In this document: one piece after another, positions 1 to 54,678 of the stretch
Layout: every line of letters begins with the position of its first letter
Position numbering within the stretch: position 1 is the stretch's first letter
Source of the DNA: Xinfangfangia pollutisoli
GTDB taxonomy: Bacteria > Pseudomonadota > Alphaproteobacteria > Rhodobacterales > Rhodobacteraceae
Assembly: GCF_020179405.1 (NCBI RefSeq)
Contig: NZ_JAICBZ010000016.1
Coordinates: 1-54,678, forward strand
Direction of reading: 5' to 3'
DNA: 54,678 nucleotides
Translations under genes and position numbers: made by a program
Notes under the pieces: model-generated
Databases searched by the model: none
The model's input: the letters and a program-made list of their open reading frames with translations, nothing else
What the model was told of the DNA's origin: nothing

Positions 1-352
1 CATCGCCGCCGCCATGCGTCGCGACAAGCCGGGCCAAAGCCTCGACATCGGCAGGCCCCGCGCATTTCGGCAGCACATAGCCCGCGGGGCGATGGCGCGC
101 GGTGGCGATGACATCGGCCTCGGTCATCCCGGTCGCAAGCGCATTCACCCGGATCAGCCGGGCCGGGCCGGACGGATGGGCGCCGTGCCCTGCCGCCAGG
201 AAGCCCGCCACGATCTGGCGCGCGGCATCTTTCTGCGCCAGACCCACGGCATCTTCCAGATCAAGGATGATGGCATCCGCCGGGCCTGCGGCGGCCCCCG
301 CCAGCTTGCGCGGCTGGTCGGCAGGCACGAAAAGGTAGGAACGATAGTCCAT
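1..352 (-). CDS. HpcH/HpaI aldolase / citrate lyase beta-like (CitE family) protein, 3' end outside window
   Basis: The reverse strand from the ATG at 352 stays open to the window edge (117 codons). The N-terminus shows the CitE-family opening RSYLFVPADQPRKLAGA, followed by the acidic segment AIILDLEDAV, which contributes to Mg and CoA-ester binding in citryl-, malyl- and citramalyl-CoA lyases. It starts 10 bp after the TetR gene stops, so the two are probably cotranscribed. By family it should cleave or form a C-C bond in a 3-hydroxyacyl-CoA ester. Beside the acyl-CoA carboxylase genes it could perform the terminal lyase step that HMG-CoA lyase does in leucine breakdown; that role is inference. 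The C-terminal half, including substrate-determining residues, is not visible. Confidence 0.85.
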   Translation of the reverse strand, partial: MDYRSYLFVPADQPRKLAGAAAGPADAIILDLEDAVGLAQKDAARQIVAGFLAAGHGAHPSGPARLIRVNALATGMTEADVIATARHRPAGYVLPKCAGPADVEALARLVATHGGGD

Positions 353-361
353 GGCAATCCT

Positions 362-964
362 TCAGCGGGCGTTCCGCAGCAGCGCCTCGATATGACCGGC
401 GAAAGCCATGGCCGAGTCGCGATTGGGGTTGAACCATTCCAGAGCCCCGTTCAGCGCCCCGATCAGCAGGTGGCGCAGGTAGCGGACATCGTCATAGGCG
501 GCATCCGGCCCCAGATATTCGCCCAGCAGGTCGATCCAGATCCGGTCATAGCTGCGCCGCACCTCGCGCAGGCGGTTGCGGATCGGCGTCGGCACGAAGG
601 GGTAGCAGCGGATGTGGCTGGAGACGAAGTCGCTTTTCTTCAGCATCGTATCCAGATGAACCCGCACGGCGATCATGATCCGATCGGTCGGCGGCAGGTC
701 GGGATGTCTGGCCAGCGCCTCGCGCACCGCAGCCTCGACCACCTCGACGCCGATGCGCATGACCTCGGTCACCAGGTCATCCTTGGACTGGAAGTGATAA
801 TACAGGCTGCCCGCCTTCATGTTCACTTCGGCCGCCAGATCCCGCAGCGACATTTCGGCATAGCCCACCCGCCGCATCAGGCCGGCAGCGGCGGAAAGGA
901 TTTCCGCCCGCGCAACGTCGGCCTTGCCGATTTTCCGGGTCGGGGGGGGCTGAAGCTCACTCAT
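362..964 (-). CDS. TetR/AcrR family transcriptional regulator
   Basis: 200 aa, normal for the family. A TetR-type helix-turn-helix occupies about residues 18-64 (RAEILSAAAGLMRRVGYAEM, then SLYYHFQSKDDL, the recognition-helix signature). The rest is a helical ligand domain without an assignable ligand. It lies 121 bp downstream of the SDR gene at the end of the carboxylase operon and 10 bp before the CitE-like gene. TetR repressors linked to acyl-CoA carboxylase operons (AtuR, LiuR types) usually sense an acyl-CoA intermediate, and this one is the natural candidate for the 25-bp repeated element found at 6374 and 7369. That link is inferred. Confidence 0.92.
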   Translation of the reverse strand: MSELQPPPTRKIGKADVARAEILSAAAGLMRRVGYAEMSLRDLAAEVNMKAGSLYYHFQSKDDLVTEVMRIGVEVVEAAVREALARHPDLPPTDRIMIAVRVHLDTMLKKSDFVSSHIRCYPFVPTPIRNRLREVRRSYDRIWIDLLGEYLGPDAAYDDVRYLRHLLIGALNGALEWFNPNRDSAMAFAGHIEALLRNAR

Positions 965-1085
965 TCTGGATGTCCTGTCTGCACCGGACCCATTCTGCCA
1001 CGCCCTTGCGCGCTGCGCACCCCATCCTGCGGCGTCCGCCTGCCCATTGCATCAGCGGCAGGCGCCAGCCGGTCTGCAGGCACGG

Positions 1086-1838
1086 TCATATCGCCGAGAT
1101 CCCGCCGGTGATCGAGATGCATTGCCCGGTGATCCGCGCCGCGCGGGGCGAGGCGAGAAACACCGCCATCTCGGCCAGATCCTGCGGCTGGACGACGCCC
1201 AGATGGGCCAGGGTCTTGGCCTTGCCGAACAGGCGGCCGGCGAATTCGTCTGCCATCACGCTGTCATGCAGGGCCGTGCCCTCGACGATCGAAGGGGTCA
1301 GGCAGTTGACCCTGATGCCTTGCCGCTTGGCCTCATAGGCCATGGCGCGGCAGAACATCATGATCCCGGCCATCGCGGTTCCGATCGCAACCTCGCCCGG
1401 CGTTGCCAGCTTGCCCGCGTCCGAGGCCACGCACAGGATCGAACCGCCGCCGCGCGCCGTCATGCCCGGCAGCACGGCGCGCGCGGGCAGGATCGTCGGC
1501 GCAAGCGAGCGGCCGATGGTTCCCATCAACTCTTCCAGCGGGATCTGCGCCAGAAGCCGCGGCATCGGATTGCCGCCCGCGCATGAGAAAAGCGCGTCGA
1601 TGCCGCCCAGATGCGCCTCGGCGGCCGCGACCATATCGGCGCATTGCGCCGGATCGCCCGCCTCCGCCGTCACCGCAAGGACCGCCGAGCCCAAGGCGGC
1701 CGCGGCGGCCTGCGCCCGGTCGGGGTCGCGGCCGGCGATGACGACGCGCGCGCCGTCCTGCACCAGGCGCGCGGCGATGGCCCGCCCGATCCCGCCGGTT
1801 CCGCCCACGACCAGGGCCCGCAAGGGCGCCTCGGTCAT
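1086..1838 (-). CDS. SDR family oxidoreductase-like protein lacking the catalytic Tyr/Lys
   Basis: 250 aa Rossmann protein of the short-chain dehydrogenase fold. The cofactor motif is GGTGGIGRAIA (residues about 12-22), and DALFSCAGG replaces the usual NNAG. The active-site region keeps a Ser (CVASDAG), but in alignment with the usual S...YxxxK spacing the Tyr and Lys positions are Ile and Met (PGEVAIGTAMAG). It may therefore not be a conventional carbonyl reductase. Its start overlaps the upstream MaoC stop by 4 bp (ATGA), so it is translationally coupled in the carboxylase operon. SDR members occur in the analogous acyclic-terpene (atu) operons, where their exact roles are uncertain. Confidence 0.88.
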   Translation of the reverse strand: MTEAPLRALVVGGTGGIGRAIAARLVQDGARVVIAGRDPDRAQAAAAALGSAVLAVTAEAGDPAQCADMVAAAEAHLGGIDALFSCAGGNPMPRLLAQIPLEELMGTIGRSLAPTILPARAVLPGMTARGGGSILCVASDAGKLATPGEVAIGTAMAGIMMFCRAMAYEAKRQGIRVNCLTPSIVEGTALHDSVMADEFAGRLFGKAKTLAHLGVVQPQDLAEMAVFLASPRAARITGQCISITGGISAI

Positions 1839-2293
1839 GCCGATACCGGGCGCTTCATCATCAGCGCCGCCCGGTCACAGGTGCCGCACAGCACGTCATC
1901 CTGATTGTAGCATTCGTGGCGCAGGGTCACGATGCCCTCGCCGGGGCGCGACTTGCTTTCGCGCTTGGCCACGACCAGGGTCTTCATGCGGATCGTATCG
2001 CCCTCGAACAGCGGATGGGGAAATTTCACATCCGTCATGCCCAGATTGGCAACCGTCGTGCCGAAGGTGGTGTCGTTCACCGTCATGCCGACCATGCAGC
2101 CCAGCGTGAGCAACGAGTTCACCAGCGGCTTCTTCCAGACCGTCTTGGCGGCCGCCGCCACGCTGATGTGAACCGGCTGGGTGTTCATCGTCAGAAGCGA
2201 AAACCAGCGGTTGTCGGTTTCGGTGATCGTGCGTGTCCATTCATGGTTGAACACCATCCCTGCTTCGAAATCCTCGAACCAAAGCCCTGCCAT
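1835..2293 (-). CDS. MaoC family dehydratase/hydratase (hotdog fold)
   Basis: 152 aa, one hotdog domain. The opening GLWFEDFEAGMVFNHEWTRT and the later FPHPLFEGDTIRMKT are typical of MaoC-like enoyl-CoA hydratases, including mesaconyl-CoA hydratase relatives. It overlaps the carboxylase alpha subunit stop by one base (TGATG) and the following SDR by four, placing it firmly within one transcript. In this setting it would add water to, or remove it from, an unsaturated CoA thioester on either side of the carboxylation step. The textbook Asp/His hydratase motif is less clear here than in the second MaoC gene at 5902, so this copy could have a different substrate or a supporting role. Confidence 0.85.
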   Translation of the reverse strand: MAGLWFEDFEAGMVFNHEWTRTITETDNRWFSLLTMNTQPVHISVAAAAKTVWKKPLVNSLLTLGCMVGMTVNDTTFGTTVANLGMTDVKFPHPLFEGDTIRMKTLVVAKRESKSRPGEGIVTLRHECYNQDDVLCGTCDRAALMMKRPVSA

Positions 2294-4245
2294 CAGACTG
2301 CCTCCTCAAGTTCCACCAGAATGCTGCGCGCCGTCAGCGTTTCGCCCACCGCACAGCCAAGCCGCGTCACCCGGCCGTCAAAGGGCGCGACCAGACTGTG
2401 AACCAGCTTCATCGCCTCCATCTCGACCAGGGGGTCGCCCTTGCGGACCATATCCTGGGGCTGCACATGGATGGCCGAGACCAGCCCGGTCAGGGGCGCC
2501 TGGATCTGCCCGGCGTGATCGCCGGATGCCTGGTTGTCCAGACTGGATTCCGAAAGTGCCCGGACCTTTGCCGCCACGGTATGGCCAAGCCAGCAGCCAT
2601 GGATCACATCGCCCTGCCGCCAGTAGCGGGCCGTTTCCATCCCGGTCAGGGGCTGGCTTTCCTCTGCCTGCACCACGCGCGGCGGCGAGGACAGCTCGAT
2701 GCGCAGATCGGCGGTGCCCGCCTCGTCCTCGACCCGAAGGGGGATCGTGGCCGGCCGACTGGCCGCGGTGACGCGGAACCCGTCGCTGCGGCGCAGCGGG
2801 TCGGTTCCGGGGGCGGCGATCGCCTGCAGCGAAGCGCCGGCGCGCAGTTTCAGGACATGCCCCCGATCGGGCGCCCAGCCTGCGGGGAAATGGTCGGCCA
2901 GAAAGCCGGTCGTCGCCTGACCTTGGGCAAAGACCGGCGCGCGCAGACAATCGGCCAGGAAGGGCTGGTTGGTCTGGACGCCGGGCATCGCCAGCATCTC
3001 CAGCCCTTCGATCAGCCGCAGCCGCGCGCTTTCGCGGTCGGGACCATGCGCAATCAGCTTGGCCAGCATGGAATCGTAATGCGTGCCGACGGTTGATCCG
3101 GGCATGACGCCGGTGTCAAAGCGCAGGCCCCGCGGCGCCACGATATCGACGAAGCGGCCCGTGGCGGGCAGAAAGCCCGCATCCGGGCGTTCGGCATTCA
3201 ACCGCACCTCGATCGCATGGCCGCGCGCAACGATCTGATCCTGCGTAAGACCCAGCGGCAATCCGGCCGCCTGCCGCAACTGCAACTCGACCAGATCGAC
3301 ACCGCAGATCGCTTCGGTCACCGGATGCTCGACCTGCAGGCGGGTGTTCATTTCCAGGAAGAACACCTCGTCCGAGCCCGATTGCATGATGAATTCGACC
3401 GTTCCCGCCCCGGCATAGGAGATGGCCCGGGCAAGTTTCAGCGCGTTCTCGTACAGCATCGACCGGATCGCGTCCGGCAGGTTCGGCGCCGGAGCCTCTT
3501 CGACCAGCTTCTGGTGGTTGCGCTGGATCGAACAGTCGCGTTCGAAGAAATGCAGCGCATCGCCCTTGCCGTCGCCAAAGACCTGCACCTCAAGATGCCG
3601 CGGCGCCAGTATCAGGCGCTCGATGAACACGGTATCGTCGCCAAAGGCAGCGCCGGCCTCGGCCCGGGCGCTTTGGATCGCGGTCTGCAGCTGGCTGGCA
3701 TCCGCAACCTCGCGCATGCCGCGCCCGCCCCCGCCGGCGCTGGCCTTGACCATGACCGGATAGCCGATGCGGTCGGCCGCCGCAGCGATATCCGCCATGC
3801 CGGCATTCCTGGCCTCGTATCCGGGAACGATGGGCACACCGGCCGCCTCGGCGATGCGCCTTGCCTCGATCTTCGATCCCATCGCGGCCACGGCCTCGGG
3901 GCTGGGCCCGACGAACACGATCCCGGCCGCGGCACAGGCCGCTGAAAACCCTGCGTTTTCCGACAGGAAGCCATAGCCCGGATGGATCGCGTCGGCGCCC
4001 GAGCGGCGCGCCGCGGCGATCACCGCCTCGATGTTCAGATAGCTTTGCGCCGAGGGCGCCGGCCCGATCAGATGCGCCTCATCCGCCAGCGAGACATGCC
4101 GCGCATCGGCATCGGCTTCGGAATAGATGGCGATCGCGCGCAGCCCCAGCTTGTGGCAGGCGGCGATGATCCGGCAGGCGATCTCGCCGCGGTTGGCCAC
4201 CAGAACAGACCGGATCGGCCGGGACGCTTTAAGGAATTCATTCAT
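2293..4245 (-). CDS. Acyl-CoA carboxylase alpha subunit (biotin carboxylase + biotin carrier), MccA/AtuF type
   Basis: 650 aa, the usual size for methylcrotonyl- or geranyl-CoA carboxylase alpha subunits. The biotin carboxylase part starts with SVLVANRGEIACRIIAACHK, carries the glycine-rich ATP-grasp loop KASAGGGGRGMRE near residue 170 and the EHPVTEAICGVDLVE segment near 310. A C-terminal biotinyl domain contains VEMEAMKLVH, with Lys about 613 as the predicted biotin attachment site (EAMKL instead of the commoner EAMKM). The gene begins 3 bp after the carboxyltransferase stop. It carboxylates biotin using ATP and bicarbonate for the partner subunit. Whether the acyl acceptor is 3-methylcrotonyl-CoA, geranyl-CoA, propionyl-CoA or another thioester cannot be settled from this subunit. 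Confidence 0.93.
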   Translation of the reverse strand: MNEFLKASRPIRSVLVANRGEIACRIIAACHKLGLRAIAIYSEADADARHVSLADEAHLIGPAPSAQSYLNIEAVIAAARRSGADAIHPGYGFLSENAGFSAACAAAGIVFVGPSPEAVAAMGSKIEARRIAEAAGVPIVPGYEARNAGMADIAAAADRIGYPVMVKASAGGGGRGMREVADASQLQTAIQSARAEAGAAFGDDTVFIERLILAPRHLEVQVFGDGKGDALHFFERDCSIQRNHQKLVEEAPAPNLPDAIRSMLYENALKLARAISYAGAGTVEFIMQSGSDEVFFLEMNTRLQVEHPVTEAICGVDLVELQLRQAAGLPLGLTQDQIVARGHAIEVRLNAERPDAGFLPATGRFVDIVAPRGLRFDTGVMPGSTVGTHYDSMLAKLIAHGPDRESARLRLIEGLEMLAMPGVQTNQPFLADCLRAPVFAQGQATTGFLADHFPAGWAPDRGHVLKLRAGASLQAIAAPGTDPLRRSDGFRVTAASRPATIPLRVEDEAGTADLRIELSSPPRVVQAEESQPLTGMETARYWRQGDVIHGCWLGHTVAAKVRALSESSLDNQASGDHAGQIQAPLTGLVSAIHVQPQDMVRKGDPLVEMEAMKLVHSLVAPFDGRVTRLGCAVGETLTARSILVELEEAV

Positions 4246-4248
4246 GAG

Positions 4249-5850
4249 TCACATCCTGTAGACGGCGCGCGGCGCGCCGCGCTGCGGGCGGGTAAAGCCA
4301 AGCGCAAGGCAGATCCCCAGCACGCGGCGGGTATCGCGCGGGTCGATGATCCCGTCATCGAACAGGCGGGCGGTGCAGAAATACGGGTCCGACTTGTCTT
4401 CGAACATCTTGCGGACGCCGGCGTCATAGGCGGCAAGTTCTTCGGGCGTGGCAGGATTCTTGCTGATCGAGGCCAGGCGCAGTTCCATCAGCACGGCGCT
4501 GCCGACATCGGGGTTCATGCCGCCGACGCGGGCATTCGGCCAGACGAACATGAAGCGCGGCCGGAAGCCCCGGCCCGACATGCCGTAATTGCCAGCACCA
4601 TAAGAACTGCCGGTCACGATGGTGTAGCGCGGCATCCGGCTGTTCGACATGGCATAGACCAGCTTGGCCGAATGCTTGGAAATGCCGTTCCGCTCGGCAT
4701 CGCTGCCGACCATGAAGCCGGTGGTGTTCTGCAGAAAGACGATCGGCGTATGCCGCTGGTCGCACAGCTCGATGAAATGCGCGCCCTTGAGGCAGGCCTC
4801 GCCGAACAGCACGCCATTGTTGGCGATGATCCCCACCGGGAAGCCGTCGATATGGGCAAAGCCGCAGACCAGGGTTTCGCCCCATTCCGGCTTGAACTCG
4901 TGGAAGCGGCTGCCATCGACCAGACGCGCGATCACCTCGCGCTGATCGAAGGGGCGGCTCAGATCGGTGCCGACGATGCCGGGCAGATCGTCGGCCGCGA
5001 ACAGCGGCTCTTCCGGGGTCTGGCGCACGGGGGCCAGCGGCTGGACATAGTTCAGCGCCCCCACGATGTCGCGCATCCGCCCCAGGCCCGAGCTTTCATC
5101 GGCCGCCAGATGGTCGCTGACGCCCGAGGTCAGCGCATGCATCCGCGCGCCCCCCAGGGTCATCCGGTCCACCACCTCGGAAATCGCGGCCTTCACGATC
5201 GAGGGCCCGCCCAGGTGGATCGAGGCCATCTCGTCCACCATGATGAATTCGTCGCAAAGCGCGGGGATATAGGCGCCGCCGGCGGTGCATTCGCCGAACA
5301 CGATGGCGATCTGCGGGATCCCCTCGGCCGACATGCGGCACTGGCGGTAGAAGGTGCCGCCGAAATGGTTCTCGTCGTAGAAAACCTCTTCCATCTGGTT
5401 CAGGTTCGCACCGCCGCAATCGACCAGATAGAGGATCGGCAGACGGTTCTCCCAGGCGATCTCCTGCGCGCGGATGTGCTTTTTCACCGTCTCGCGGAAG
5501 AAGCTGCCGCCTTTGACGGTCGCGTCATTGGCGATGATCATGCAGGCAGTGCCGCGCACCGTGCCGACGCCGGTGACAAGGCCCGCCGCGGGCAGCTGCC
5601 CCTCGTACAGGCCCCAGCCCGCCAGCGGGCTCAGCTCAAGAAAGGGCGTACCCGGGTCGATCAACAGGTCGATCCGGTCGCGCACCAGGATCTTGCCCCG
5701 GGCGCGGTGGCGCTCGACCATCCGGGGGCCGCCGCCCGCCAGCGACCATTCCAGGCGGTCGCGCAACTGGTCGAGCAGGCCCTGATAGGCCCCTGTCCGG
5801 GTCTGGAAGCCGCTGTCGCGCGGATCGATCGCTGTGGTCAATGTGGTCAT
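4249..5850 (-). CDS. Acyl-CoA carboxylase beta subunit (carboxyltransferase), MccB/AtuC type
   Basis: 533 aa with the two crotonase-like halves of biotin-dependent carboxyltransferases. The N half has the CoA/acyl oxyanion segment GECTAGGAYIPALCDE and the C half has GSSYGAGNYGMSGRGFRPRF. The stretch CGGANLNQMEEVFYDENHFG aligns with the pocket-lining region of methylcrotonyl-CoA carboxylase (typically SGGANLPRQ...DRDHFG) but differs at many positions, so the substrate is probably not plain 3-methylcrotonyl-CoA. It is second in a leftward operon, 51 bp after a MaoC gene and 3 bp before the alpha subunit. It transfers the carboxyl group from carboxybiotin to an acyl-CoA in the cytoplasm. Confidence 0.93.
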   Translation of the reverse strand: MTTLTTAIDPRDSGFQTRTGAYQGLLDQLRDRLEWSLAGGGPRMVERHRARGKILVRDRIDLLIDPGTPFLELSPLAGWGLYEGQLPAAGLVTGVGTVRGTACMIIANDATVKGGSFFRETVKKHIRAQEIAWENRLPILYLVDCGGANLNQMEEVFYDENHFGGTFYRQCRMSAEGIPQIAIVFGECTAGGAYIPALCDEFIMVDEMASIHLGGPSIVKAAISEVVDRMTLGGARMHALTSGVSDHLAADESSGLGRMRDIVGALNYVQPLAPVRQTPEEPLFAADDLPGIVGTDLSRPFDQREVIARLVDGSRFHEFKPEWGETLVCGFAHIDGFPVGIIANNGVLFGEACLKGAHFIELCDQRHTPIVFLQNTTGFMVGSDAERNGISKHSAKLVYAMSNSRMPRYTIVTGSSYGAGNYGMSGRGFRPRFMFVWPNARVGGMNPDVGSAVLMELRLASISKNPATPEELAAYDAGVRKMFEDKSDPYFCTARLFDDGIIDPRDTRRVLGICLALGFTRPQRGAPRAVYRM

Positions 5851-5901
5851 GGATGCTCGCTTTCGGCTTTGCGGGCGGGCCCGCAGTCTTCAGGCAAAGG
5901 C

Positions 5902-6351
5902 TCAGGCGGTGCGGCTGTGGCCGGATTTCATCAGAAGTGTCAGCGCGCCCTCCTGAACCACCGCGCCGGTCTGGTTCTTCACCTCCAGCGCCAGCACGAC
6001 CACGCCATGCCCCGCCCGGGTCGGGCGCACCGAGCGGGTGGTGACGACGGCATGGATCGTGTCGCCGGGTTTGACCGGAGCGCGAAAGTCCCAGTTCAGG
6101 TTCAACAGCCCCATCGCGGTGCCGTTGATCAGGTTCAGCTGCGACATCAGCCCGATCGCCATCGAAAGCGTCATCGGCCCATGGGCGATGCGCGTGCCGA
6201 AAGGCGTGGCGCGGCAATGCTCTTCGTCCGAATGCAGCGGGTTGAAGTCGCCGGACAGGCCGCAGAACTGCGCGACCTCGCCCTCGGTCACCGTGCGGCC
6301 CTGCGTCACCCAACGCTGTTCGGTGAAGAATTCCTCGAAGGTCAGTCCCAT
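5902..6351 (-). CDS. MaoC-like enoyl-CoA hydratase, first gene of the carboxylase operon
   Basis: 149 aa single hotdog domain with a complete R-hydratase signature: SGDFNPLHSDEEHC followed by FGTRIAHGPMTLSMAIGL. The catalytic Asp and His of the PhaJ/MaoC family are therefore present. As the first gene of the leftward operon it lies just downstream of the 25-bp repeated element at 6374-6398. A hydratase is expected either before carboxylation (as in isohexenyl-glutaconyl-CoA or methylglutaconyl-CoA pathways) or after it. The presence of two MaoC proteins in one operon suggests two separate hydration/dehydration steps or a heteromeric enzyme. Start chosen at the ATG giving the conserved GLTFEEFF N-terminus. 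Confidence 0.9.
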   Translation of the reverse strand: MGLTFEEFFTEQRWVTQGRTVTEGEVAQFCGLSGDFNPLHSDEEHCRATPFGTRIAHGPMTLSMAIGLMSQLNLINGTAMGLLNLNWDFRAPVKPGDTIHAVVTTRSVRPTRAGHGVVVLALEVKNQTGAVVQEGALTLLMKSGHSRTA

Positions 6352-6373
6352 TCAGCAGCCCCAAGTCACAGTA

Positions 6374-6398
6374 GATTTTCGGACAGTTGTTAGGTAGA
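6374..6398. promoter_or_regulatory. Copy 1 of a 25-bp repeated element in the divergent promoter region
   Basis: Starts GATTTTCGGACAG and ends TTGTTAGGTAGA. It matches the element at 7369-7393 at 23 of 25 positions. It sits between the leftward carboxylase operon (starts 6351) and the rightward thioesterase/TRAP operon (starts 6479), where a shared operator would be expected. The local TetR protein is the likeliest binder; no clear dyad symmetry is visible, so it could also be a promoter core. Confidence 0.6.
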
Positions 6399-6478
6399 TT
6401 AAACAGCAGGGAAGAGTTTGGTCAACCGGGATCTGCGCAAAGATCGGCACCCGGCCCAACAGGAACAGGAGCCGCAGG

Positions 6479-7354
6479 ATGAAGGGCCAAGGGCCAGGGC
6501 AGCCAGATCTGCTAGCCACCCTGGGTGGGGCCATCGTGCATGACCAGGAACTTGGAATTGTCACTTCAGTTCAAGAAGATGGCCTGGTGCAGATGCGCCT
6601 GCCCTACCGGCCGGCCCTGACCCGAACCAGCCACGACGGGATTGACGAGGGGGCAATCACCACGCTTCTGGACACGGTCTGCGGTGTCTCGGCGATGGCC
6701 GGCCTGGACTATCGCGAATCAACCGCCACGCTGGACTTGCGGATCGACCATCTGGCGCCCGCCCTTCCCGGGCAGGATCTGCAGGCCACCGCCAGGGTCA
6801 CGCATATCTCGGGCAGCGCCGCACGGGGCGCGGTTCTGGTTGCGGCCAGCGCCCGCACGCCCGAAAGCCAGGCAGACTGCGCGCGGGCACTGGGACGGTT
6901 CTACCGCAAGAAACTGCCCCGACCCGACAGGGCGCACAGCCTGCACAGCGACCGAGTCCTTGATGGCTTCCCAGATTATCAAAGCCTTATGGGATTCACC
7001 GCCCAAGCGGATGGCGCGATTCTTCTGCCCTATCGCGTCGGGCTGATCGGGAATGGCAGCCTGCCCGCGCTGCATGGCGGCGCCATCGCCGCGCATCTGC
7101 TGGAATCGGCGCGCCATCTGATGCGCGACACGCCCACCCCCCAGGTGGCGACCGCGCAGTACAGTTTTCTGATCTATGGTCGGCCACAGGATCTTCTGGC
7201 CACCGCCCAGGTTGAAAAGCCTGGCCGTGCGGTCAGTTTCGTCTCGGCCCGCGCCGGGCATCCTGGCGAAACCACCCCTGTCGCGACGGCCGTTTTCACC
7301 TTTGTCGCCCCGCCTTCTGCTGGAAGCCTCGACAGCGGGCTTGCAATGCGGTGA
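6479..7354 (+). CDS. Tandem hotdog acyl-CoA thioesterase (PaaI / 4HBT family)
   Basis: 291 aa made of two hotdog domains. The first half has the PaaI-like helix SHDGIDEGAITTLLDTVCGV and the second has NGSLPALHGGAIAAHLLESA, each followed by the beta-strand segment typical of 4HBT thioesterases. Tandem-domain thioesterases of this kind often occur in acyl-CoA catabolic clusters, where they release CoA from stalled intermediates. It is the first gene on the rightward side of the divergent promoter and is separated from the TRAP genes by a second copy of the 25-bp element, so TRAP expression may have its own promoter. Substrate unknown. Confidence 0.85.
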   Translation: MKGQGPGQPDLLATLGGAIVHDQELGIVTSVQEDGLVQMRLPYRPALTRTSHDGIDEGAITTLLDTVCGVSAMAGLDYRESTATLDLRIDHLAPALPGQDLQATARVTHISGSAARGAVLVAASARTPESQADCARALGRFYRKKLPRPDRAHSLHSDRVLDGFPDYQSLMGFTAQADGAILLPYRVGLIGNGSLPALHGGAIAAHLLESARHLMRDTPTPQVATAQYSFLIYGRPQDLLATAQVEKPGRAVSFVSARAGHPGETTPVATAVFTFVAPPSAGSLDSGLAMR

Positions 7355-7368
7355 AGACTCGCTACTCT

Positions 7369-7393
7369 GATTTTAGGACAGTCGTTAGGTAGA
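7369..7393. promoter_or_regulatory. Copy 2 of the 25-bp repeated element, upstream of the TRAP operon
   Basis: Starts GATTTTAGGACAG and ends TCGTTAGGTAGA; it differs from the copy at 6374 at two positions only. It lies 41 bp upstream of dctP in the 79-bp gap after the thioesterase gene. Same orientation as copy 1, which fits an operator or promoter element shared by both transcription units. Confidence 0.6.
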
Positions 7394-7433
7394 AATCGGG
7401 GAGGGTTTCGCGACTGGCAACGAGGAGGGAACA

Positions 7434-8528
7434 ATGACGAAGACGAACTCCCGCATCACCGCGCTTGGCGCGGCCGCCCTGACGGCTTTCGCCGGACTGG
7501 CAACGCAAGCAAGCGCCGATGCCACGCTAAGCTATGCGACCTATTTCAGCAGCAGCGATCCGCTGGTGCAGGTCGACATGTGGTTCATGGCGCAGGTGAC
7601 CGAACGCAGCAAAGGCGCGATCACCTTCGACCAGTATATCGGCGGGGCGATGCTGGGCGGCCCCGAGATCTATCCCGGCCTGTCGCGTGGCGCGGTGGAT
7701 ATGGGCATGAGCGTGCCCTCGGCCTTCCATCCGACCGAATACATCCTGACGAATGTCACCCTGCCCTACATCACCGAAAACGCGGTCGCCACGACCTATG
7801 CCTTCAACCAGCTGTACAAAGAACTGCCCGAGCTGAAGACGGAATACGAAAGCCGCAACATCCACCTGCTGTATGGGCTGTCCTTCCCGGAAAACAGCAT
7901 CTGGTCGAACAAGCCGATCCACACGATCGAAGATCTTTCCGGCATGCGGATCCGCTCGGTCATGAGCATCGCGGACGCGCTGCAGATCCTGAGTGCGGTG
8001 CCGGTGTCGATGGGCTTCGCCGATGCGGTGTCAAGCCTGCAGCGCGGCCTGCTGGACGGGCTGTCTTCGGCGCCCTTCCTGACCAGCATGGCCGTCGGGG
8101 TGCATGAATTCGCGCCCTATGTCTCGGATGGCGGGGGGATGGGCGTCTATGCCGTTTCCAGCACCGGCATCAACGCGGATGCCTGGGCCCGGCTGACGCC
8201 GGAGGAGCAGGCCATCTTCACCGAGGTTGCGGCCGAAGTGCCCGACCATTACGCGGCGATCATGAACGACCTCGTGTCCGAAAGCGTCGACAAGCTGCAT
8301 TCCGTCGGCGTGACCAAAGTCGTCATCATGTCCGAGGACCAGGCGAAGCGCGTCCGCGATGCGGTGACCGACACCTTGTGGAAGAACTGGCTGACCGCGG
8401 CGAATGCCGCCGGCTATGACGGTCAGGCGATCCTGGACCGCTACATCGCGCTGGTGCGCGAGAGCGAGGCGACGGCGGCCTACACGCCGGGCCTGGAACT
8501 CTACATGGATCGCTACGGCAAAGACTGA
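7434..8528 (+). CDS. dctP: TRAP transporter substrate-binding protein (DctP family)
   Basis: 364 aa with a Sec signal peptide (about residues 1-28, hydrophobic core TALGAAALTAFAGLATQA, predicted cleavage after ASA). The mature part follows the DctP pattern: VDMWFMAQVTERSKGAITFD near the N-terminus, then LSGMRIRSVMSIADALQILS and QRGLLDGLSSAP in the ligand domain. It captures the substrate, in this family usually a carboxylate, in the periplasm and delivers it to DctQM using the Na+ gradient. A GAGGAGGG ribosome site precedes the ATG. The following acyl-CoA synthetase implies that the imported compound is activated to a CoA thioester. Confidence 0.92.
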   Translation: MTKTNSRITALGAAALTAFAGLATQASADATLSYATYFSSSDPLVQVDMWFMAQVTERSKGAITFDQYIGGAMLGGPEIYPGLSRGAVDMGMSVPSAFHPTEYILTNVTLPYITENAVATTYAFNQLYKELPELKTEYESRNIHLLYGLSFPENSIWSNKPIHTIEDLSGMRIRSVMSIADALQILSAVPVSMGFADAVSSLQRGLLDGLSSAPFLTSMAVGVHEFAPYVSDGGGMGVYAVSSTGINADAWARLTPEEQAIFTEVAAEVPDHYAAIMNDLVSESVDKLHSVGVTKVVIMSEDQAKRVRDAVTDTLWKNWLTAANAAGYDGQAILDRYIALVRESEATAAYTPGLELYMDRYGKD

Positions 8529-8612
8529 CCGCGACGAAACCGGGCCGTCGCCGCGCGGCCCGGATTCCACCGATGACGGGCGGAAAGCCCGCTCTGCAAC
8601 AGGGAAACCACC

Positions 8613-9128
8613 ATGCGCGTCTTCCAAGCTATAGAGCGCCTGCACCACGGCCTGGGCGTTCTGTCGGGCCTGATGATCTTCGTCATCACCCTCATCGTCG
8701 TGATCGACGTCGCGATGCGCGCGCTCTTCAACATGCCGATCCCGGGGGCGACCGAACTCAGCACCCTTCTGCTGGTGGCCTTGATCTATCTGGGTCTGGC
8801 CGCTGTCCAGGCTTCCAAGCAGAATTACCGGGTCGAGATCCTGATCGGCACGGTCGCGGCGCGCACCCGGGCGGCGCTGAACATCCTGACCACGCTGCTG
8901 TCGATGATCGCGATCGGCATCCTGGCTTGGTTCACCCTGGCCGAGGCCTGGCACGCCACCGCAACCCAGGAGATGACGTTCGGCGCCATCGTCTTTCCGG
9001 TCTGGCCGGCGCGGATCGCCGTCGCCCTTGGCCTGACCCTCCTCACGCTGCAACTCTTGATGGACACAATCCGGCTCTGCCTCGGCCTTCAGACCGACCA
9101 GGGCGAAAGCGGGGGCCTGCAAGAATGA
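8613..9128 (+). CDS. dctQ: TRAP transporter small permease (DctQ)
   Basis: 171 aa, with four predicted membrane helices (for example LMIFVITLIVVIDVAMRALF and ILTTLLSMIAIGILAWFTLA), matching DctQ length and topology. Residues FNMPIPGATELSTLLLVALI between the first two helices are typical of the family. The gene lies 84 bp after dctP and its stop overlaps the dctM start by 4 bp (ATGA), so the two permease subunits are coupled. Confidence 0.9.
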   Translation: MRVFQAIERLHHGLGVLSGLMIFVITLIVVIDVAMRALFNMPIPGATELSTLLLVALIYLGLAAVQASKQNYRVEILIGTVAARTRAALNILTTLLSMIAIGILAWFTLAEAWHATATQEMTFGAIVFPVWPARIAVALGLTLLTLQLLMDTIRLCLGLQTDQGESGGLQE

Positions 9129-10426
9129 CGCCGATTGAAGTTGGCTGGCTGATCATCGCCCTTCTGATCCTGTTGCTGATCATGGGCATGCCCATCGCCT
9201 TCGCGCTGATCAGCAGCGCCCTGGTCGGCATCTTCCTGACCCGGGGTGCTGCGGGGTTCGAATTCGTCGTGGCGACCTTCCCCTATTCCTACGTCGCGAA
9301 TTTCGCCTATGTCGTCGTGCCCTTGTTCATGTTGATGAGCTATCTGGCCTACGCGACAGGCATGTCGAACCGGGCCTTCCAGATGGCCTACAAGGTCACC
9401 CACGGGATGCGCGGCGGGCTGGCCACCGCTTCGGTCTTTGCCTGCGCGCTGTTCTCGACCGTCAGCGGATCCAGCATCGCCACCGCCTCGTCCATCGCGC
9501 GGATCGCGATCCCCGAGATGCGGGCCGCCGGATATTCCGACCGGCTGGCAGCGGGGTGCATCGCGGCAGGCGGCACGCTGGGCGTGCTGATCCCGCCCAG
9601 CAGCATCCTGATCATCTACAGCCTCGCCACGGGCACATCGGTGGTGCAGCTGTTCAGCGGCGCGCTGATCCCCGGGCTGATCACCGCGGTGGCCTATGTC
9701 ATCGGCATCATGGTCATGGGCCATCTGCGCCCCGCCCTGGTCGGGGGCGTGCCCACCGGCCCCGGCATTCCTTTCAAAGAGCGGGTGCAGAGCCTGGCGC
9801 TGACCTGGGAAGCGATCCTGCTCTTTGGCGTGGTGATCGGCTCGATCTACCTCGGGATCGCCACCCCGAACGAGGCCGCAGCCCTGGGGGCGCTTCTCGC
9901 CTTCCTGATGGCGATGGCCCGCAAGGGGCGGATGAGGATCCTCAGGGGCGGCCTGAAGGAAGGCGGCAGCGTCACCTGCACGGTCTTCGCGCTGATCATC
10001 GGCGCGGGCCTGTTCAGCATCGCCCTGACCACCAGCCGCCTGCCCACCGAACTGGCGCTGATGGCGGCATCGGTCGATCTGCCGCCGACCGTGATGCTGA
10101 TCCTGATCCTGATCCCGTTCCTGTTCCTGGGCGCCTTCATCGACGGCTTCTCGATGGTGCTTCTGACCATGCCGGTGGTCTTTCCCATCGTCCAGCAGCT
10201 GGGCGTCGATCCGATCCTGTTCGGCATCCTGGTGGTCAAGACCGTCGAAATCGGGCTGATCACGCCGCCGGTGGGGTTGAATGTCTTCGTGGTCAAGGGA
10301 TCGGTGCCGAACCTGCCGCTGAAAGAGGTTTTCATCGGCTGCATCCCCTTCGTCTTCATCGAGCTCGCGCTGATCCTTTTGCTGATCGCCTTCCCTCAAA
10401 TCGTGCTGTGGCCGCTGGGCCGCTGA
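9125..10426 (+). CDS. dctM: TRAP transporter large permease (DctM)
   Basis: 433 aa from the ATG at 9125. The same frame stays open farther upstream, but homology begins at MTPIEVGWLIIALLILLLIM and the ATGA overlap with dctQ fixes the start. It contains the many hydrophobic helices of DctM and typical segments such as FSTVSGSSIATASSIARIAI and IPPSSILIIYSLATGT, plus ITPPVGLNVFVVKG near the C-terminus. It is the ion-coupled translocation channel in the inner membrane. The acyl-CoA synthetase starts 28 bp after it. Confidence 0.93.
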   Translation: MTPIEVGWLIIALLILLLIMGMPIAFALISSALVGIFLTRGAAGFEFVVATFPYSYVANFAYVVVPLFMLMSYLAYATGMSNRAFQMAYKVTHGMRGGLATASVFACALFSTVSGSSIATASSIARIAIPEMRAAGYSDRLAAGCIAAGGTLGVLIPPSSILIIYSLATGTSVVQLFSGALIPGLITAVAYVIGIMVMGHLRPALVGGVPTGPGIPFKERVQSLALTWEAILLFGVVIGSIYLGIATPNEAAALGALLAFLMAMARKGRMRILRGGLKEGGSVTCTVFALIIGAGLFSIALTTSRLPTELALMAASVDLPPTVMLILILIPFLFLGAFIDGFSMVLLTMPVVFPIVQQLGVDPILFGILVVKTVEIGLITPPVGLNVFVVKGSVPNLPLKEVFIGCIPFVFIELALILLLIAFPQIVLWPLGR

Positions 10427-10454
10427 CAATACCCTTATCCGACGAGAGACGACC

Positions 10455-12059
10455 ATGACCTTTGGCGCCATGCAGACCACTCTGGGCGAACTCCTGGCCG
10501 AACAGGCCGCCCGGTTCGGCGACAAGCCCCTGATCCGGTGGGAGGGCGAGGACTTTTCCTATGCCTTCGCCGACGGCCATGCCGACCGGGTCGCGACCCG
10601 GATGGCCGCCGAGCTGGGCATCGCCAAGGGCCAGCACATCGCCCTTTTCCTTGGCAATTCGCCGCAATTCGTGTGGACGATCTTCGCCCTGGCCCGGCTG
10701 GGGGCCGTGGCGGTGCCGTTGAACACGGCCGCGAAGGGCGAATTGCTGCGGTATTTCCTTGAAAACTCGCACAGCCGGATCCTGATCGTCGATCACGAAC
10801 ATCTTGACCGCGTCCTGCCGGTGCTGGACCAGGTGCCGCTGCTGGAACGCGTCGTGATCGTCGGCGCCCGCGATGGCGCCCCCCTGCCCGAGGGCATGCT
10901 GGACTTCTCGGATCTGGAGACGGGCCCCGCGATCCGGCCCGCGGTCCAGATCACCCCGCGCGATCCGATGTATCTGATGTACACATCGGGCACGACCGGC
11001 CCGTCGAAAGGCGTGATCAGCCCGCATTCGCAGGGGATCAGCGTCGGCAGCCAGCTGCATCACGTCTATCGCTATACCGAGGCCGATATCCTTTACACCT
11101 GCCTGCCGCTGTTCCACGGCAATGCGCTTTGGTATTCCTTCATGCCCGCGCTGTGTGCCGGGGCGACACTGGCCATCTCGCGCCGTTTCTCGGCCTCGCG
11201 CTTCTGGGACGAGGTGGCAGACTGCGGCGCCACCCAGACCAATGTACTGGGCGCCATGGCCAATATCGTCATCAAAGAGATCGACCGCGCCGACACCCCC
11301 CGCATCCGCCTGCGGCAGATGATGGTGGTGCCCGCGCTGAGCGCCGAGGTCGCAAGGCCGCTGACCGAAAGATTTGGGGTGAAGATCACCAGCCTCTTTG
11401 CCCAGACCGAGACTTTCGCGGTCACGCTTTACGGCCCCGATGAGGGCGGTTTGAAACTGGGCTCGGCCGGGCGGGTCTACCCCTATGTCGAGGTCGCCAT
11501 TCTGGATGAGGAAGACAACCGGCTGCCCCCCGGCACCACCGGCGAAATCGCCCTGCGCCCCAGCCTGCCCGGCATCATGATGACAGGCTATTACGGCATG
11601 CCCGAAGCCACGCTTGAGGCGATGGGAACGCTGTGGCTGCATACCGGCGACCGGGGCTATCTTGACGAAGACAACTACCTGTATTTCGTCGACCGCAAGA
11701 AAGACGCGATCCGCCGCCGGGGCGAGAATATCTCGGCCTATGAGCTGGAAATGATCCTGTCGCGCCACCCCTCGATCCGGGAAACCGCCGCCGTCGCGGT
11801 GAAATCGGATCTGGGCGAGGATGACGTCCTGTGCTTCGTGGTCGCGGCCGAGGATGCGACGATCGACTTCGCCGAAGTGATCCGGTTCTGCGACCGGAAC
11901 ATGCCCTATTTCATGGTGCCGCGCTATCTGCACGTGCTGGAGGCCCTGCCCAAGACCTCGTCCGAGAAGATCGAGAAATACCGTCTGCGCGACTGGGCCA
12001 ACGCAAACCTCGGGTCGCTTTGGGACCGCGAGGCGGCCAAGATCGTGCTGACCCGCTGA
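10455..12059 (+). CDS. AMP-forming acyl-CoA synthetase (class I adenylate-forming, CaiC-like)
   Basis: 534 aa. Shows the AMP-binding P-loop YTSGTTGPSKGVISPHSQGI near residue 175, the YLDEDNYLYFVDRKKDAIRR hinge near 410, and the C-terminal Lys-containing segment LPKTSSEKIEKYRLRDWA that closes over the adenylate. The overall pattern (ENISAYELEMILSRHPSIRE) is closest to carnitine/crotonobetaine-CoA ligase-like enzymes, a subgroup with varied carboxylate substrates. It sits between the TRAP transporter and an enoyl-CoA hydratase, so it most likely activates the imported acid as the entry step of this pathway. Specificity is not readable from sequence. Confidence 0.92.
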   Translation: MTFGAMQTTLGELLAEQAARFGDKPLIRWEGEDFSYAFADGHADRVATRMAAELGIAKGQHIALFLGNSPQFVWTIFALARLGAVAVPLNTAAKGELLRYFLENSHSRILIVDHEHLDRVLPVLDQVPLLERVVIVGARDGAPLPEGMLDFSDLETGPAIRPAVQITPRDPMYLMYTSGTTGPSKGVISPHSQGISVGSQLHHVYRYTEADILYTCLPLFHGNALWYSFMPALCAGATLAISRRFSASRFWDEVADCGATQTNVLGAMANIVIKEIDRADTPRIRLRQMMVVPALSAEVARPLTERFGVKITSLFAQTETFAVTLYGPDEGGLKLGSAGRVYPYVEVAILDEEDNRLPPGTTGEIALRPSLPGIMMTGYYGMPEATLEAMGTLWLHTGDRGYLDEDNYLYFVDRKKDAIRRRGENISAYELEMILSRHPSIRETAAVAVKSDLGEDDVLCFVVAAEDATIDFAEVIRFCDRNMPYFMVPRYLHVLEALPKTSSEKIEKYRLRDWANANLGSLWDREAAKIVLTR

Positions 12060-12080
12060 TCCGTCCTGAAAGGAGACCCC

Positions 12081-12872
12081 GTGTCCACCCACGCCATGAC
12101 CCTGACCTGGCCGGAGCCCGATGTCGCTCTGGTCACCCTGACCCGCGGCAGCGCGATGAACACGCTGAGCCACGATTTCCTGGACGAGCTTGAGGCGATC
12201 CTGGACGAGCTGGGCCCGAAGCCCATCCGGGCGATGATCCTGACCGGCTCTGGCCGGGCCTTCTGCTGCGGCGCGCATCTGGATTATTTCGAGGCCGAGA
12301 ACATGGGCCAGGATGCCCGCTTCCGGCTGCGCGACAGCTATCTGAACCGCATCGCCGCCCTGTTCGACCGGCTGGAGGAACAGCCCTGGCCGACCATCGC
12401 GGCCATCAACGGCTATGCGCTTGGTGGCGGCTGCGAACTGGCGCTGTCCTGCGATTTCCGCATCATGGCCAAGGGCACCTTCCTGGGCCTGCCCGAGGTC
12501 AAGCTGGGGGCGCTGGCCGGGGCCGGCGGGGTGCAGAAACTGTCGCGCCATGTCGGGCGCAGCAAGGCCATGGAATGGATCCTGCTGGGCAGCCACATCC
12601 CGGCCGAAGAGGCCGAGCGTCGCGGCCTTCTCTATGCCATCGCCGAACCCGAAGCGCTGCTGGCTTCTGCGCTGGATCTGGCGGGCAAGCTGCGCGCGCT
12701 AAGCCCCCGCGCCATCGCGCAAAGCAAGGCCTCGGTCTATCTGTGCGAGGATGCCGACCTGCGCACGGCGCGCAAGTTCGGGCTGGAAAGCCTGGCCATG
12801 CTGATCGACAGCCGCGACTGGCAGATCGGGATCAAGGCCTTTCATGGCAAGACGGCCCCCGATTTCTCGTGA
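12081..12872 (+). CDS. Enoyl-CoA hydratase/isomerase (crotonase superfamily)
   Basis: 263 aa with a GTG start at 12081 preceded by AGGAG at 12071-12075. The oxyanion-hole segment is CCGAHLDYF, and both acids of classical hydratases are present: Glu in LGGGCELALSCDF and Glu in LPEVKLGALAGAGG. A true hydratase is therefore likely. It ends the rightward operon and would hydrate the enoyl-CoA formed from the activated substrate. No acyl-CoA dehydrogenase is in this operon, so either the imported acid is already unsaturated or the dehydrogenase is elsewhere. Confidence 0.92.
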   Translation: MSTHAMTLTWPEPDVALVTLTRGSAMNTLSHDFLDELEAILDELGPKPIRAMILTGSGRAFCCGAHLDYFEAENMGQDARFRLRDSYLNRIAALFDRLEEQPWPTIAAINGYALGGGCELALSCDFRIMAKGTFLGLPEVKLGALAGAGGVQKLSRHVGRSKAMEWILLGSHIPAEEAERRGLLYAIAEPEALLASALDLAGKLRALSPRAIAQSKASVYLCEDADLRTARKFGLESLAMLIDSRDWQIGIKAFHGKTAPDFS

Positions 12873-12876
12873 CGAT

Positions 12877-12926
12877 CCCTGCCGGCGACCTGAAGGCGGC
12901 ATCGCCGCCGAACGCTGCCGGCAGGG
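12877..12926. terminator. Long hairpin just after the enoyl-CoA hydratase gene
   Basis: Outer stem CCCTGCCGGCG (12877-12887) pairs with TGCCGGCAGGG (12916-12926) with one G-T wobble; an inner stem GGCGGC (12895-12900)/GCCGCC (12904-12909) folds within it. It lies 4 bp after the stop codon. There is no T-run, so it may end the operon by a Rho-assisted route or protect the 3' end rather than act as a classical terminator. Confidence 0.5.
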
Positions 12927-13456
12927 CAAGTGCCCAGCCTGATGGGGCATTGGCCCCGGTGCCTGTCAGGCCGAAAGGCCGGCCCCGATATGGCGGTTCT
13001 CGCAAAACGCGGTTGCGATGACGCCGAACAGCGCCACATGGCCCCCAGCCGAACGCCGGCGCCTCGCTGTGCTACGGATGCTTACAGGCAATCGCTTGCC
13101 GGCAATCTAGAAGCCCGGGCCTGTGACGGCGACTCCATGGTCAAGCCCCGCTCAGAACCGCCAAGCCAGAGCCGACAAGGCCGCTCACCTTCCGGGCCCC
13201 GCCGCCAGGCAGACGAGGTGGTACACCACAGTCAATCACTGTCCAGGATTGCCCCCTGATCGGGGTCAGGCGCGGTTCTTGCAGCGCAAGGATTCACGGC
13301 CTGTTGCAATGATCCCTCGCTGGTTGCCACGACTTTCTCAACCTCAGCGCGGCGCCCTGCGGCGACACGACCAAAGCGCCAGATACGCCATTGTCGAGCA
13401 GGGGGGCGATGGCCAGCAGCACCTCCATATCGGGGCTGAGCGTGACCAGATCAGCC
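12927..13456. other. Gene-poor stretch at the border of the decayed region
   Basis: About 530 bp without a recognisable intact gene. Reading frames here have no family resemblance. On the reverse strand 13345-13450 a short run, including [18 protein letters not shown], looks like coding sequence in composition but matches no family I know and has no clear start. The stretch is probably debris from the rearrangements that truncated the downstream genes. Confidence 0.4.
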
Positions 13457-14060
13457 CGCATACTGGTCGCCACCAAGGCCGGCTGACGCGGAGCGGTCCT
13501 GACGTGTGGACGTCGAACGGCCGGCCCGACCATCTGATCGGGCGCGCCAAAAGAAGCCTCAAGACGCTGGGCGTCGAGCAGATTGGTCTCTGGCAGCTCC
13601 ATCGCATTGACCCGCGCGTGCCGCGCGACGACCAGTTCGGCGCGATCAGGCAAGTGCTCGACGCGGGCATTCTCCGCAATGCGGGCCTGAGCGAAGTTTC
13701 GGTTGAAGAGATCAAGGCCACCGGCAAGGTGTTCCCGGTGGCGACGGTGCAGAACCGTTACAACCTTATCGACCGCGGCAGCGATGATGTGCTGGAGTAT
13801 TGCGCGGCCAACCGCATCGGCTTCATCCCATGGTATCCGCTGGCGGAGGGCTGCCTGACCCGGCCCGGCGGCGCGGTCGACCGCATCGCGAAGGCCCACG
13901 ACGCCCATGCCGGTCAGGTGGCACTCGCCTGGCTGCTCCAGCGCAGCCCGGTCATTCTTCCCATCCCCGGCACGCTCCGGGCCGCACATCTCGAAGAGAA
14001 CTCCGTTGCTGCGGGCCTCAGCCTGTCGTCTGGCGAAGCCGCCGAACTCGGCGCGGCTGC
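13457..14060 (+). pseudogene. Aldo/keto reductase remnant, N-terminally truncated and frameshifted
   Basis: The recognisable part begins with LVATKAG at about 13463, goes out of frame near 13482 (one base missing), and continues in the next frame with [28 protein letters not shown], the [12 protein letters not shown] strand and the NADPH-site region [16 protein letters not shown]. These are hallmarks of bacterial AKRs. Missing are the first barrel strands and the segments with catalytic Asp and Tyr, so about 60-80 residues are lost. An open frame covers most of it, but that frame starts in unrelated sequence. Inactive by this reading. Confidence 0.8.
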
Positions 14061-14121
14061 CGGGCCGTTATTCTGTCCCGGCCTTGCCCCGGGCCGAAAC
14101 CGCCCTAACCTTCGGGCACTT

Positions 14122-14211
14122 ACTCGTTGGGGTGTCCTGGGCGGTCGGGGCTGAGAGGCTCATGCCGAAACATCGAACCTGATCCGGTTCATAGCGGCGG
14201 AGGGAACGGGT
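14122..14211 (+). ncRNA. TPP (thi-box) riboswitch
   Basis: Contains the hallmark conserved segments of thiamine pyrophosphate riboswitches in order: GGGGTG near 14129, GGGGCTGAGAGGC at 14147-14159, CGAACCTGATCCGGTTCATA at 14174-14193, and GCGGAGGGAACG at 14197-14208. A closing P1 helix pairs 14122-14128 (ACTCGTT) with 14205-14211 (AACGGGT). It lies 80 bp upstream of a truncated thiD reading frame, the expected kind of target. The aptamer appears fully intact although its gene is broken. Confidence 0.95.
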
Positions 14212-14251
14212 AGCTCAAGCATGTCACGGCGGAGTTCCAGCCGTGCGCCAA

Positions 14252-14287
14252 GCCCCCAGACCCAGTCCTTCGGTCAATTTTGGGGGC
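14252..14287 (+). promoter_or_regulatory. Candidate riboswitch expression-platform hairpin
   Basis: GCCCCCAGA at 14252-14260 can pair with TTTGGGGGC at 14279-14287 (nine pairs, one G-T), ending 3 bp before the thiD GTG at 14291. Folding would hide the translation start region, as expected for a translational OFF switch. No alternative anti-hairpin partner was worked out. Confidence 0.5.
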
Positions 14288-14290
14288 GAC

Positions 14291-14569
14291 GTGACGACCA
14301 TCGCATTGACCATTGCAGGCCCCGACAGCGGCGGTGGGGCTGGGAGTCAGGCCGATCTGAAGACCTTCTCGGCACTTGGTACCTGTGGCGCCAGTGTGCT
14401 GACCGCGATCACCGCGCAAAACGCCCGCGCCGTCAGCGCCATCGCCGCCCTGCTCCCCGCCATCCTACGCGCCCAGATCAAGGCGGTGTTCGACGATCTC
14501 GCCATGGGCGCGGTCAAGATCGGCATGCACCAAGGAAACAGGTTAGCAGGCTTCACGCGCATGGCATAA
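14291..14569 (+). pseudogene. thiD: thiD remnant (hydroxymethylpyrimidine-phosphate kinase), C-terminally truncated
   Basis: From the GTG at 14291 it encodes [18 protein letters not shown], then [20 protein letters not shown] and [13 protein letters not shown], a clear match to the first third of ThiD, the kinase that phosphorylates HMP and HMP-P in thiamine synthesis. Similarity stops after KIGM (about 14529). The frame then runs through about a dozen unrelated codons to a stop at 14569, giving 92 residues against about 265 in the family. The ATP-binding and catalytic C-terminal region is absent, so it cannot be a working kinase. The break abuts the 3' end of the decayed pca cluster, suggesting a deletion or insertion junction. 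Confidence 0.9.
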
Positions 14570-14611
14570 AAGCCATCATCTTGGCGTGTGGGCGCCACGG
14601 CCAGCAGATCA

Positions 14612-15811
14612 TCAGACCCGCTCGGTCGCGATGGCGATGCCCTGGCCCACACCGATGCACATGGTGGACAGCGCCCGACGACCGCCGGCCAGCGCCAGTT
14701 GCAGCGCTGCGATGCCGGTGATCCGCGCGCCCGACATGCCCAAGGGATGGCCAAGCGCGATGGCCCCGCCGTTGGGGTTCACCCGGGCATCGTCACCGGC
14801 GATGCCCAGCTGGCGTAGGGTGGCGATGGCTTGGGCGGCAAAGGCCTCGTTCAGCTCGATCACGTCGAACTGGTCTTGTGTCAGGCCAAGCCGGGCCAGC
14901 AGCTTCTGGTTGGCGGGTGCTGGCCCGATCCCGATGATGCGGGGCGGAACGCGGCGACCGCACCACCAGAACGCGAGCAATCGGGGTCAGGCCATGCTTT
15001 TTCGCCGCCTCCTCCGACGCGAGGACCAGCGCCGCCGCCCGGTCATTCACGCCGCTGGCATTGCCGGCCGTGACCGAGCCGTTCGGGAACAGCGCGCGCA
15101 GCTTGGCCGAAGCTCGGGTGTGGTGGGGCGGGGGTGTTCGTCGCGGTCGACGGTGATCGGATCGCCCTTTCTGCGGGATCACCAACGGGGTGATTTCCTG
15201 CGCCAGACGACCTGAGGCCTGCGCCGCGGCAGCCTTGGCTTGCGAGAAGGGCGCCATAGCATCCTGCGCCTCGCGGCTGATGCCGTAGTCATCGGCGACG
15301 TTCTGACCGGCCTGTGGCATGGAATCGGTGCCGTAGGCCTTGTTCATCGCGGGATTGACGAAGCGCCAGCCGATGGTGGTGTCATAGACCGCATTGTCAC
15401 GGCTGAAGGCAGTTTCCGCCTTCGGCATGACGAAGGGCGCGCGCGACATACTCTCTACACCGCCGGCGATATAGAGATCACCCTCACCCGCGCGGATCGC
15501 CCGCGCGGCGGTGATGACCGCATCCATGCCCGAACCACATAGGCGGTTCATCGTGGTTCCGCCGATCTCCAGCGGCAGCCCGGCCAGCAAGAGCGACATG
15601 CGCGCGACATTGCGGTTGTCCTCGCCCGCCTGATTGGCGCAGCCGAAGATCACATCATCAACCGCGCCTGCCAGTCGACGCCCGCATTGCGCGCCATCAG
15701 CGCCCGCAGCGGCACCGCGCCCAGATCATCCGGGCGAACCGAGGAGAGCGGCCCGCCATAACGGCCAATCGGGGTGCGGATATAGTCGCAGATGAAGACG
15801 TCACGGCCCAT
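14612..15811 (-). pseudogene. pcaF: Beta-ketoadipyl-CoA thiolase (pcaF) with at least four frame breaks
   Basis: The ATG at 15811 opens MGRDVFICDYIRTPIGRYGG, the PcaF N-terminus. The frame breaks near 15650 (after GVDWQA; the true frame resumes with VDDVIFGCANQAGEDNRN), near 15180 and 15115 (two mutually compensating shifts that scramble about 22 residues before [10 protein letters not shown]), and near 14960 (before [16 protein letters not shown]). All three thiolase motifs survive in pieces: NRLCGSGMDA with the acylated Cys, [16 protein letters not shown], and CIGVGQG with the second Cys. Intact it would cleave 3-oxoadipyl-CoA to succinyl-CoA and acetyl-CoA, the last step of protocatechuate catabolism. 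It follows pcaJ by 1 bp. Confidence 0.9.
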
Positions 15812-15812
15812 G

Positions 15813-16486
15813 TCAAACCACCGGAACAATCAGGTCGGCCACCGGACCGTCCAGGTGCAGCTTCGCGCCGGTGAAGGCCTGAAGCGCCGCAAGCGTCAGC
15901 GAGCGAAGCTTTTCGCGCAGAACGAAACGGCCCCCTTCGATATCAATCACCGCCAGGGACGAATAGACGCGCGTCACGCAGGCTACCCCGGTCAAAGGTA
16001 AGGTGCAGCGCTCCAGAAGCTTGGGCTTGCCGTCCTTGGTCACATGGTCGGTGATGACCGCCACGCGCTTTGCACCATGGACAAGGTCCATCGCGCCGCC
16101 CATGGCGGGCAAGCCCTTCGGACCGGTCGAGCAGTTCGCCAGATCGCCGGTCTCGGCCACCTCATAGGTGCCCAGAATGGCCCATCCAGATGGCCGCCGC
16201 GCATCATGGCGAAACTGTCGGCATGGTGGAAGAATGCGGCGTCAGGCCGGATCGTCACGGCCTTCTTGCCAGCATTGATGACATCCCAGTCTTCGCTGCC
16301 CTTGGCGGGGGCTTCACCGAAATTCAGGATGCCGTTTTCGGTGTGAAAGATCGCCTCACGCCCCGGCGGATGAAATTGCGCAACCTTTTCGGGGAAGCCG
16401 ATGCCAAGGTTCACCCAGGCCCCGTCGGCAATGTCCTGCGCGGCGCGCCATGCGATCCGGTTGTTGGAGAGTTTTTCCATGCTCAT
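15813..16486 (-). pseudogene. pcaJ: 3-oxoadipate CoA-transferase subunit B (pcaJ), frameshifted
   Basis: The start at 16486 (MSMEKLSNNRIAWRAAQDIA) overlaps the pcaI stop by 4 bp. The N half reads well, including GIGFPEKVAQF and FHTENGILNFG, which holds the catalytic Glu of family I CoA-transferases. After MMRGGHLD (near 16185) one base is missing; the conserved continuation [16 protein letters not shown] is in the next frame, which remains open to the stop at 15813 (ending VADLIVPVV). Without repair the product would lose the C-terminal third. The rest of the sequence looks well preserved, so the shift may be recent or a sequencing error. Confidence 0.85.
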
Positions 16487-17214
16487 GCCTCCAGCGGATA
16501 GGCGGCTTTGGCCAGATTCAGGTCTTCGTCCTGAACCGGGTTCGCCAGTTCGACGATCTTCTGCACGAAGATGCCGGGGGTGATCACATGCTCCGGGTCG
16601 ATGGTGCCGGGCGCCACGATGCTGCGGGCCTGCACCCCGGCCTGTGCTGCGGCCATGCACATCGAGGGGCCAAAACTGCGCGAGGCGGCACGGAAGGTCA
16701 GATTGCCATGGATATCGGCAAGCTCTGCCTTGACACGCGCCACATCCGCCTTGAGCCAGCGCTCCTGCATATAAGACCGGCCTTCGAAGACCTCGGCCGG
16801 CTTGCCAGCGGCAAGATCCGTTCCAAAGGAGGTCGGTGTGTAGAAAGCCGGGATGCCCGCGCCACCGGCCCGGATGCGTTCGGCCAAAGTGCCCTGCGGG
16901 ACCAGCTCAAGCTCGATCTTGCCCGCCAGATAGGCGTCCGTGAATACCACCGGATCGGCTGCGCGCGGGAAGGCGCAGGTCCGTTTCCTGACCATGCCCG
17001 CCTCGATCAGGGCGGCAAGGCCGACATGGCCGTTGCCGGCATTGTTGTTGACGACGGTCAGGTCTTTCTGATGGCGGGTGGCGCAAAAGCGGTCGATCAG
17101 CGCGTGGATCAGCTTGATGGGCGAACCCGCACCGCCGAAACCGCCGATCATCACTGTCATGCCATCTTCGATTCCGGCCACGGCGATGGCCAGATCGGGC
17201 AAGGTCCTGTCCAT
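16483..17214 (-). CDS. pcaI: 3-oxoadipate CoA-transferase subunit A
   Basis: 243 aa from the ATG at 17214 (MDRTLPDLAIAVAGIEDG), with a strong GAGGAGG ribosome site upstream. The frame is open farther 5' but similarity starts here. It has the subunit-A CoA-binding segment MIGGFGGAGSPIKLIHALID and NNNAGNGHVGLAALIE, and the length is normal (family about 225-245). With PcaJ it moves CoA from succinyl-CoA to 3-oxoadipate. It is the only gene of the local pca cluster that reads through intact. Its partner is frameshifted, and the divergent promoter region that should drive it has been deleted, so it is probably a relic not yet hit. Confidence 0.88.
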   Translation of the reverse strand: MDRTLPDLAIAVAGIEDGMTVMIGGFGGAGSPIKLIHALIDRFCATRHQKDLTVVNNNAGNGHVGLAALIEAGMVRKRTCAFPRAADPVVFTDAYLAGKIELELVPQGTLAERIRAGGAGIPAFYTPTSFGTDLAAGKPAEVFEGRSYMQERWLKADVARVKAELADIHGNLTFRAASRSFGPSMCMAAAQAGVQARSIVAPGTIDPEHVITPGIFVQKIVELANPVQDEDLNLAKAAYPLEA

Positions 17215-17245
17215 GGAAGCCTCCTCGGCGGGGGGCAGGCATGAT

Positions 17246-17840
17246 CGAGACGATCCCCGCGCGTGCTGCCCCTTGGCACTGCCTGTTTGGCCACCATGCC
17301 GCTGCCGCAGATCGTGCAGCCGTTTCTGGATGGGCTGTCCGAACGGATCGGGCAAAGCACCTCGGTTTCCATCCTGGACGGGGCAGAGATCGTCTATATC
17401 GCCCGCGCGGCACAACGGCGGGTGATGTCGATTGCGCTGATGGCGGGCTCACGCCTATCCGCCCGCTGCACCAGCATGGGTCGGATCATGCGGGCCGCCC
17501 TGTCTAAAGCCGAGGCCCGAGAGGTGCTGGGCGCAGGCCCGCTGCCCGCCCGGCCCCCGCGCGCCCCCTGACAGATCCCGCGGCAGGAATGGCGGAACCG
17601 GAGCGGGTGCGGGCGCAGGGCTTTGCCCAGATCGAGCAGAAGGTGGAGGACGGACTGCGCTCGATCGCAGTGCCGATGCTGAATGCGCGCGGCCGCGTGG
17701 TGGCGGCGCTGGATGCCGGGTGGCGGCTACCGGCCCGGCCAAAGCCGTGCAACCGCTGTATCTGTCACCGCTGATTGAGGTGCAGGGTCGGCTGAAGGCC
17801 CTGCTGCGCCAGTGCCCCCTTGCACCGGCAGGTTGGCAAA
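17246..17840 (+). pseudogene. IclR family pca regulator (pcaR-like) lacking its DNA-binding domain, two frameshifts
   Basis: Similarity begins abruptly with RVLPLGTACLATMPLPQIVQ, which corresponds to the end of the helix-turn-helix domain of PcaR-type regulators. The ligand domain follows (LSERIGQSTSVSILDGAEIV, RRVMSIALMAGSRL). The frame breaks near 17568; LTDPAAGMAEPERVRAQGFA continues in another frame. It breaks again near 17716, where one G is missing before VATGPAKAVQPLYLSPLIEV. About 75 N-terminal codons are gone. Position and orientation, back to back with pcaI, match known pcaR-pcaIJF arrangements, so this is the former local regulator. Confidence 0.85.
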
Positions 17841-17977
17841 CTCTTCGTTGGGCACCGGCCCGTAATTGTCAGTTTTCCTCAGCCTCGGGATTTGCTCTGT
17901 GCTGGGGCATACCGCAATAAGACCCGTGGAGGGGGACGGCTGCGACCGACAGGCGCAGGCAGCCGGAGAGGAGACCC

Positions 17978-20068
17978 ATGACCGAACAGAATGCCATTGG
18001 CGCATCCATGGCGCTTGATGCGCTTTTCAAGCCCGGCAAGGTGGCCATCGTCGGCGCTTCGGCCGATCCGACCAAGACCGGCGGGCGTCCGGTGAACTAT
18101 CTGCAACAACACGGATTTTCCGGTCAGATCTGGCCGATCAACCCCAAGGTTGCCGAAATCGCGGGCCTGACCAGCTATGCCTCGGTCGCGGATCTGCCCG
18201 ATACGCCCGACGCCGCCATCGTCCTTCTGAGTGCCGAACGCGCGCATCTGGCTGTGCGCGAGCTGGCCGAGCGGGGCACCAAGCTGGCGATCGTTCTGGC
18301 CAGCGGTTTTGGCGAGGCGGGCGAGGCAGGACAAGCCCGTCAGGACCAGTTGCGTCAGGCCGCCGGGAGGATGCGCCTGCTGGGTCCGAACACCATCGGC
18401 GCGATGGATCTGCACAATCGCATCGTCCTTTCGGCCAGCGGCGCGCTTGAAGGCAAGAACCTGCCCGCAGGCGGCATATCGCTTGCCTCACAAAGCGGTG
18501 GCATTCTCGGCGCGATCCTGTCGCGTGGTGCCGCACGCGGGATCGGTTTCGCCAAGCTCGCCTCGACCGGGAATGAGATCGACCTCGATCTGGCTGATCT
18601 GATTGAGTATTATACCGCCGATGATGCCACCCGGGTGATCGCCGTCTATGCCGAGGGGATCCGCTCGGTCGACCGTTTCCGCGCCGCCGCGCTGGCCGCG
18701 CGCGCCGCAGGAAAGCCTGTTGTCGTCTTCAAGGTGGGCCGGTCGGAATTCGGCGCGCGCGCAGCCGTGTCGCATACGGGGGCCATGGCGGGCGAGGATC
18801 GGGTCTATGACGCGCTCTTCCGCCAATGCGGCGTGATCCGCGCCGAAAGCTTCAGCGACCTTCTGGACATTCCCGCCATGCTGGCCGCAGGCCGACCGAT
18901 GGAGGGCCGCCGGGTCGCAGTGCTGACCTCGACCGGCGGGGCGGGCAGCCTTGTTGCCGATGCCTGCGGCATGGGCGGGCTGGATGTGCCGCTTCTGGAT
19001 GCGCCGACTGCCGAAAAGCTGGCCGCGATCCTGAAGACCGAAGCGCCGATGACCGGCAACCCGGTCGATGTCACGCTGGCCGGCGTGAAGCCCGAGGTGA
19101 TGACCGCCGCGACCGAAACCCTGCTTGCGGCCGATACGGTCGATGCGGTGGTGGTGATCGTAGGCTCGTCCGCGCTGGCCCAGCCCGAGATCGCCATCGG
19201 CGCGCTGACCGAGGGGGCCGCCGGCAGCAGCAAGCCGCTGATCGCCTATGTCAGCCCCGATGCGCCCCATATCGTGCGCCAGTTGAACCAGCAGGGCATC
19301 CCGGCCTTCACCGCGCCGGAGACCTGTGCGGTGGCGCTAAATGCAGCGCGACCGCGGCCCCTGTCCGCCGCAGAGGGCTCGGCCAATGTTCCGGCAGCGC
19401 CCGCCACGTTGCGGCAGGGCACGCTGAACGAGGCAGAAGCCCGCGATCTGTTCGCGCATTACGGGCTGGACGGCGCGCGGCAGGTGATCGTCCGCACCGC
19501 CGCCGAAGCGACCGAGGCCGCAAAGACCATCGGCGGCAAGGTCGTGCTGAAAGTCCTGTCGCAAGCCATCGCGCATAAATCCGACGTGGGCGGCGTGAGG
19601 GTCGGACTGACGTCTGAAACCGTGGGACCGGCGCTGGATGCGATGGCGGAACATCTGGCGGCGCAAAACCTCGGCCAGATCGAGGGCTATCTGGTCCAAC
19701 AGATGCTGACCGGCGGGATCGAGTTCATCCTTGGTCTGCGGCGTGACCCGCAGCTTGGCCCGCTAGTTCTCTTGGGCGCAGGTGGCGTGATGGCCGAAAT
19801 CATGGGCGACAGCGCCATCCGCCTGCTGCCGGTTTCTGACGCCGAGGCGCGGTCGATGGTGGCCGACCTGCGCCTGTCCAAGCTGTTGGCCGGCTATCGC
19901 GGCGGTCCGGCCTATGACACCGAGGCGCTGGTGCAGGCGATCCTGTCCCTGTCGCAGATGGGCGAAAGCCTTGGACCCCGCCTGTCCGAGGCCGAGGTCA
20001 ACCCGCTTTTCGTCATGCCCGCCGGTCAGGGTGTGGCGGCAGCCGACGGTCTGGCCGTGATCGACTGA
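17978..20068 (+). CDS. ADP-forming acyl-CoA synthetase / acetyl-CoA synthetase family protein (fused alpha-beta)
   Basis: 696 aa. The N-terminal CoA-binding Rossmann domain has KVAIVGASADPTKTGGRPVN. The succinyl-CoA-synthetase-like ligase domain carries the phosphorylated His in AVSHTGAMAG. The C-terminal ATP-grasp domain contains KVLSQAIAHKSDVGGVRVGL. Fused alpha-beta enzymes of this kind make acyl-CoA from an acid, ATP and CoA, releasing ADP; related PatZ/Pka proteins carry an acetyltransferase domain, which is absent here. A GGAGAGGAG ribosome site precedes the ATG. The gene stands alone, with a strong terminator after it. Its paralogue at 33844 shares the architecture. The acid substrate is not predictable. 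Confidence 0.9.
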   Translation: MTEQNAIGASMALDALFKPGKVAIVGASADPTKTGGRPVNYLQQHGFSGQIWPINPKVAEIAGLTSYASVADLPDTPDAAIVLLSAERAHLAVRELAERGTKLAIVLASGFGEAGEAGQARQDQLRQAAGRMRLLGPNTIGAMDLHNRIVLSASGALEGKNLPAGGISLASQSGGILGAILSRGAARGIGFAKLASTGNEIDLDLADLIEYYTADDATRVIAVYAEGIRSVDRFRAAALAARAAGKPVVVFKVGRSEFGARAAVSHTGAMAGEDRVYDALFRQCGVIRAESFSDLLDIPAMLAAGRPMEGRRVAVLTSTGGAGSLVADACGMGGLDVPLLDAPTAEKLAAILKTEAPMTGNPVDVTLAGVKPEVMTAATETLLAADTVDAVVVIVGSSALAQPEIAIGALTEGAAGSSKPLIAYVSPDAPHIVRQLNQQGIPAFTAPETCAVALNAARPRPLSAAEGSANVPAAPATLRQGTLNEAEARDLFAHYGLDGARQVIVRTAAEATEAAKTIGGKVVLKVLSQAIAHKSDVGGVRVGLTSETVGPALDAMAEHLAAQNLGQIEGYLVQQMLTGGIEFILGLRRDPQLGPLVLLGAGGVMAEIMGDSAIRLLPVSDAEARSMVADLRLSKLLAGYRGGPAYDTEALVQAILSLSQMGESLGPRLSEAEVNPLFVMPAGQGVAAADGLAVID

Positions 20069-20096
20069 GAACGCTCTCCTTTCGATCAGGCTGGTC

Positions 20097-20126
20097 GCGG
20101 GTCCCCGTCATGGGGGCCCGCTTTTT
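20097..20126 (+). terminator. Rho-independent terminator after the ADP-forming synthetase
   Basis: Ten-pair stem GCGGGTCCCC (20097-20106) with GGGGGCCCGC (20112-20121), loop GTCAT, followed by TTTTT. It lies 28 bp past the stop codon. Confidence 0.9.
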
Positions 20127-20176
20127 AATGCGGCATTGGCCAGGCACCACCCGGCACAGCCCCCTCTGCGCAAACG

Positions 20177-20204
20177 AAAAGGGCGGTCCCCGGCGGGACC
20201 GCCC
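20177..20204 (-). terminator. Terminator for the leftward crotonase/PrpD/SDR operon
   Basis: Perfect ten-pair stem GGGCGGTCCC (20181-20190) with GGGACCGCCC (20195-20204), loop of four. Reading leftward the stem is followed by TTTT (20180-20177). It lies 22 bp downstream of the enoyl-CoA hydratase stop. Confidence 0.85.
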
Positions 20205-20226
20205 TTCCCTTTCCCAATCGGCCGGT

Positions 20227-21042
20227 TCAGCCGCCGGTCTTGTTCAGGAAGGCCTCGACCGAGGCGCGGTGTTCGCTGGTCGTGTAGCAGATCGCCTGCG
20301 CCTCGCGACCCAGGGCAAAGATCTCATCCGCGCTCCGCTCAAAGGTCTGATCAATGATCGCCTTGGTCAGGGCCACCGCTGCGGGCGAGCCTTGGCTCAG
20401 CTCCTCGGCCCAGGCCTGCGCTGCCTCCAGCAACGCCTCTGGCGCGGCGATGCGGTCGATCATGCCCATGGCCAGCGCCTCTGGCGCTTCGACCACGCGG
20501 CAGCTGAGGATCAACTCTTTCGCCCGCGCAAGGCCCACGCGGCGCGGCAGGAAATACATCCCGCCGCCATCCGACACCAATCCCCGACGGATGAAGCTCA
20601 TCGACATCTTGGCCTGCTGGGAGGCGATGACGAAATCACAGCACAAGGCCATGTCCAGCCCCAGACCAACCGCCGCACCGTTGACCGCCGCGATCACCGG
20701 CTTGGTCATGTTGTGGATACAGCTGATGCCCCGGTGGGTCTGTTTCTGCCGCTTCCAGCCGTTGAAGGCGACCTCGCCCTGCGGCGCCTCAAGCCGCGCC
20801 CTCATCCCGGATACATCCCCGCCCGAGCAGAAACCCTTGCCCGCGCCGGTCAGGATCACGGCCCGCACGCCACGCGCCCCATCCGCCCAATCGAAGGCCG
20901 AGATCAGTTCGGCCCGCATCTCATCATTGATCGCATTGCGCACATCGGGCCGATCGAGCGTGATCGTGGCCACCGAATTCCGCAACTCGACACGGATGTA
21001 TTTCATCGTCTGCGGGGTCTCTGTCGAAGAGATCTGGTTCAT
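20227..21042 (-). CDS. Enoyl-CoA hydratase/isomerase family protein with non-standard active site
   Basis: 271 aa crotonase fold. The oxyanion segment is FCSGGDVSGM, but the two hydratase Glu positions read Asp (GLGLDMALCCDF) and Arg (SFIRRGLVSDGG). The nearby Asp in SDGG recalls crotonase-fold isomerases and racemases, so double-bond isomerisation or another CoA-ester reaction is more likely than simple hydration. It is last in a leftward set after MmgE/PrpD (36 bp gap) and an SDR, and is followed by a strong terminator. Translation may begin at the ATG at 21042 or at an internal Met just before KYIRVEL. Confidence 0.88.
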   Translation of the reverse strand: MNQISSTETPQTMKYIRVELRNSVATITLDRPDVRNAINDEMRAELISAFDWADGARGVRAVILTGAGKGFCSGGDVSGMRARLEAPQGEVAFNGWKRQKQTHRGISCIHNMTKPVIAAVNGAAVGLGLDMALCCDFVIASQQAKMSMSFIRRGLVSDGGGMYFLPRRVGLARAKELILSCRVVEAPEALAMGMIDRIAAPEALLEAAQAWAEELSQGSPAAVALTKAIIDQTFERSADEIFALGREAQAICYTTSEHRASVEAFLNKTGG

Positions 21043-21078
21043 GGAATGCCTGTTCTCTGGGTATTGTGGGCTACATCA

Positions 21079-22461
21079 TCACACGCCGGCATCGGCCAAG
21101 GCCCGCATGGGCTGGCCGGAGGTGCCGGGCACGTCACTGCCTTCAAGAATGCGCTGTCGCAGCGCATCGGCCTCGGGCCGGTCCAGCGCGGTCGCGGCAA
21201 GCTCGTCAAACTTGGCAATCAGTTCGGCATCGCTCAGCGGATCATCGGGATCGCCCTTCCGGGTCTCCTGAAAATGCTCCAGCACACGGCCATCGGTCAG
21301 TTCCACCCGCAGCCTCGCCATGCGGCGGCGCGGATAGGCGGCGGCAATCTCTGGATCGACCAAGATCGATACGCGCGGCATCACCGCCCGGATTTCTTCC
21401 ATCTCCAGCGAGGCGGCCGAGAATGCCTCAAGCCGCACCCGGCCCAGCACCAGAAGCGCGCCGACGCAATATTGCAGGCTGAAGCGGGCGTCGCGGGCAC
21501 TGGCCACCTGCATCCGGTCACAGATCGACTGGGTGGGGCCATACCCCCGCACCTCGATCCGGCGCACGTCTTCGGGACCAAAGGGCGTCTGGCTGCGCAA
21601 CCAGGTCAGCCCGTCCAACGTCGGGAAGATATGGCCGCAGCAGCCGTGGTTCTTGAAGGTCATGCGCGAGATCGGCGTCCACTCCCCCAGCCCCTCGAAC
21701 CCGGCGGACCAGTTGCCCGTGCTGTCGCTGGTGGCGGCGGCATAGCCATGCGGGGCATGAAGGCTGTCGGGCGATCCGGTCACGCCTGCGGCGGCGGCCA
21801 GCCCGGCCAGAACCCCGGCATCGGCAGCATGGCCGCCGTGCATTGGCTTGGTCAGCCCCTCGCCCTGCAGGTTTTCCTGATGGCCGCCGGCAAAGCTGCT
21901 GGCGATGGCGATGGCATGGCCGATGGTGGCAGCATCGCCCCCTTTGAGCATCGCGGTCGAGACGGCCGCACCGATGGTGCCCACCGTGGCCGTGATGTGC
22001 CAGTTGCGGTAATGGCTGGGTTGCAGCGCCATGGCGATGCGACAGCCCACCTCATAGCCGCCGATAACCGCGCGCAGGAATTCCTCGCCGCTGGCCCCAA
22101 CGTCCTGCGCCACGGCCAATGCGGCGGAAATCGTCGGGCATCCGGGATGATAGCCGCCATCACGGAAGATGTCGTCAAATTCGGCTGTATGGCTGGCCGT
22201 GCCGTTCAGCATCGCAGCATGGCGCGGCGCACCCGCCTGCCCGCCGGCATAGGAAACCGCACGCCCCTGCCCCCGCTCCGAGGCCAGTGCCTGCGACAGC
22301 GCCACCGCCGGCCCCTCGACCGTGCCCGGCAACAGGGCTGCGAACCAGTCCAGCACCGCACGGCGCGCGTCATGGGCAACCGGCGCGGGCAAGGGACGAC
22401 GCGTCCAGTCGGCTGCGGCTTCCGCCAACCGCATCAGCGGGTTCTGCATCTGATCCGTCAT
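21079..22461 (-). CDS. MmgE/PrpD family protein
   Basis: 460 aa, the standard length. Typical segments: ARRAVLDWFAALLPGTVEG near the N-terminus, NGTASHTAEFDD at the active-site cleft, HPGCPTISAALAVAQD, and TFKNHGCCGHIFPTLDG. The family includes 2-methylcitrate dehydratase, cis-aconitate decarboxylase and iminodisuccinate epimerase; members in non-prp contexts remain poorly characterised. Here it lies between an SDR and a crotonase on one probable transcript, and no methylcitrate synthase or lyase is nearby, so propionate use by the methylcitrate cycle is not supported. Dehydration or epimerisation of a polycarboxylate is plausible. Confidence 0.9.
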   Translation of the reverse strand: MTDQMQNPLMRLAEAAADWTRRPLPAPVAHDARRAVLDWFAALLPGTVEGPAVALSQALASERGQGRAVSYAGGQAGAPRHAAMLNGTASHTAEFDDIFRDGGYHPGCPTISAALAVAQDVGASGEEFLRAVIGGYEVGCRIAMALQPSHYRNWHITATVGTIGAAVSTAMLKGGDAATIGHAIAIASSFAGGHQENLQGEGLTKPMHGGHAADAGVLAGLAAAAGVTGSPDSLHAPHGYAAATSDSTGNWSAGFEGLGEWTPISRMTFKNHGCCGHIFPTLDGLTWLRSQTPFGPEDVRRIEVRGYGPTQSICDRMQVASARDARFSLQYCVGALLVLGRVRLEAFSAASLEMEEIRAVMPRVSILVDPEIAAAYPRRRMARLRVELTDGRVLEHFQETRKGDPDDPLSDAELIAKFDELAATALDRPEADALRQRILEGSDVPGTSGQPMRALADAGV

Positions 22462-22575
22462 TCTTCCCTCTTCCTCGCGCCGGGATGCGCAGGCCCGGCT
22501 TCTTCAGTATGCGATGCCCGAACCACCCGTTTCCCCTGACGAAATGTCCGCATGGCCCTAGCGCCTGTCAGCCTG

Positions 22576-23400
22576 CTAACCGCGCTTCAGCAACAGCCCG
22601 CCATCCACCGGAAGCAGAACCCCGGTGACATAGCGCGCCTCGTCCGAGGCCAGATAAACGGCGGCATGGGCCACATCCCAGGCGTTGCCCATGAAACCCA
22701 CAGGCACCAGCGCGTCGCGCTCGCTGCGGATGTCCTCGTGGCTGCGCCCGGTCTCGCGGACGCGGCGTTCAATGGCCATCGGCGTGTCGATCAGCCCCGG
22801 CACGATCACATTCGCCCGGATCCCATAGGCCGCATTCTCGGCCGCGACATGCTGGGTCAGCGTATTGATCGCACCTTTTGAGGTCTTGTAGGCCAGCGTC
22901 GGCCGCTTGGATAAAGACGAGGTGGACGAGATATTGATGATCGCCCCGGCGCTTTGCGCGCGCATCACCGGCAGCACATGCTTGCAGGTCATGAACATGC
23001 TTTTCAGGTTCAGCGTCATGATCCTGTCCCAGTCCTCGACGGGCAGATCAGGCGTCTGTCTGTCGCCGGTCGAGGTGCCGATGTTGTTGTGCAGGATGTC
23101 GATCCGGCCATAGCGCGCCACGGCCTCGGCCGCGATCATGGCACAGGCGGTCTCATCCGTCACATCGGCGGCCAGCACGCTTGCATCCCGGGCGCCGCAG
23201 GATTCAGCCGCCAGAAGATCAAGCGTTTCGGCGGCCCAATCGGCATTGCGGTCGACCAGCAGACAGGTCGCACCTTCGCGCGCGAACAGCACCGCGGTCG
23301 CCCGGCCATTGCCCATGCTGGAACCCGGCTGCTGCCCCGCCCCCACGATGACGGCGACTTTTCCCTCTAACCTGCCAGTTCCCTCTAACCTGCCAGTCAC
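22576..23400 (-). CDS. SDR family NAD(P)-dependent oxidoreductase
   Basis: 274 aa with a GTG start at 23400, positioned by the strong GGGAGGGG ribosome site 7 bp upstream. The cofactor loop is elongated (GAGQQPGSSMGNGRA), and the active site is complete: Ser in NISSTSS, then TLAYKTSKGA with Tyr and Lys. The C-terminus GVLLPVDGGLLL is typical of FabG-like SDRs. The first 12 residues contain an exact six-residue tandem repeat (TGRLEG twice) created by an 18-bp duplication. The extended glycine loop is shared with the SDR at 24595, so the two are probably paralogues working on related CoA or hydroxy-acid substrates. Confidence 0.92.
   Translation of the reverse strand: MTGRLEGTGRLEGKVAVIVGAGQQPGSSMGNGRATAVLFAREGATCLLVDRNADWAAETLDLLAAESCGARDASVLAADVTDETACAMIAAEAVARYGRIDILHNNIGTSTGDRQTPDLPVEDWDRIMTLNLKSMFMTCKHVLPVMRAQSAGAIINISSTSSLSKRPTLAYKTSKGAINTLTQHVAAENAAYGIRANVIVPGLIDTPMAIERRVRETGRSHEDIRSERDALVPVGFMGNAWDVAHAAVYLASDEARYVTGVLLPVDGGLLLKRG
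23361..23396. repeat. Perfect 18-bp tandem duplication inside an SDR start
   Basis: The unit TTCCCTCTAACCTGCCAG occurs at 23361-23378 and again at 23379-23396 with no mismatch. It is in frame with the overlapping leftward SDR gene and adds six residues at the N-terminus. Lack of divergence suggests a recent event. Confidence 0.95.
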
Positions 23401-23510
23401 GAAACCCCTCCCAGGTTCGCTGATCCGGGAACAGACTAACAGGCCATGCAGGGCGAAGAGCCTGACGATTGGTTTGTCAAAACCGATGTGAGCTTTGCCC
23501 CGGGTGGAGA

Positions 23511-24440
23511 TCAGGAGCGACTGGAATCGCCCGACTTGAAGAATTCAGGGGCCAAATTCACCTGCTCCAGGAGCCAATCGATGAATCGTCGGGTCTTGGC
23601 ATTGACCGATGTTGCCGTTGGCCAGACCACATAGAAGGCTGATCCGGTTTTCACCGGACGGCTGAACGGGCGCACAAGCCGCCCCGCCGAAATCGCCCGG
23701 TCCAGAAGCGCAAGCTGGCCGATGGCAATGCCGAAATCCTGCTCGGCCGCCGAAAAGGTCAGAAGCGAGGTGTCGAATTCCACCGGGCGGTGGCGGCTGA
23801 TGTCCGCCCCCACCGCCTCGGCCCAGGATTCCCAGGCCCGGCGGCGATAGCGGGCATGCAGCAGGTCATATTCCGCCACCTTCTCCAGCTCGGGCGGTGC
23901 ATCCAGCCGGTCGAGATAGCCTTGCGAACAGACGGCATCGACTTCTTCATCGAACAGCTTGCGATACCGCGCATCGCGCCAGTTTCCGGTTCCCAGCTGC
24001 AGGGCCACGTCCAGATGGGTGCCGCGAAAATCCAAGGGCTCTACCCTTGTGTCAAAGCGGATATGGATGTCGGGATAGCGCGCCCGGAAATCCGCCAGCC
24101 GCGGCATCAGCCAGTGATGGGCAAAGGTCGGATAGACTCGAAGGCTGACCGTGCTTTGCGTCTCTTGGTTGATCATGCGCTGCGTCGCATTTTCCAGATC
24201 GTCGAACAGGCCCGAGATCTCCAGCCCGAAGGCCCGCCCCACCTCGGTCAGCTTGGCCGAACGGATACCGCGTTCGAACAGGCTAACGTTCAGATAGTTT
24301 TCCAGAATCGCGATTTGCCGGCTGATCGCCACCTGGCTGACGCCCAACTCGCGCGCGGCAGCGGTGAATGTCTTGTGCCGCGAGGCGATGGCAAAGGCCC
24401 GCAACGGGTTCAGCGGAAGGGTCAGTCGGCGCTGTTGCAT
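23511..24440 (-). CDS. LysR family transcriptional regulator (GcvA-like subgroup)
   Basis: 309 aa. The N-terminal winged helix-turn-helix has LRAFAIASRHKTFTAAAREL and GVSQVAISRQIAILENYL, followed by the periplasmic-binding-like effector domain (RVYPTFAHHWLMPRLADFRA). It starts back to back with the rightward SDR at 24595 and lies 110 bp upstream of the leftward SDR/PrpD/crotonase genes, so it could control both units. The co-inducer is unknown; members near MmgE/PrpD and Tct genes usually respond to organic acids. Confidence 0.92.
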   Translation of the reverse strand: MQQRRLTLPLNPLRAFAIASRHKTFTAAARELGVSQVAISRQIAILENYLNVSLFERGIRSAKLTEVGRAFGLEISGLFDDLENATQRMINQETQSTVSLRVYPTFAHHWLMPRLADFRARYPDIHIRFDTRVEPLDFRGTHLDVALQLGTGNWRDARYRKLFDEEVDAVCSQGYLDRLDAPPELEKVAEYDLLHARYRRRAWESWAEAVGADISRHRPVEFDTSLLTFSAAEQDFGIAIGQLALLDRAISAGRLVRPFSRPVKTGSAFYVVWPTATSVNAKTRRFIDWLLEQVNLAPEFFKSGDSSRS

Positions 24441-24594
24441 AAGATTTTGTTTCCCTTGGGCAACGAAAGGCCAGTCAAACTTCGCTCAAGCTAGGATAGC
24501 ATTCCCCCCAAGCCAAGTGGCCGGATCGCAAATCCTGCCCGGCCGCAGCGCGGCAGCGGGCATTCTTGGCGGTTCAGAGGGAGAGGATATAGCC

Positions 24595-25395
24595 ATGACG
24601 GGTCGTCTGTCGGGCAAGGTTGCCGTGATCACCGGCGCGGGATGCATTGGCCCGGGCTGGGGCAATGGTCGTGCGGCAGCCCTGCTTTTCGCGCGCGAAG
24701 GCGCGACCATCGTTGCAACCGACATCAGCCCGGCGGCTTTCGCGGAAACCGAAGATCTGCTGCACGAGGCAAGGGCGAACTATTGGTTCAGTCCCTGCGA
24801 CGTGACCGACAGCGCCTCGGTCGCTGCCCTGATCGCCGGCGCGCAGGAACGGTTCGGCCGCATCGACGTACTGGTGAACAATGTCGGCGGATCGGCCCGT
24901 GGCGGTGCGGTCGAAATGACCGAGGAGATCTGGCTGAAGCAGCTGAACTTCAACCTGACCAGCGTTTTCCTGACCTGCAAACATGTGCTGCCGGTGATGA
25001 AAGCGGCCGGCGGCGGGTCGATCATCAACACTTCCTCCACTTCTGGTACGCGCTGGACCGGCGCCGCGCAGGTGGCCTATGCCGCATCAAAAGCCGGGGT
25101 GATCCAGTTTTCGCGCGTGACGGCGGTGGAATATGCGCCGTGGAACATTCGGGTGAACACGGTCGTGCCGGGCCAGATGCACACCCCCATGGTCGAGGCG
25201 CGCCTTGCGGGCCAACGCGAAGGCGGTGACGTGCAGGCCCTTTTGACAAAACGGCAATCGCGCATTCCGCTGCCCTTCATGGGCGATGGCCGCGATACGG
25301 CCAATGCCGCTCTTTTCCTTGCCTCCGACGAGGCACGATTTGTCACCGGAACCGAGATTGTCGTTGACGGGGGAATGTCGGCGCGCTGTGACTGA
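24595..25395 (+). CDS. SDR family NAD(P)-dependent oxidoreductase
   Basis: 266 aa from the ATG at 24595, which follows a GAGAGGA ribosome site. The frame extends upstream into the LysR gene region, but SDR similarity begins at MTGRLSGKVAVITGAGCIGP. The glycine loop is elongated like that of the SDR at 22576 (GPGWGNGRAAAL). VNNVGGSA, Ser in NTSSTSG, and Tyr/Lys in VAYAASKAGV complete the active site. First gene of a rightward set: SDR, AbrB-type membrane protein, D-2-hydroxyacid dehydrogenase, CMD protein. Substrate unknown; oxidation or reduction of a hydroxyacyl compound is likely. Confidence 0.92.
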   Translation: MTGRLSGKVAVITGAGCIGPGWGNGRAAALLFAREGATIVATDISPAAFAETEDLLHEARANYWFSPCDVTDSASVAALIAGAQERFGRIDVLVNNVGGSARGGAVEMTEEIWLKQLNFNLTSVFLTCKHVLPVMKAAGGGSIINTSSTSGTRWTGAAQVAYAASKAGVIQFSRVTAVEYAPWNIRVNTVVPGQMHTPMVEARLAGQREGGDVQALLTKRQSRIPLPFMGDGRDTANAALFLASDEARFVTGTEIVVDGGMSARCD

Positions 25396-26497
25396 TCCCG
25401 CCCCCTTCGTTCCCTTTCCCGCGCGGCTTCTGATGCGCGCGCGTCTTGGGCTGTTCATGGCTGTCGGCACGGCCGGCGGCTGGCTGTTTCAATACATCGG
25501 ATCACCGCTGCCCTGGATGATCGGACCGCTGGTGGTGACCGCGATCCTGTGCCTTTCGGGCCTTCTGGCGGTGCAGGTGCCGAACCGGATCCGCCCCTTC
25601 GGACAGGTCATCGTGGCCACCCAGATCGGGCTGACTTTTTCGCCGGCCACGATGGAAAAGCTTGTGTCCCTCGCCCCCGTCATTGTGGTGACCGCAACTT
25701 CAACATTGATCTGCATCCTCACAATATCCTTCGCCTTTGCGCGATGGAGCGGCATGTCGCCCGCGCAAAGCTTCCTCGCCTCGGTGCCGACCAGCCCGGT
25801 CGAGGCGGCGGCCATGGCCGATGAAAAGGGCATTGATCCGATGCCCGTGATCTTTTCCCAGACGCTTAGGCTTTCGGCCGTGGTGCTGGTCCTTCCGGTG
25901 GCGATGTTCGCGCTGGAGGGCTGGCCTGCCAGTCGGGCGATGCCTTATGCCGATACGCCCTTCGTGCTGCAAAACGTGCTGATCCTCGCTGTCTGCGGCT
26001 TTGTGTCGATGCGGGTGTTTCGCATGCTGCGCGTGCCGAACCCGAATTTCCTGGGGCCGCTGACGGTTGCCGCCGCGCTGGCCGCCAGTGGCCATGCGCC
26101 CGGCCCCTATCCCGGCTTCATCCTTGCGCTGGCGCAGGTGGTGCTGGGCTGCTGGCTCGGCTCCACCTTCCGGCGCGAGATTCTGGCCCGCGCCGGGCGG
26201 CTGGTCCTGACCTCGACCGCGTCGATCCTGACAATGCTGGCGCTGTGTTCCGCCATGGCCGCCGGCATCGCCTGGGCGTCGGGTCTGGACTGGCGGCTGC
26301 TGGTTCTGGGCGCGGCCCCCGGCGGAGTGACCGAAATGGCTCTGACGGCCAAGTTTCTGCATCAGGACGCGACCATCGTGACCGCGTTCCACCTGACCCG
26401 CATCTTCATCTTCATGCCCAACATTCCGTGGATCGTCGCCCTTATCATCCGGCTCGAGCGACGCTGCGGCGCCCCGAAAGGATCAGATCCGCAATGA
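25388..26497 (+). CDS. AbrB-type (duplicated) inner-membrane transporter-like protein
   Basis: 369 aa from a GTG at 25388 that overlaps the SDR stop by 8 bp; the frame is open upstream but that part lies inside the SDR. About ten hydrophobic helices are arranged as a duplicated unit: GSPLPWMIGPLVVTAILCLS in the first half and PNPNFLGPLTVAAALAASG in the second. This repeated pattern is the signature of the AbrB membrane-protein family (the E. coli membrane protein, unrelated to the Bacillus regulator), thought to move small molecules across the inner membrane. Context suggests import or efflux of the acid processed by neighbouring dehydrogenases. Not experimentally defined in general. Confidence 0.82.
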   Translation: MTDPAPFVPFPARLLMRARLGLFMAVGTAGGWLFQYIGSPLPWMIGPLVVTAILCLSGLLAVQVPNRIRPFGQVIVATQIGLTFSPATMEKLVSLAPVIVVTATSTLICILTISFAFARWSGMSPAQSFLASVPTSPVEAAAMADEKGIDPMPVIFSQTLRLSAVVLVLPVAMFALEGWPASRAMPYADTPFVLQNVLILAVCGFVSMRVFRMLRVPNPNFLGPLTVAAALAASGHAPGPYPGFILALAQVVLGCWLGSTFRREILARAGRLVLTSTASILTMLALCSAMAAGIAWASGLDWRLLVLGAAPGGVTEMALTAKFLHQDATIVTAFHLTRIFIFMPNIPWIVALIIRLERRCGAPKGSDPQ

Positions 26498-27489
26498 CCG
26501 AATTCCGCCCCCTACCGCAGGACCGCCGCCCCCGAATCGCCGTGCTGGACGATTACATGGGCGTGGCTCACCGCCTCGCCGACTGGAGCCGGGTTCAGGC
26601 CCGGGCCGATGTGACCTTTCTGACCGAGGCCCTGCCGCCCGGACCGGCAACCGTGGCGGGCCTGCGTGGCTTTGACGCCATCTGCCTGTTACGCGAACGC
26701 AGCGCGATCCCGGCGGATCTGCTGCGCCAACTGCCCGAGTTGCGCGCCATCGCGGCGACGGGCAAGCTGAACCGCACGCTGGACTATGCCGCCGCGCGTG
26801 ATCTTGGCATTGCGGTGATGACCACATCAGGCAGCGGCAACGGCATCTATGCCACGGTCGAACTGGCTTGGGGGCTGATCATCGGCCTGATGCGCCATAT
26901 TCCCGAGGAATCCGCTGCAATGCGGACGGGCGGCTGGCAGACCCGGCTGGGCAATGCGCTTTACGGCCGGACGCTGGGGCTGGTGGGCTTGGGCAAGCTG
27001 GGCGGACGCATGGTCGATATCGCCCGCGCCTTCGGCATGGAAGTTCTGGCCTGGAGCCCGAACCTGACGCCCGAACGGGCCGAGGCTGCGGGGGCCACCT
27101 ACGTGACGAAAGAGGATCTGCTGCAAAGGTCCGATGTCGTCTCTCTGCATCTGGTGCTGGGACCGACGACGCGTGGCGTGATCGGGGCCGCGGATCTGGC
27201 GCTGATGCGCTCCGATGCCATTCTGGTCAACACCGCCCGGGGCCCGCTGGTCGATACCGGCGCGCTGGTTGCCGCATTGCAATCAGGCAAGCTGCGCGGT
27301 GCCGGGATCGATGTCTATGACAGCGAACCCCTGCCCGCCGACGCCCCGATCCGGCAGTTGCCCAATGCCCTGCTGACCCCGCATCTTGGCTATTCCGTGC
27401 AAGAGACCTTCACCAATTTCTACCGCGAGACGGTCGAGAACCTTGAGGGCTGGCTGGATGGGCAGCCCCGACGGCTGGCAGAGATCTGA
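26494..27489 (+). CDS. D-2-hydroxyacid dehydrogenase family protein
   Basis: 331 aa, with the ATG overlapping the previous stop (ATGA). The NAD-binding loop is LGLVGLGKLGGRMVDIARAF; catalytic Arg lies in VNTARGPLVDTGAL, Glu in YDSEPLPADAP and His in LLTPHLGYS, so the enzyme should be active. It resembles phosphoglycerate-dehydrogenase-like D-2-hydroxyacid dehydrogenases that interconvert 2-oxo and D-2-hydroxy acids. Coupled to a transporter-like gene before it and a CMD-family gene 12 bp after it. Confidence 0.92.
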   Translation: MTEFRPLPQDRRPRIAVLDDYMGVAHRLADWSRVQARADVTFLTEALPPGPATVAGLRGFDAICLLRERSAIPADLLRQLPELRAIAATGKLNRTLDYAAARDLGIAVMTTSGSGNGIYATVELAWGLIIGLMRHIPEESAAMRTGGWQTRLGNALYGRTLGLVGLGKLGGRMVDIARAFGMEVLAWSPNLTPERAEAAGATYVTKEDLLQRSDVVSLHLVLGPTTRGVIGAADLALMRSDAILVNTARGPLVDTGALVAALQSGKLRGAGIDVYDSEPLPADAPIRQLPNALLTPHLGYSVQETFTNFYRETVENLEGWLDGQPRRLAEI

Positions 27490-27501
27490 GAGGAGAAGCC
27501 C

Positions 27502-28062
27502 ATGCGTCTTGGCCCCCCCGACCCCGCCACGATGACCGCAGAGCAGCGGCGCGTGCAGGATATCATCACCCGCGGCCCCCGTGGCCAGGTGCGCGGCCCG
27601 CTGGCGATCTGGCTGCACCGCCCCGAACTTGCACAGGCCGCGCAGGCGCTGGGCGCCTATTGTCGCTATGGCTCCTCGCTGGAACCGCGCCTGTCCGAGC
27701 TTGCCATCCTGACCATGGCTGTGGTCTGGCAATCGGATTTCGAATGGTGGGCGCACAAGCCCATCGCGCTGAAGGCTGGACTCAGCGAGAGCGTCACCGA
27801 TGCGCTGGCAGCGGGCCGCCCGCCCGCCTTTGCCGATGCCGAGGAAGAGATTGTCCACACCGTGATCACCACCCTTTCTACCAAGCGCCGCCTGCCCGAC
27901 GCGCTTTACGCCACGGCGCTGGACCTGCTGGGGCGTGACCGTCTGGTCGATCTGATCGGGCTTTGCGGGTATTATACCCTGATCTCGATGACGTTGAATG
28001 CCTTTGAAGTGCCCCTGCCCGAAGGGGAGAGCCCGGAGCTGTCGGGAACCTCGGCGCGCTGA
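27502..28062 (+). CDS. Carboxymuconolactone decarboxylase (CMD) family protein
   Basis: 186 aa, all-helical CMD/AhpD-like protein. Recognisable parts are RGPLAIWLHRPELAQAAQAL, SELAILTMAVVWQSDFEWWA and HKPIALKAGLSESVTDAL. The CxxC pair of AhpD peroxidases is absent, so a redox role is unlikely. Related proteins in degradation clusters are often of unknown activity, and similarity to PcaC does not prove lactone decarboxylation. It is the last gene of the rightward set and is followed by a bidirectional terminator. Confidence 0.88.
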   Translation: MRLGPPDPATMTAEQRRVQDIITRGPRGQVRGPLAIWLHRPELAQAAQALGAYCRYGSSLEPRLSELAILTMAVVWQSDFEWWAHKPIALKAGLSESVTDALAAGRPPAFADAEEEIVHTVITTLSTKRRLPDALYATALDLLGRDRLVDLIGLCGYYTLISMTLNAFEVPLPEGESPELSGTSAR

Positions 28063-28080
28063 CCCTGCGCCACGCAATGA

Positions 28081-28108
28081 AAAGGCCCGGCGAATCCGCC
28101 GGGCCTTT
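28081..28108. terminator. Bidirectional terminator between convergent CMD and tctC genes
   Basis: Perfect twelve-pair stem AAAGGCCCGGCG (28081-28092) with CGCCGGGCCTTT (28097-28108), loop AATC. A-rich and T-rich flanks allow termination from either side; it lies between the CMD stop at 28062 and the tctC stop at 28132. Confidence 0.9.
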
Positions 28109-28131
28109 CCTTTCATCTGAACAAGTTCAGC

Positions 28132-29091
28132 TTACTGCGCGACGATACCACGTTCTTCGGCCAGCTTCTTCCACAGGTCGATTTCACTATAGACCTGATC
28201 CTTGAACTCGGCCGCCGTGTCATTGCCGGCCAAAACGAAGTTGTCGGCCAGCACCTTTTGGAAGCTTTCGCTGGCCAGGGCGGTGTGCAGATCGGCATTG
28301 ATCTTTTCGACCAGCGCAGGATCCATGTCGCCCGGGCCGAACAGGCCGACCCAGCTGTCAACGTCGATGCCGGCGACACCGGCTTCGGCACTGGCCTCGA
28401 CATCGGGCAGCAGTTCGTACCGGTCCGACCCCAGGATCACCAGGGCTTTGACCTGCCCGTTGTTCACATAGGGCATCACGCTGGCCGTGTTGCTGATGTA
28501 CACGTCAGCATGGCCGCCCATCAGGTTGACCTGCGCATCCCCGCCGCTGGAGAAGTGGACGATATCCGCCGTGATGCCCGACTGCTGGATCAGCAGTTCC
28601 TCGGTAAAGTGGCTGGAGGTGCCGACGCCGGCGGTCGCGAAGAACATCGGCCGGGCCTTCGCCTCGTCGATGAACTCGGCAAACGTGGTCGCGTTCACCG
28701 CTGCACCGGCCACGGCCATATAGGGGCTGGTCGCAACCATGCCGATGGGCGTGATGTCGGTCATCACATCAAAAGGCAGATCCTTCTGCACTGCGGGCGC
28801 CGTGGCCATGGCGGGCGTGTTCACCAGCAGCGTATAGCCATCGGGCGCCGATTGCGACAGATAGGCGGTCCCGATCATCGAGCCCGCGCCGGCCCGATTT
28901 TCCGCAACCACCGGCTGGCCCCAGATCTCTTGCAGCTCATGCGCCAGCTGGCGGCCGATCAGGTCGGTCGATCCGCCGCCGCTGTAGGGCACGATGATCG
29001 TGACAGGCTTGTCGGGAAAGGTCTGCGCCATTGCAGCCCCGCCTGCAACGACAAACGCCAGAATGGCAGATGACATCAGTTTCGTGTTCAT
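28132..29091 (-). CDS. tctC: Tripartite tricarboxylate transporter substrate-binding protein (TctC/Bug family)
   Basis: 319 aa from the ATG at 29091, which follows GGGAGGAG; the longer frame has no similarity upstream. A signal peptide covers about residues 1-22 (SAILAFVVAGGAAMAQ, cleavage after AMA). The mature protein begins with the Bug-family strand FPDKPVTIIVPYSGGGSTDL and includes ENRAGAGSMIGTAYLSQSAP and DGYTLLVN, which shape the carboxylate pocket. It captures a carboxylate in the periplasm. It is the last gene of the leftward tctB-tctA-tctC operon. Confidence 0.93.
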   Translation of the reverse strand: MNTKLMSSAILAFVVAGGAAMAQTFPDKPVTIIVPYSGGGSTDLIGRQLAHELQEIWGQPVVAENRAGAGSMIGTAYLSQSAPDGYTLLVNTPAMATAPAVQKDLPFDVMTDITPIGMVATSPYMAVAGAAVNATTFAEFIDEAKARPMFFATAGVGTSSHFTEELLIQQSGITADIVHFSSGGDAQVNLMGGHADVYISNTASVMPYVNNGQVKALVILGSDRYELLPDVEASAEAGVAGIDVDSWVGLFGPGDMDPALVEKINADLHTALASESFQKVLADNFVLAGNDTAAEFKDQVYSEIDLWKKLAEERGIVAQ

Positions 29092-29177
29092 GGTTTCTCC
29101 TCCCATCTTCTCGATTTCCGGGCCATGCCCGGCTTGCCGGCGGGGGCAGAGCAATACGCCCTCGCCGGGGTTGTTCA

Positions 29178-30704
29178 TCAGTCTTCGGACTCGGCCAAAG
29201 CCATCCGGGCCTTCTGGCGCCGCTGCGCTCTGACGCCGGCCCAGATGCTCCACACCAGCAAAAGCGCGGTGATGACAAGCACGACACCGGTGATCGGACG
29301 TTCGATCATGCTCCAGAAGTCGCCCCGCGCCAGAACCATCGCCCGGCGGAAGTGCTGTTCGATCAGCGGACCCAGAACGAAGCCCAGAAGCAGCGGGGCC
29401 GCAGGCATGCCAAAGATCCGCATCGCATAGCCAAGGATGCCGAACCCCATCACCACCATGACGTCAAAGGCGCTGTAATGGACCGAATAGGCACCGATGC
29501 AGACGAACATCAGGATCGCCGGATACAGCAGGTGATACGGCACGGACAGCAGCCTGACCCAAAGTCCGATCAGCGGCAGGTTCAGGATGACCAGCAGAAG
29601 ATTGCCGACCCAGAAGCTCATGATCAGGCCCCAGAACAGGTCGGGGTGGTCCGAGACGAGCTTGGGCCCGGGATGGATGCCATGCACCATCAGCGCCCCG
29701 ATCATCAGCGCCATGGTCGCGCTGCCCGGAATGCCCAGCGACAGGGTGGGGATGAAGGCCGTCTGATCGGCGGCGTTGTTGGCCGATTCCGGCGCAACGA
29801 CCCCTTCGATCGCGCCCTTGCCAAAACGCTCTGGTTCGGCCGCGACGCGCTTCTCCAGCCCGTAAGAGACAAAGGCCGCCACGGTCGGCCCGGTTCCGGG
29901 CAGCGTGCCGAAGATCGAGCCGATGGTCGAGCCGCGCAGCATCGGCATCCAGGACCGGCGGAAATCGTCGCGCGTCGGCATCAGGCTGCGCATGTTGATG
30001 GCTTTGGGATCCAGCCGCCGCGACTCGGTTCGCCGGATCGAGCTGATGATCTCGGACACGCCGAACAGACCCATCGCCAGGGCCGAAATGCTGAGTCCGT
30101 CAAGCACACTCAGCGATCCGAAGGTGAACCGTGCCGTGCCGCTTTGCGGATCCATCCCAACGGTTGCCAGCAGGACACCAAGGCAGACCATGGCCAACCC
30201 TTTGACGACCGACGCATCCGAGATGGCCGAGGCTGCGACCAGACCCAACAGCATCAGGGCGAAATACTCGGCAGATCCGAAGGACAGCGCCCAGGCGGAG
30301 ACGACCGGGGTAAAGATGCTCAGCACCAGAATGCCGAAGATGCCACCGTAAAATGACCCAACAGCCGTCATCGCCAGCGCCGCGCCCGCCCGGCCCTGCT
30401 GGGCCATCGGATAGCCGTCAAGGCAGGTCACCGCGCTGGAAGTGGTGCCCGGAATGTTCAGCAGGATCGACGCGGTCGACCCGCCATAAGCCGTGCCGTA
30501 ATAGATGCCGGCCAGCATGATCAGGGCCGTGGTCGGCTCCAGATGGAAGGTCAGCGGGAACAGCATCGAAATGGCGGCCAGCGCACCCAGACCCGGCAGA
30601 ACACCGATCAGGGTTCCGACGAACACGCCAAAGAAGCAGTACATCAGGTTGACCGGCGTCAGCGCGGTCTCAAGCCCTAGGGCGATATTTGCAAGGATAT
30701 CCAT
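29178..30704 (-). CDS. tctA: Tripartite tricarboxylate transporter large permease (TctA)
   Basis: 508 aa, about twelve membrane helices, matching TctA length. Family segments: FVGTLIGVLPGLGALAAISM, IYYGTAYGGSTASILLNIPG and GAIEGVVAPESANNAADQTA, the last being the strongly conserved TctA signature. Its start overlaps the tctB stop by one base (TGATG). It is the main translocation unit, driven by an ion gradient. Confidence 0.95.
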   Translation of the reverse strand: MDILANIALGLETALTPVNLMYCFFGVFVGTLIGVLPGLGALAAISMLFPLTFHLEPTTALIMLAGIYYGTAYGGSTASILLNIPGTTSSAVTCLDGYPMAQQGRAGAALAMTAVGSFYGGIFGILVLSIFTPVVSAWALSFGSAEYFALMLLGLVAASAISDASVVKGLAMVCLGVLLATVGMDPQSGTARFTFGSLSVLDGLSISALAMGLFGVSEIISSIRRTESRRLDPKAINMRSLMPTRDDFRRSWMPMLRGSTIGSIFGTLPGTGPTVAAFVSYGLEKRVAAEPERFGKGAIEGVVAPESANNAADQTAFIPTLSLGIPGSATMALMIGALMVHGIHPGPKLVSDHPDLFWGLIMSFWVGNLLLVILNLPLIGLWVRLLSVPYHLLYPAILMFVCIGAYSVHYSAFDVMVVMGFGILGYAMRIFGMPAAPLLLGFVLGPLIEQHFRRAMVLARGDFWSMIERPITGVVLVITALLLVWSIWAGVRAQRRQKARMALAESED

Positions 30705-31156
30705 CAGAAGGGCCAGTTGATCATAGCGATGGGAAGCTGAAGCAGGACGACAAAGATCAGCCAGGCGGTGACCGAAAGGACCGCGGCGAGGGTAAAGCTG
30801 ACGACCGGGCGGAATTTGCCTTCGGCCAGCGTCGCAATGACCACGCAGGCAAAGACGGCCGGGATCATGCCCATCGGACGGATCAGCACGGCAAAAGCCA
30901 GAATGCTGGCCGAGATGATCAGGGGCACGACGATCCGGATTTCATCCATGCGGGCGGCGCGCAGGAACGCGCCGGCGGCGATCATCAGGCCGAACAGGGC
31001 CAGCAGCACGCCAAGGATCACCGGCACCATGCCCGGGCCCATACGGGTGGCAGTGCCAATCGTGTAATGCATCGCCGCATAGGCGGCAAAGCCGACCCCT
31101 CCTGCGGTCAGCAGCGCACCGCCGCAAAATTCTCGAAGGTCTGGTTTGGCCATCAT
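30704..31156 (-). CDS. tctB: Tripartite tricarboxylate transporter small permease (TctB)
   Basis: 150 aa, four hydrophobic helices (ILGVLLALFGLMIAAGAFL, VPLIISASILAFAVLI and others), with the TctB-typical MGPGMVPVILGVL near the first loop. First gene of a leftward operon; a 163-bp divergent gap separates it from the thioesterase gene at 31320 and must contain promoters for both. Confidence 0.9.
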   Translation of the reverse strand: MMAKPDLREFCGGALLTAGGVGFAAYAAMHYTIGTATRMGPGMVPVILGVLLALFGLMIAAGAFLRAARMDEIRIVVPLIISASILAFAVLIRPMGMIPAVFACVVIATLAEGKFRPVVSFTLAAVLSVTAWLIFVVLLQLPIAMINWPF

Positions 31157-31319
31157 GCCCCCCTTGCCGTCCCTGCGCCCTCCTCAAGGCTCGTGGATAG
31201 TCCCGGCATTGATCCCTGCGTTCAACATGCAATAGCGCATGGAACCATAACCGGAAGTCAGGCTCCCGCACCGCAACCGCGATTGTCAGTCTGGCCCGCC
31301 TGCGCCAATCCTTGGCGGC

Positions 31320-31754
31320 ATGACGATGGAAAACGAACCGATCAGCGCAGTCTTGGCGCAGCAGGGCTGGGTGCATGACTCTTCCGAAGGCTTCATCGCC
31401 TTTCTGGGCGGGATCTGGATCAAGGATGCGCCGGAAGGCCGCAGTTTTGGGCTTGTTGCACCGGAATTTGCTGCCAACCGCAACGGCTTCGTCCATGGCG
31501 GGATGCTGATGAGCTTTATCGACCGGGTGTTCGGCGTCACCGCCCGGACCAGTTCCGGCGCGCTGCGCGGGTCGACCGTCAGCTTGAATCATAACTTCAT
31601 GACTCCGATGCGGATTGGCGATTTCGCGCAGATCACGCCGCGGGTCACGCGGATCACCCCGCGGATGGCCTTTTTGGAAGGCACGCTCTTTTGCGGCGAG
31701 GGGCCCATCGTCTCGGCACAGGGCATCTGGCGGCTGAGCCACCGCAAGGATTAG
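31320..31754 (+). CDS. PaaI-type acyl-CoA thioesterase (single hotdog)
   Basis: 144 aa hotdog protein. The helix region FAANRNGFVHGGMLMSFIDR carries the HGG motif of PaaI thioesterases, followed by LRGSTVSLNHNFMTPMRIGD. It would hydrolyse acyl-CoA esters and free CoA. Divergent from tctBAC and convergent with the hydratase/dehydrogenase operon at 33847-31784; stands alone. Confidence 0.88.
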   Translation: MTMENEPISAVLAQQGWVHDSSEGFIAFLGGIWIKDAPEGRSFGLVAPEFAANRNGFVHGGMLMSFIDRVFGVTARTSSGALRGSTVSLNHNFMTPMRIGDFAQITPRVTRITPRMAFLEGTLFCGEGPIVSAQGIWRLSHRKD

Positions 31755-31756
31755 GC

Positions 31757-31782
31757 GGCCCGCGGTCCGGGCCACCCCTTTT
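31757..31782 (+). terminator. Putative terminator after the thioesterase gene
   Basis: Stem GGCCCG (31757-31762) with CGGGCC (31768-31773), loop of five, followed by ACCCCTTTT. Short but directly behind the stop codon, in the 29-bp gap between convergent genes. Confidence 0.6.
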
Positions 31783-31783
31783 G

Positions 31784-33847
31784 TCAGCCAGCATCCGGCC
31801 AGAGGCCAAGCCCCGCCAGATCGGCAATAGGTCGGTCCGGCCCCGCGGCCCGTGCGGCCGCCGCGCAATCGGCCTGCAACTGCGTCGCGTCCTGCGTGCC
31901 CGCCCAATGCAGCGGCCCGCCGGTCCAGCGCGGAAAGCCGTAGCCGTTGACCAGCACCACATCGACATCCCCCGCGCTGCGGGCCACGCCCTCCTCCAGC
32001 ACCAGCCCCGCCTCGTTCACGATGGCCGCCAGGGCCCGGCGACGGATCGTCTCGGCATCCAGCGGCTGGCGGGCAGTGCCCTTCTCGGCCGAGGCGGCGA
32101 TGACGATGGCATCGACCACGGGATCAGGGACTGGCTTGCCCTCGGGGTAAAGATAGTAACCCGCGCCGGTTTTGCGCCCCAGCCGGCCCGCCTCGCACAG
32201 CCGGTCGGGGATCGAGACATAGCGCGCACGCGGATCGCGGGTCGCGGTCGTCTGCTGGCGCATGCGCCAGGCGATATCCAGACCCGACAGGTCGGCCACC
32301 GCGAAGGGCCCCATCGCAAAGCCGAACCCCTGCAGGGCGGCATCCACCTCTTGCGGCAGGGCACCGTCTTCCAGCATGAACTCGCAAGCCGCGCGATAAG
32401 CCGCATAGATGCGGTTGCCGATGAAGCCGAAGGCATTTCCGGCGCGCACCGGCTGTTTGCCCAAGGCCCGCGCAACCGCCAGCCCGGTCGCCACCGCCTG
32501 ATCCGAACTTGCGGTGCCCGCCACCACCTCCAGCAGCTTCATGACATTCGCTGGACTGAAGAAATGCAGCCCGATCACGCGATCCGGGGACGAGGTCGCG
32601 CCCGCAATCGCGTCGATATCCAGATAGGAGGTATTGGTGGCCAACAGCGCATCAGGACGGGCCACCTGTTCAATGGCCCTGAACACCTGGCGTTTGACGG
32701 CCAGATCCTCAACCACGGCCTCGATGATCAGGTCGCAGTCCGACAGGGCGGACATATCCTGCGACAGGACCAGCCCCTGACGGGCCGCGTCGGCCACCGC
32801 ATTGCTCATGCGCCCGGCTTTCTGGCTGCGGTCGATTTCGCCTGCGATCCGCTGGCGCGCCCGCTCCAGTGCGGCCGGATCGCTGTCGACGATCACCGCG
32901 GGCAACCGAGATTGCAGCGCGGCAAGGGCAATCCCCGCCCCCATTGTACCAGCCCCCACGACACCAATGCGCCGCACGGCCAGCGGGGCGACCTTGGTCC
33001 CGGTCTCGCGCCCGGCTGCGCGTTCGGCAAAGAAGATATGACGCAGCGCCTTGGCCTCAGGCAGGATGCGCAGCCGCTGGAATTCCGCGCGCTCAGTGGC
33101 CAGCCCCTCAGCAGCCGGTATCTTGCCCACAGAACGGATGCAGGCGATGGCCGACAGGATATGCGGACGCCCGCGCCCCTGCGCGGTGGCTTTGGTCACG
33201 GCGGCCTCGATCTCGGCCTCGGGATCATCGGGCGGTGCCCGCTCGATCACGCGACGCTTCGACCCCTGCGGATCCTTCGCCAGCGACAGCGCCAGACTGG
33301 CCGCTTCCACCTTCAAATCCGCCGCTGCCAGCGCGTCGATCATGCCCAGCGACAGCGCCTCGGCCGCCTTGACCCGGGTTCCCACGCAGATCAAAGCGAT
33401 GGCACGCGCCTTGCCCACCAGACGCGGCAGCTTTTGCGTGCCCCCCGCGCCCGGGATGATGCCAAGACCGCATTCCGGCAGACCCACTTCGGTCTTTGCT
33501 GCCGCGATGCGCGCATCACATCCCAAGGCCAGCTCATACCCGCCGCCAAGGGCCGCGCCGTGAAGTGCTGCGACCCAGGGTTTGGCCGAGCTTTCCAGAG
33601 CCGCTATGACCTGCGGCAATTGCGGGGGCGACAGCGGCAGGTCGAACTCGCGCAGGTCGGAGCCCGCAACGAAGCTGTTCCCCGCCCCGATCAGCACGCC
33701 GGCCAACAGTGTCGCATCAGCCTCGACCTCGGCGATCCGGGCCAAGAGCGCGCGGCGCACATCGGCCGAGCCCGCATTCACCGGCGGGTTGTCGATGACC
33801 AGAAAGCCAACGCCGCGGTCACGCTCCAGATGAACCGTCCCGCTCAT
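31784..33847 (-). CDS. Bifunctional enoyl-CoA hydratase / 3-hydroxyacyl-CoA dehydrogenase (FadB/FadJ type)
   Basis: 687 aa. The crotonase domain (about 1-190) keeps both hydratase Glu residues (GGGYELALGCD and LPECGLGIIPGAGG). The dehydrogenase domain begins near residue 290 with the NAD loop RIGVVGAGTMGAGIALAAL and has the catalytic His in IGLHFFSPANVMKLLEVV; the C-terminal dehydrogenase repeats follow. It performs two consecutive beta-oxidation steps, trans-enoyl-CoA to 3-hydroxyacyl-CoA to 3-oxoacyl-CoA. Its ATG overlaps the synthetase stop by 4 bp, so it is coupled in an acyl-CoA dehydrogenase - synthetase - FadJ operon. A thiolase is not present locally. Confidence 0.93.
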   Translation of the reverse strand: MSGTVHLERDRGVGFLVIDNPPVNAGSADVRRALLARIAEVEADATLLAGVLIGAGNSFVAGSDLREFDLPLSPPQLPQVIAALESSAKPWVAALHGAALGGGYELALGCDARIAAAKTEVGLPECGLGIIPGAGGTQKLPRLVGKARAIALICVGTRVKAAEALSLGMIDALAAADLKVEAASLALSLAKDPQGSKRRVIERAPPDDPEAEIEAAVTKATAQGRGRPHILSAIACIRSVGKIPAAEGLATERAEFQRLRILPEAKALRHIFFAERAAGRETGTKVAPLAVRRIGVVGAGTMGAGIALAALQSRLPAVIVDSDPAALERARQRIAGEIDRSQKAGRMSNAVADAARQGLVLSQDMSALSDCDLIIEAVVEDLAVKRQVFRAIEQVARPDALLATNTSYLDIDAIAGATSSPDRVIGLHFFSPANVMKLLEVVAGTASSDQAVATGLAVARALGKQPVRAGNAFGFIGNRIYAAYRAACEFMLEDGALPQEVDAALQGFGFAMGPFAVADLSGLDIAWRMRQQTTATRDPRARYVSIPDRLCEAGRLGRKTGAGYYLYPEGKPVPDPVVDAIVIAASAEKGTARQPLDAETIRRRALAAIVNEAGLVLEEGVARSAGDVDVVLVNGYGFPRWTGGPLHWAGTQDATQLQADCAAAARAAGPDRPIADLAGLGLWPDAG

Positions 33848-35970
33848 TCCACCGCCTCCGTCATCGCCCCAGCCGGTGCCGCCGCATCCCTTGTCGCCTC
33901 GACCCGGACCAGTGCGTCGATGGCCAGCACACCGTGCCCTCGCGGCAGTACGAACAGCGGGTTGATCTCAGCCTCTTCAATACCGGTGCCCCCGGAAGTG
34001 GCCAGTTGCGACACCGCCACGATGGCATCGGCCAGCGCCGCAAGATCGCCCTTCGGTCCGCCGCGGAAACCGTCAAGAACGCGCGAGAATTTCAGTTCGC
34101 CAATCATCTCTTCTGCCCCCGTGCGGTCGACCGGGGCCAGCCGCATCGCGCTGTCGCGGTAAAGTTCTGTATAGATCCCCCCGGCAGCCAGCACGACGAT
34201 GTGGCCGACCTGCGGGTCACGGCGGAAGCCGATCAGCACCTCGCCCAACCCTCTGGCCATCTGCTGCACCAGCACCCGGCGGACCTGATGCCCGCCGGTG
34301 CGTTCCGCCACGCGGGCGCGGATCGTCGCCATCGCATCGGCCAAGGCCTGACGGTCAGTCACACCCAGCACCACACCGCCGGCATCGGTCTTGTGCGGAA
34401 TCGCCGCGTCCAGCACCTTGACGACCACGGGCCAGTCAAAGGGCAGCGCGTCGGGCAACGGAGCGTCGACATACAGCACCAGATGCGGGGCGACGGGCAG
34501 GCCCGTCTTTGCCAGCAGCGCGTAAGACGCCGCCTCGTCCAGCACGTCCGACGGCCCATCCCCCTGCCCCGGCATCAGCGGCGCGGTCCGGCGGGGAAGC
34601 CGCCGGTGCAGCGCGGCGGCCACCGCGTCGCCGCAGGTTTCAGGGGTCTGGAACGCCGGAACGCCCGAACGCGCCAGAAGCCGCGCCGCCTCGGGTGCGT
34701 CGGGCACCAGAAAGGCCGCGACCGGACTGCCCGGTTCTGCCGCCGCATCTAAGACAGGCTGCACGGCCAGCTCGGGGTTGAAGCGGGCCGATGACCCGAC
34801 CGAGGCCAGAACCAGATCGAATTCAGGCGCGGTACGCAGGATGTCGAGCGTGGCCTTCATCACATCATATCGTGTGCCGGCCAGCGTCAGGTCGATGATC
34901 CGCCCATGACCTGGGTCGACCCCCGCCGCCCGCAACCTGTCGCGCGTCTGGTCCGAGGCGGGGACGACATCCACCCCCTGCAGCGCCATGCGGTCCACCG
35001 CCATGGCCGCACCGCCCCCGGTGGTGGTGACGACGCCCACCCGGCCGCGCCGGGGCACCGGGCTTGCCGCCACCCGTTCCAGCAGGGGCATCACCTCGAT
35101 CAGCCCCTCGAAGGACTCGACCCGGGCGATGCCGCATTCCTTCAGGAAGATATCGGCCACCTCATCCGCACCCGCCAGCGATCCGGTGTGTGAAACTGCC
35201 AGCTCCGCCGCCTCATCCGACCGACCCAGCTTGAAGGCGGCAACCGGCTTGCCGCGTTCGGCCGCAGCGATGGCAAAGGCGCGCAAAGCCTCGGCATGGC
35301 GCATGGTTTCCAGAAACAGCATGTAGCTGGTGACCTTCGGGTCATCCAGCGTTGCGGCACAGATTTCTCCGATCGACAGATCGGTTTCCGCGCCCACCGA
35401 AACCAGACCGGCAAAGCCGATCCCCTTGCGCTTGCCGCGCGACACCAGCGCGCCGATCAGGCTGCCGGAATGCGAGCCGACGAAAATGCCGCCGCGCGGC
35501 AGATCGGGTTCAGCAAAGGCGGCGTTGGCGGTCAGTGTCAGCCCGGCATGCAGGTTCACGACCCCGATGCTGGAAGGCCCGACCAGACGGATGCCGCCGC
35601 GCGACAGGATCGCGGCCAGCCGCGCCTCATTCGCGGCCCCTTTCGCACCCGATTCCGCAAAACCTGCCGAAAGCATGGTGGCCACCGGCACGCCAAGCGC
35701 CTGACACTCTTCCAGCGCATCCAGTGCCTTATCGGCATCGGTCAGGATAAAGGCATGATCGGGCCGGTCCGGCAGCGCCGAGAGCGAGGGGAAGGCCTTT
35801 TCGCCCTGCACCGTCTCGCGCCGGGGGTTCACCACCTGCACCTCTCCCGCGAACCCGGCGCGACGCAGGAATTGCAGTGGCCGTCCCGAGGTGCGGGACG
35901 GATCATCGGACACCCCGACCAGCGCCACGCGCCGGGGGTTCAGAAGGGCATTGGCCAGTTCATTCACCAT
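33844..35970 (-). CDS. ADP-forming acyl-CoA synthetase family protein (fused alpha-beta)
   Basis: 708 aa from the ATG at 35970 (MVNELANALLNPRRVALVGV); the frame is open 54 bp farther upstream, but that would overlap the acyl-CoA dehydrogenase, and a GGGGGGC ribosome site fits this start. CoA-binding domain: VALVGVSDDPSRTSGRPLQF. Phospho-His: AVSHTGSLAGADE. ATP-grasp: KVLDAAIPHKTDAGGVVLGV. Paralogue of the gene at 17978. In the operon it would activate an acid to the acyl-CoA that the neighbouring dehydrogenase and FadJ-like enzyme then oxidise. Confidence 0.9.
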   Translation of the reverse strand: MVNELANALLNPRRVALVGVSDDPSRTSGRPLQFLRRAGFAGEVQVVNPRRETVQGEKAFPSLSALPDRPDHAFILTDADKALDALEECQALGVPVATMLSAGFAESGAKGAANEARLAAILSRGGIRLVGPSSIGVVNLHAGLTLTANAAFAEPDLPRGGIFVGSHSGSLIGALVSRGKRKGIGFAGLVSVGAETDLSIGEICAATLDDPKVTSYMLFLETMRHAEALRAFAIAAAERGKPVAAFKLGRSDEAAELAVSHTGSLAGADEVADIFLKECGIARVESFEGLIEVMPLLERVAASPVPRRGRVGVVTTTGGGAAMAVDRMALQGVDVVPASDQTRDRLRAAGVDPGHGRIIDLTLAGTRYDVMKATLDILRTAPEFDLVLASVGSSARFNPELAVQPVLDAAAEPGSPVAAFLVPDAPEAARLLARSGVPAFQTPETCGDAVAAALHRRLPRRTAPLMPGQGDGPSDVLDEAASYALLAKTGLPVAPHLVLYVDAPLPDALPFDWPVVVKVLDAAIPHKTDAGGVVLGVTDRQALADAMATIRARVAERTGGHQVRRVLVQQMARGLGEVLIGFRRDPQVGHIVVLAAGGIYTELYRDSAMRLAPVDRTGAEEMIGELKFSRVLDGFRGGPKGDLAALADAIVAVSQLATSGGTGIEEAEINPLFVLPRGHGVLAIDALVRVEATRDAAAPAGAMTEAVE

Positions 35971-35980
35971 CTTGCCCCCC

Positions 35981-37126
35981 TTACGCACGCTGGTCGAAGC
36001 GGCGGTCGAAGACATGCTCGGCAATGCGGTTCTTCAGCATCTCGATCGAGCCGCCCGCGATCATCCAGCCTCGCGTGCGCTTGACGCAATATTCGACAAG
36101 GCTTTCGGTCGAGTAGCCATAGCCGCCCATCACCTGAAGCGCCTCGTTCGACACTTCCCAGCCGGCGGTATTGCAGGCCAGCTTGGCCATGGCCGTGTCA
36201 TTGGCGGAAGGCAGCGTGCCGTTCGGCACATTGGCCGCGCGGTAAAGGAACATCTGCGCCGCCTCCAGCTTCATCAGCATTTCGGCGAATTTCCATTGCA
36301 GGCCCTGAAATTCGCACAATGGCCGGCCGAACTGCCTGCGGTCGGTGGCATGAAGTTTCGCCGCCTCGAATGCATAGCGGCCCAAGGCCAGCGCGCGCGA
36401 GGAATTGCCCAGCCGTTCCACGTTGAAGCCCGAGATCTGCTTTTTGAACCCGCCCGGCCCCAACAGGACGTTTTCCTTCGGAATGCGGCAATTTTCGAAA
36501 TACAGGGGGCACCATTCCTCGCCCGACATGAAGCTGGACCGCTGGCCCACGGTAAAGCCCGGCGTGCCGCGTTCCACCAGAACCGATCCGATGCCGTTCA
36601 GCCCCGGCCCGAACCGGACATAGATCAGGAAAAGGTTCGCTTCGGGCGAATGGGTCGAAAAGACCTTGGATCCGTTGATGATATAGCCGTCACCGTCCTC
36701 GCGCGCCGAGGTTTTCAGCTCGGTCACGGCGGAACCCGCGTCCGGTTCGCTCATCCCCAGCGAGATCAGGGCACGACCGCCGATCAGATCGGCCAGAAAG
36801 CGTTCTTTCTGTTCGTCGGAGGCATACTCCACAAAGGTCCGGATCGGGCCGAAATTGCCCGCCTGCACCACATCCGCGCTTTTGGGGCAGAACATTGCGA
36901 TTTCCTGAATAGCGATCACCGCATCCATCAGCGTGCCGCCCGCGCCGCCATCCTTTTCATCCATCGTGATGCCAAGCAGCCCCATCCCCGCCAGCTTCTG
37001 CGCCACGTCCCACGGGTATTCGCGCGAATGGGCCCGGTCCAGCGCCCCGGGCGCCAGTTCGTTGCGCGCGAAACTCTGCACGGATTGCGCAAGCGCCGCC
37101 TGATCCTCGGTGAAAAACTGCTGCAT
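35981..37126 (-). CDS. Acyl-CoA dehydrogenase family protein
   Basis: 381 aa from the ATG at 37126 (MQQFFTEDQAALAQSVQSFA). ACAD signatures are ALISLGMSEPDAGSAVTELK and the helix QVMGGYGYSTESLVEYCVKR. The C-terminal position that holds the catalytic Glu in medium-chain enzymes (YEG) reads AGG here (MIAGGSIEMLKN), so the base must be elsewhere, as in isovaleryl-CoA dehydrogenase, or the reaction differs. FAD-dependent alpha,beta-dehydrogenation of an acyl-CoA is the expected role, feeding the FadJ-like enzyme. First gene of the operon; 180 bp separate it from the prpF-like gene upstream. Confidence 0.9.
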   Translation of the reverse strand: MQQFFTEDQAALAQSVQSFARNELAPGALDRAHSREYPWDVAQKLAGMGLLGITMDEKDGGAGGTLMDAVIAIQEIAMFCPKSADVVQAGNFGPIRTFVEYASDEQKERFLADLIGGRALISLGMSEPDAGSAVTELKTSAREDGDGYIINGSKVFSTHSPEANLFLIYVRFGPGLNGIGSVLVERGTPGFTVGQRSSFMSGEEWCPLYFENCRIPKENVLLGPGGFKKQISGFNVERLGNSSRALALGRYAFEAAKLHATDRRQFGRPLCEFQGLQWKFAEMLMKLEAAQMFLYRAANVPNGTLPSANDTAMAKLACNTAGWEVSNEALQVMGGYGYSTESLVEYCVKRTRGWMIAGGSIEMLKNRIAEHVFDRRFDQRA

Positions 37127-37307
37127 TGTGTCTCGGCCTCCCGTTCGATGGGGAGTGTTCTGCCACAGCCCCCGCAACGAACAACTCGGCAGAGGTCAGG
37201 CGTTGGTGACTTATGGTTAGTCAACACCAGAAAAACTGGCGATGAAATGATCATAGGTTCGCATGGCAGCGCCCACCGCCGAACCCGACCTTTCCTCTGT
37301 GATCCGG

Positions 37308-38480
37308 TCAGCGGCGGATATAGGCCATGCCGTCCATCAACAGACGCCCGGTCCGCCCGATCAGCGCCTTTTGCACCTGCACGCCACCGGGGCCTGCGGA
37401 AACCTGGGCCGAAACGCTCAGCACGCCGCCTGGATGGCCCACACGCAGGTCAAAGATGCCCCGAGCCTGCCCAATATCGCCCGCCGCCTCATGCACCAGC
37501 GTGCCGGGAATACCCGCCGCGACCGAGGTGCCCGCCGCGCCCGAACCGGGATAGGCCTTGGAAAACTCGAACCGCGCAAGCGACCTCGAAAAGAGGTCAT
37601 GGCTGTCGGCCGTCACCTGCCCGCCATTTGTCGCGCCATAGTCGCGCGGAGGGGCGACGGCAAAGATCAGCGGGTTGGTGCTGACGCGCAGTTCCTCATC
37701 GGCATTCGACCCGGTGATGAAACCGACATGCGCGGAAACCGCTTTCCGCACGGCCTCCAGCCGGGCGACCAGCGCGGTATCGGCCTGCATGTCAAAGATC
37801 GAGGCGGCGGTATCCATGCCGATATCGGCCGCCCGCACAAAGATCAGGAAATTGGCCATGTCGACCACGCTGACATCCAGCGCGCCAATGCCCGGCACCT
37901 CGATCCGGTCAAGGGCATTGCCGGTCGGCAGAACCGACGCGCCAAGCGCCGATCCCGCGAAATCGCCGAAATCGACGTCGATCCGCGCTCCGGTGCCCGG
38001 CACGCCACCGATGCTGAAATCGCCATCCACCGCAGGGAACCCGTCCACCATCGGCACGATGGTGCGCAACACCCGGCCGGTATTGGCCTGATGGACATTC
38101 ACCAGCATCCGGTCGCCCTCAACCCGCCCGGCCCCGGTCAGCGCGCCGTAAAGTGCCGCCCCCGCCGACAGGTTGCCGCAATTCGCGCGCCAGTCGACCC
38201 GCGGCAGCTCGGTATTCACCTGCCCGAACAGATAGTCGATGTCGCAGTCGGGCCGCGTGGGCGGCCCCATGATCGCGACCTTGCTGGTCAGCTTGTCGGC
38301 CCCGCCCAACCCATCAATCTGCCGCCGGTCGGGCGAGCCGAAGACCTTCAGGACCAGTGCATCCCGTTCCGCCCCTGCGGCCGGCAGATCGTCGCGCCAG
38401 AGATATATCCCCTTGGACGAACCGCCCCTTATGATCCGCGTTGGAACGGCGGCCATATTGAAATGTTTCGCGTTGGTCAT
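37308..38480 (-). CDS. PrpF-family isomerase (4-oxalomesaconate tautomerase / methylaconitate isomerase-like)
   Basis: 390 aa from the ATG at 38480. The extended upstream frame overlaps the divergent LysR gene and has no similarity. PrpF-family segments: AVPTRIIRGGSSKGIYL with the conserved SSKG, GLGGADKLTSKVAIMGP, and RANCGNLSAGAALYGAL with the conserved Cys. Family members isomerise double bonds in polycarboxylates (2-methylaconitate, 4-oxalomesaconate) by proton transfer. No methylcitrate or gallate genes are present nearby, so the substrate is open. A divergent LysR gene 220 bp away probably regulates it. Confidence 0.9.
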   Translation of the reverse strand: MTNAKHFNMAAVPTRIIRGGSSKGIYLWRDDLPAAGAERDALVLKVFGSPDRRQIDGLGGADKLTSKVAIMGPPTRPDCDIDYLFGQVNTELPRVDWRANCGNLSAGAALYGALTGAGRVEGDRMLVNVHQANTGRVLRTIVPMVDGFPAVDGDFSIGGVPGTGARIDVDFGDFAGSALGASVLPTGNALDRIEVPGIGALDVSVVDMANFLIFVRAADIGMDTAASIFDMQADTALVARLEAVRKAVSAHVGFITGSNADEELRVSTNPLIFAVAPPRDYGATNGGQVTADSHDLFSRSLARFEFSKAYPGSGAAGTSVAAGIPGTLVHEAAGDIGQARGIFDLRVGHPGGVLSVSAQVSAGPGGVQVQKALIGRTGRLLMDGMAYIRR

Positions 38481-38561
38481 GAACCGCGCCCCCCTGCGAC
38501 ACGCGCTCCCCCGCGCGTGGCTTTGGCGGCAGACTAGGACAGGGCAGCGTCGGTTGCACTT

Positions 38562-38572
38562 AACCTGAGGTT
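38562..38572. promoter_or_regulatory. Candidate LysR operator between prpF-like and lysR genes
   Basis: AACCT-G-AGGTT is a perfect inverted repeat around one base, matching the size of the partly symmetrical box LysR regulators recognise. It sits in the 220-bp divergent gap, 82 bp from the prpF-like start and 129 bp from the lysR start. Confidence 0.5.
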
Positions 38573-38700
38573 TGGCTCTGTGCAGGCTTTGGTGAGGCTT
38601 CGGCGACATATCGAGCTTGCCTGTACCGCAGCGCAGGGCATTCTTGGACCATTCACGCCGGTTCCGCGCAAAGGGCGCGCCCCTCGCAACAGGTTGAAAA

Positions 38701-41356
<2,656 letters not shown>

Positions 41357-41495
41357 CTGATGCCCTTTCATCCCGAGCGGATTGGCTCATCGCTTTGTTG
41401 TGCAGCGGTGCGCCAGGATGGCAAAGCAGTGGTTCGCATGGGCACCATCGCCGATTGCGATGGCTCGGAAGGCCAGGTTCCAGACTCATTGACCG

Positions 41496-41825
41496 TCAAA
41501 GCCAGAACAAGACGGTGGCAGCGAGGGCGACGGCGGACAGGAAGGTCTTGGCACATCTGTCCTAGCGTGTGGCGATGCGGCGCCAGTCCTTCAATCCGCC
41601 GAACATGATCTCGATCCTGTTACGGCGGCGACAGCGCCGCTTGTCGGATCTGACGGTCTTGCCGCAGGACTTTCGACCAGGGATGCATGGGCGTATCCCC
41701 TTGTCTTTCAAAGCTTCCCGGAACCAGTCGGCATCATAGCCCCGGTCCGCGATCAGCCATTCCGCGTTGGGCAGACTGCCCAGAAGGGCCGCGGCGCCGG
41801 TGCAGTCGCTGAACTTAGCGCCCCA
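41496..41825 (-). mobile_element. IS5-family transposase remnant, 5' truncated and with an internal stop
   Basis: The reverse strand reads KFSDCTGAAALLGSLPNAEW, LIADRGYDADWFREALKDKG and IRPCIPGRK, then NRIEIMFGGLKDWRRIATR, the C-terminal DDE part (with catalytic Asp and Glu regions) of IS5/IS427-type transposases. A TAG at 41564-41562 interrupts the frame just after ATR, where the family has Tyr. The N-terminal part is absent and the fragment abuts the AAA ATPase remnant, so the element is dead. Exact ends were not determined. Confidence 0.85.
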
Positions 41826-41837
41826 GAGGCCCCGAAC

Positions 41838-42237
41838 ACGGTCTGGTCAATGGACTTCATGGCTGATCGATTGGCCGACAGCCGCCCCGCAAGGCTGTCG
41901 GCCACGCGGGGCAGCGTCAGAACATTGGCAAAGCCGGTCAACAGGAACCGTCCCGGACGGTAGTCGTCGTCGACGGATTTCTTGATCGCCAGCAGCAGGT
42001 CGGGCGCGCGCTGGATCTCGTCGATGATCGCAAGGTCAAGACCACGAATGAAGCCTATGGATCCGTCCGGGCGGCCTCCAGAACGGTCTGTTCATCAAGT
42101 GTGATGTATCTGCGCCCGACCTCACCCATCTTACGGACCAGCGTGGTCTTGCCAGCCCGCCGCGGCCCGACGATCAGGACAACAGGCGTATCGGCCAGCA
42201 CCTCTTCCACGCGCTGCGTAACGAACCGCTCGTACAT
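41838..42237 (-). pseudogene. AAA ATPase (DUF4143-type ATP-binding protein) remnant
   Basis: The ATG at 42237 opens MYERFVTQRVEEVLADTPVV, followed by the Walker A region LIVGPRRAGKTTLVRKMGEV. The frame ends at 42055 after EAARTDP. In the next frame the family continues with GFIRGLDLAIIDEIQRAPDL (Walker B DE) and LLTGFANVLTLPRVADSLAG, until it meets the IS5 remnant near 41840. So one frameshift plus loss of about two-thirds of the protein. These stand-alone ATPases often lie in accessory regions; function not established. Confidence 0.82.
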
Positions 42238-42707
42238 GTCAGCTTCCGATCTTTGTAGATTGGAACTAGCACTCATGCTGATTGGGAGACAATGACCTGA
42301 CATCTGGGAGCACGGCGCCTCCGCCCACCGTTCGCAGGCAAGGCGCGGCAGTCAATCTCTGCGTCCGCTCGCCGAACCACCCGCGACGACGATCGGCCCC
42401 AGGGCCGCCGGTCATCCCCGACCGAAGCTGCGTGGCGGCATACCCAGAAGCTGGCGTTCGACACACGTCGCAGCAAATTTTCGATCTTAATGATTGCAGT
42501 GCCGCCCGAAGCTGACATTCGCATTCTAATGCTGCTGCGTGGCCACGTTCTGTAATTTGCTTGACGTAGCGGCAGCTTGCAGCATCACAACCGACGCGGG
42601 GACAATATCCGGCGTTCGCTTTGCCCTGATCTGTCTCGAGCTCAGATCCTGCGCTTGAGGCTGTCCCATCTGCGCGACTGGATCCACAATACGGCACACG
42701 CCACTGC
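42238..42707. other. Intergenic stretch with no supported gene
   Basis: About 470 bp between the ATPase remnant and the RraA-type gene. Open frames exist on the reverse strand but lack similarity, ribosome sites and coding-like composition; the middle (42480-42560) is more AT-rich than its surroundings. It marks the border of Block 4, and probably contains debris from IS activity. Confidence 0.45.
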
Positions 42708-43415
42708 TCAAGGGCGGATCCGCGCTTGGCGCCAGACCTGATACCGCGCGCGGGTTTCGGCATCCGGCGGATAGGTCGTCTCCAAGGGCGCGCCCGCCGC
42801 GATCTCCGCGGTCATGAAGATCTCCAGCTGCTCGACCTCCCAGGCCTCCCCGGCCACCTCGGCGGCGATCTCGCGCGGGATGCAGACGGCGCCCGTCTCA
42901 TCCGCGACGATCAGATCGCCCGGGAAGACCGCCACCCCGGCGCAGCCGATGGGCAGGTTCCAGTCGGCCACCTGGATCTTCGCGCCACCGGGAATGCCCG
43001 CCGGGCCCTTGCCCCAGATCGGGAAGCCGATCTCGCCGATGGCCGGAAGGTCGTTCACGCCGGTATCGGTGATGAAGCCCAGTACACCTTTGTCGCGCAG
43101 GGCCAGCGCGATGATGTCCCCCAGCGGAGAGACATCGGCGCAGCCATTACCGTCATAGACGATGATCTGCCCCGCCCCGGTCGCCGCCATGGCCAGCCGG
43201 TGCAGGTTGGGTGCCCCGCCCTTGCCCACGGCGGCGCGCAGATCCTCGCGCACGGGGATCGCGCGGATGGTGAAAGCCTCGCCCACGATGCGGGTCTTGT
43301 CGGAGGTCAGCGGCTTCAGGCCCGAGAAGAACCGGGTGTTCAGGCCGCGCTTGAACAGGGTGGAGGTCAGGGTCGCGACCTGGCATTCACGCAGTTTCGC
43401 CTGGATTTCGAGCAT
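42708..43415 (-). CDS. RraA/HMG-aldolase family protein with altered active-site motif
   Basis: 235 aa from the ATG at 43415. The RraA/4-hydroxy-4-methyl-2-oxoglutarate aldolase fold shows VYDGNGCADVSPLGDIIALA and GVLGFITDTGVNDLPAI. The usual catalytic G(A/V)VxDGxxRD segment reads TDTGVND: the metal-binding Asp is kept but the preceding Arg, which stabilises pyruvate enolate in aldolases, is Asn. The C-terminal extension (to residue 235) is longer than in E. coli RraA. Within this catabolic cluster it is more likely a lyase or decarboxylase on a 2-oxo acid than an RNase E inhibitor. Divergent from the monooxygenase gene, with a GTATAC site between them. Confidence 0.88.
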   Translation of the reverse strand: MLEIQAKLRECQVATLTSTLFKRGLNTRFFSGLKPLTSDKTRIVGEAFTIRAIPVREDLRAAVGKGGAPNLHRLAMAATGAGQIIVYDGNGCADVSPLGDIIALALRDKGVLGFITDTGVNDLPAIGEIGFPIWGKGPAGIPGGAKIQVADWNLPIGCAGVAVFPGDLIVADETGAVCIPREIAAEVAGEAWEVEQLEIFMTAEIAAGAPLETTYPPDAETRARYQVWRQARIRP

Positions 43416-43450
43416 CTCTCACCCTTCTCTGGCGCGATTGACACCTTGTT

Positions 43451-43488
43451 GTATTATATAATTGTATCGTTCGTATACGCAAAATACA
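43451..43488 (-). promoter_or_regulatory. Predicted promoter of the RraA-type gene overlapping a GTATAC site
   Basis: Reading leftward, TTGCGT (43482-43477) and TATAAT (around 43458-43453) with about 18 bp between them fit a sigma-70-like promoter about 40 bp upstream of the start codon. The palindrome CGTATACG (43472-43479) overlaps the -35 hexamer, so a regulator bound there would block it. Predicted by eye only. Confidence 0.4.
43464..43479. promoter_or_regulatory. GTATAC-type candidate operator 1 (rraA-like / monooxygenase divergent promoter)
   Basis: Contains GTATC at 43464 and the perfect 8-bp palindrome CGTATACG at 43472-43479. Two similar sites occur at 49744-49760 and 50904-50920, each upstream of genes of this cluster. 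FCD-subgroup GntR proteins bind short palindromes of this style, and one is encoded at 53242. Confidence 0.55.
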
Positions 43489-43543
43489 ACAGATTGTCGG
43501 CTACGAACCACGCGGCCGGAAGCATCGGACAAGCGGGGTCGGC

Positions 43544-44872
43544 ATGGTTGAACATATGGCGTTGGGGGCGTTCCTGCAGGGCTTCGGGCACCATCAGGCA
43601 GGCTGGCGCGACCCTTCGACCGATCCGGGGTCCGAGCTGACACTGGAGCATTACCAAAGGATCGCGCAGACCGCCGAGCGGGGGCAGTTCGACCTGGTCT
43701 TCCTGGCCGATGTGGCCGGATGGCGCGACTGGAACCGAGACACGATCCAGCATCTGTCGCGCACCGCGATCTTCGAGCCGATCACCCTGCTGTCCGCTTT
43801 GGCCGTCAGCACCCGCAACATCGGGCTTATCGCCACCGCCTCGACCAGCTATTACGAACCCTTCACCGTCGCGCGGATGTTCAACTCGATCGACCGACTC
43901 TCCGGCGGGCGGGCGGGCTGGAACCTTGTCACGTCGACGACCGAGGCCGAGGCGCAGAACTTCAGCCGCGAGCACCAGATCCCCCATGCGGAACGCTATG
44001 CCCGGGCCAGCGAATTCGCCGATGTGGTGCGCGGGCTGTGGGATTGCTGGGCCGCAGATGCGGTGTTGGTCGACAAGGAGAGCGGCAATTACCTGAACCC
44101 CGGTCGGGTGCGGGAATTGAACCACAAGGGGCCGTATTTCCAGGTGCGCGGCCCGATGAACATGGCCCGCGCGGTGCAGGGCACGCCGCTGATCGTGCAG
44201 GCGGGTTCGTCCGGGGCCGGGATGGATCTGGCCGCGCGCACGGCGGATCTGGTCTTCACCGCCCAACCCACGCTGGAATCGGGCCAGGCCTTCTACGCCG
44301 ATCTGAAGGGACGCCTGCCCGCCCATGGCCGCGCGCCGGACAGCTTGCGGATCCTGCCGGGGCTGGTGGCGATCATCGGCTCGACCGAGGCGGAGGCGCA
44401 GGCGAAGGCGGCGTCGTTGGAGCAACTGGTGCATCACCGTGTCGGCATCGGCCAGCTGCGCGACCTTCTGGGCGTCGATCTGACCGACCATGATCCCGAC
44501 GGCCCCCTGCCCGAGATCCCCGAGACAGAGGGCGGCAAGTCGCGCCGCCAGATCCTGATCGACATGGCGAAGCGCGACAATCTGTCGATCCGGCAGCTCT
44601 ACCAGAAGACCGCCGCCGCGCGCGGCTTCCTGGCCGTCACCGGCACGCCGGAGCAGGTGGCCGATGCGATGGAACTGTGGTTCCGCAACGGTGCTGCCGA
44701 CGGGTTCAATCTGATGCCCCCGGTGATGAGCCGTGATCTGGACGATTTCGTCGACCATGTCGTCCCCGTCCTGCAGAAACGCGGGTTGATGCGCACCGAA
44801 TATACCGGCGCCACCCTGCGCGAGAATCTGGGGCTGGCCAAACCCGCCTCGGTCTACGATCCCGCTGGCTGA
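43544..44872 (+). CDS. NtaA/SnaA/DszA-type FMN-dependent monooxygenase
   Basis: 442 aa of the bacterial luciferase-like superfamily, normal length for the NtaA/DszA group. Signatures: AGWRDPSTDPGSELTLEHYQ, TASTSYYEPFTVARMFNSID, GGRAGWNLVTSTTEAEAQNF (the family's flavin-pocket segment) and GTPLIVQAGSSGAGMDLAAR. Such enzymes use FMNH2 from a separate reductase and O2 to oxidise C-N or C-S bonds (nitrilotriacetate, dibenzothiophene sulfone, pristinamycin). No flavin reductase is nearby. Context with a hydantoinase and an aminotransferase favours an N-containing substrate. Internal Met at 43556 is an alternative start. Confidence 0.92.
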   Translation: MVEHMALGAFLQGFGHHQAGWRDPSTDPGSELTLEHYQRIAQTAERGQFDLVFLADVAGWRDWNRDTIQHLSRTAIFEPITLLSALAVSTRNIGLIATASTSYYEPFTVARMFNSIDRLSGGRAGWNLVTSTTEAEAQNFSREHQIPHAERYARASEFADVVRGLWDCWAADAVLVDKESGNYLNPGRVRELNHKGPYFQVRGPMNMARAVQGTPLIVQAGSSGAGMDLAARTADLVFTAQPTLESGQAFYADLKGRLPAHGRAPDSLRILPGLVAIIGSTEAEAQAKAASLEQLVHHRVGIGQLRDLLGVDLTDHDPDGPLPEIPETEGGKSRRQILIDMAKRDNLSIRQLYQKTAAARGFLAVTGTPEQVADAMELWFRNGAADGFNLMPPVMSRDLDDFVDHVVPVLQKRGLMRTEYTGATLRENLGLAKPASVYDPAG

Positions 44873-44905
44873 AGACCGCCAGCGCCCTATTGAAGGACAA
44901 ACGTG

Positions 44906-45322
44906 ATGACCCCTCCCCGTCCCCCCATCGAACAGGCCGTGACCTGGCTGTATACCGATGACCTTGAGAAACTGGCGCCGTTCTACAGCGATGTGCTGGG
45001 GCTGGAGATGGTGCTGGATCAGGGGAAATGCCGCGTGTTCCGCACCGCGCCGGGGGCCTATCTGGGGGTCTGCTGCATGGCGAACCGCCCCTTGGGCACC
45101 AAGGGGATGATGGTCACCTTCCTCTGCGAGGATGTGCAGGCGATGTATGAAGCGCTGGTGGCACGCGGCGTGGATACCTTTGAACACCCGCCGCAGAAGC
45201 TGGGCGATGGCTCGCTGATCGGCACCTATTTCCGCGATCCGCAGGGATACCATCTGCAGATCCAACAATTTCTGGATGCGCGCTGGCGCCATCCGGTGCG
45301 CCCGGTCGCTGACGCGGGCTGA
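44906..45322 (+). CDS. VOC family protein (glyoxalase/dioxygenase fold)
   Basis: 138 aa from the ATG at 44906; an adjacent GTG at 44903 would add one residue. Two beta-alpha-beta-beta-beta units: VTWLYTDDLEKLAPFYSDVL and VTFLCEDVQAMYEALVARGV, then IGTYFRDPQGYHLQIQQFLD, with a terminal Glu-like metal position replaced by Gln. VOC proteins include glyoxalase I, extradiol dioxygenases and resistance proteins; which applies is not clear. It follows the monooxygenase by 33 bp and may act on its product or protect against a reactive by-product. Confidence 0.85.
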   Translation: MTPPRPPIEQAVTWLYTDDLEKLAPFYSDVLGLEMVLDQGKCRVFRTAPGAYLGVCCMANRPLGTKGMMVTFLCEDVQAMYEALVARGVDTFEHPPQKLGDGSLIGTYFRDPQGYHLQIQQFLDARWRHPVRPVADAG

Positions 45323-45325
45323 GCC

Positions 45326-45357
45326 TCCGCCCCCGGCATCCCGGGGGCGGATCTCTT
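45326..45357. terminator. Bidirectional terminator between the VOC and aminotransferase genes
   Basis: Perfect eleven-pair stem TCCGCCCCCGG (45326-45336) with CCGGGGGCGGA (45341-45351), loop CATC, followed rightward by TCTCTTT. It sits in the 40-bp gap between convergent genes. Confidence 0.85.
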
Positions 45358-45362
45358 TCAGA

Positions 45363-46448
45363 TCACGCGGCGGCGGATTGCGCATATTCCGTCAGCGCGG
45401 CGACCAGGGCCGCGTTCTGTTCCGCCGTGCCGACGGTGATGCGCAGGAAGCCCGCCAGGTCGTAATCCTCGATGGGCCGCAGGATGATGCCGCGTTCCAG
45501 CAGGAAGGCATGCGCCGCACGCGAGTCCGCGAAGGCCGTGCAAAGGAAGTTGCCGTGACCGGGCAGCGAGGCGAACCCCAGCGCCTCGAGCTGCCGCGAC
45601 AGGGCTGCGCGCAGCACCGCCGTCTCGGCCACGGCATTCCGCATGAATGCCATATCCTGCAGGGCCGCCACCGCCGCCGCCTGGGCCAGCGCGCCGACAT
45701 TGCCGATCTGGCGCATGCGGTTCAGGATCGCGATCATCGACTGGGGGCCATGCGCCCAGGCCACCCGCAGACCGGCCAGCCCGAAGGCCTTCGAGAAGGT
45801 GCGGGTCACGATGACATTCTCGGTCCCCTCCACCAGCTCATGCCCCGCCGTATAGGCCGGATCGGCGACGTATTCCGCATAGGCCGAATCCAGCAGCAGC
45901 ACGATATCGGGCCGCAGCGCATCGCGCAGGCGGCGGATCTCGCTCGTGGGCAGGACGGTGCCGGTGGGGTTGTTGGGGTTGGCCACCACGACGATCTTCG
46001 TGCGCGGGGTGATCGCCGCCAGGATCGCGTCGATGTCGGTGTGATGGTCGGTTTCATCGGTCAGCACCGCCTTGGCACCGACCCGATCCGCGAAGATGCG
46101 GAACTGGATGAAGGAATGGCGGCTGAAAACCACCTCATCTCCGGGGCGGGCATAGCAGCGGTAGATCGTCTCGATGATCGCCTCGGACCCGTTGCCGCAG
46201 ATCAGACTGTCGGGCGAGAAGCCGAAGGTTTCCGACAGCGCCTTGCGCAGCACGGCCGAGCTGGGCTCGGGGTACAGCTCGGGCCGCTGGCTGGCCTTCG
46301 CGAGGGCATCATGCACCAGAGGGCTGGCGCCGAAGGCGGATTCATTGGCCGAAAGCTGGATCCAGCTGGACGGATCCCCAGCGGGTTGGGCCTTGCGGGT
46401 CACGCTCAACGCGGTGGCGTTGATATAGGGCTGAGGGAACAGGGTCAT
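45363..46448 (-). CDS. Histidinol-phosphate aminotransferase-like class I/II aminotransferase
   Basis: 361 aa from the ATG at 46448; the frame is open farther upstream but overlaps tctA. PLP features: IQLSANESAFGASPLV at the substrate-entry region, VVVANPNNPTGTVLPTSEIR, LLDSAYAEYV, and the Schiff-base Lys in TRTFSKAFGLAGLRVAWAHG. HisC-like by sequence, but it lies directly behind a Tct transporter operon (26 bp after tctA) and within a catabolic cluster, so a role in transamination of a degradation product is more likely than histidine synthesis. Assigning hisC would be premature. Confidence 0.88.
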   Translation of the reverse strand: MTLFPQPYINATALSVTRKAQPAGDPSSWIQLSANESAFGASPLVHDALAKASQRPELYPEPSSAVLRKALSETFGFSPDSLICGNGSEAIIETIYRCYARPGDEVVFSRHSFIQFRIFADRVGAKAVLTDETDHHTDIDAILAAITPRTKIVVVANPNNPTGTVLPTSEIRRLRDALRPDIVLLLDSAYAEYVADPAYTAGHELVEGTENVIVTRTFSKAFGLAGLRVAWAHGPQSMIAILNRMRQIGNVGALAQAAAVAALQDMAFMRNAVAETAVLRAALSRQLEALGFASLPGHGNFLCTAFADSRAAHAFLLERGIILRPIEDYDLAGFLRITVGTAEQNAALVAALTEYAQSAAA

Positions 46449-46474
46449 GGGCGGGACTTTCGGCAGGTCAGGGA

Positions 46475-47980
46475 TCAGGGGTCCGGCGCGAAGATCGCAT
46501 TGCGGCGGCGCGCGACCGAGGGAAGGCTGGCGGCGATCACGATGGCGACGGCCAAGGCCAGCAGGGCGGCAGAGATCGGGCGCTCCAGGAAGATGAGGAA
46601 ATCGCCGCGCGACTGGATCAGCGACCGGCGCAGGTATTCCTCCAGCATCGGGCCCAGGATGAAGCCCAGGATGAAGGGGGCAAGCTCCGCCCCCAGTTTC
46701 GAGGCCAGATAGCCAAGCGCCCCGAAGACCACCATGACGTAAAGGTCCGTCGTGCTGTTCTGGGTGGCATAGACGCCGAAGACCGCGAAGACCAGGATGG
46801 CGGGAAAAAGGTACTTGTAGGAAATGGTCAGCAACCGCACCCACAGGCCCACCAGCGGCAGGTTCAAGACCACCAGCATCAGGTTGCCCACCCACATCGA
46901 GGCGACAAGGCCCCAGAACAACTGCGGTTGCGCCTCCATCACGCGCGGGCCGGGCACGATGCCCTGCAGGATCAGTGCTGCAATGAACAGCGCCATCATC
47001 GGGTTGGACGGGATGCCCAGGGTCAGCATCGGCAGGAAGGACATCTGCGCCCCGGCATTGTTCGCGGCCTCGGGTGCCGCCACGCCCTCGACCGCGCCCT
47101 TGCCGAATTCGGCCCGGTGGCGCGAGATGCGCTTTTCGGTGACATAGGCCGCGAAAGAGGCCAGCGCCGCGCCGCCGCCGGGCAAGAGGCCCAGCACGGT
47201 GCCGATCCCGGTGCCCCGGATCGCCGGCATGACGGACCGCCGCGCTTCCTCGCGCGTCGGCATCAGGCTTCCGGTCAGGCGCAGCGTGGTGCTGCTGCCC
47301 GATCCGCCCTCCAGATTGCGCAGGATCTCGGCCAGGCCGAAGACGCCCGAGGCGATGGCGATGATGCTGATCCCGTCATAGAGGCTGAACTGCCCGAAGG
47401 TCAGCCGCGAGGTGCCGCTGTAGATGTCCGTCCCGATCAAGCCACACAGGATGCCCGCGATGCTCATCCCCACCGATTTCAGCAGCGACCCGCTGGCAAG
47501 GGCGACACAGGCCAGCATCCCCAGCACCATCAGCGCGAAATAATCCGGTGCGGCAAAGTTAAGCGCCACCCGGCTGAGCGGTTGGGCGAAGACGGCCAGG
47601 ACCAGGGTCGAGACGGTCCCGGCGAACAGCGAGGCGACGGCGGCAACCGCCAGCGCGGCCCCGGCCCGGCCCTTGCGCGCCATGCGGTAGCCGTCGATGG
47701 CGGTCACGATGGACGAGGTCTCGCCCGGCAGGTTGATCATGATCGCGGTGGTCGAGCCGCCATATTGCGCCCCGTAATAGATGCCCGCCAGCATGATGAT
47801 CGAGGTGGAGGGATCCAGCGCGTAGGTCAGCGGCAGCAGGATCGCGATGGTCGCGGCGGGGCCAACGCCCGGCAGAACGCCGACCAGCGTGCCCAGCAGC
47901 GCGCCGAGGAAGCAGAACAGGATGTTCTCGGGCAGCAGGGCGACGCCCAACCCCATGCCAAGGTTGTTCAGCAGATCCAT
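46475..47980 (-). CDS. tctA: Tripartite tricarboxylate transporter large permease (TctA), second system
   Basis: 501 aa from the ATG at 47980. Segments LLGTLVGVLPGVGPAATIAI, IYYGAQYGGSTTAIMINLPG and GAVEGVAAPEAANNAGAQMS are the TctA hallmarks. It follows tctB by 2 bp. Same family as the protein at 29178 but diverged in many positions, so the two systems should take up different acids. Confidence 0.95.
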   Translation of the reverse strand: MDLLNNLGMGLGVALLPENILFCFLGALLGTLVGVLPGVGPAATIAILLPLTYALDPSTSIIMLAGIYYGAQYGGSTTAIMINLPGETSSIVTAIDGYRMARKGRAGAALAVAAVASLFAGTVSTLVLAVFAQPLSRVALNFAAPDYFALMVLGMLACVALASGSLLKSVGMSIAGILCGLIGTDIYSGTSRLTFGQFSLYDGISIIAIASGVFGLAEILRNLEGGSGSSTTLRLTGSLMPTREEARRSVMPAIRGTGIGTVLGLLPGGGAALASFAAYVTEKRISRHRAEFGKGAVEGVAAPEAANNAGAQMSFLPMLTLGIPSNPMMALFIAALILQGIVPGPRVMEAQPQLFWGLVASMWVGNLMLVVLNLPLVGLWVRLLTISYKYLFPAILVFAVFGVYATQNSTTDLYVMVVFGALGYLASKLGAELAPFILGFILGPMLEEYLRRSLIQSRGDFLIFLERPISAALLALAVAIVIAASLPSVARRRNAIFAPDP

Positions 47981-47982
47981 GC

Positions 47983-48444
47983 TCACCCCCCCCAGAATTG
48001 CAGCGCGGGCCCGATGACGCGGATCGGCACGCCAAGCGCCCAGACCAGAAGCGTCACGCAAAGGGCCGACATGATGAGACCGATCAGCACCGCCTGCGGC
48101 AGGCGCGTCGTGCGGTCCGCCATCGCGGCGCAGGCGGCCAGGACGAACATCGACAGGGCCAGGCCGAAGGGCCCGATCATCAGCGCGAACAGCAGTGGAG
48201 GGACGAGGATGAAGATCAGCGCGCGCAGCGGCAGCTTGGGAAGCACCTCACGCGCGGTCCAGATCCCCTTGCCCGCGACGATCAGCCCGATGACGATCAG
48301 CAGGATGGAAAGCACGCCCGGCATATAGCCCGGACCCATGCTGCGAACGGAACCGATCTCCAGCCCCGAGGCCTGCTGCAGGAACAGCCCGCCCACCGTT
48401 ATGAAGAAAAGGCCGCAGCCGACCTCCTTGTTGATGACTGACAT
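47983..48444 (-). CDS. tctB: Tripartite tricarboxylate transporter small permease (TctB), second system
   Basis: 153 aa with four hydrophobic helices (CGLFFITVGGLFLQQASGL, VLSILLIVIGLIVAGKGIW, LIFILVPPLLFALMIGPFGL, VLIGLIMSALCVTLLVWAL) and the TctB-like loop RSMGPGYMPGVL. It lies between tctC (72 bp) and tctA (2 bp) in a leftward tctC-tctB-tctA order, different from the order in the first system. Confidence 0.9.
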   Translation of the reverse strand: MSVINKEVGCGLFFITVGGLFLQQASGLEIGSVRSMGPGYMPGVLSILLIVIGLIVAGKGIWTAREVLPKLPLRALIFILVPPLLFALMIGPFGLALSMFVLAACAAMADRTTRLPQAVLIGLIMSALCVTLLVWALGVPIRVIGPALQFWGG

Positions 48445-48516
48445 GGGCGGGTTCCTGTCGGTTCGAAACGGAAAGGATGCGCCGAAGGCGCGGCGCGTCC
48501 CATGGAACTTGCGGTC

Positions 48517-49509
48517 TTACTTCAGCGGGGTGGTGCCACCGGCCACGATCATCGCGCGCCAGATCTCGCCCTGGGTGGTGATGAACGCGGGATAATCGGC
48601 CGGGGACAGATCGAAGGGCACCGCACCGATGCGGCCCAGCTGCTCGGCCCCTTCGGGGCTGGCGACATAGGCAGCGATGGCGGTGTTCAGCTTGTCCAGA
48701 ACCGCAGGATCCGTGTCCTTGGCGGCGACCAGGCTGTAGAACGAGGTCAGGTCCAGCTGCGGATAGCCGGCCTCCGCCATGGTGGGCACGTCAGGCAGCG
48801 AGTCCCAGCGGGTGGCATTGGTCACGGCCAGGGCTTTCAGATCGCCGTTCGAGATGGCGCTGAACGAGGTCGCCAGGTTGTCGATGGCGAAATCGGTGTT
48901 GCCAGCGATGATGTCGGTCATCATCTCGGCGCCGGATTTGAACGGCACATGGACCGCGTCGATTTCGGCCAGCTGGGTGAAATAGGCGCCCGCCAGGTGG
49001 ATCGAGCCGCCCACCCCGGCCGAACCGTAGTTCAGCTCACCGGGCTTTTCCTTGGCCAGCGCCACCAGCTCGGCCACCGAATTCACCGGCAGATCCTTGT
49101 TCACCACCAGAACATTGCTGCTTTTGCCAAACATTCCCGCCAGGGCGCTGTCGCGGTCGGGGTCGAAGGTCGTGTCGGCCAGAAGCATCGCGTTGTAGAT
49201 CTGGGTCGCGGTATTGCCCAGCAGCAGCGTGTAGCCATCGGCGGGCTGGGTCATCATGTATTCCGCCGCGCGGGCACCCGAGGCGCCCGGGCGGTTTTCG
49301 ACGACAAAGGCCTGGCCCAGCGTCTTGGTCAGGTCGTCGGCGATCAGCCGGGCGGCCAGGTCATTGCCGCCGCCGGGGCCCGCGCCGACCAGGATGGTCA
49401 CCGGGCGGGTTGGGTAATCGGTTTCAGCCAGCAGCGGGCTGGCCGTCATCGCTATTAGCGAGGCGGTGACGCCCCACACGGCCTTGCGGATGTAACCAGT
49501 GAGTTTCAT
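48517..49509 (-). CDS. tctC: Tripartite tricarboxylate transporter substrate-binding protein (TctC/Bug), second system
   Basis: 330 aa from the ATG at 49509: AGGAG lies 9 bp upstream of this codon, whereas the in-frame ATG at 49518 directly touches it and would be poorly used. Signal peptide with core AVWGVTASLIAMTASPLLA; mature start near ETDYPTRPVTILVGAGPGGG. Bug-family ligand loops VENRPGASGARAAEYMMTQ and VHVPFKSGAEMMTDIIAG. First gene of the transporter-aminotransferase operon; divergent from dapA-like gene, with a GTATAC site in the gap. Confidence 0.93.
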   Translation of the reverse strand: MKLTGYIRKAVWGVTASLIAMTASPLLAETDYPTRPVTILVGAGPGGGNDLAARLIADDLTKTLGQAFVVENRPGASGARAAEYMMTQPADGYTLLLGNTATQIYNAMLLADTTFDPDRDSALAGMFGKSSNVLVVNKDLPVNSVAELVALAKEKPGELNYGSAGVGGSIHLAGAYFTQLAEIDAVHVPFKSGAEMMTDIIAGNTDFAIDNLATSFSAISNGDLKALAVTNATRWDSLPDVPTMAEAGYPQLDLTSFYSLVAAKDTDPAVLDKLNTAIAAYVASPEGAEQLGRIGAVPFDLSPADYPAFITTQGEIWRAMIVAGGTTPLK

Positions 49510-49880
49510 GGCGCGCATCTCCTGTCGGTCCGGAACTCTTCCTGAGGATCTGATAGCGGGTCACGTGTCCAAATGGGATACGTGGGTTATTCTTATATTA
49601 TTCCACCCAGGCGCAAACTGTTCTCCGGTGGGTCCCTGAGCAAGAATTTTTCCCTCTGCCCAATCCCTGTGCAGGAGTTCGATGGCCCCGGGGGCCGATT
49701 CGTCGCTAAGGCGGGCTTCGATCCCTGCAGGCGATGCTCCATGGTATCCACATCGTATACAAACACCGCACGACGATATCCCCATCCGTTCCCGCATCTG
49801 CCATCCTGTCGACCACATCCCGCGCCTTTCGCGGACCTGGCGGGACAGGCCCGCGCAAACCATGCATTGTGAGAGCTTCG
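49510..49880. promoter_or_regulatory. 371-bp divergent control region between tctC and the DapA-type gene
   Basis: No gene is supported here; open frames on both strands lack similarity. It has an AT-rich patch at 49590-49610 that could hold the leftward tctC promoter, and the candidate operator at 49744-49760. The DapA-type gene begins at 49881 after a weak GAGAG ribosome site. Confidence 0.6.
49744..49760. promoter_or_regulatory. GTATAC-type candidate operator 2 (tctC / dapA-like divergent region)
   Basis: GTATC at 49744 and GTATAC at 49755-49760, spaced 11 bp start to start, the same spacing as at operator 3. Located in the divergent gap of the transporter and aldolase operons. Confidence 0.55.
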
Positions 49881-50807
49881 ATGACATTCAGTGCCGAAAC
49901 CTCCGGCGTCTACCCGATCGCCGCGACGCCCTTCCTGCTCGATGGCAGCATCGACACCGTCTCGCTGGACCGGCTGACCGATTTCTATCAGGACGCAGGC
50001 GCCACCGGGATGACCATCCTGGGCATCATGGGCGAGGCGAACAAGCTGACCGGGCCGGAAAGCCTGTCCATCGCGCGGCAGGTGATCGCGCGCTCGCGCG
50101 TGCCGGTGGTGGTGGGCGTTTCCAGCCCTAACCTGACCGGCATGGGCCTGCTGGCCCGGCAGGCGATGGAGGCGGGCGCCGCGGGCGTGATGATCGCCCC
50201 CACGCCCAACCTGCGCACCGATGAGCAGATCCTGACCTATTTCCACCAGTGCATCGAGGCGGTGGGCAACGATATCCCCTGGGCCCTGCAGGACTATCCT
50301 TTGACCCTGCAGGTGCAGATGTCGGTGCCGCTGATCGCGAAGATCGTCGAAGAGCTGCCCTCCTGCGTGATGCTGAAGGCCGAAGACTGGCCGGGGCTGG
50401 AGAAACTGTCGAGGCTGCGCGCCCTGCAGGACGGGGGCCAGATGCGCCGCGTGTCCATGCTGACGGCGAATGGCGGGCTGTTCCTGGATTTCGAGGGCGA
50501 GCGCGGATCGGACGGGATCATGACCGGCTACGGCTTCCCCGACATGCTGGTCGAGCTGTTCAATCTGCAACAGGCCGGGCAGCGCGATGCGGCGCATGAC
50601 CTGTTCGACGCCCACCTGCCGCTGATCCGCTATGAACAGCAGCCGGGCGTCGGTCTGGCGGTGCGCAAATACGTTCTCGCCGGGCGCGGGGCCATCGCCC
50701 ATGATGTGCAGCGCAAGCCGGGCAGCACGCTGTCGGCCCGTGCGCGGGAAGAGGTGGACTATATGCTGGCCCGCATCGCCCGCACCGACAAACGCGCGGC
50801 GCTCTGA
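49881..50807 (+). CDS. Dihydrodipicolinate synthase (DapA) family aldolase
   Basis: 308 aa from the ATG at 49881 (MTFSAETSGVYPIAATPFLL). TIM-barrel class I aldolase: GITxxGEx-like segment ILGIMGEANKLTGPES, catalytic Tyr in ALQDYPLTLQ and Schiff-base Lys in CVMLKAEDWPGL. The catalytic pair is thus intact. The family includes lysine-pathway DapA but also many catabolic lyases and dehydratases that release or use pyruvate. Position among catabolic genes, divergent from a carboxylate transporter, suggests the latter. Followed by its own terminator. Confidence 0.92.
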   Translation: MTFSAETSGVYPIAATPFLLDGSIDTVSLDRLTDFYQDAGATGMTILGIMGEANKLTGPESLSIARQVIARSRVPVVVGVSSPNLTGMGLLARQAMEAGAAGVMIAPTPNLRTDEQILTYFHQCIEAVGNDIPWALQDYPLTLQVQMSVPLIAKIVEELPSCVMLKAEDWPGLEKLSRLRALQDGGQMRRVSMLTANGGLFLDFEGERGSDGIMTGYGFPDMLVELFNLQQAGQRDAAHDLFDAHLPLIRYEQQPGVGLAVRKYVLAGRGAIAHDVQRKPGSTLSARAREEVDYMLARIARTDKRAAL

Positions 50808-50814
50808 GACCGAC

Positions 50815-50841
50815 AAGGGCGTCTTGCGGGGCGCCTTTTTT
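50815..50841 (+). terminator. Terminator after the DapA-type gene
   Basis: Seven-pair stem AAGGGCG (50815-50821) with CGCCTTT (50832-50838, one G-T pair) followed by further T residues to 50841. It separates the DapA-type gene from the hydantoinase-SDR unit, which therefore needs its own promoter. Confidence 0.7.
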
Positions 50842-50903
50842 CCATGCGGTGACACGGCTCGCGTACGCACAGACAGGCCCCGCGGCGAAGATTTCGTGCG
50901 TTG

Positions 50904-50920
50904 CTATACGATTTGTATAC
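50904..50920. promoter_or_regulatory. GTATAC-type candidate operator 3 (hydantoinase promoter)
   Basis: CTATAC at 50904 and GTATAC at 50915-50920 are 11 bp apart; TATAC-GATTT-GTATA forms a perfect inverted repeat with a five-base spacer. Located between the terminator at 50841 and the hydantoinase start at 50990, in a visibly AT-rich patch, as expected for promoter plus operator. Confidence 0.6.
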
Positions 50921-50989
50921 GGAACGTATTGCCACGAGCACACCATCGGGTGAGAACCGGCTTTGGACAGGGACAGGTTTGAGGCAGGC

Positions 50990-52414
50990 ATGGCAGAGCG
51001 CGCCCCCTATGATCTTGTGTTGCGCGGCGGGCAGGTCGTCACCGCCTCGGGCGTGGTCACCGCCGATGTCGCGGTGCGGGACGGCAAGATCGCGGCCCTG
51101 GGCGCGGACCTGCCCGCAGGGCGTGTCGAACGTTCGGCCAAAGGGCGCTATGTCCTGCCGGGCGGGGTCGATTCCCATTGCCATGTCGAGCAGATGACCG
51201 CCGCCGGCATCATGAACGCCGATACCTGGGAAAGCGCCACCCGCGCGGCGGCCTTCGGTGGCACCACTACGATCATCCCCTTCGCCGCCCAGCATCGCGG
51301 CATGGATCTGGCCGAAGTGGTACAGGACTACCACCTGCGCGCCGACCGGGGCGCGCTGGTCGACTATGCCTTCCACATGATCATCACCGACCCCTCGCCC
51401 AAGACGGTGCAGAAGGATCTGCCCGCGCTGATCCGCAGCGGCCATGGCTCGATCAAGGTCTTCATGACCTATGACCCGCTGATCGTCGACGATGCCGGGA
51501 TCCTGAAGCTCTTGCAGGTGGCCAAGGCCGAGGGCGCGCAGGTCTGCGTCCATGCCGAGAGCCACGACATGATCCACTGGGCCACCGCCCGCCTTCTGGC
51601 CGAGGGCAAGACCGCCCCCCGCCATCAGGCCGAGTCGCATCCCCGCCTGGCCGAATACGAAGCCATCGGCCGCCTGATCGCTCTGGCCGAGCTGGTGCGC
51701 CATCCGGTGATGATCTTCCACGTCTCCACCGCCGAACCGCTATCCTTGATCCGCGATGCGCGCGCCCGGGGCGCGACCCTCTGGGCCGAGACCTGCCCGC
51801 ATTACCTGTTCCTCACCGATGCGGTGATGGACAAGCCGGGGACCGAGGGCGCGAAATGGATGTGTTCGCCCCCGCTGCGGACCGAGGCGGATCAGGCCGC
51901 CCTCTGGCAGGCGCTGCGGGCGGGCGATCTGGATTTGGTCTCCTCGGACCATGCGCCCTTCCGCTATGACGCCTCGGGCAAGCTGGCGGCCGGGCCGGGG
52001 GCCACGTTCAAGCAGATGGCCAATGGCATGCCCGGCTTGGGCGCCCGCATGCCGCTGCTGTTTGACGCGGCGATGCGCGGGCGGCTGACCCTGCCGCAGG
52101 TGGCCGAACTGGGGGCAGAGGCTCCTGCGCGGATCTACAATCTGCAGGACAAGGGGCGCATCGCGCCGGGAGCGGATGCCGATCTGGTGCTGTGGAACCC
52201 CGAAGCCCGCACGGTCCTGTCGGATGACACGGTGCAGGATGGCACGGGCTATACGCCCTACCCCGGGCGGGACCTGATCGGCGCGGTGGAGGCGGTCTAC
52301 CTGCGCGGTCAGCCGGTGGTGAATGAGGACCGGCTGCAGGTGCAGCCCGGTCATGGCCGCTTCCTGCCGCGCGGCGGGGGCGACGCGGCGATCTGGCAAG
52401 AGAAAGCAGTCTGA
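50990..52414 (+). CDS. Dihydropyrimidinase / D-hydantoinase family amidohydrolase
   Basis: 474 aa from the ATG at 50990 (MAERAPYDLVLRGGQVVTAS), normal length. Metal site: His-x-His in VDSHCHVEQM, the carboxylated Lys in SIKVFMTYD, His in QVCVHAESHDM and in VMIFHVSTAE, and Asp in LVSSDHAPF. All ligands for the binuclear centre are present. It hydrolyses a cyclic amide bond as in dihydrouracil, hydantoin, allantoin or cyclic imides. No beta-ureidopropionase or carbamoylase follows, which argues against ordinary pyrimidine catabolism. It is in one unit with the downstream SDR. Confidence 0.93.
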   Translation: MAERAPYDLVLRGGQVVTASGVVTADVAVRDGKIAALGADLPAGRVERSAKGRYVLPGGVDSHCHVEQMTAAGIMNADTWESATRAAAFGGTTTIIPFAAQHRGMDLAEVVQDYHLRADRGALVDYAFHMIITDPSPKTVQKDLPALIRSGHGSIKVFMTYDPLIVDDAGILKLLQVAKAEGAQVCVHAESHDMIHWATARLLAEGKTAPRHQAESHPRLAEYEAIGRLIALAELVRHPVMIFHVSTAEPLSLIRDARARGATLWAETCPHYLFLTDAVMDKPGTEGAKWMCSPPLRTEADQAALWQALRAGDLDLVSSDHAPFRYDASGKLAAGPGATFKQMANGMPGLGARMPLLFDAAMRGRLTLPQVAELGAEAPARIYNLQDKGRIAPGADADLVLWNPEARTVLSDDTVQDGTGYTPYPGRDLIGAVEAVYLRGQPVVNEDRLQVQPGHGRFLPRGGGDAAIWQEKAV

Positions 52415-52442
52415 ACGGTGGCCCAAACGGTTGAGGATGACA

Positions 52443-53222
52443 ATGGAACTTGGAATTTCCGGGCAGACGGCCCTGGTGCTGGGCGGCGGCAAGGGCATCG
52501 GGCGCGGCATCAGCGCGGCGCTGGCGGCGGAAGGCGTGCGGGTCATCCTGACCTCGCGCACCCTGGCCGAGGCCAAGGCGGCGGCGGCCGGGATCGGGCT
52601 GGATTGCGTGGGCCTGGCCTGTGACACCGCCGATCTGGCCAGCGTGAACGCCCTGGCCGACACGGTCGAGGCGGAGTTCGGTGGCGCGGGGATCCTGGTG
52701 CTGAACAGCGGCGGCCCCGCGGCGGGCCCGGCGACGGGGGTGGAGATGGCGGCCTATGCCACCGCCTTCCAGCAGCTGTTCATGGGCCCGGTCACCCTGG
52801 CCATGCGCCTGCTGCCGAAGATGCGCGCGCAGGGCTATGGCCGGATCATGACCGTCGGTTCCTCGGGCATGGTCGAGCCCATCGCCAATCTGGCGGTCTC
52901 GAACGCCATCCGCCCGGCGACGGCGGGGTGGAGCAAGACGCTGGCGCGCGAGGTGGGCGCCGATGGCGTCACCGTCAACGTGCTGATCCCCGGCCGCATC
53001 GACACCGACCGCGTGGCGCAGATCGACGGCGGCGCGGCGGCGCGGACAGGGCAAAGCCTGGACGCCGTACGGGCGCAATCCTGGGGGCGGATCCCGGTCG
53101 GCCGCTACGGCACGCCCGAGGAGTTCGGCGCGGCGGCGGCCTTCCTGGCCGGGCGTTCGGCAGGGTTCATCACCGGATCGTTCCTGCGCATTGATGGCGG
53201 CCAGATCACCTCGATCGGCTGA
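52443..53222 (+). CDS. SDR-fold protein lacking the catalytic Tyr/Lys pair
   Basis: 259 aa from the ATG at 52443, 6 bp after GAGG; the in-frame ATG at 52437 overlaps that ribosome site. The cofactor loop LVLGGGKGIGRGISAALAAE is intact and Ser lies in TVGSSGM, but where SDRs have YxxxK this protein has LAVSNAIRPATAGW, so neither Tyr nor Lys is in place. A subgroup with this SNxxR pattern is widespread and often annotated as 3-oxoacyl reductase without proof. Follows the hydantoinase by 28 bp; convergent with the GntR gene. Confidence 0.88.
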   Translation: MELGISGQTALVLGGGKGIGRGISAALAAEGVRVILTSRTLAEAKAAAAGIGLDCVGLACDTADLASVNALADTVEAEFGGAGILVLNSGGPAAGPATGVEMAAYATAFQQLFMGPVTLAMRLLPKMRAQGYGRIMTVGSSGMVEPIANLAVSNAIRPATAGWSKTLAREVGADGVTVNVLIPGRIDTDRVAQIDGGAAARTGQSLDAVRAQSWGRIPVGRYGTPEEFGAAAAFLAGRSAGFITGSFLRIDGGQITSIG

Positions 53223-53228
53223 AGCGGA

Positions 53229-53262
53229 AGCCTGTGGCGGCTCAGCCGAACCGCCACAGGCT
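53229..53262. terminator. Perfect 12-bp inverted repeat across convergent gene ends
   Basis: AGCCTGTGGCGG (53229-53240) pairs exactly with CCGCCACAGGCT (53251-53262), loop of ten. The right arm lies in the last codons of the GntR gene and the loop contains its stop. It can stop or stabilise transcripts from either side; no T-run is present. Confidence 0.65.
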
Positions 53263-53949
53263 GCGCAGCGCGTCGTCACGAATGTTGTCCAGATGGCGGC
53301 GCATCGCGGCGACGGCGGCCTCGCGGTCGCGGGCCAGAAGCGCGTCGATGATCGCCAGATGCTCGTCCCGCCCGACCTCCAGCCGGGCCTGCTGGCGGTC
53401 GCTGCCGAACAAGAGGGTGCGCTGGCGCAGCGACAGCACATAGTTGTGCAACAGCTTGCTGTGCGAGGCGCGCAGGATCGCGCCATGCAGGCGGGTGTCG
53501 ATCATCCAATAGGCCTCTTGCCCGGCATCCAGCGGCAGCGCCTCGAATTCGTCGCGCAAGCCCTGCAGGAAGTCTTCGGTGAAATCGGGCTCGCCCACGG
53601 AATCGATGGCGATGGCGATGGCTTCCGATTCCAGGCAGCGCCGCATGTGGACGATTTCCAGGTAATCGGTCAGCGTCAGCTCCTGCACCATCAGGGTGCG
53701 GCCGTTGCGGACCAGGAATCCCTCGCCCTCCAGCTTGCCGATCGCCTCGCGCATGGGGGTGCGCGACAGGCCCAGATCGGCCGCCAGCTTGCCCTCCTGC
53801 ACCACGTCATTGCCGCGCAGCGTTCCGGTCAGGATCTGGCGCAGGACCGCATCATAGGCGACACGGGACAGCGAGACCCCCGCCTTATCGGCCGGAACAA
53901 GCGGCTCCGTGACCTCGTCCATCCTGCTCGTCATACGCGGCCTCGGCAT
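53242..53949 (-). CDS. GntR family transcriptional regulator (FCD subgroup)
   Basis: 235 aa; the ATG at 53949 follows GGGAGG. Winged helix: AYDAVLRQILTGTLRGNDVV and KLAADLGLSRTPMREAIGKL, then the all-helical FCD ligand domain with its metal-site His residues (YWMIDTRLHGAILRAS, DEHLAIIDALLARDREAAVA, RRHLDNI). FCD regulators of organic acid and pyrimidine use bind short palindromes and release them with the pathway substrate. It is the only regulator in Block 4 and the natural binder of the GTATAC sites. The AT-rich region upstream (ATATGTATAAG near 54037) may hold its own promoter and an autoregulatory site. Confidence 0.92.
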   Translation of the reverse strand: MPRPRMTSRMDEVTEPLVPADKAGVSLSRVAYDAVLRQILTGTLRGNDVVQEGKLAADLGLSRTPMREAIGKLEGEGFLVRNGRTLMVQELTLTDYLEIVHMRRCLESEAIAIAIDSVGEPDFTEDFLQGLRDEFEALPLDAGQEAYWMIDTRLHGAILRASHSKLLHNYVLSLRQRTLLFGSDRQQARLEVGRDEHLAIIDALLARDREAAVAAMRRHLDNIRDDALRSLWRFG

Positions 53950-54169
53950 CTGCGGCCTCCCTTGATCCTGCCGCCCTTATACAAAGGCCGGATGGAAAGC
54001 ACCAAGCTCAGACGTTCGAATGGCGCGTTGCTGGCTATGATATGTATAAGATTGTTGCAATAATAGTGTCCCGCTACGAGCGTTGGCGATACATCATGTA
54101 AATCTCGGTTGACGGAAAGGGCGGCACGATCATAACTATCCGCCGCGCTGCTTAATCTCCCAAGACCCT
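53950..54169. promoter_or_regulatory. Upstream region of the GntR gene up to the IS3 remnant
   Basis: About 220 bp with no gene. AT-rich around 54030-54070 (TATGTATAAG, TTGCAATAATAG), unlike the GC-rich surroundings, consistent with the leftward gntR promoter. A weak relative of the GTATAC motif (TTATACAA near 53977) lies about 30 bp from the start codon. No terminal inverted repeat of the IS is visible here. Confidence 0.4.
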
Positions 54170-54678
54170 GCCCCGGCGCGGGTGTCGGAACGCCTGCTGG
54201 CGGATGCGATGTTGGATAACGTGGTTCTGAAGGATCTCTTGGGATCGAAGTCATGGGACGCCATTGGTCCGAGGACCATGGCTGAGGCCTGACGACACCG
54301 ATGGCGCGGCGGGACGCGGTGTTGCGGGCGATGAAAGATCATCCGATCTCTCAACGTCGGGCCTGCGTCCTGATCGGTGTCGATCCGAAGACGGTGCGGC
54401 GTGAACGACCGCCCGATAGCCCGGAGATCCGTGAGGAGATGCACAAGATCGCCGAGAAGCGTCGCCGCTTCGGGTATCGGCGTGTGGGCATCCTGCTGGA
54501 GCGCAAGGGCATGATCATGAACGAGAAGAAGCTCTGCCGCATCTATCGGGAAGAGGGCCTGTCGGTGCGTCGACGCTGTGGCCGCAAACGGGCGCGTGGC
54601 AGTCGCACGCCAATGCCGGTGCCGATGCGGCCGAACCAGCGCTGGTCGCTGGACTTTCTGTCCGATACCTTCGGGGCC
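54170..54678 (+). mobile_element. IS3-family transposase remnant (end of orfA plus start of orfB), cut by the window edge
   Basis: The orfA frame shows only its leucine-zipper end, RLLADAMLDNVVLKDLLG, and stops at 54292; the helix-turn-helix part is missing. In the next frame orfB runs from about 54286 to the window end: ARRDAVLRAMKDHPISQRRA, CVLIGVDPKTVRRERPPDSP, RRFGYRRVGILLERKGM and RWSLDFLSDTF, the latter being the start of the DDE integrase domain with its first catalytic Asp. The frame switch fits the usual -1 slip that makes OrfAB. The 5' end of the element is gone, so it is unlikely to move by itself. Confidence 0.88.

Follow-up and report, generated by a model that had tools for sequence, protein, structure and literature searches.

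Eleven genes of nine kinds, lying together at positions 42708-53949 of the window (the whole 54,678-nucleotide stretch of Xinfangfangia pollutisoli DNA that was analysed), appear from their sequences to form a real and rare catabolic regulon of a known type, comparable to that of the repressor Atu1419 and to the half-sites described beside GntR sites. It is probably an accessory catabolic regulon, in which a GntR/FCD protein would most likely act as the repressor and import by TctCBA would be followed by oxidation, ring opening and later steps. Every family named in the first-pass annotation for the nine kinds of gene was confirmed with Pfam and NCBIfam models (Table 1), and the extent proposed there also held except for its start at 43416, which left out the gene of the RraA-like protein itself. 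The set is not marked by a clear step in GC (0.647-0.691 in the four bins spanning it vs 0.626-0.683 in the rest of the window), and thus a horizontal origin of the set rests on its rarity in the genus. Many further catabolic genes are found in the window besides the set.

Table 1. Genes and putative control sites of the cluster, in positions of the window
Feature	Positions	Strand	Remarks
RraA-like protein	42708-43415	-	PRK08245/NF006093 subfamily; Arg to Asn at catalytic site
Putative operator, rraA/ntaA divergent promoter	43464-43488		GTAT 43464, GTATAC 43473, AATACA 43483 (9-10 bp apart)
NtaA/DmoA-family FMN-dependent monooxygenase	43544-44872	+	TIGR03860
VOC-family protein	44906-45322	+	Start ATG 44906 or GTG 44903; metal ligands possibly absent
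HisC-like fold-type-I aminotransferase	45363-46448	-	Final gene of the tct run
TctA (tripartite tricarboxylate transporter, large membrane protein)	46475-47980	-	Pfam TctA, 500.6 bits
TctB	47983-48444	-	
TctC solute receptor	48517-49509	-	
Putative operator, tctC/dapA divergent region	49744-49760		GTATCC-N5-GTATAC (GTATCC 49744, GTATAC 49755; 11 bp)
DapA-family lyase	49881-50807	+	Shares Schiff-base Lys and K-x-E with L-KDA dehydratase
Putative operator upstream of hydantoinase	50904-50931		CTATAC 50904, GTATAC 50915, GTATTG 50926; 11 bp each
D-hydantoinase/dihydropyrimidinase-type amidohydrolase	50990-52414	+	Metal ligand motifs present
SDR-family protein	52443-53222	+	Group without the Tyr-x3-Lys pair
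GntR/FCD regulator	53242-53949	-	Proposed repressor of the set
Weak boxes upstream of gntR	53977-54049		TTATAC 53977, GTATAA 54044

The hexamer GTATAC occurs four times in the window (43473, 44950, 49755 and 50915), within the VOC gene at 44950 and in intergenic DNA at the other three positions, and is absent from positions 1-43415. The intergenic copies lie in the three promoter regions where the first-pass annotation had placed them, and the 11-bp spacing to a second box that it described at two of these sites also stands (49744 to 49755 and 50904 to 50915). A third box at the hydantoinase site, GTATTG, keeps the 11-bp step, and at the rraA/ntaA site the flanking GTAT is 9 bp, not 11 bp, from GTATAC. 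Extra half-sites near GntR operators are already documented: in the FadR, HutC and YtrA subfamilies, weaker boxes are reported at 7-12 nt from the centre of the site (PMC4494728). The window differs in that the hydantoinase promoter has three boxes in 11-bp phase, and a similar phase is seen at promoters of a second genome (see below). The tctC start is located ~249 bp from the putative tctC/dapA operator, which is far for simple occlusion, and no sigma-70-type match was detected in the three promoter regions. Weak boxes upstream of gntR itself had been overlooked earlier, and autoregulation of this gene through them is possible.

A genome-wide count of GTATAC and a test of its enrichment, both proposed with the earlier annotation, were carried out. 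In the 987 bp of intergenic DNA of the cluster the hexamer was observed three times against a shuffle mean of 0.13, at least three intergenic copies being reached in 2 of 20000 shuffles, and its presence in the cluster promoters is more than chance. On its own the hexamer is not confined to the cluster: the genome (4,408,679 bases) contains 62 copies, 58 of them outside the window, and a simple ORF rule placed 4 of the 14 examined among these in intergenic DNA. The extended mark BTATN7GTATAC (BTAT-N7-GTATAC) has two matches in this 4.4-Mb genome, both in the cluster and both fitting the G/C form given in the earlier annotation, and its reversed control has none.

The regulator contains both a winged helix and an FCD domain (Pfam GntR 40.2 bits, cut-off 27; FCD 64.5 bits, cut-off 24.3), and a candidate palindromic GT...AC operator is present in its own neighbourhood. 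According to PMC7797058, Atu1419, an FCD GntR repressor of the VanR group in Agrobacterium fabrum, binds ATGTATACAT and represses catabolic genes; the likeness to the window extends to the promoters of a catabolic cluster and to operators of this kind with a GTATAC core. The residues reported there to contact DNA (Glu34, Arg45, Thr46 and Arg49) have equivalents in the window protein, with the spacing of Atu1419, as read from the alignment. In contrast, Atu1419 is described as a tetramer that controls hydroxycinnamate degradation from sites 190 bp apart (PMC7797058), whereas the cores in the window have boxes 9-11 bp away. CitO was dropped as a comparison; GTATAC appears there only in a primer.

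A search for the same gene set in other genomes, also suggested earlier, revealed orthologues of 10 of the 11 genes in Ectorhizobium quercum L024, the SDR being the sole one absent, and the full-set footprint therefore consists of two genomes, that of the window and L024. The order differs (rraA-dapA-gntR, ntaA-hyd, tctCBA-aminotransferase and voc), the divergent rraA/ntaA and the tctCBA-aminotransferase arrangements being kept in both, and ntaA and hyd are 6 bp apart in L024. The two GntR proteins have 38 of 56 HTH-region residues in common, including an identical recognition-helix stretch, DLGLSRTPMREAIG. All three L024 control regions carry similar 11-bp phased boxes, with an exact GTATAC in two of them; the rraA/ntaA region (8570-8597) shows phased TTATGC, GTATAT and GTATAA instead. 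In the 5.1-Mb L024 genome BTATN7GTATAC, which is post hoc there as "B" was widened to take in T after L024 had been inspected, has four matches at three places, three of the four in the cluster, and a relaxed match at 4640 falls outside the gene set; the reversed control is nearly as frequent (three matches), so that in L024 only the location of the matches speaks. The enrichment, the scarcity of the extended mark across the genome and the recurrence in L024 with the same recognition-helix stretch favour the earlier claim of one GntR/FCD regulon with GTATAC operators, which appears well supported in silico in two genomes.

Regarding the enzymes, the monooxygenase belongs to the NtaA/DmoA family (TIGR03860, 560.7 bits, cut-off 279.7), its nearest solved relatives being YtnJ/MoxC, nitrilotriacetate-monooxygenase-type proteins and DszA. 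The hydantoinase exceeds the cut-off of TIGR02033 (499.2 bits vs 393.25), falls just under that of NF009941 (630.4 of 647) and displays the motifs HCH, SIKVFM, VHAES, FHVST and SSDHAPF, which we take to be the ligand positions H-x-H, Lys, His, His and Asp. The aminotransferase is under the HisC cut-off of TIGR01141 (265.4 of 276.55 bits) and its L024 orthologue is above it (290.6 bits). In the VOC protein the stretch DPQGYHLQIQ, whose His is presumably a metal-ligand position by the family motif, has Gln where the VOC protein of locus L103 has Glu. The SDR lacks the catalytic pair, as had been noted, with no Tyr or Lys in GMVEPIANLAVSNAIR, and is ordinary among its relatives: neither residue is found in this stretch in four aligned relatives and Tyr is absent in 5va8, 5idx and 5vps, a comparison made up of relatives without Tyr in that stretch.

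The two predicted lyases deserve separate mention. The RraA-like protein did not reach the LigK/HMG aldolase cut-offs (TIGR02798, 72.1 of 304.5 bits; NF006731, 83 of 179). It belongs to the same family as the HMG/CHA aldolase (PDB 3NOJ) and keeps the Asp of the R-D motif, but Arg-123, described as essential in that enzyme (PMC5065237), is replaced by Asn in the window and in L024 (GVND in both), whereas Arg is retained in three aligned RraA paralogues and in the four solved chains shown of nine matches. Members of the RraA family are often named ribonuclease regulators. For the DapA-like protein, the closest solved relative with a named special activity is L-2-keto-3-deoxyarabonate (L-KDA) dehydratase (PDB 3FKK, 7C0C), with which it shares the Schiff-base Lys and K-x-E (KAED against KIET), residues that presumably have catalytic roles in L-KDA dehydratase. 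The overall likeness is weak (87 bits vs 398 for 3DZ1, labelled only as dihydrodipicolinate synthase), and the protein appears to resemble a dehydratase. The absence of the catalytic Arg in both genomes and this dehydratase-like character weaken the "two retro-aldol or lyase steps" of the first-pass annotation.

Parts of the set were detected elsewhere. Loci L102 and L103 keep the hydantoinase and DapA (51-57%) together with a GntR (36-39%) and have different importers; of the 80 loci kept, only 3 have DapA next to the hydantoinase, and RraA-DapA is found apart from the remaining genes at further loci. D-hydantoin utilisation, which locus L102 resembles, comprises a D-hydantoinase, a carbamoylase and a D-amino acid. 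The additional genes of L102, for a D-amino-acid transaminase, a carbon-nitrogen hydrolase and an oxidase of the DAO type, suggest a logic of ring opening, amino acid, 2-oxo acid and DapA. The window resembles D-hydantoin utilisation in its PRK13404-model hydantoinase (L102 and L024 over the cut-off, the window protein just below) and shares DapA and a GntR with L102; unlike it, the window genes include no carbamoylase or D-transaminase, and a TctCBA importer and an NtaA-type monooxygenase instead. Among PLSDB plasmids, a collection from which records closely similar to the genome of the window may be missing, no full set was seen: NtaA gave 502 records over the limit, all <60% (best among those listed, 57.1%), RraA three (best 43.7%), the aminotransferase 29, all <60% (best of 15 listed, 43.1%) and VOC none. 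Sinorhizobium TctA DNA matches were rejected as the set (TctA 59%, TctB/TctC 29-30%, no other set gene in the opened stretches), as were distant VOC homologues (38-48%, five genomes), whose only companions in the opened stretches (just 5.5 kb for L178) were a GntR and an SDR (27-30%), seen in two of these genomes. The set had been called possibly undescribed, and this holds solely in that no description of it appeared among the open-access papers listed.

Based on this evidence, the GntR/FCD protein would most likely be a repressor and TctCBA would bring in a carboxylate, which would be oxidised, and its cyclic amide or imide opened, by the NtaA-type FMNH2 monooxygenase and the hydantoinase. 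Next, the aminotransferase would yield a 2-oxo acid to be dehydrated or cleaved by the DapA-type enzyme through its lysine Schiff base, and the RraA-like and SDR-like proteins may complete the conversion or serve as non-classical partners. Repression, the inducer, the order of steps and the substrate class are what we infer. The eleven genes include neither an N-carbamoylase nor a flavin reductase, hence the proposed chain is incomplete. More tentatively, the cluster could represent a new route for a cyclic-amide/imide carboxylate, with monooxygenase and hydantoinase in series, an Arg-less RraA performing a new reaction beside a DapA-type dehydratase, and one FCD repressor on an 11-bp phased GTATAC-like array.

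It is rather unlikely that the compound degraded is instead a sulfur or N-substituted amino acid derivative, with the NtaA-type enzyme splitting a C-S or C-N bond (cf. CmoJ, YxeK, NtaA) and the hydantoinase on a side branch. NtaA performs C-N cleavage, C-S bonds are reported as targets of CmoJ, YxeK and DszA, and the solved relatives of the monooxygenase named above agree with such a role; on the other hand, the 6 bp between ntaA and hyd in L024 argue for consecutive steps, and the CmoJ route is described to use an acetyltransferase and a deacetylase (PMC10863075), neither of which occurs among the eleven genes. It seems quite improbable that the boxes are bound by a different FCD regulator encoded in the genome while the neighbouring GntR controls itself alone or nothing here: the GTATAC core does occur elsewhere, including intergenic sites, and loci L009 and L016 have similar flanking boxes by eye, but the extended mark is confined to the cluster in its own genome and the boxes recur jointly with an orthologous GntR in L024. 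The abundance of other catabolic genes in the window and the occurrence of parts such as RraA-DapA away from the rest would fit TctCBA-aminotransferase, hydantoinase and monooxygenase units gathered by chance on a catabolic island, with no single pathway; this has little likelihood, given the ten orthologues found together in L024 in a new order with similar boxes, and the conserved rraA/ntaA and tctCBA-aminotransferase arrangements.

If the set is the single repressor-controlled regulon favoured here, its rarity together with a clear candidate regulator would provide a handle on the substrate, since the repressor and the three promoters may be used as a compound-screening reporter, and the replacement of Arg by Asn points to a possible new activity in the RraA family.

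Eleven genes of nine kinds were identified at the cluster by domain and family profile matches (Pfam/NCBIfam), bearing out the nine functions named in the first-pass annotation; no description of this gene set was found among the open-access papers listed. Comparison of hydantoinase loci (80 kept from genome contigs; 170 relatives) revealed L024, a locus of Ectorhizobium quercum BDR2-2, a genus placed in the Rhizobiaceae (PMC10434624), where 10 of the 11 genes, all but the SDR, lie within about 10 kb. This is the sole such locus among the 80, and the suggested search for the same set in other genomes thus recovered all but one of its genes there. The two genomes probably belong to different families, as the genomes displayed for their two family samples do not coincide. 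Pfam names concur for the nine L024 proteins tested, and NCBIfam for the aminotransferase. The order in L024 (rraA-dapA-gntR divergent from ntaA-hyd, then tctCBA-aminotransferase, then voc) is unlike that of the window; the divergent rraA/ntaA pair and the tctC-B-A-aminotransferase run are common to both. SDRs of 47% identity are encoded elsewhere in the Ectorhizobium genome, one adjoining a second DapA.

Features of the window, of L024 and of three plasmid DapA regions (L134, L136, L139)
Feature	Sequence	Position	Strand	Identity of L024 protein to window (%) or boxes
RraA-like	window	within 42708-53949	-	63
NtaA/DmoA monooxygenase	window	within 42708-53949	+	69
VOC	window	within 42708-53949	+	73
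HisC-like aminotransferase	window	within 42708-53949	-	64
TctA	window	within 42708-53949	-	78
TctB	window	within 42708-53949	-	45
TctC	window	within 42708-53949	-	65
DapA-like	window	within 42708-53949	+	51
Hydantoinase	window	within 42708-53949	+	66
SDR	window	within 42708-53949	+	
GntR/FCD	window	within 42708-53949	-	49
Weak box upstream of gntR	window	53977		TTATAC
Weak box upstream of gntR	window	54044		GTATAA
TRAP importer DctP	window	7434-8528		
Second TctC/TctA pair	window	28132-30704		
PrpF-type protein	window	37308-38459		
Partial ORF, HTH_21 domain	window	54301-54678 (contig end)		
rraA/ntaA control region	L024			TTATGC-N5-GTATAT-N5-GTATAA
tctC control region	L024			TTATTC-N5-GTATAC
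voc control region	L024			TTATAC-N5-GTATAC
RraA adjoining DapA, SDR nearby	L134	9526-12921		
RraA adjoining DapA, SDR nearby	L136	10499-12927		
RraA adjoining DapA, SDR nearby	L139	11188-13770		

The 987 bp between or before the cluster genes contain three GTATAC sites versus a shuffle mean of 0.13, a count reached in 2 of 20000 shuffles, so that the enrichment to be tested for upstream of these genes is observed; the fourth copy in the window is within the VOC gene and positions 1-43415 have none. On its own, the hexamer also occurs outside this cluster: the same genome (4,408,679 bases, 188 contigs) has 62 copies, and 4 of 14 examined, out of 58 outside the window, are intergenic by a simple ORF rule. 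The extended mark BTAT-N7-GTATAC (second box 11 bp upstream) has two matches in the whole genome, both in the cluster, and none for its reversed control. In the 694 intergenic bp of L024 two GTATAC were observed versus 0.05 expected (reached in 23 of 20000 shuffles), and a third, at 15982, is inside the VOC gene. In that genome BTATN7GTATAC gives four matches at three places, three of the four in the cluster, and the reversed control gives three (2 forward, 1 reverse), so that only the location of the matches is telling; as T was admitted in B after inspection of L024, these extended-mark counts are descriptive, plain GTATAC counts being unaffected. Elsewhere in the window's genome, GTATAC with flanking boxes was seen by eye at four loci, intergenic in L009 and L016 and inside called ORFs in L010 and L011, the L010 site being near a GntR homologue of 32% identity; these are possibly operators of other FCD regulators.

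GntR and FCD domains exceed the cut-off in both regulators, whose HTH regions have 38 of 56 residues in common, with DLGLSRTPMREAIG identical. The Agrobacterium fabrum FCD repressor Atu1419 binds ATGTATACAT via Glu34, Arg45, Thr46 and Arg49 (PMC7797058), and the window regulator carries these four residues with identical spacing (EGKLAADLGLSRTPMR). The 11-bp feature is of a known type, since GntR operators with additional, weaker boxes at 7-12 nt from their centre have been described (PMC4494728). Sigma-70-type promoter matches number two upstream of gntR, which also has weak boxes of its own, and none in the three operator regions.

With respect to the enzymes, the SDR has no Tyr-x3-Lys, as first described; the pair is likewise absent in four relatives, and the Tyr is missing in the solved 5va8, 5idx and 5vps, so this protein is ordinary for its relatives. 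The hydantoinase exceeds the D-hydantoinase cut-off and VOC has Gln where that of L103 (Alsobacter) has Glu. NtaA cleaves C-N bonds. The nearest solved relatives of the NtaA-type monooxygenase are YtnJ/MoxC, nitrilotriacetate-type proteins and DszA, and C-S bonds are the described targets of DszA, YxeK and CmoJ. The DapA-like protein shares the Schiff-base Lys and the K-x-E motif with L-KDA dehydratase, its nearest solved chain being 3DZ1, labelled dihydrodipicolinate synthase. In HMG/CHA aldolase an Arg is reported as essential (PMC5065237); the alignment places Asn there in the RraA-like proteins of the window and L024, and Arg in three paralogues (L134, L136, L139) and the four solved relatives shown. 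This substitution argues against a plain retro-aldol step and weakens the one initially proposed. Adjacent RraA and DapA genes, with an SDR in the vicinity, were observed in 3 of 6 plasmid DapA regions opened, with a 4-bp RraA/DapA overlap in two of the three; their SDRs are 44-45% (L136, L139) and 28% (L134) identical to that of the window.

Among the 80 hydantoinase loci, RraA, NtaA, aminotransferase and TctB occur in L024 alone, GntR in six and DapA in three (L024, L102 and L103). L102 (Pseudolabrys MAG) encodes SDR (53%), DapA (57%), hydantoinase (57%) and GntR (36%) with an amino-acid-type ABC importer, a D-amino-acid transaminase (above cut-off), a carbon-nitrogen hydrolase, a flavin reductase and a DAO-type oxidase; L103 encodes GntR (39%), hydantoinase (56%) and DapA (51%) alongside ABC parts of the peptide type. 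Hydantoinase, DapA and GntR are thus together in four loci, whose importers are of three kinds, a recurrence that fits a route in which the hydantoinase would first open the ring, the product would become an amino acid and then a 2-oxo acid, and the latter would enter a DapA-type step. No DapA match was obtained in the remaining 77 of the 80 loci, so the pairing is no rule of this hydantoinase group, and since neither carbamoylase nor flavin reductase is among the window's eleven genes, the chain is one that we infer.

Positions 1-43415 are densely packed with catabolic genes and form an island in which acyl-CoA carboxylase, CoA ligases and enoyl-CoA hydratases were recognised by eye, together with the TRAP importer protein DctP; a second TctC/TctA pair and a PrpF-type protein were also noted. 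The partial ORF at the contig end resembles by eye an IS3-type transposase fragment, and a mobile element may border the cluster there. Composition shows no clear step at the cluster across the window. No NtaA of at least 60% identity turned up in 294 other genomes of the window's family (best 55%), in 12 others of its genus (best 51%) or in 384 others of its class (E <= 1e-150); among 394 genomes of the L024 family it is confined to that of L024, the next five reaching 54-57%. These samples overlap in part, with at most 4-5 candidates scored per genome in the family, class and L024-family samples. VOC at E <= 1e-25 was found in none of 397 other genomes across the phylum; of 397 genomes from the order to which that of L024 belongs, six have it, and in the stretches opened around those six matches the rest of the set is present in that genome only. 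The set appears to be a unit that has moved horizontally and is seldom retained.
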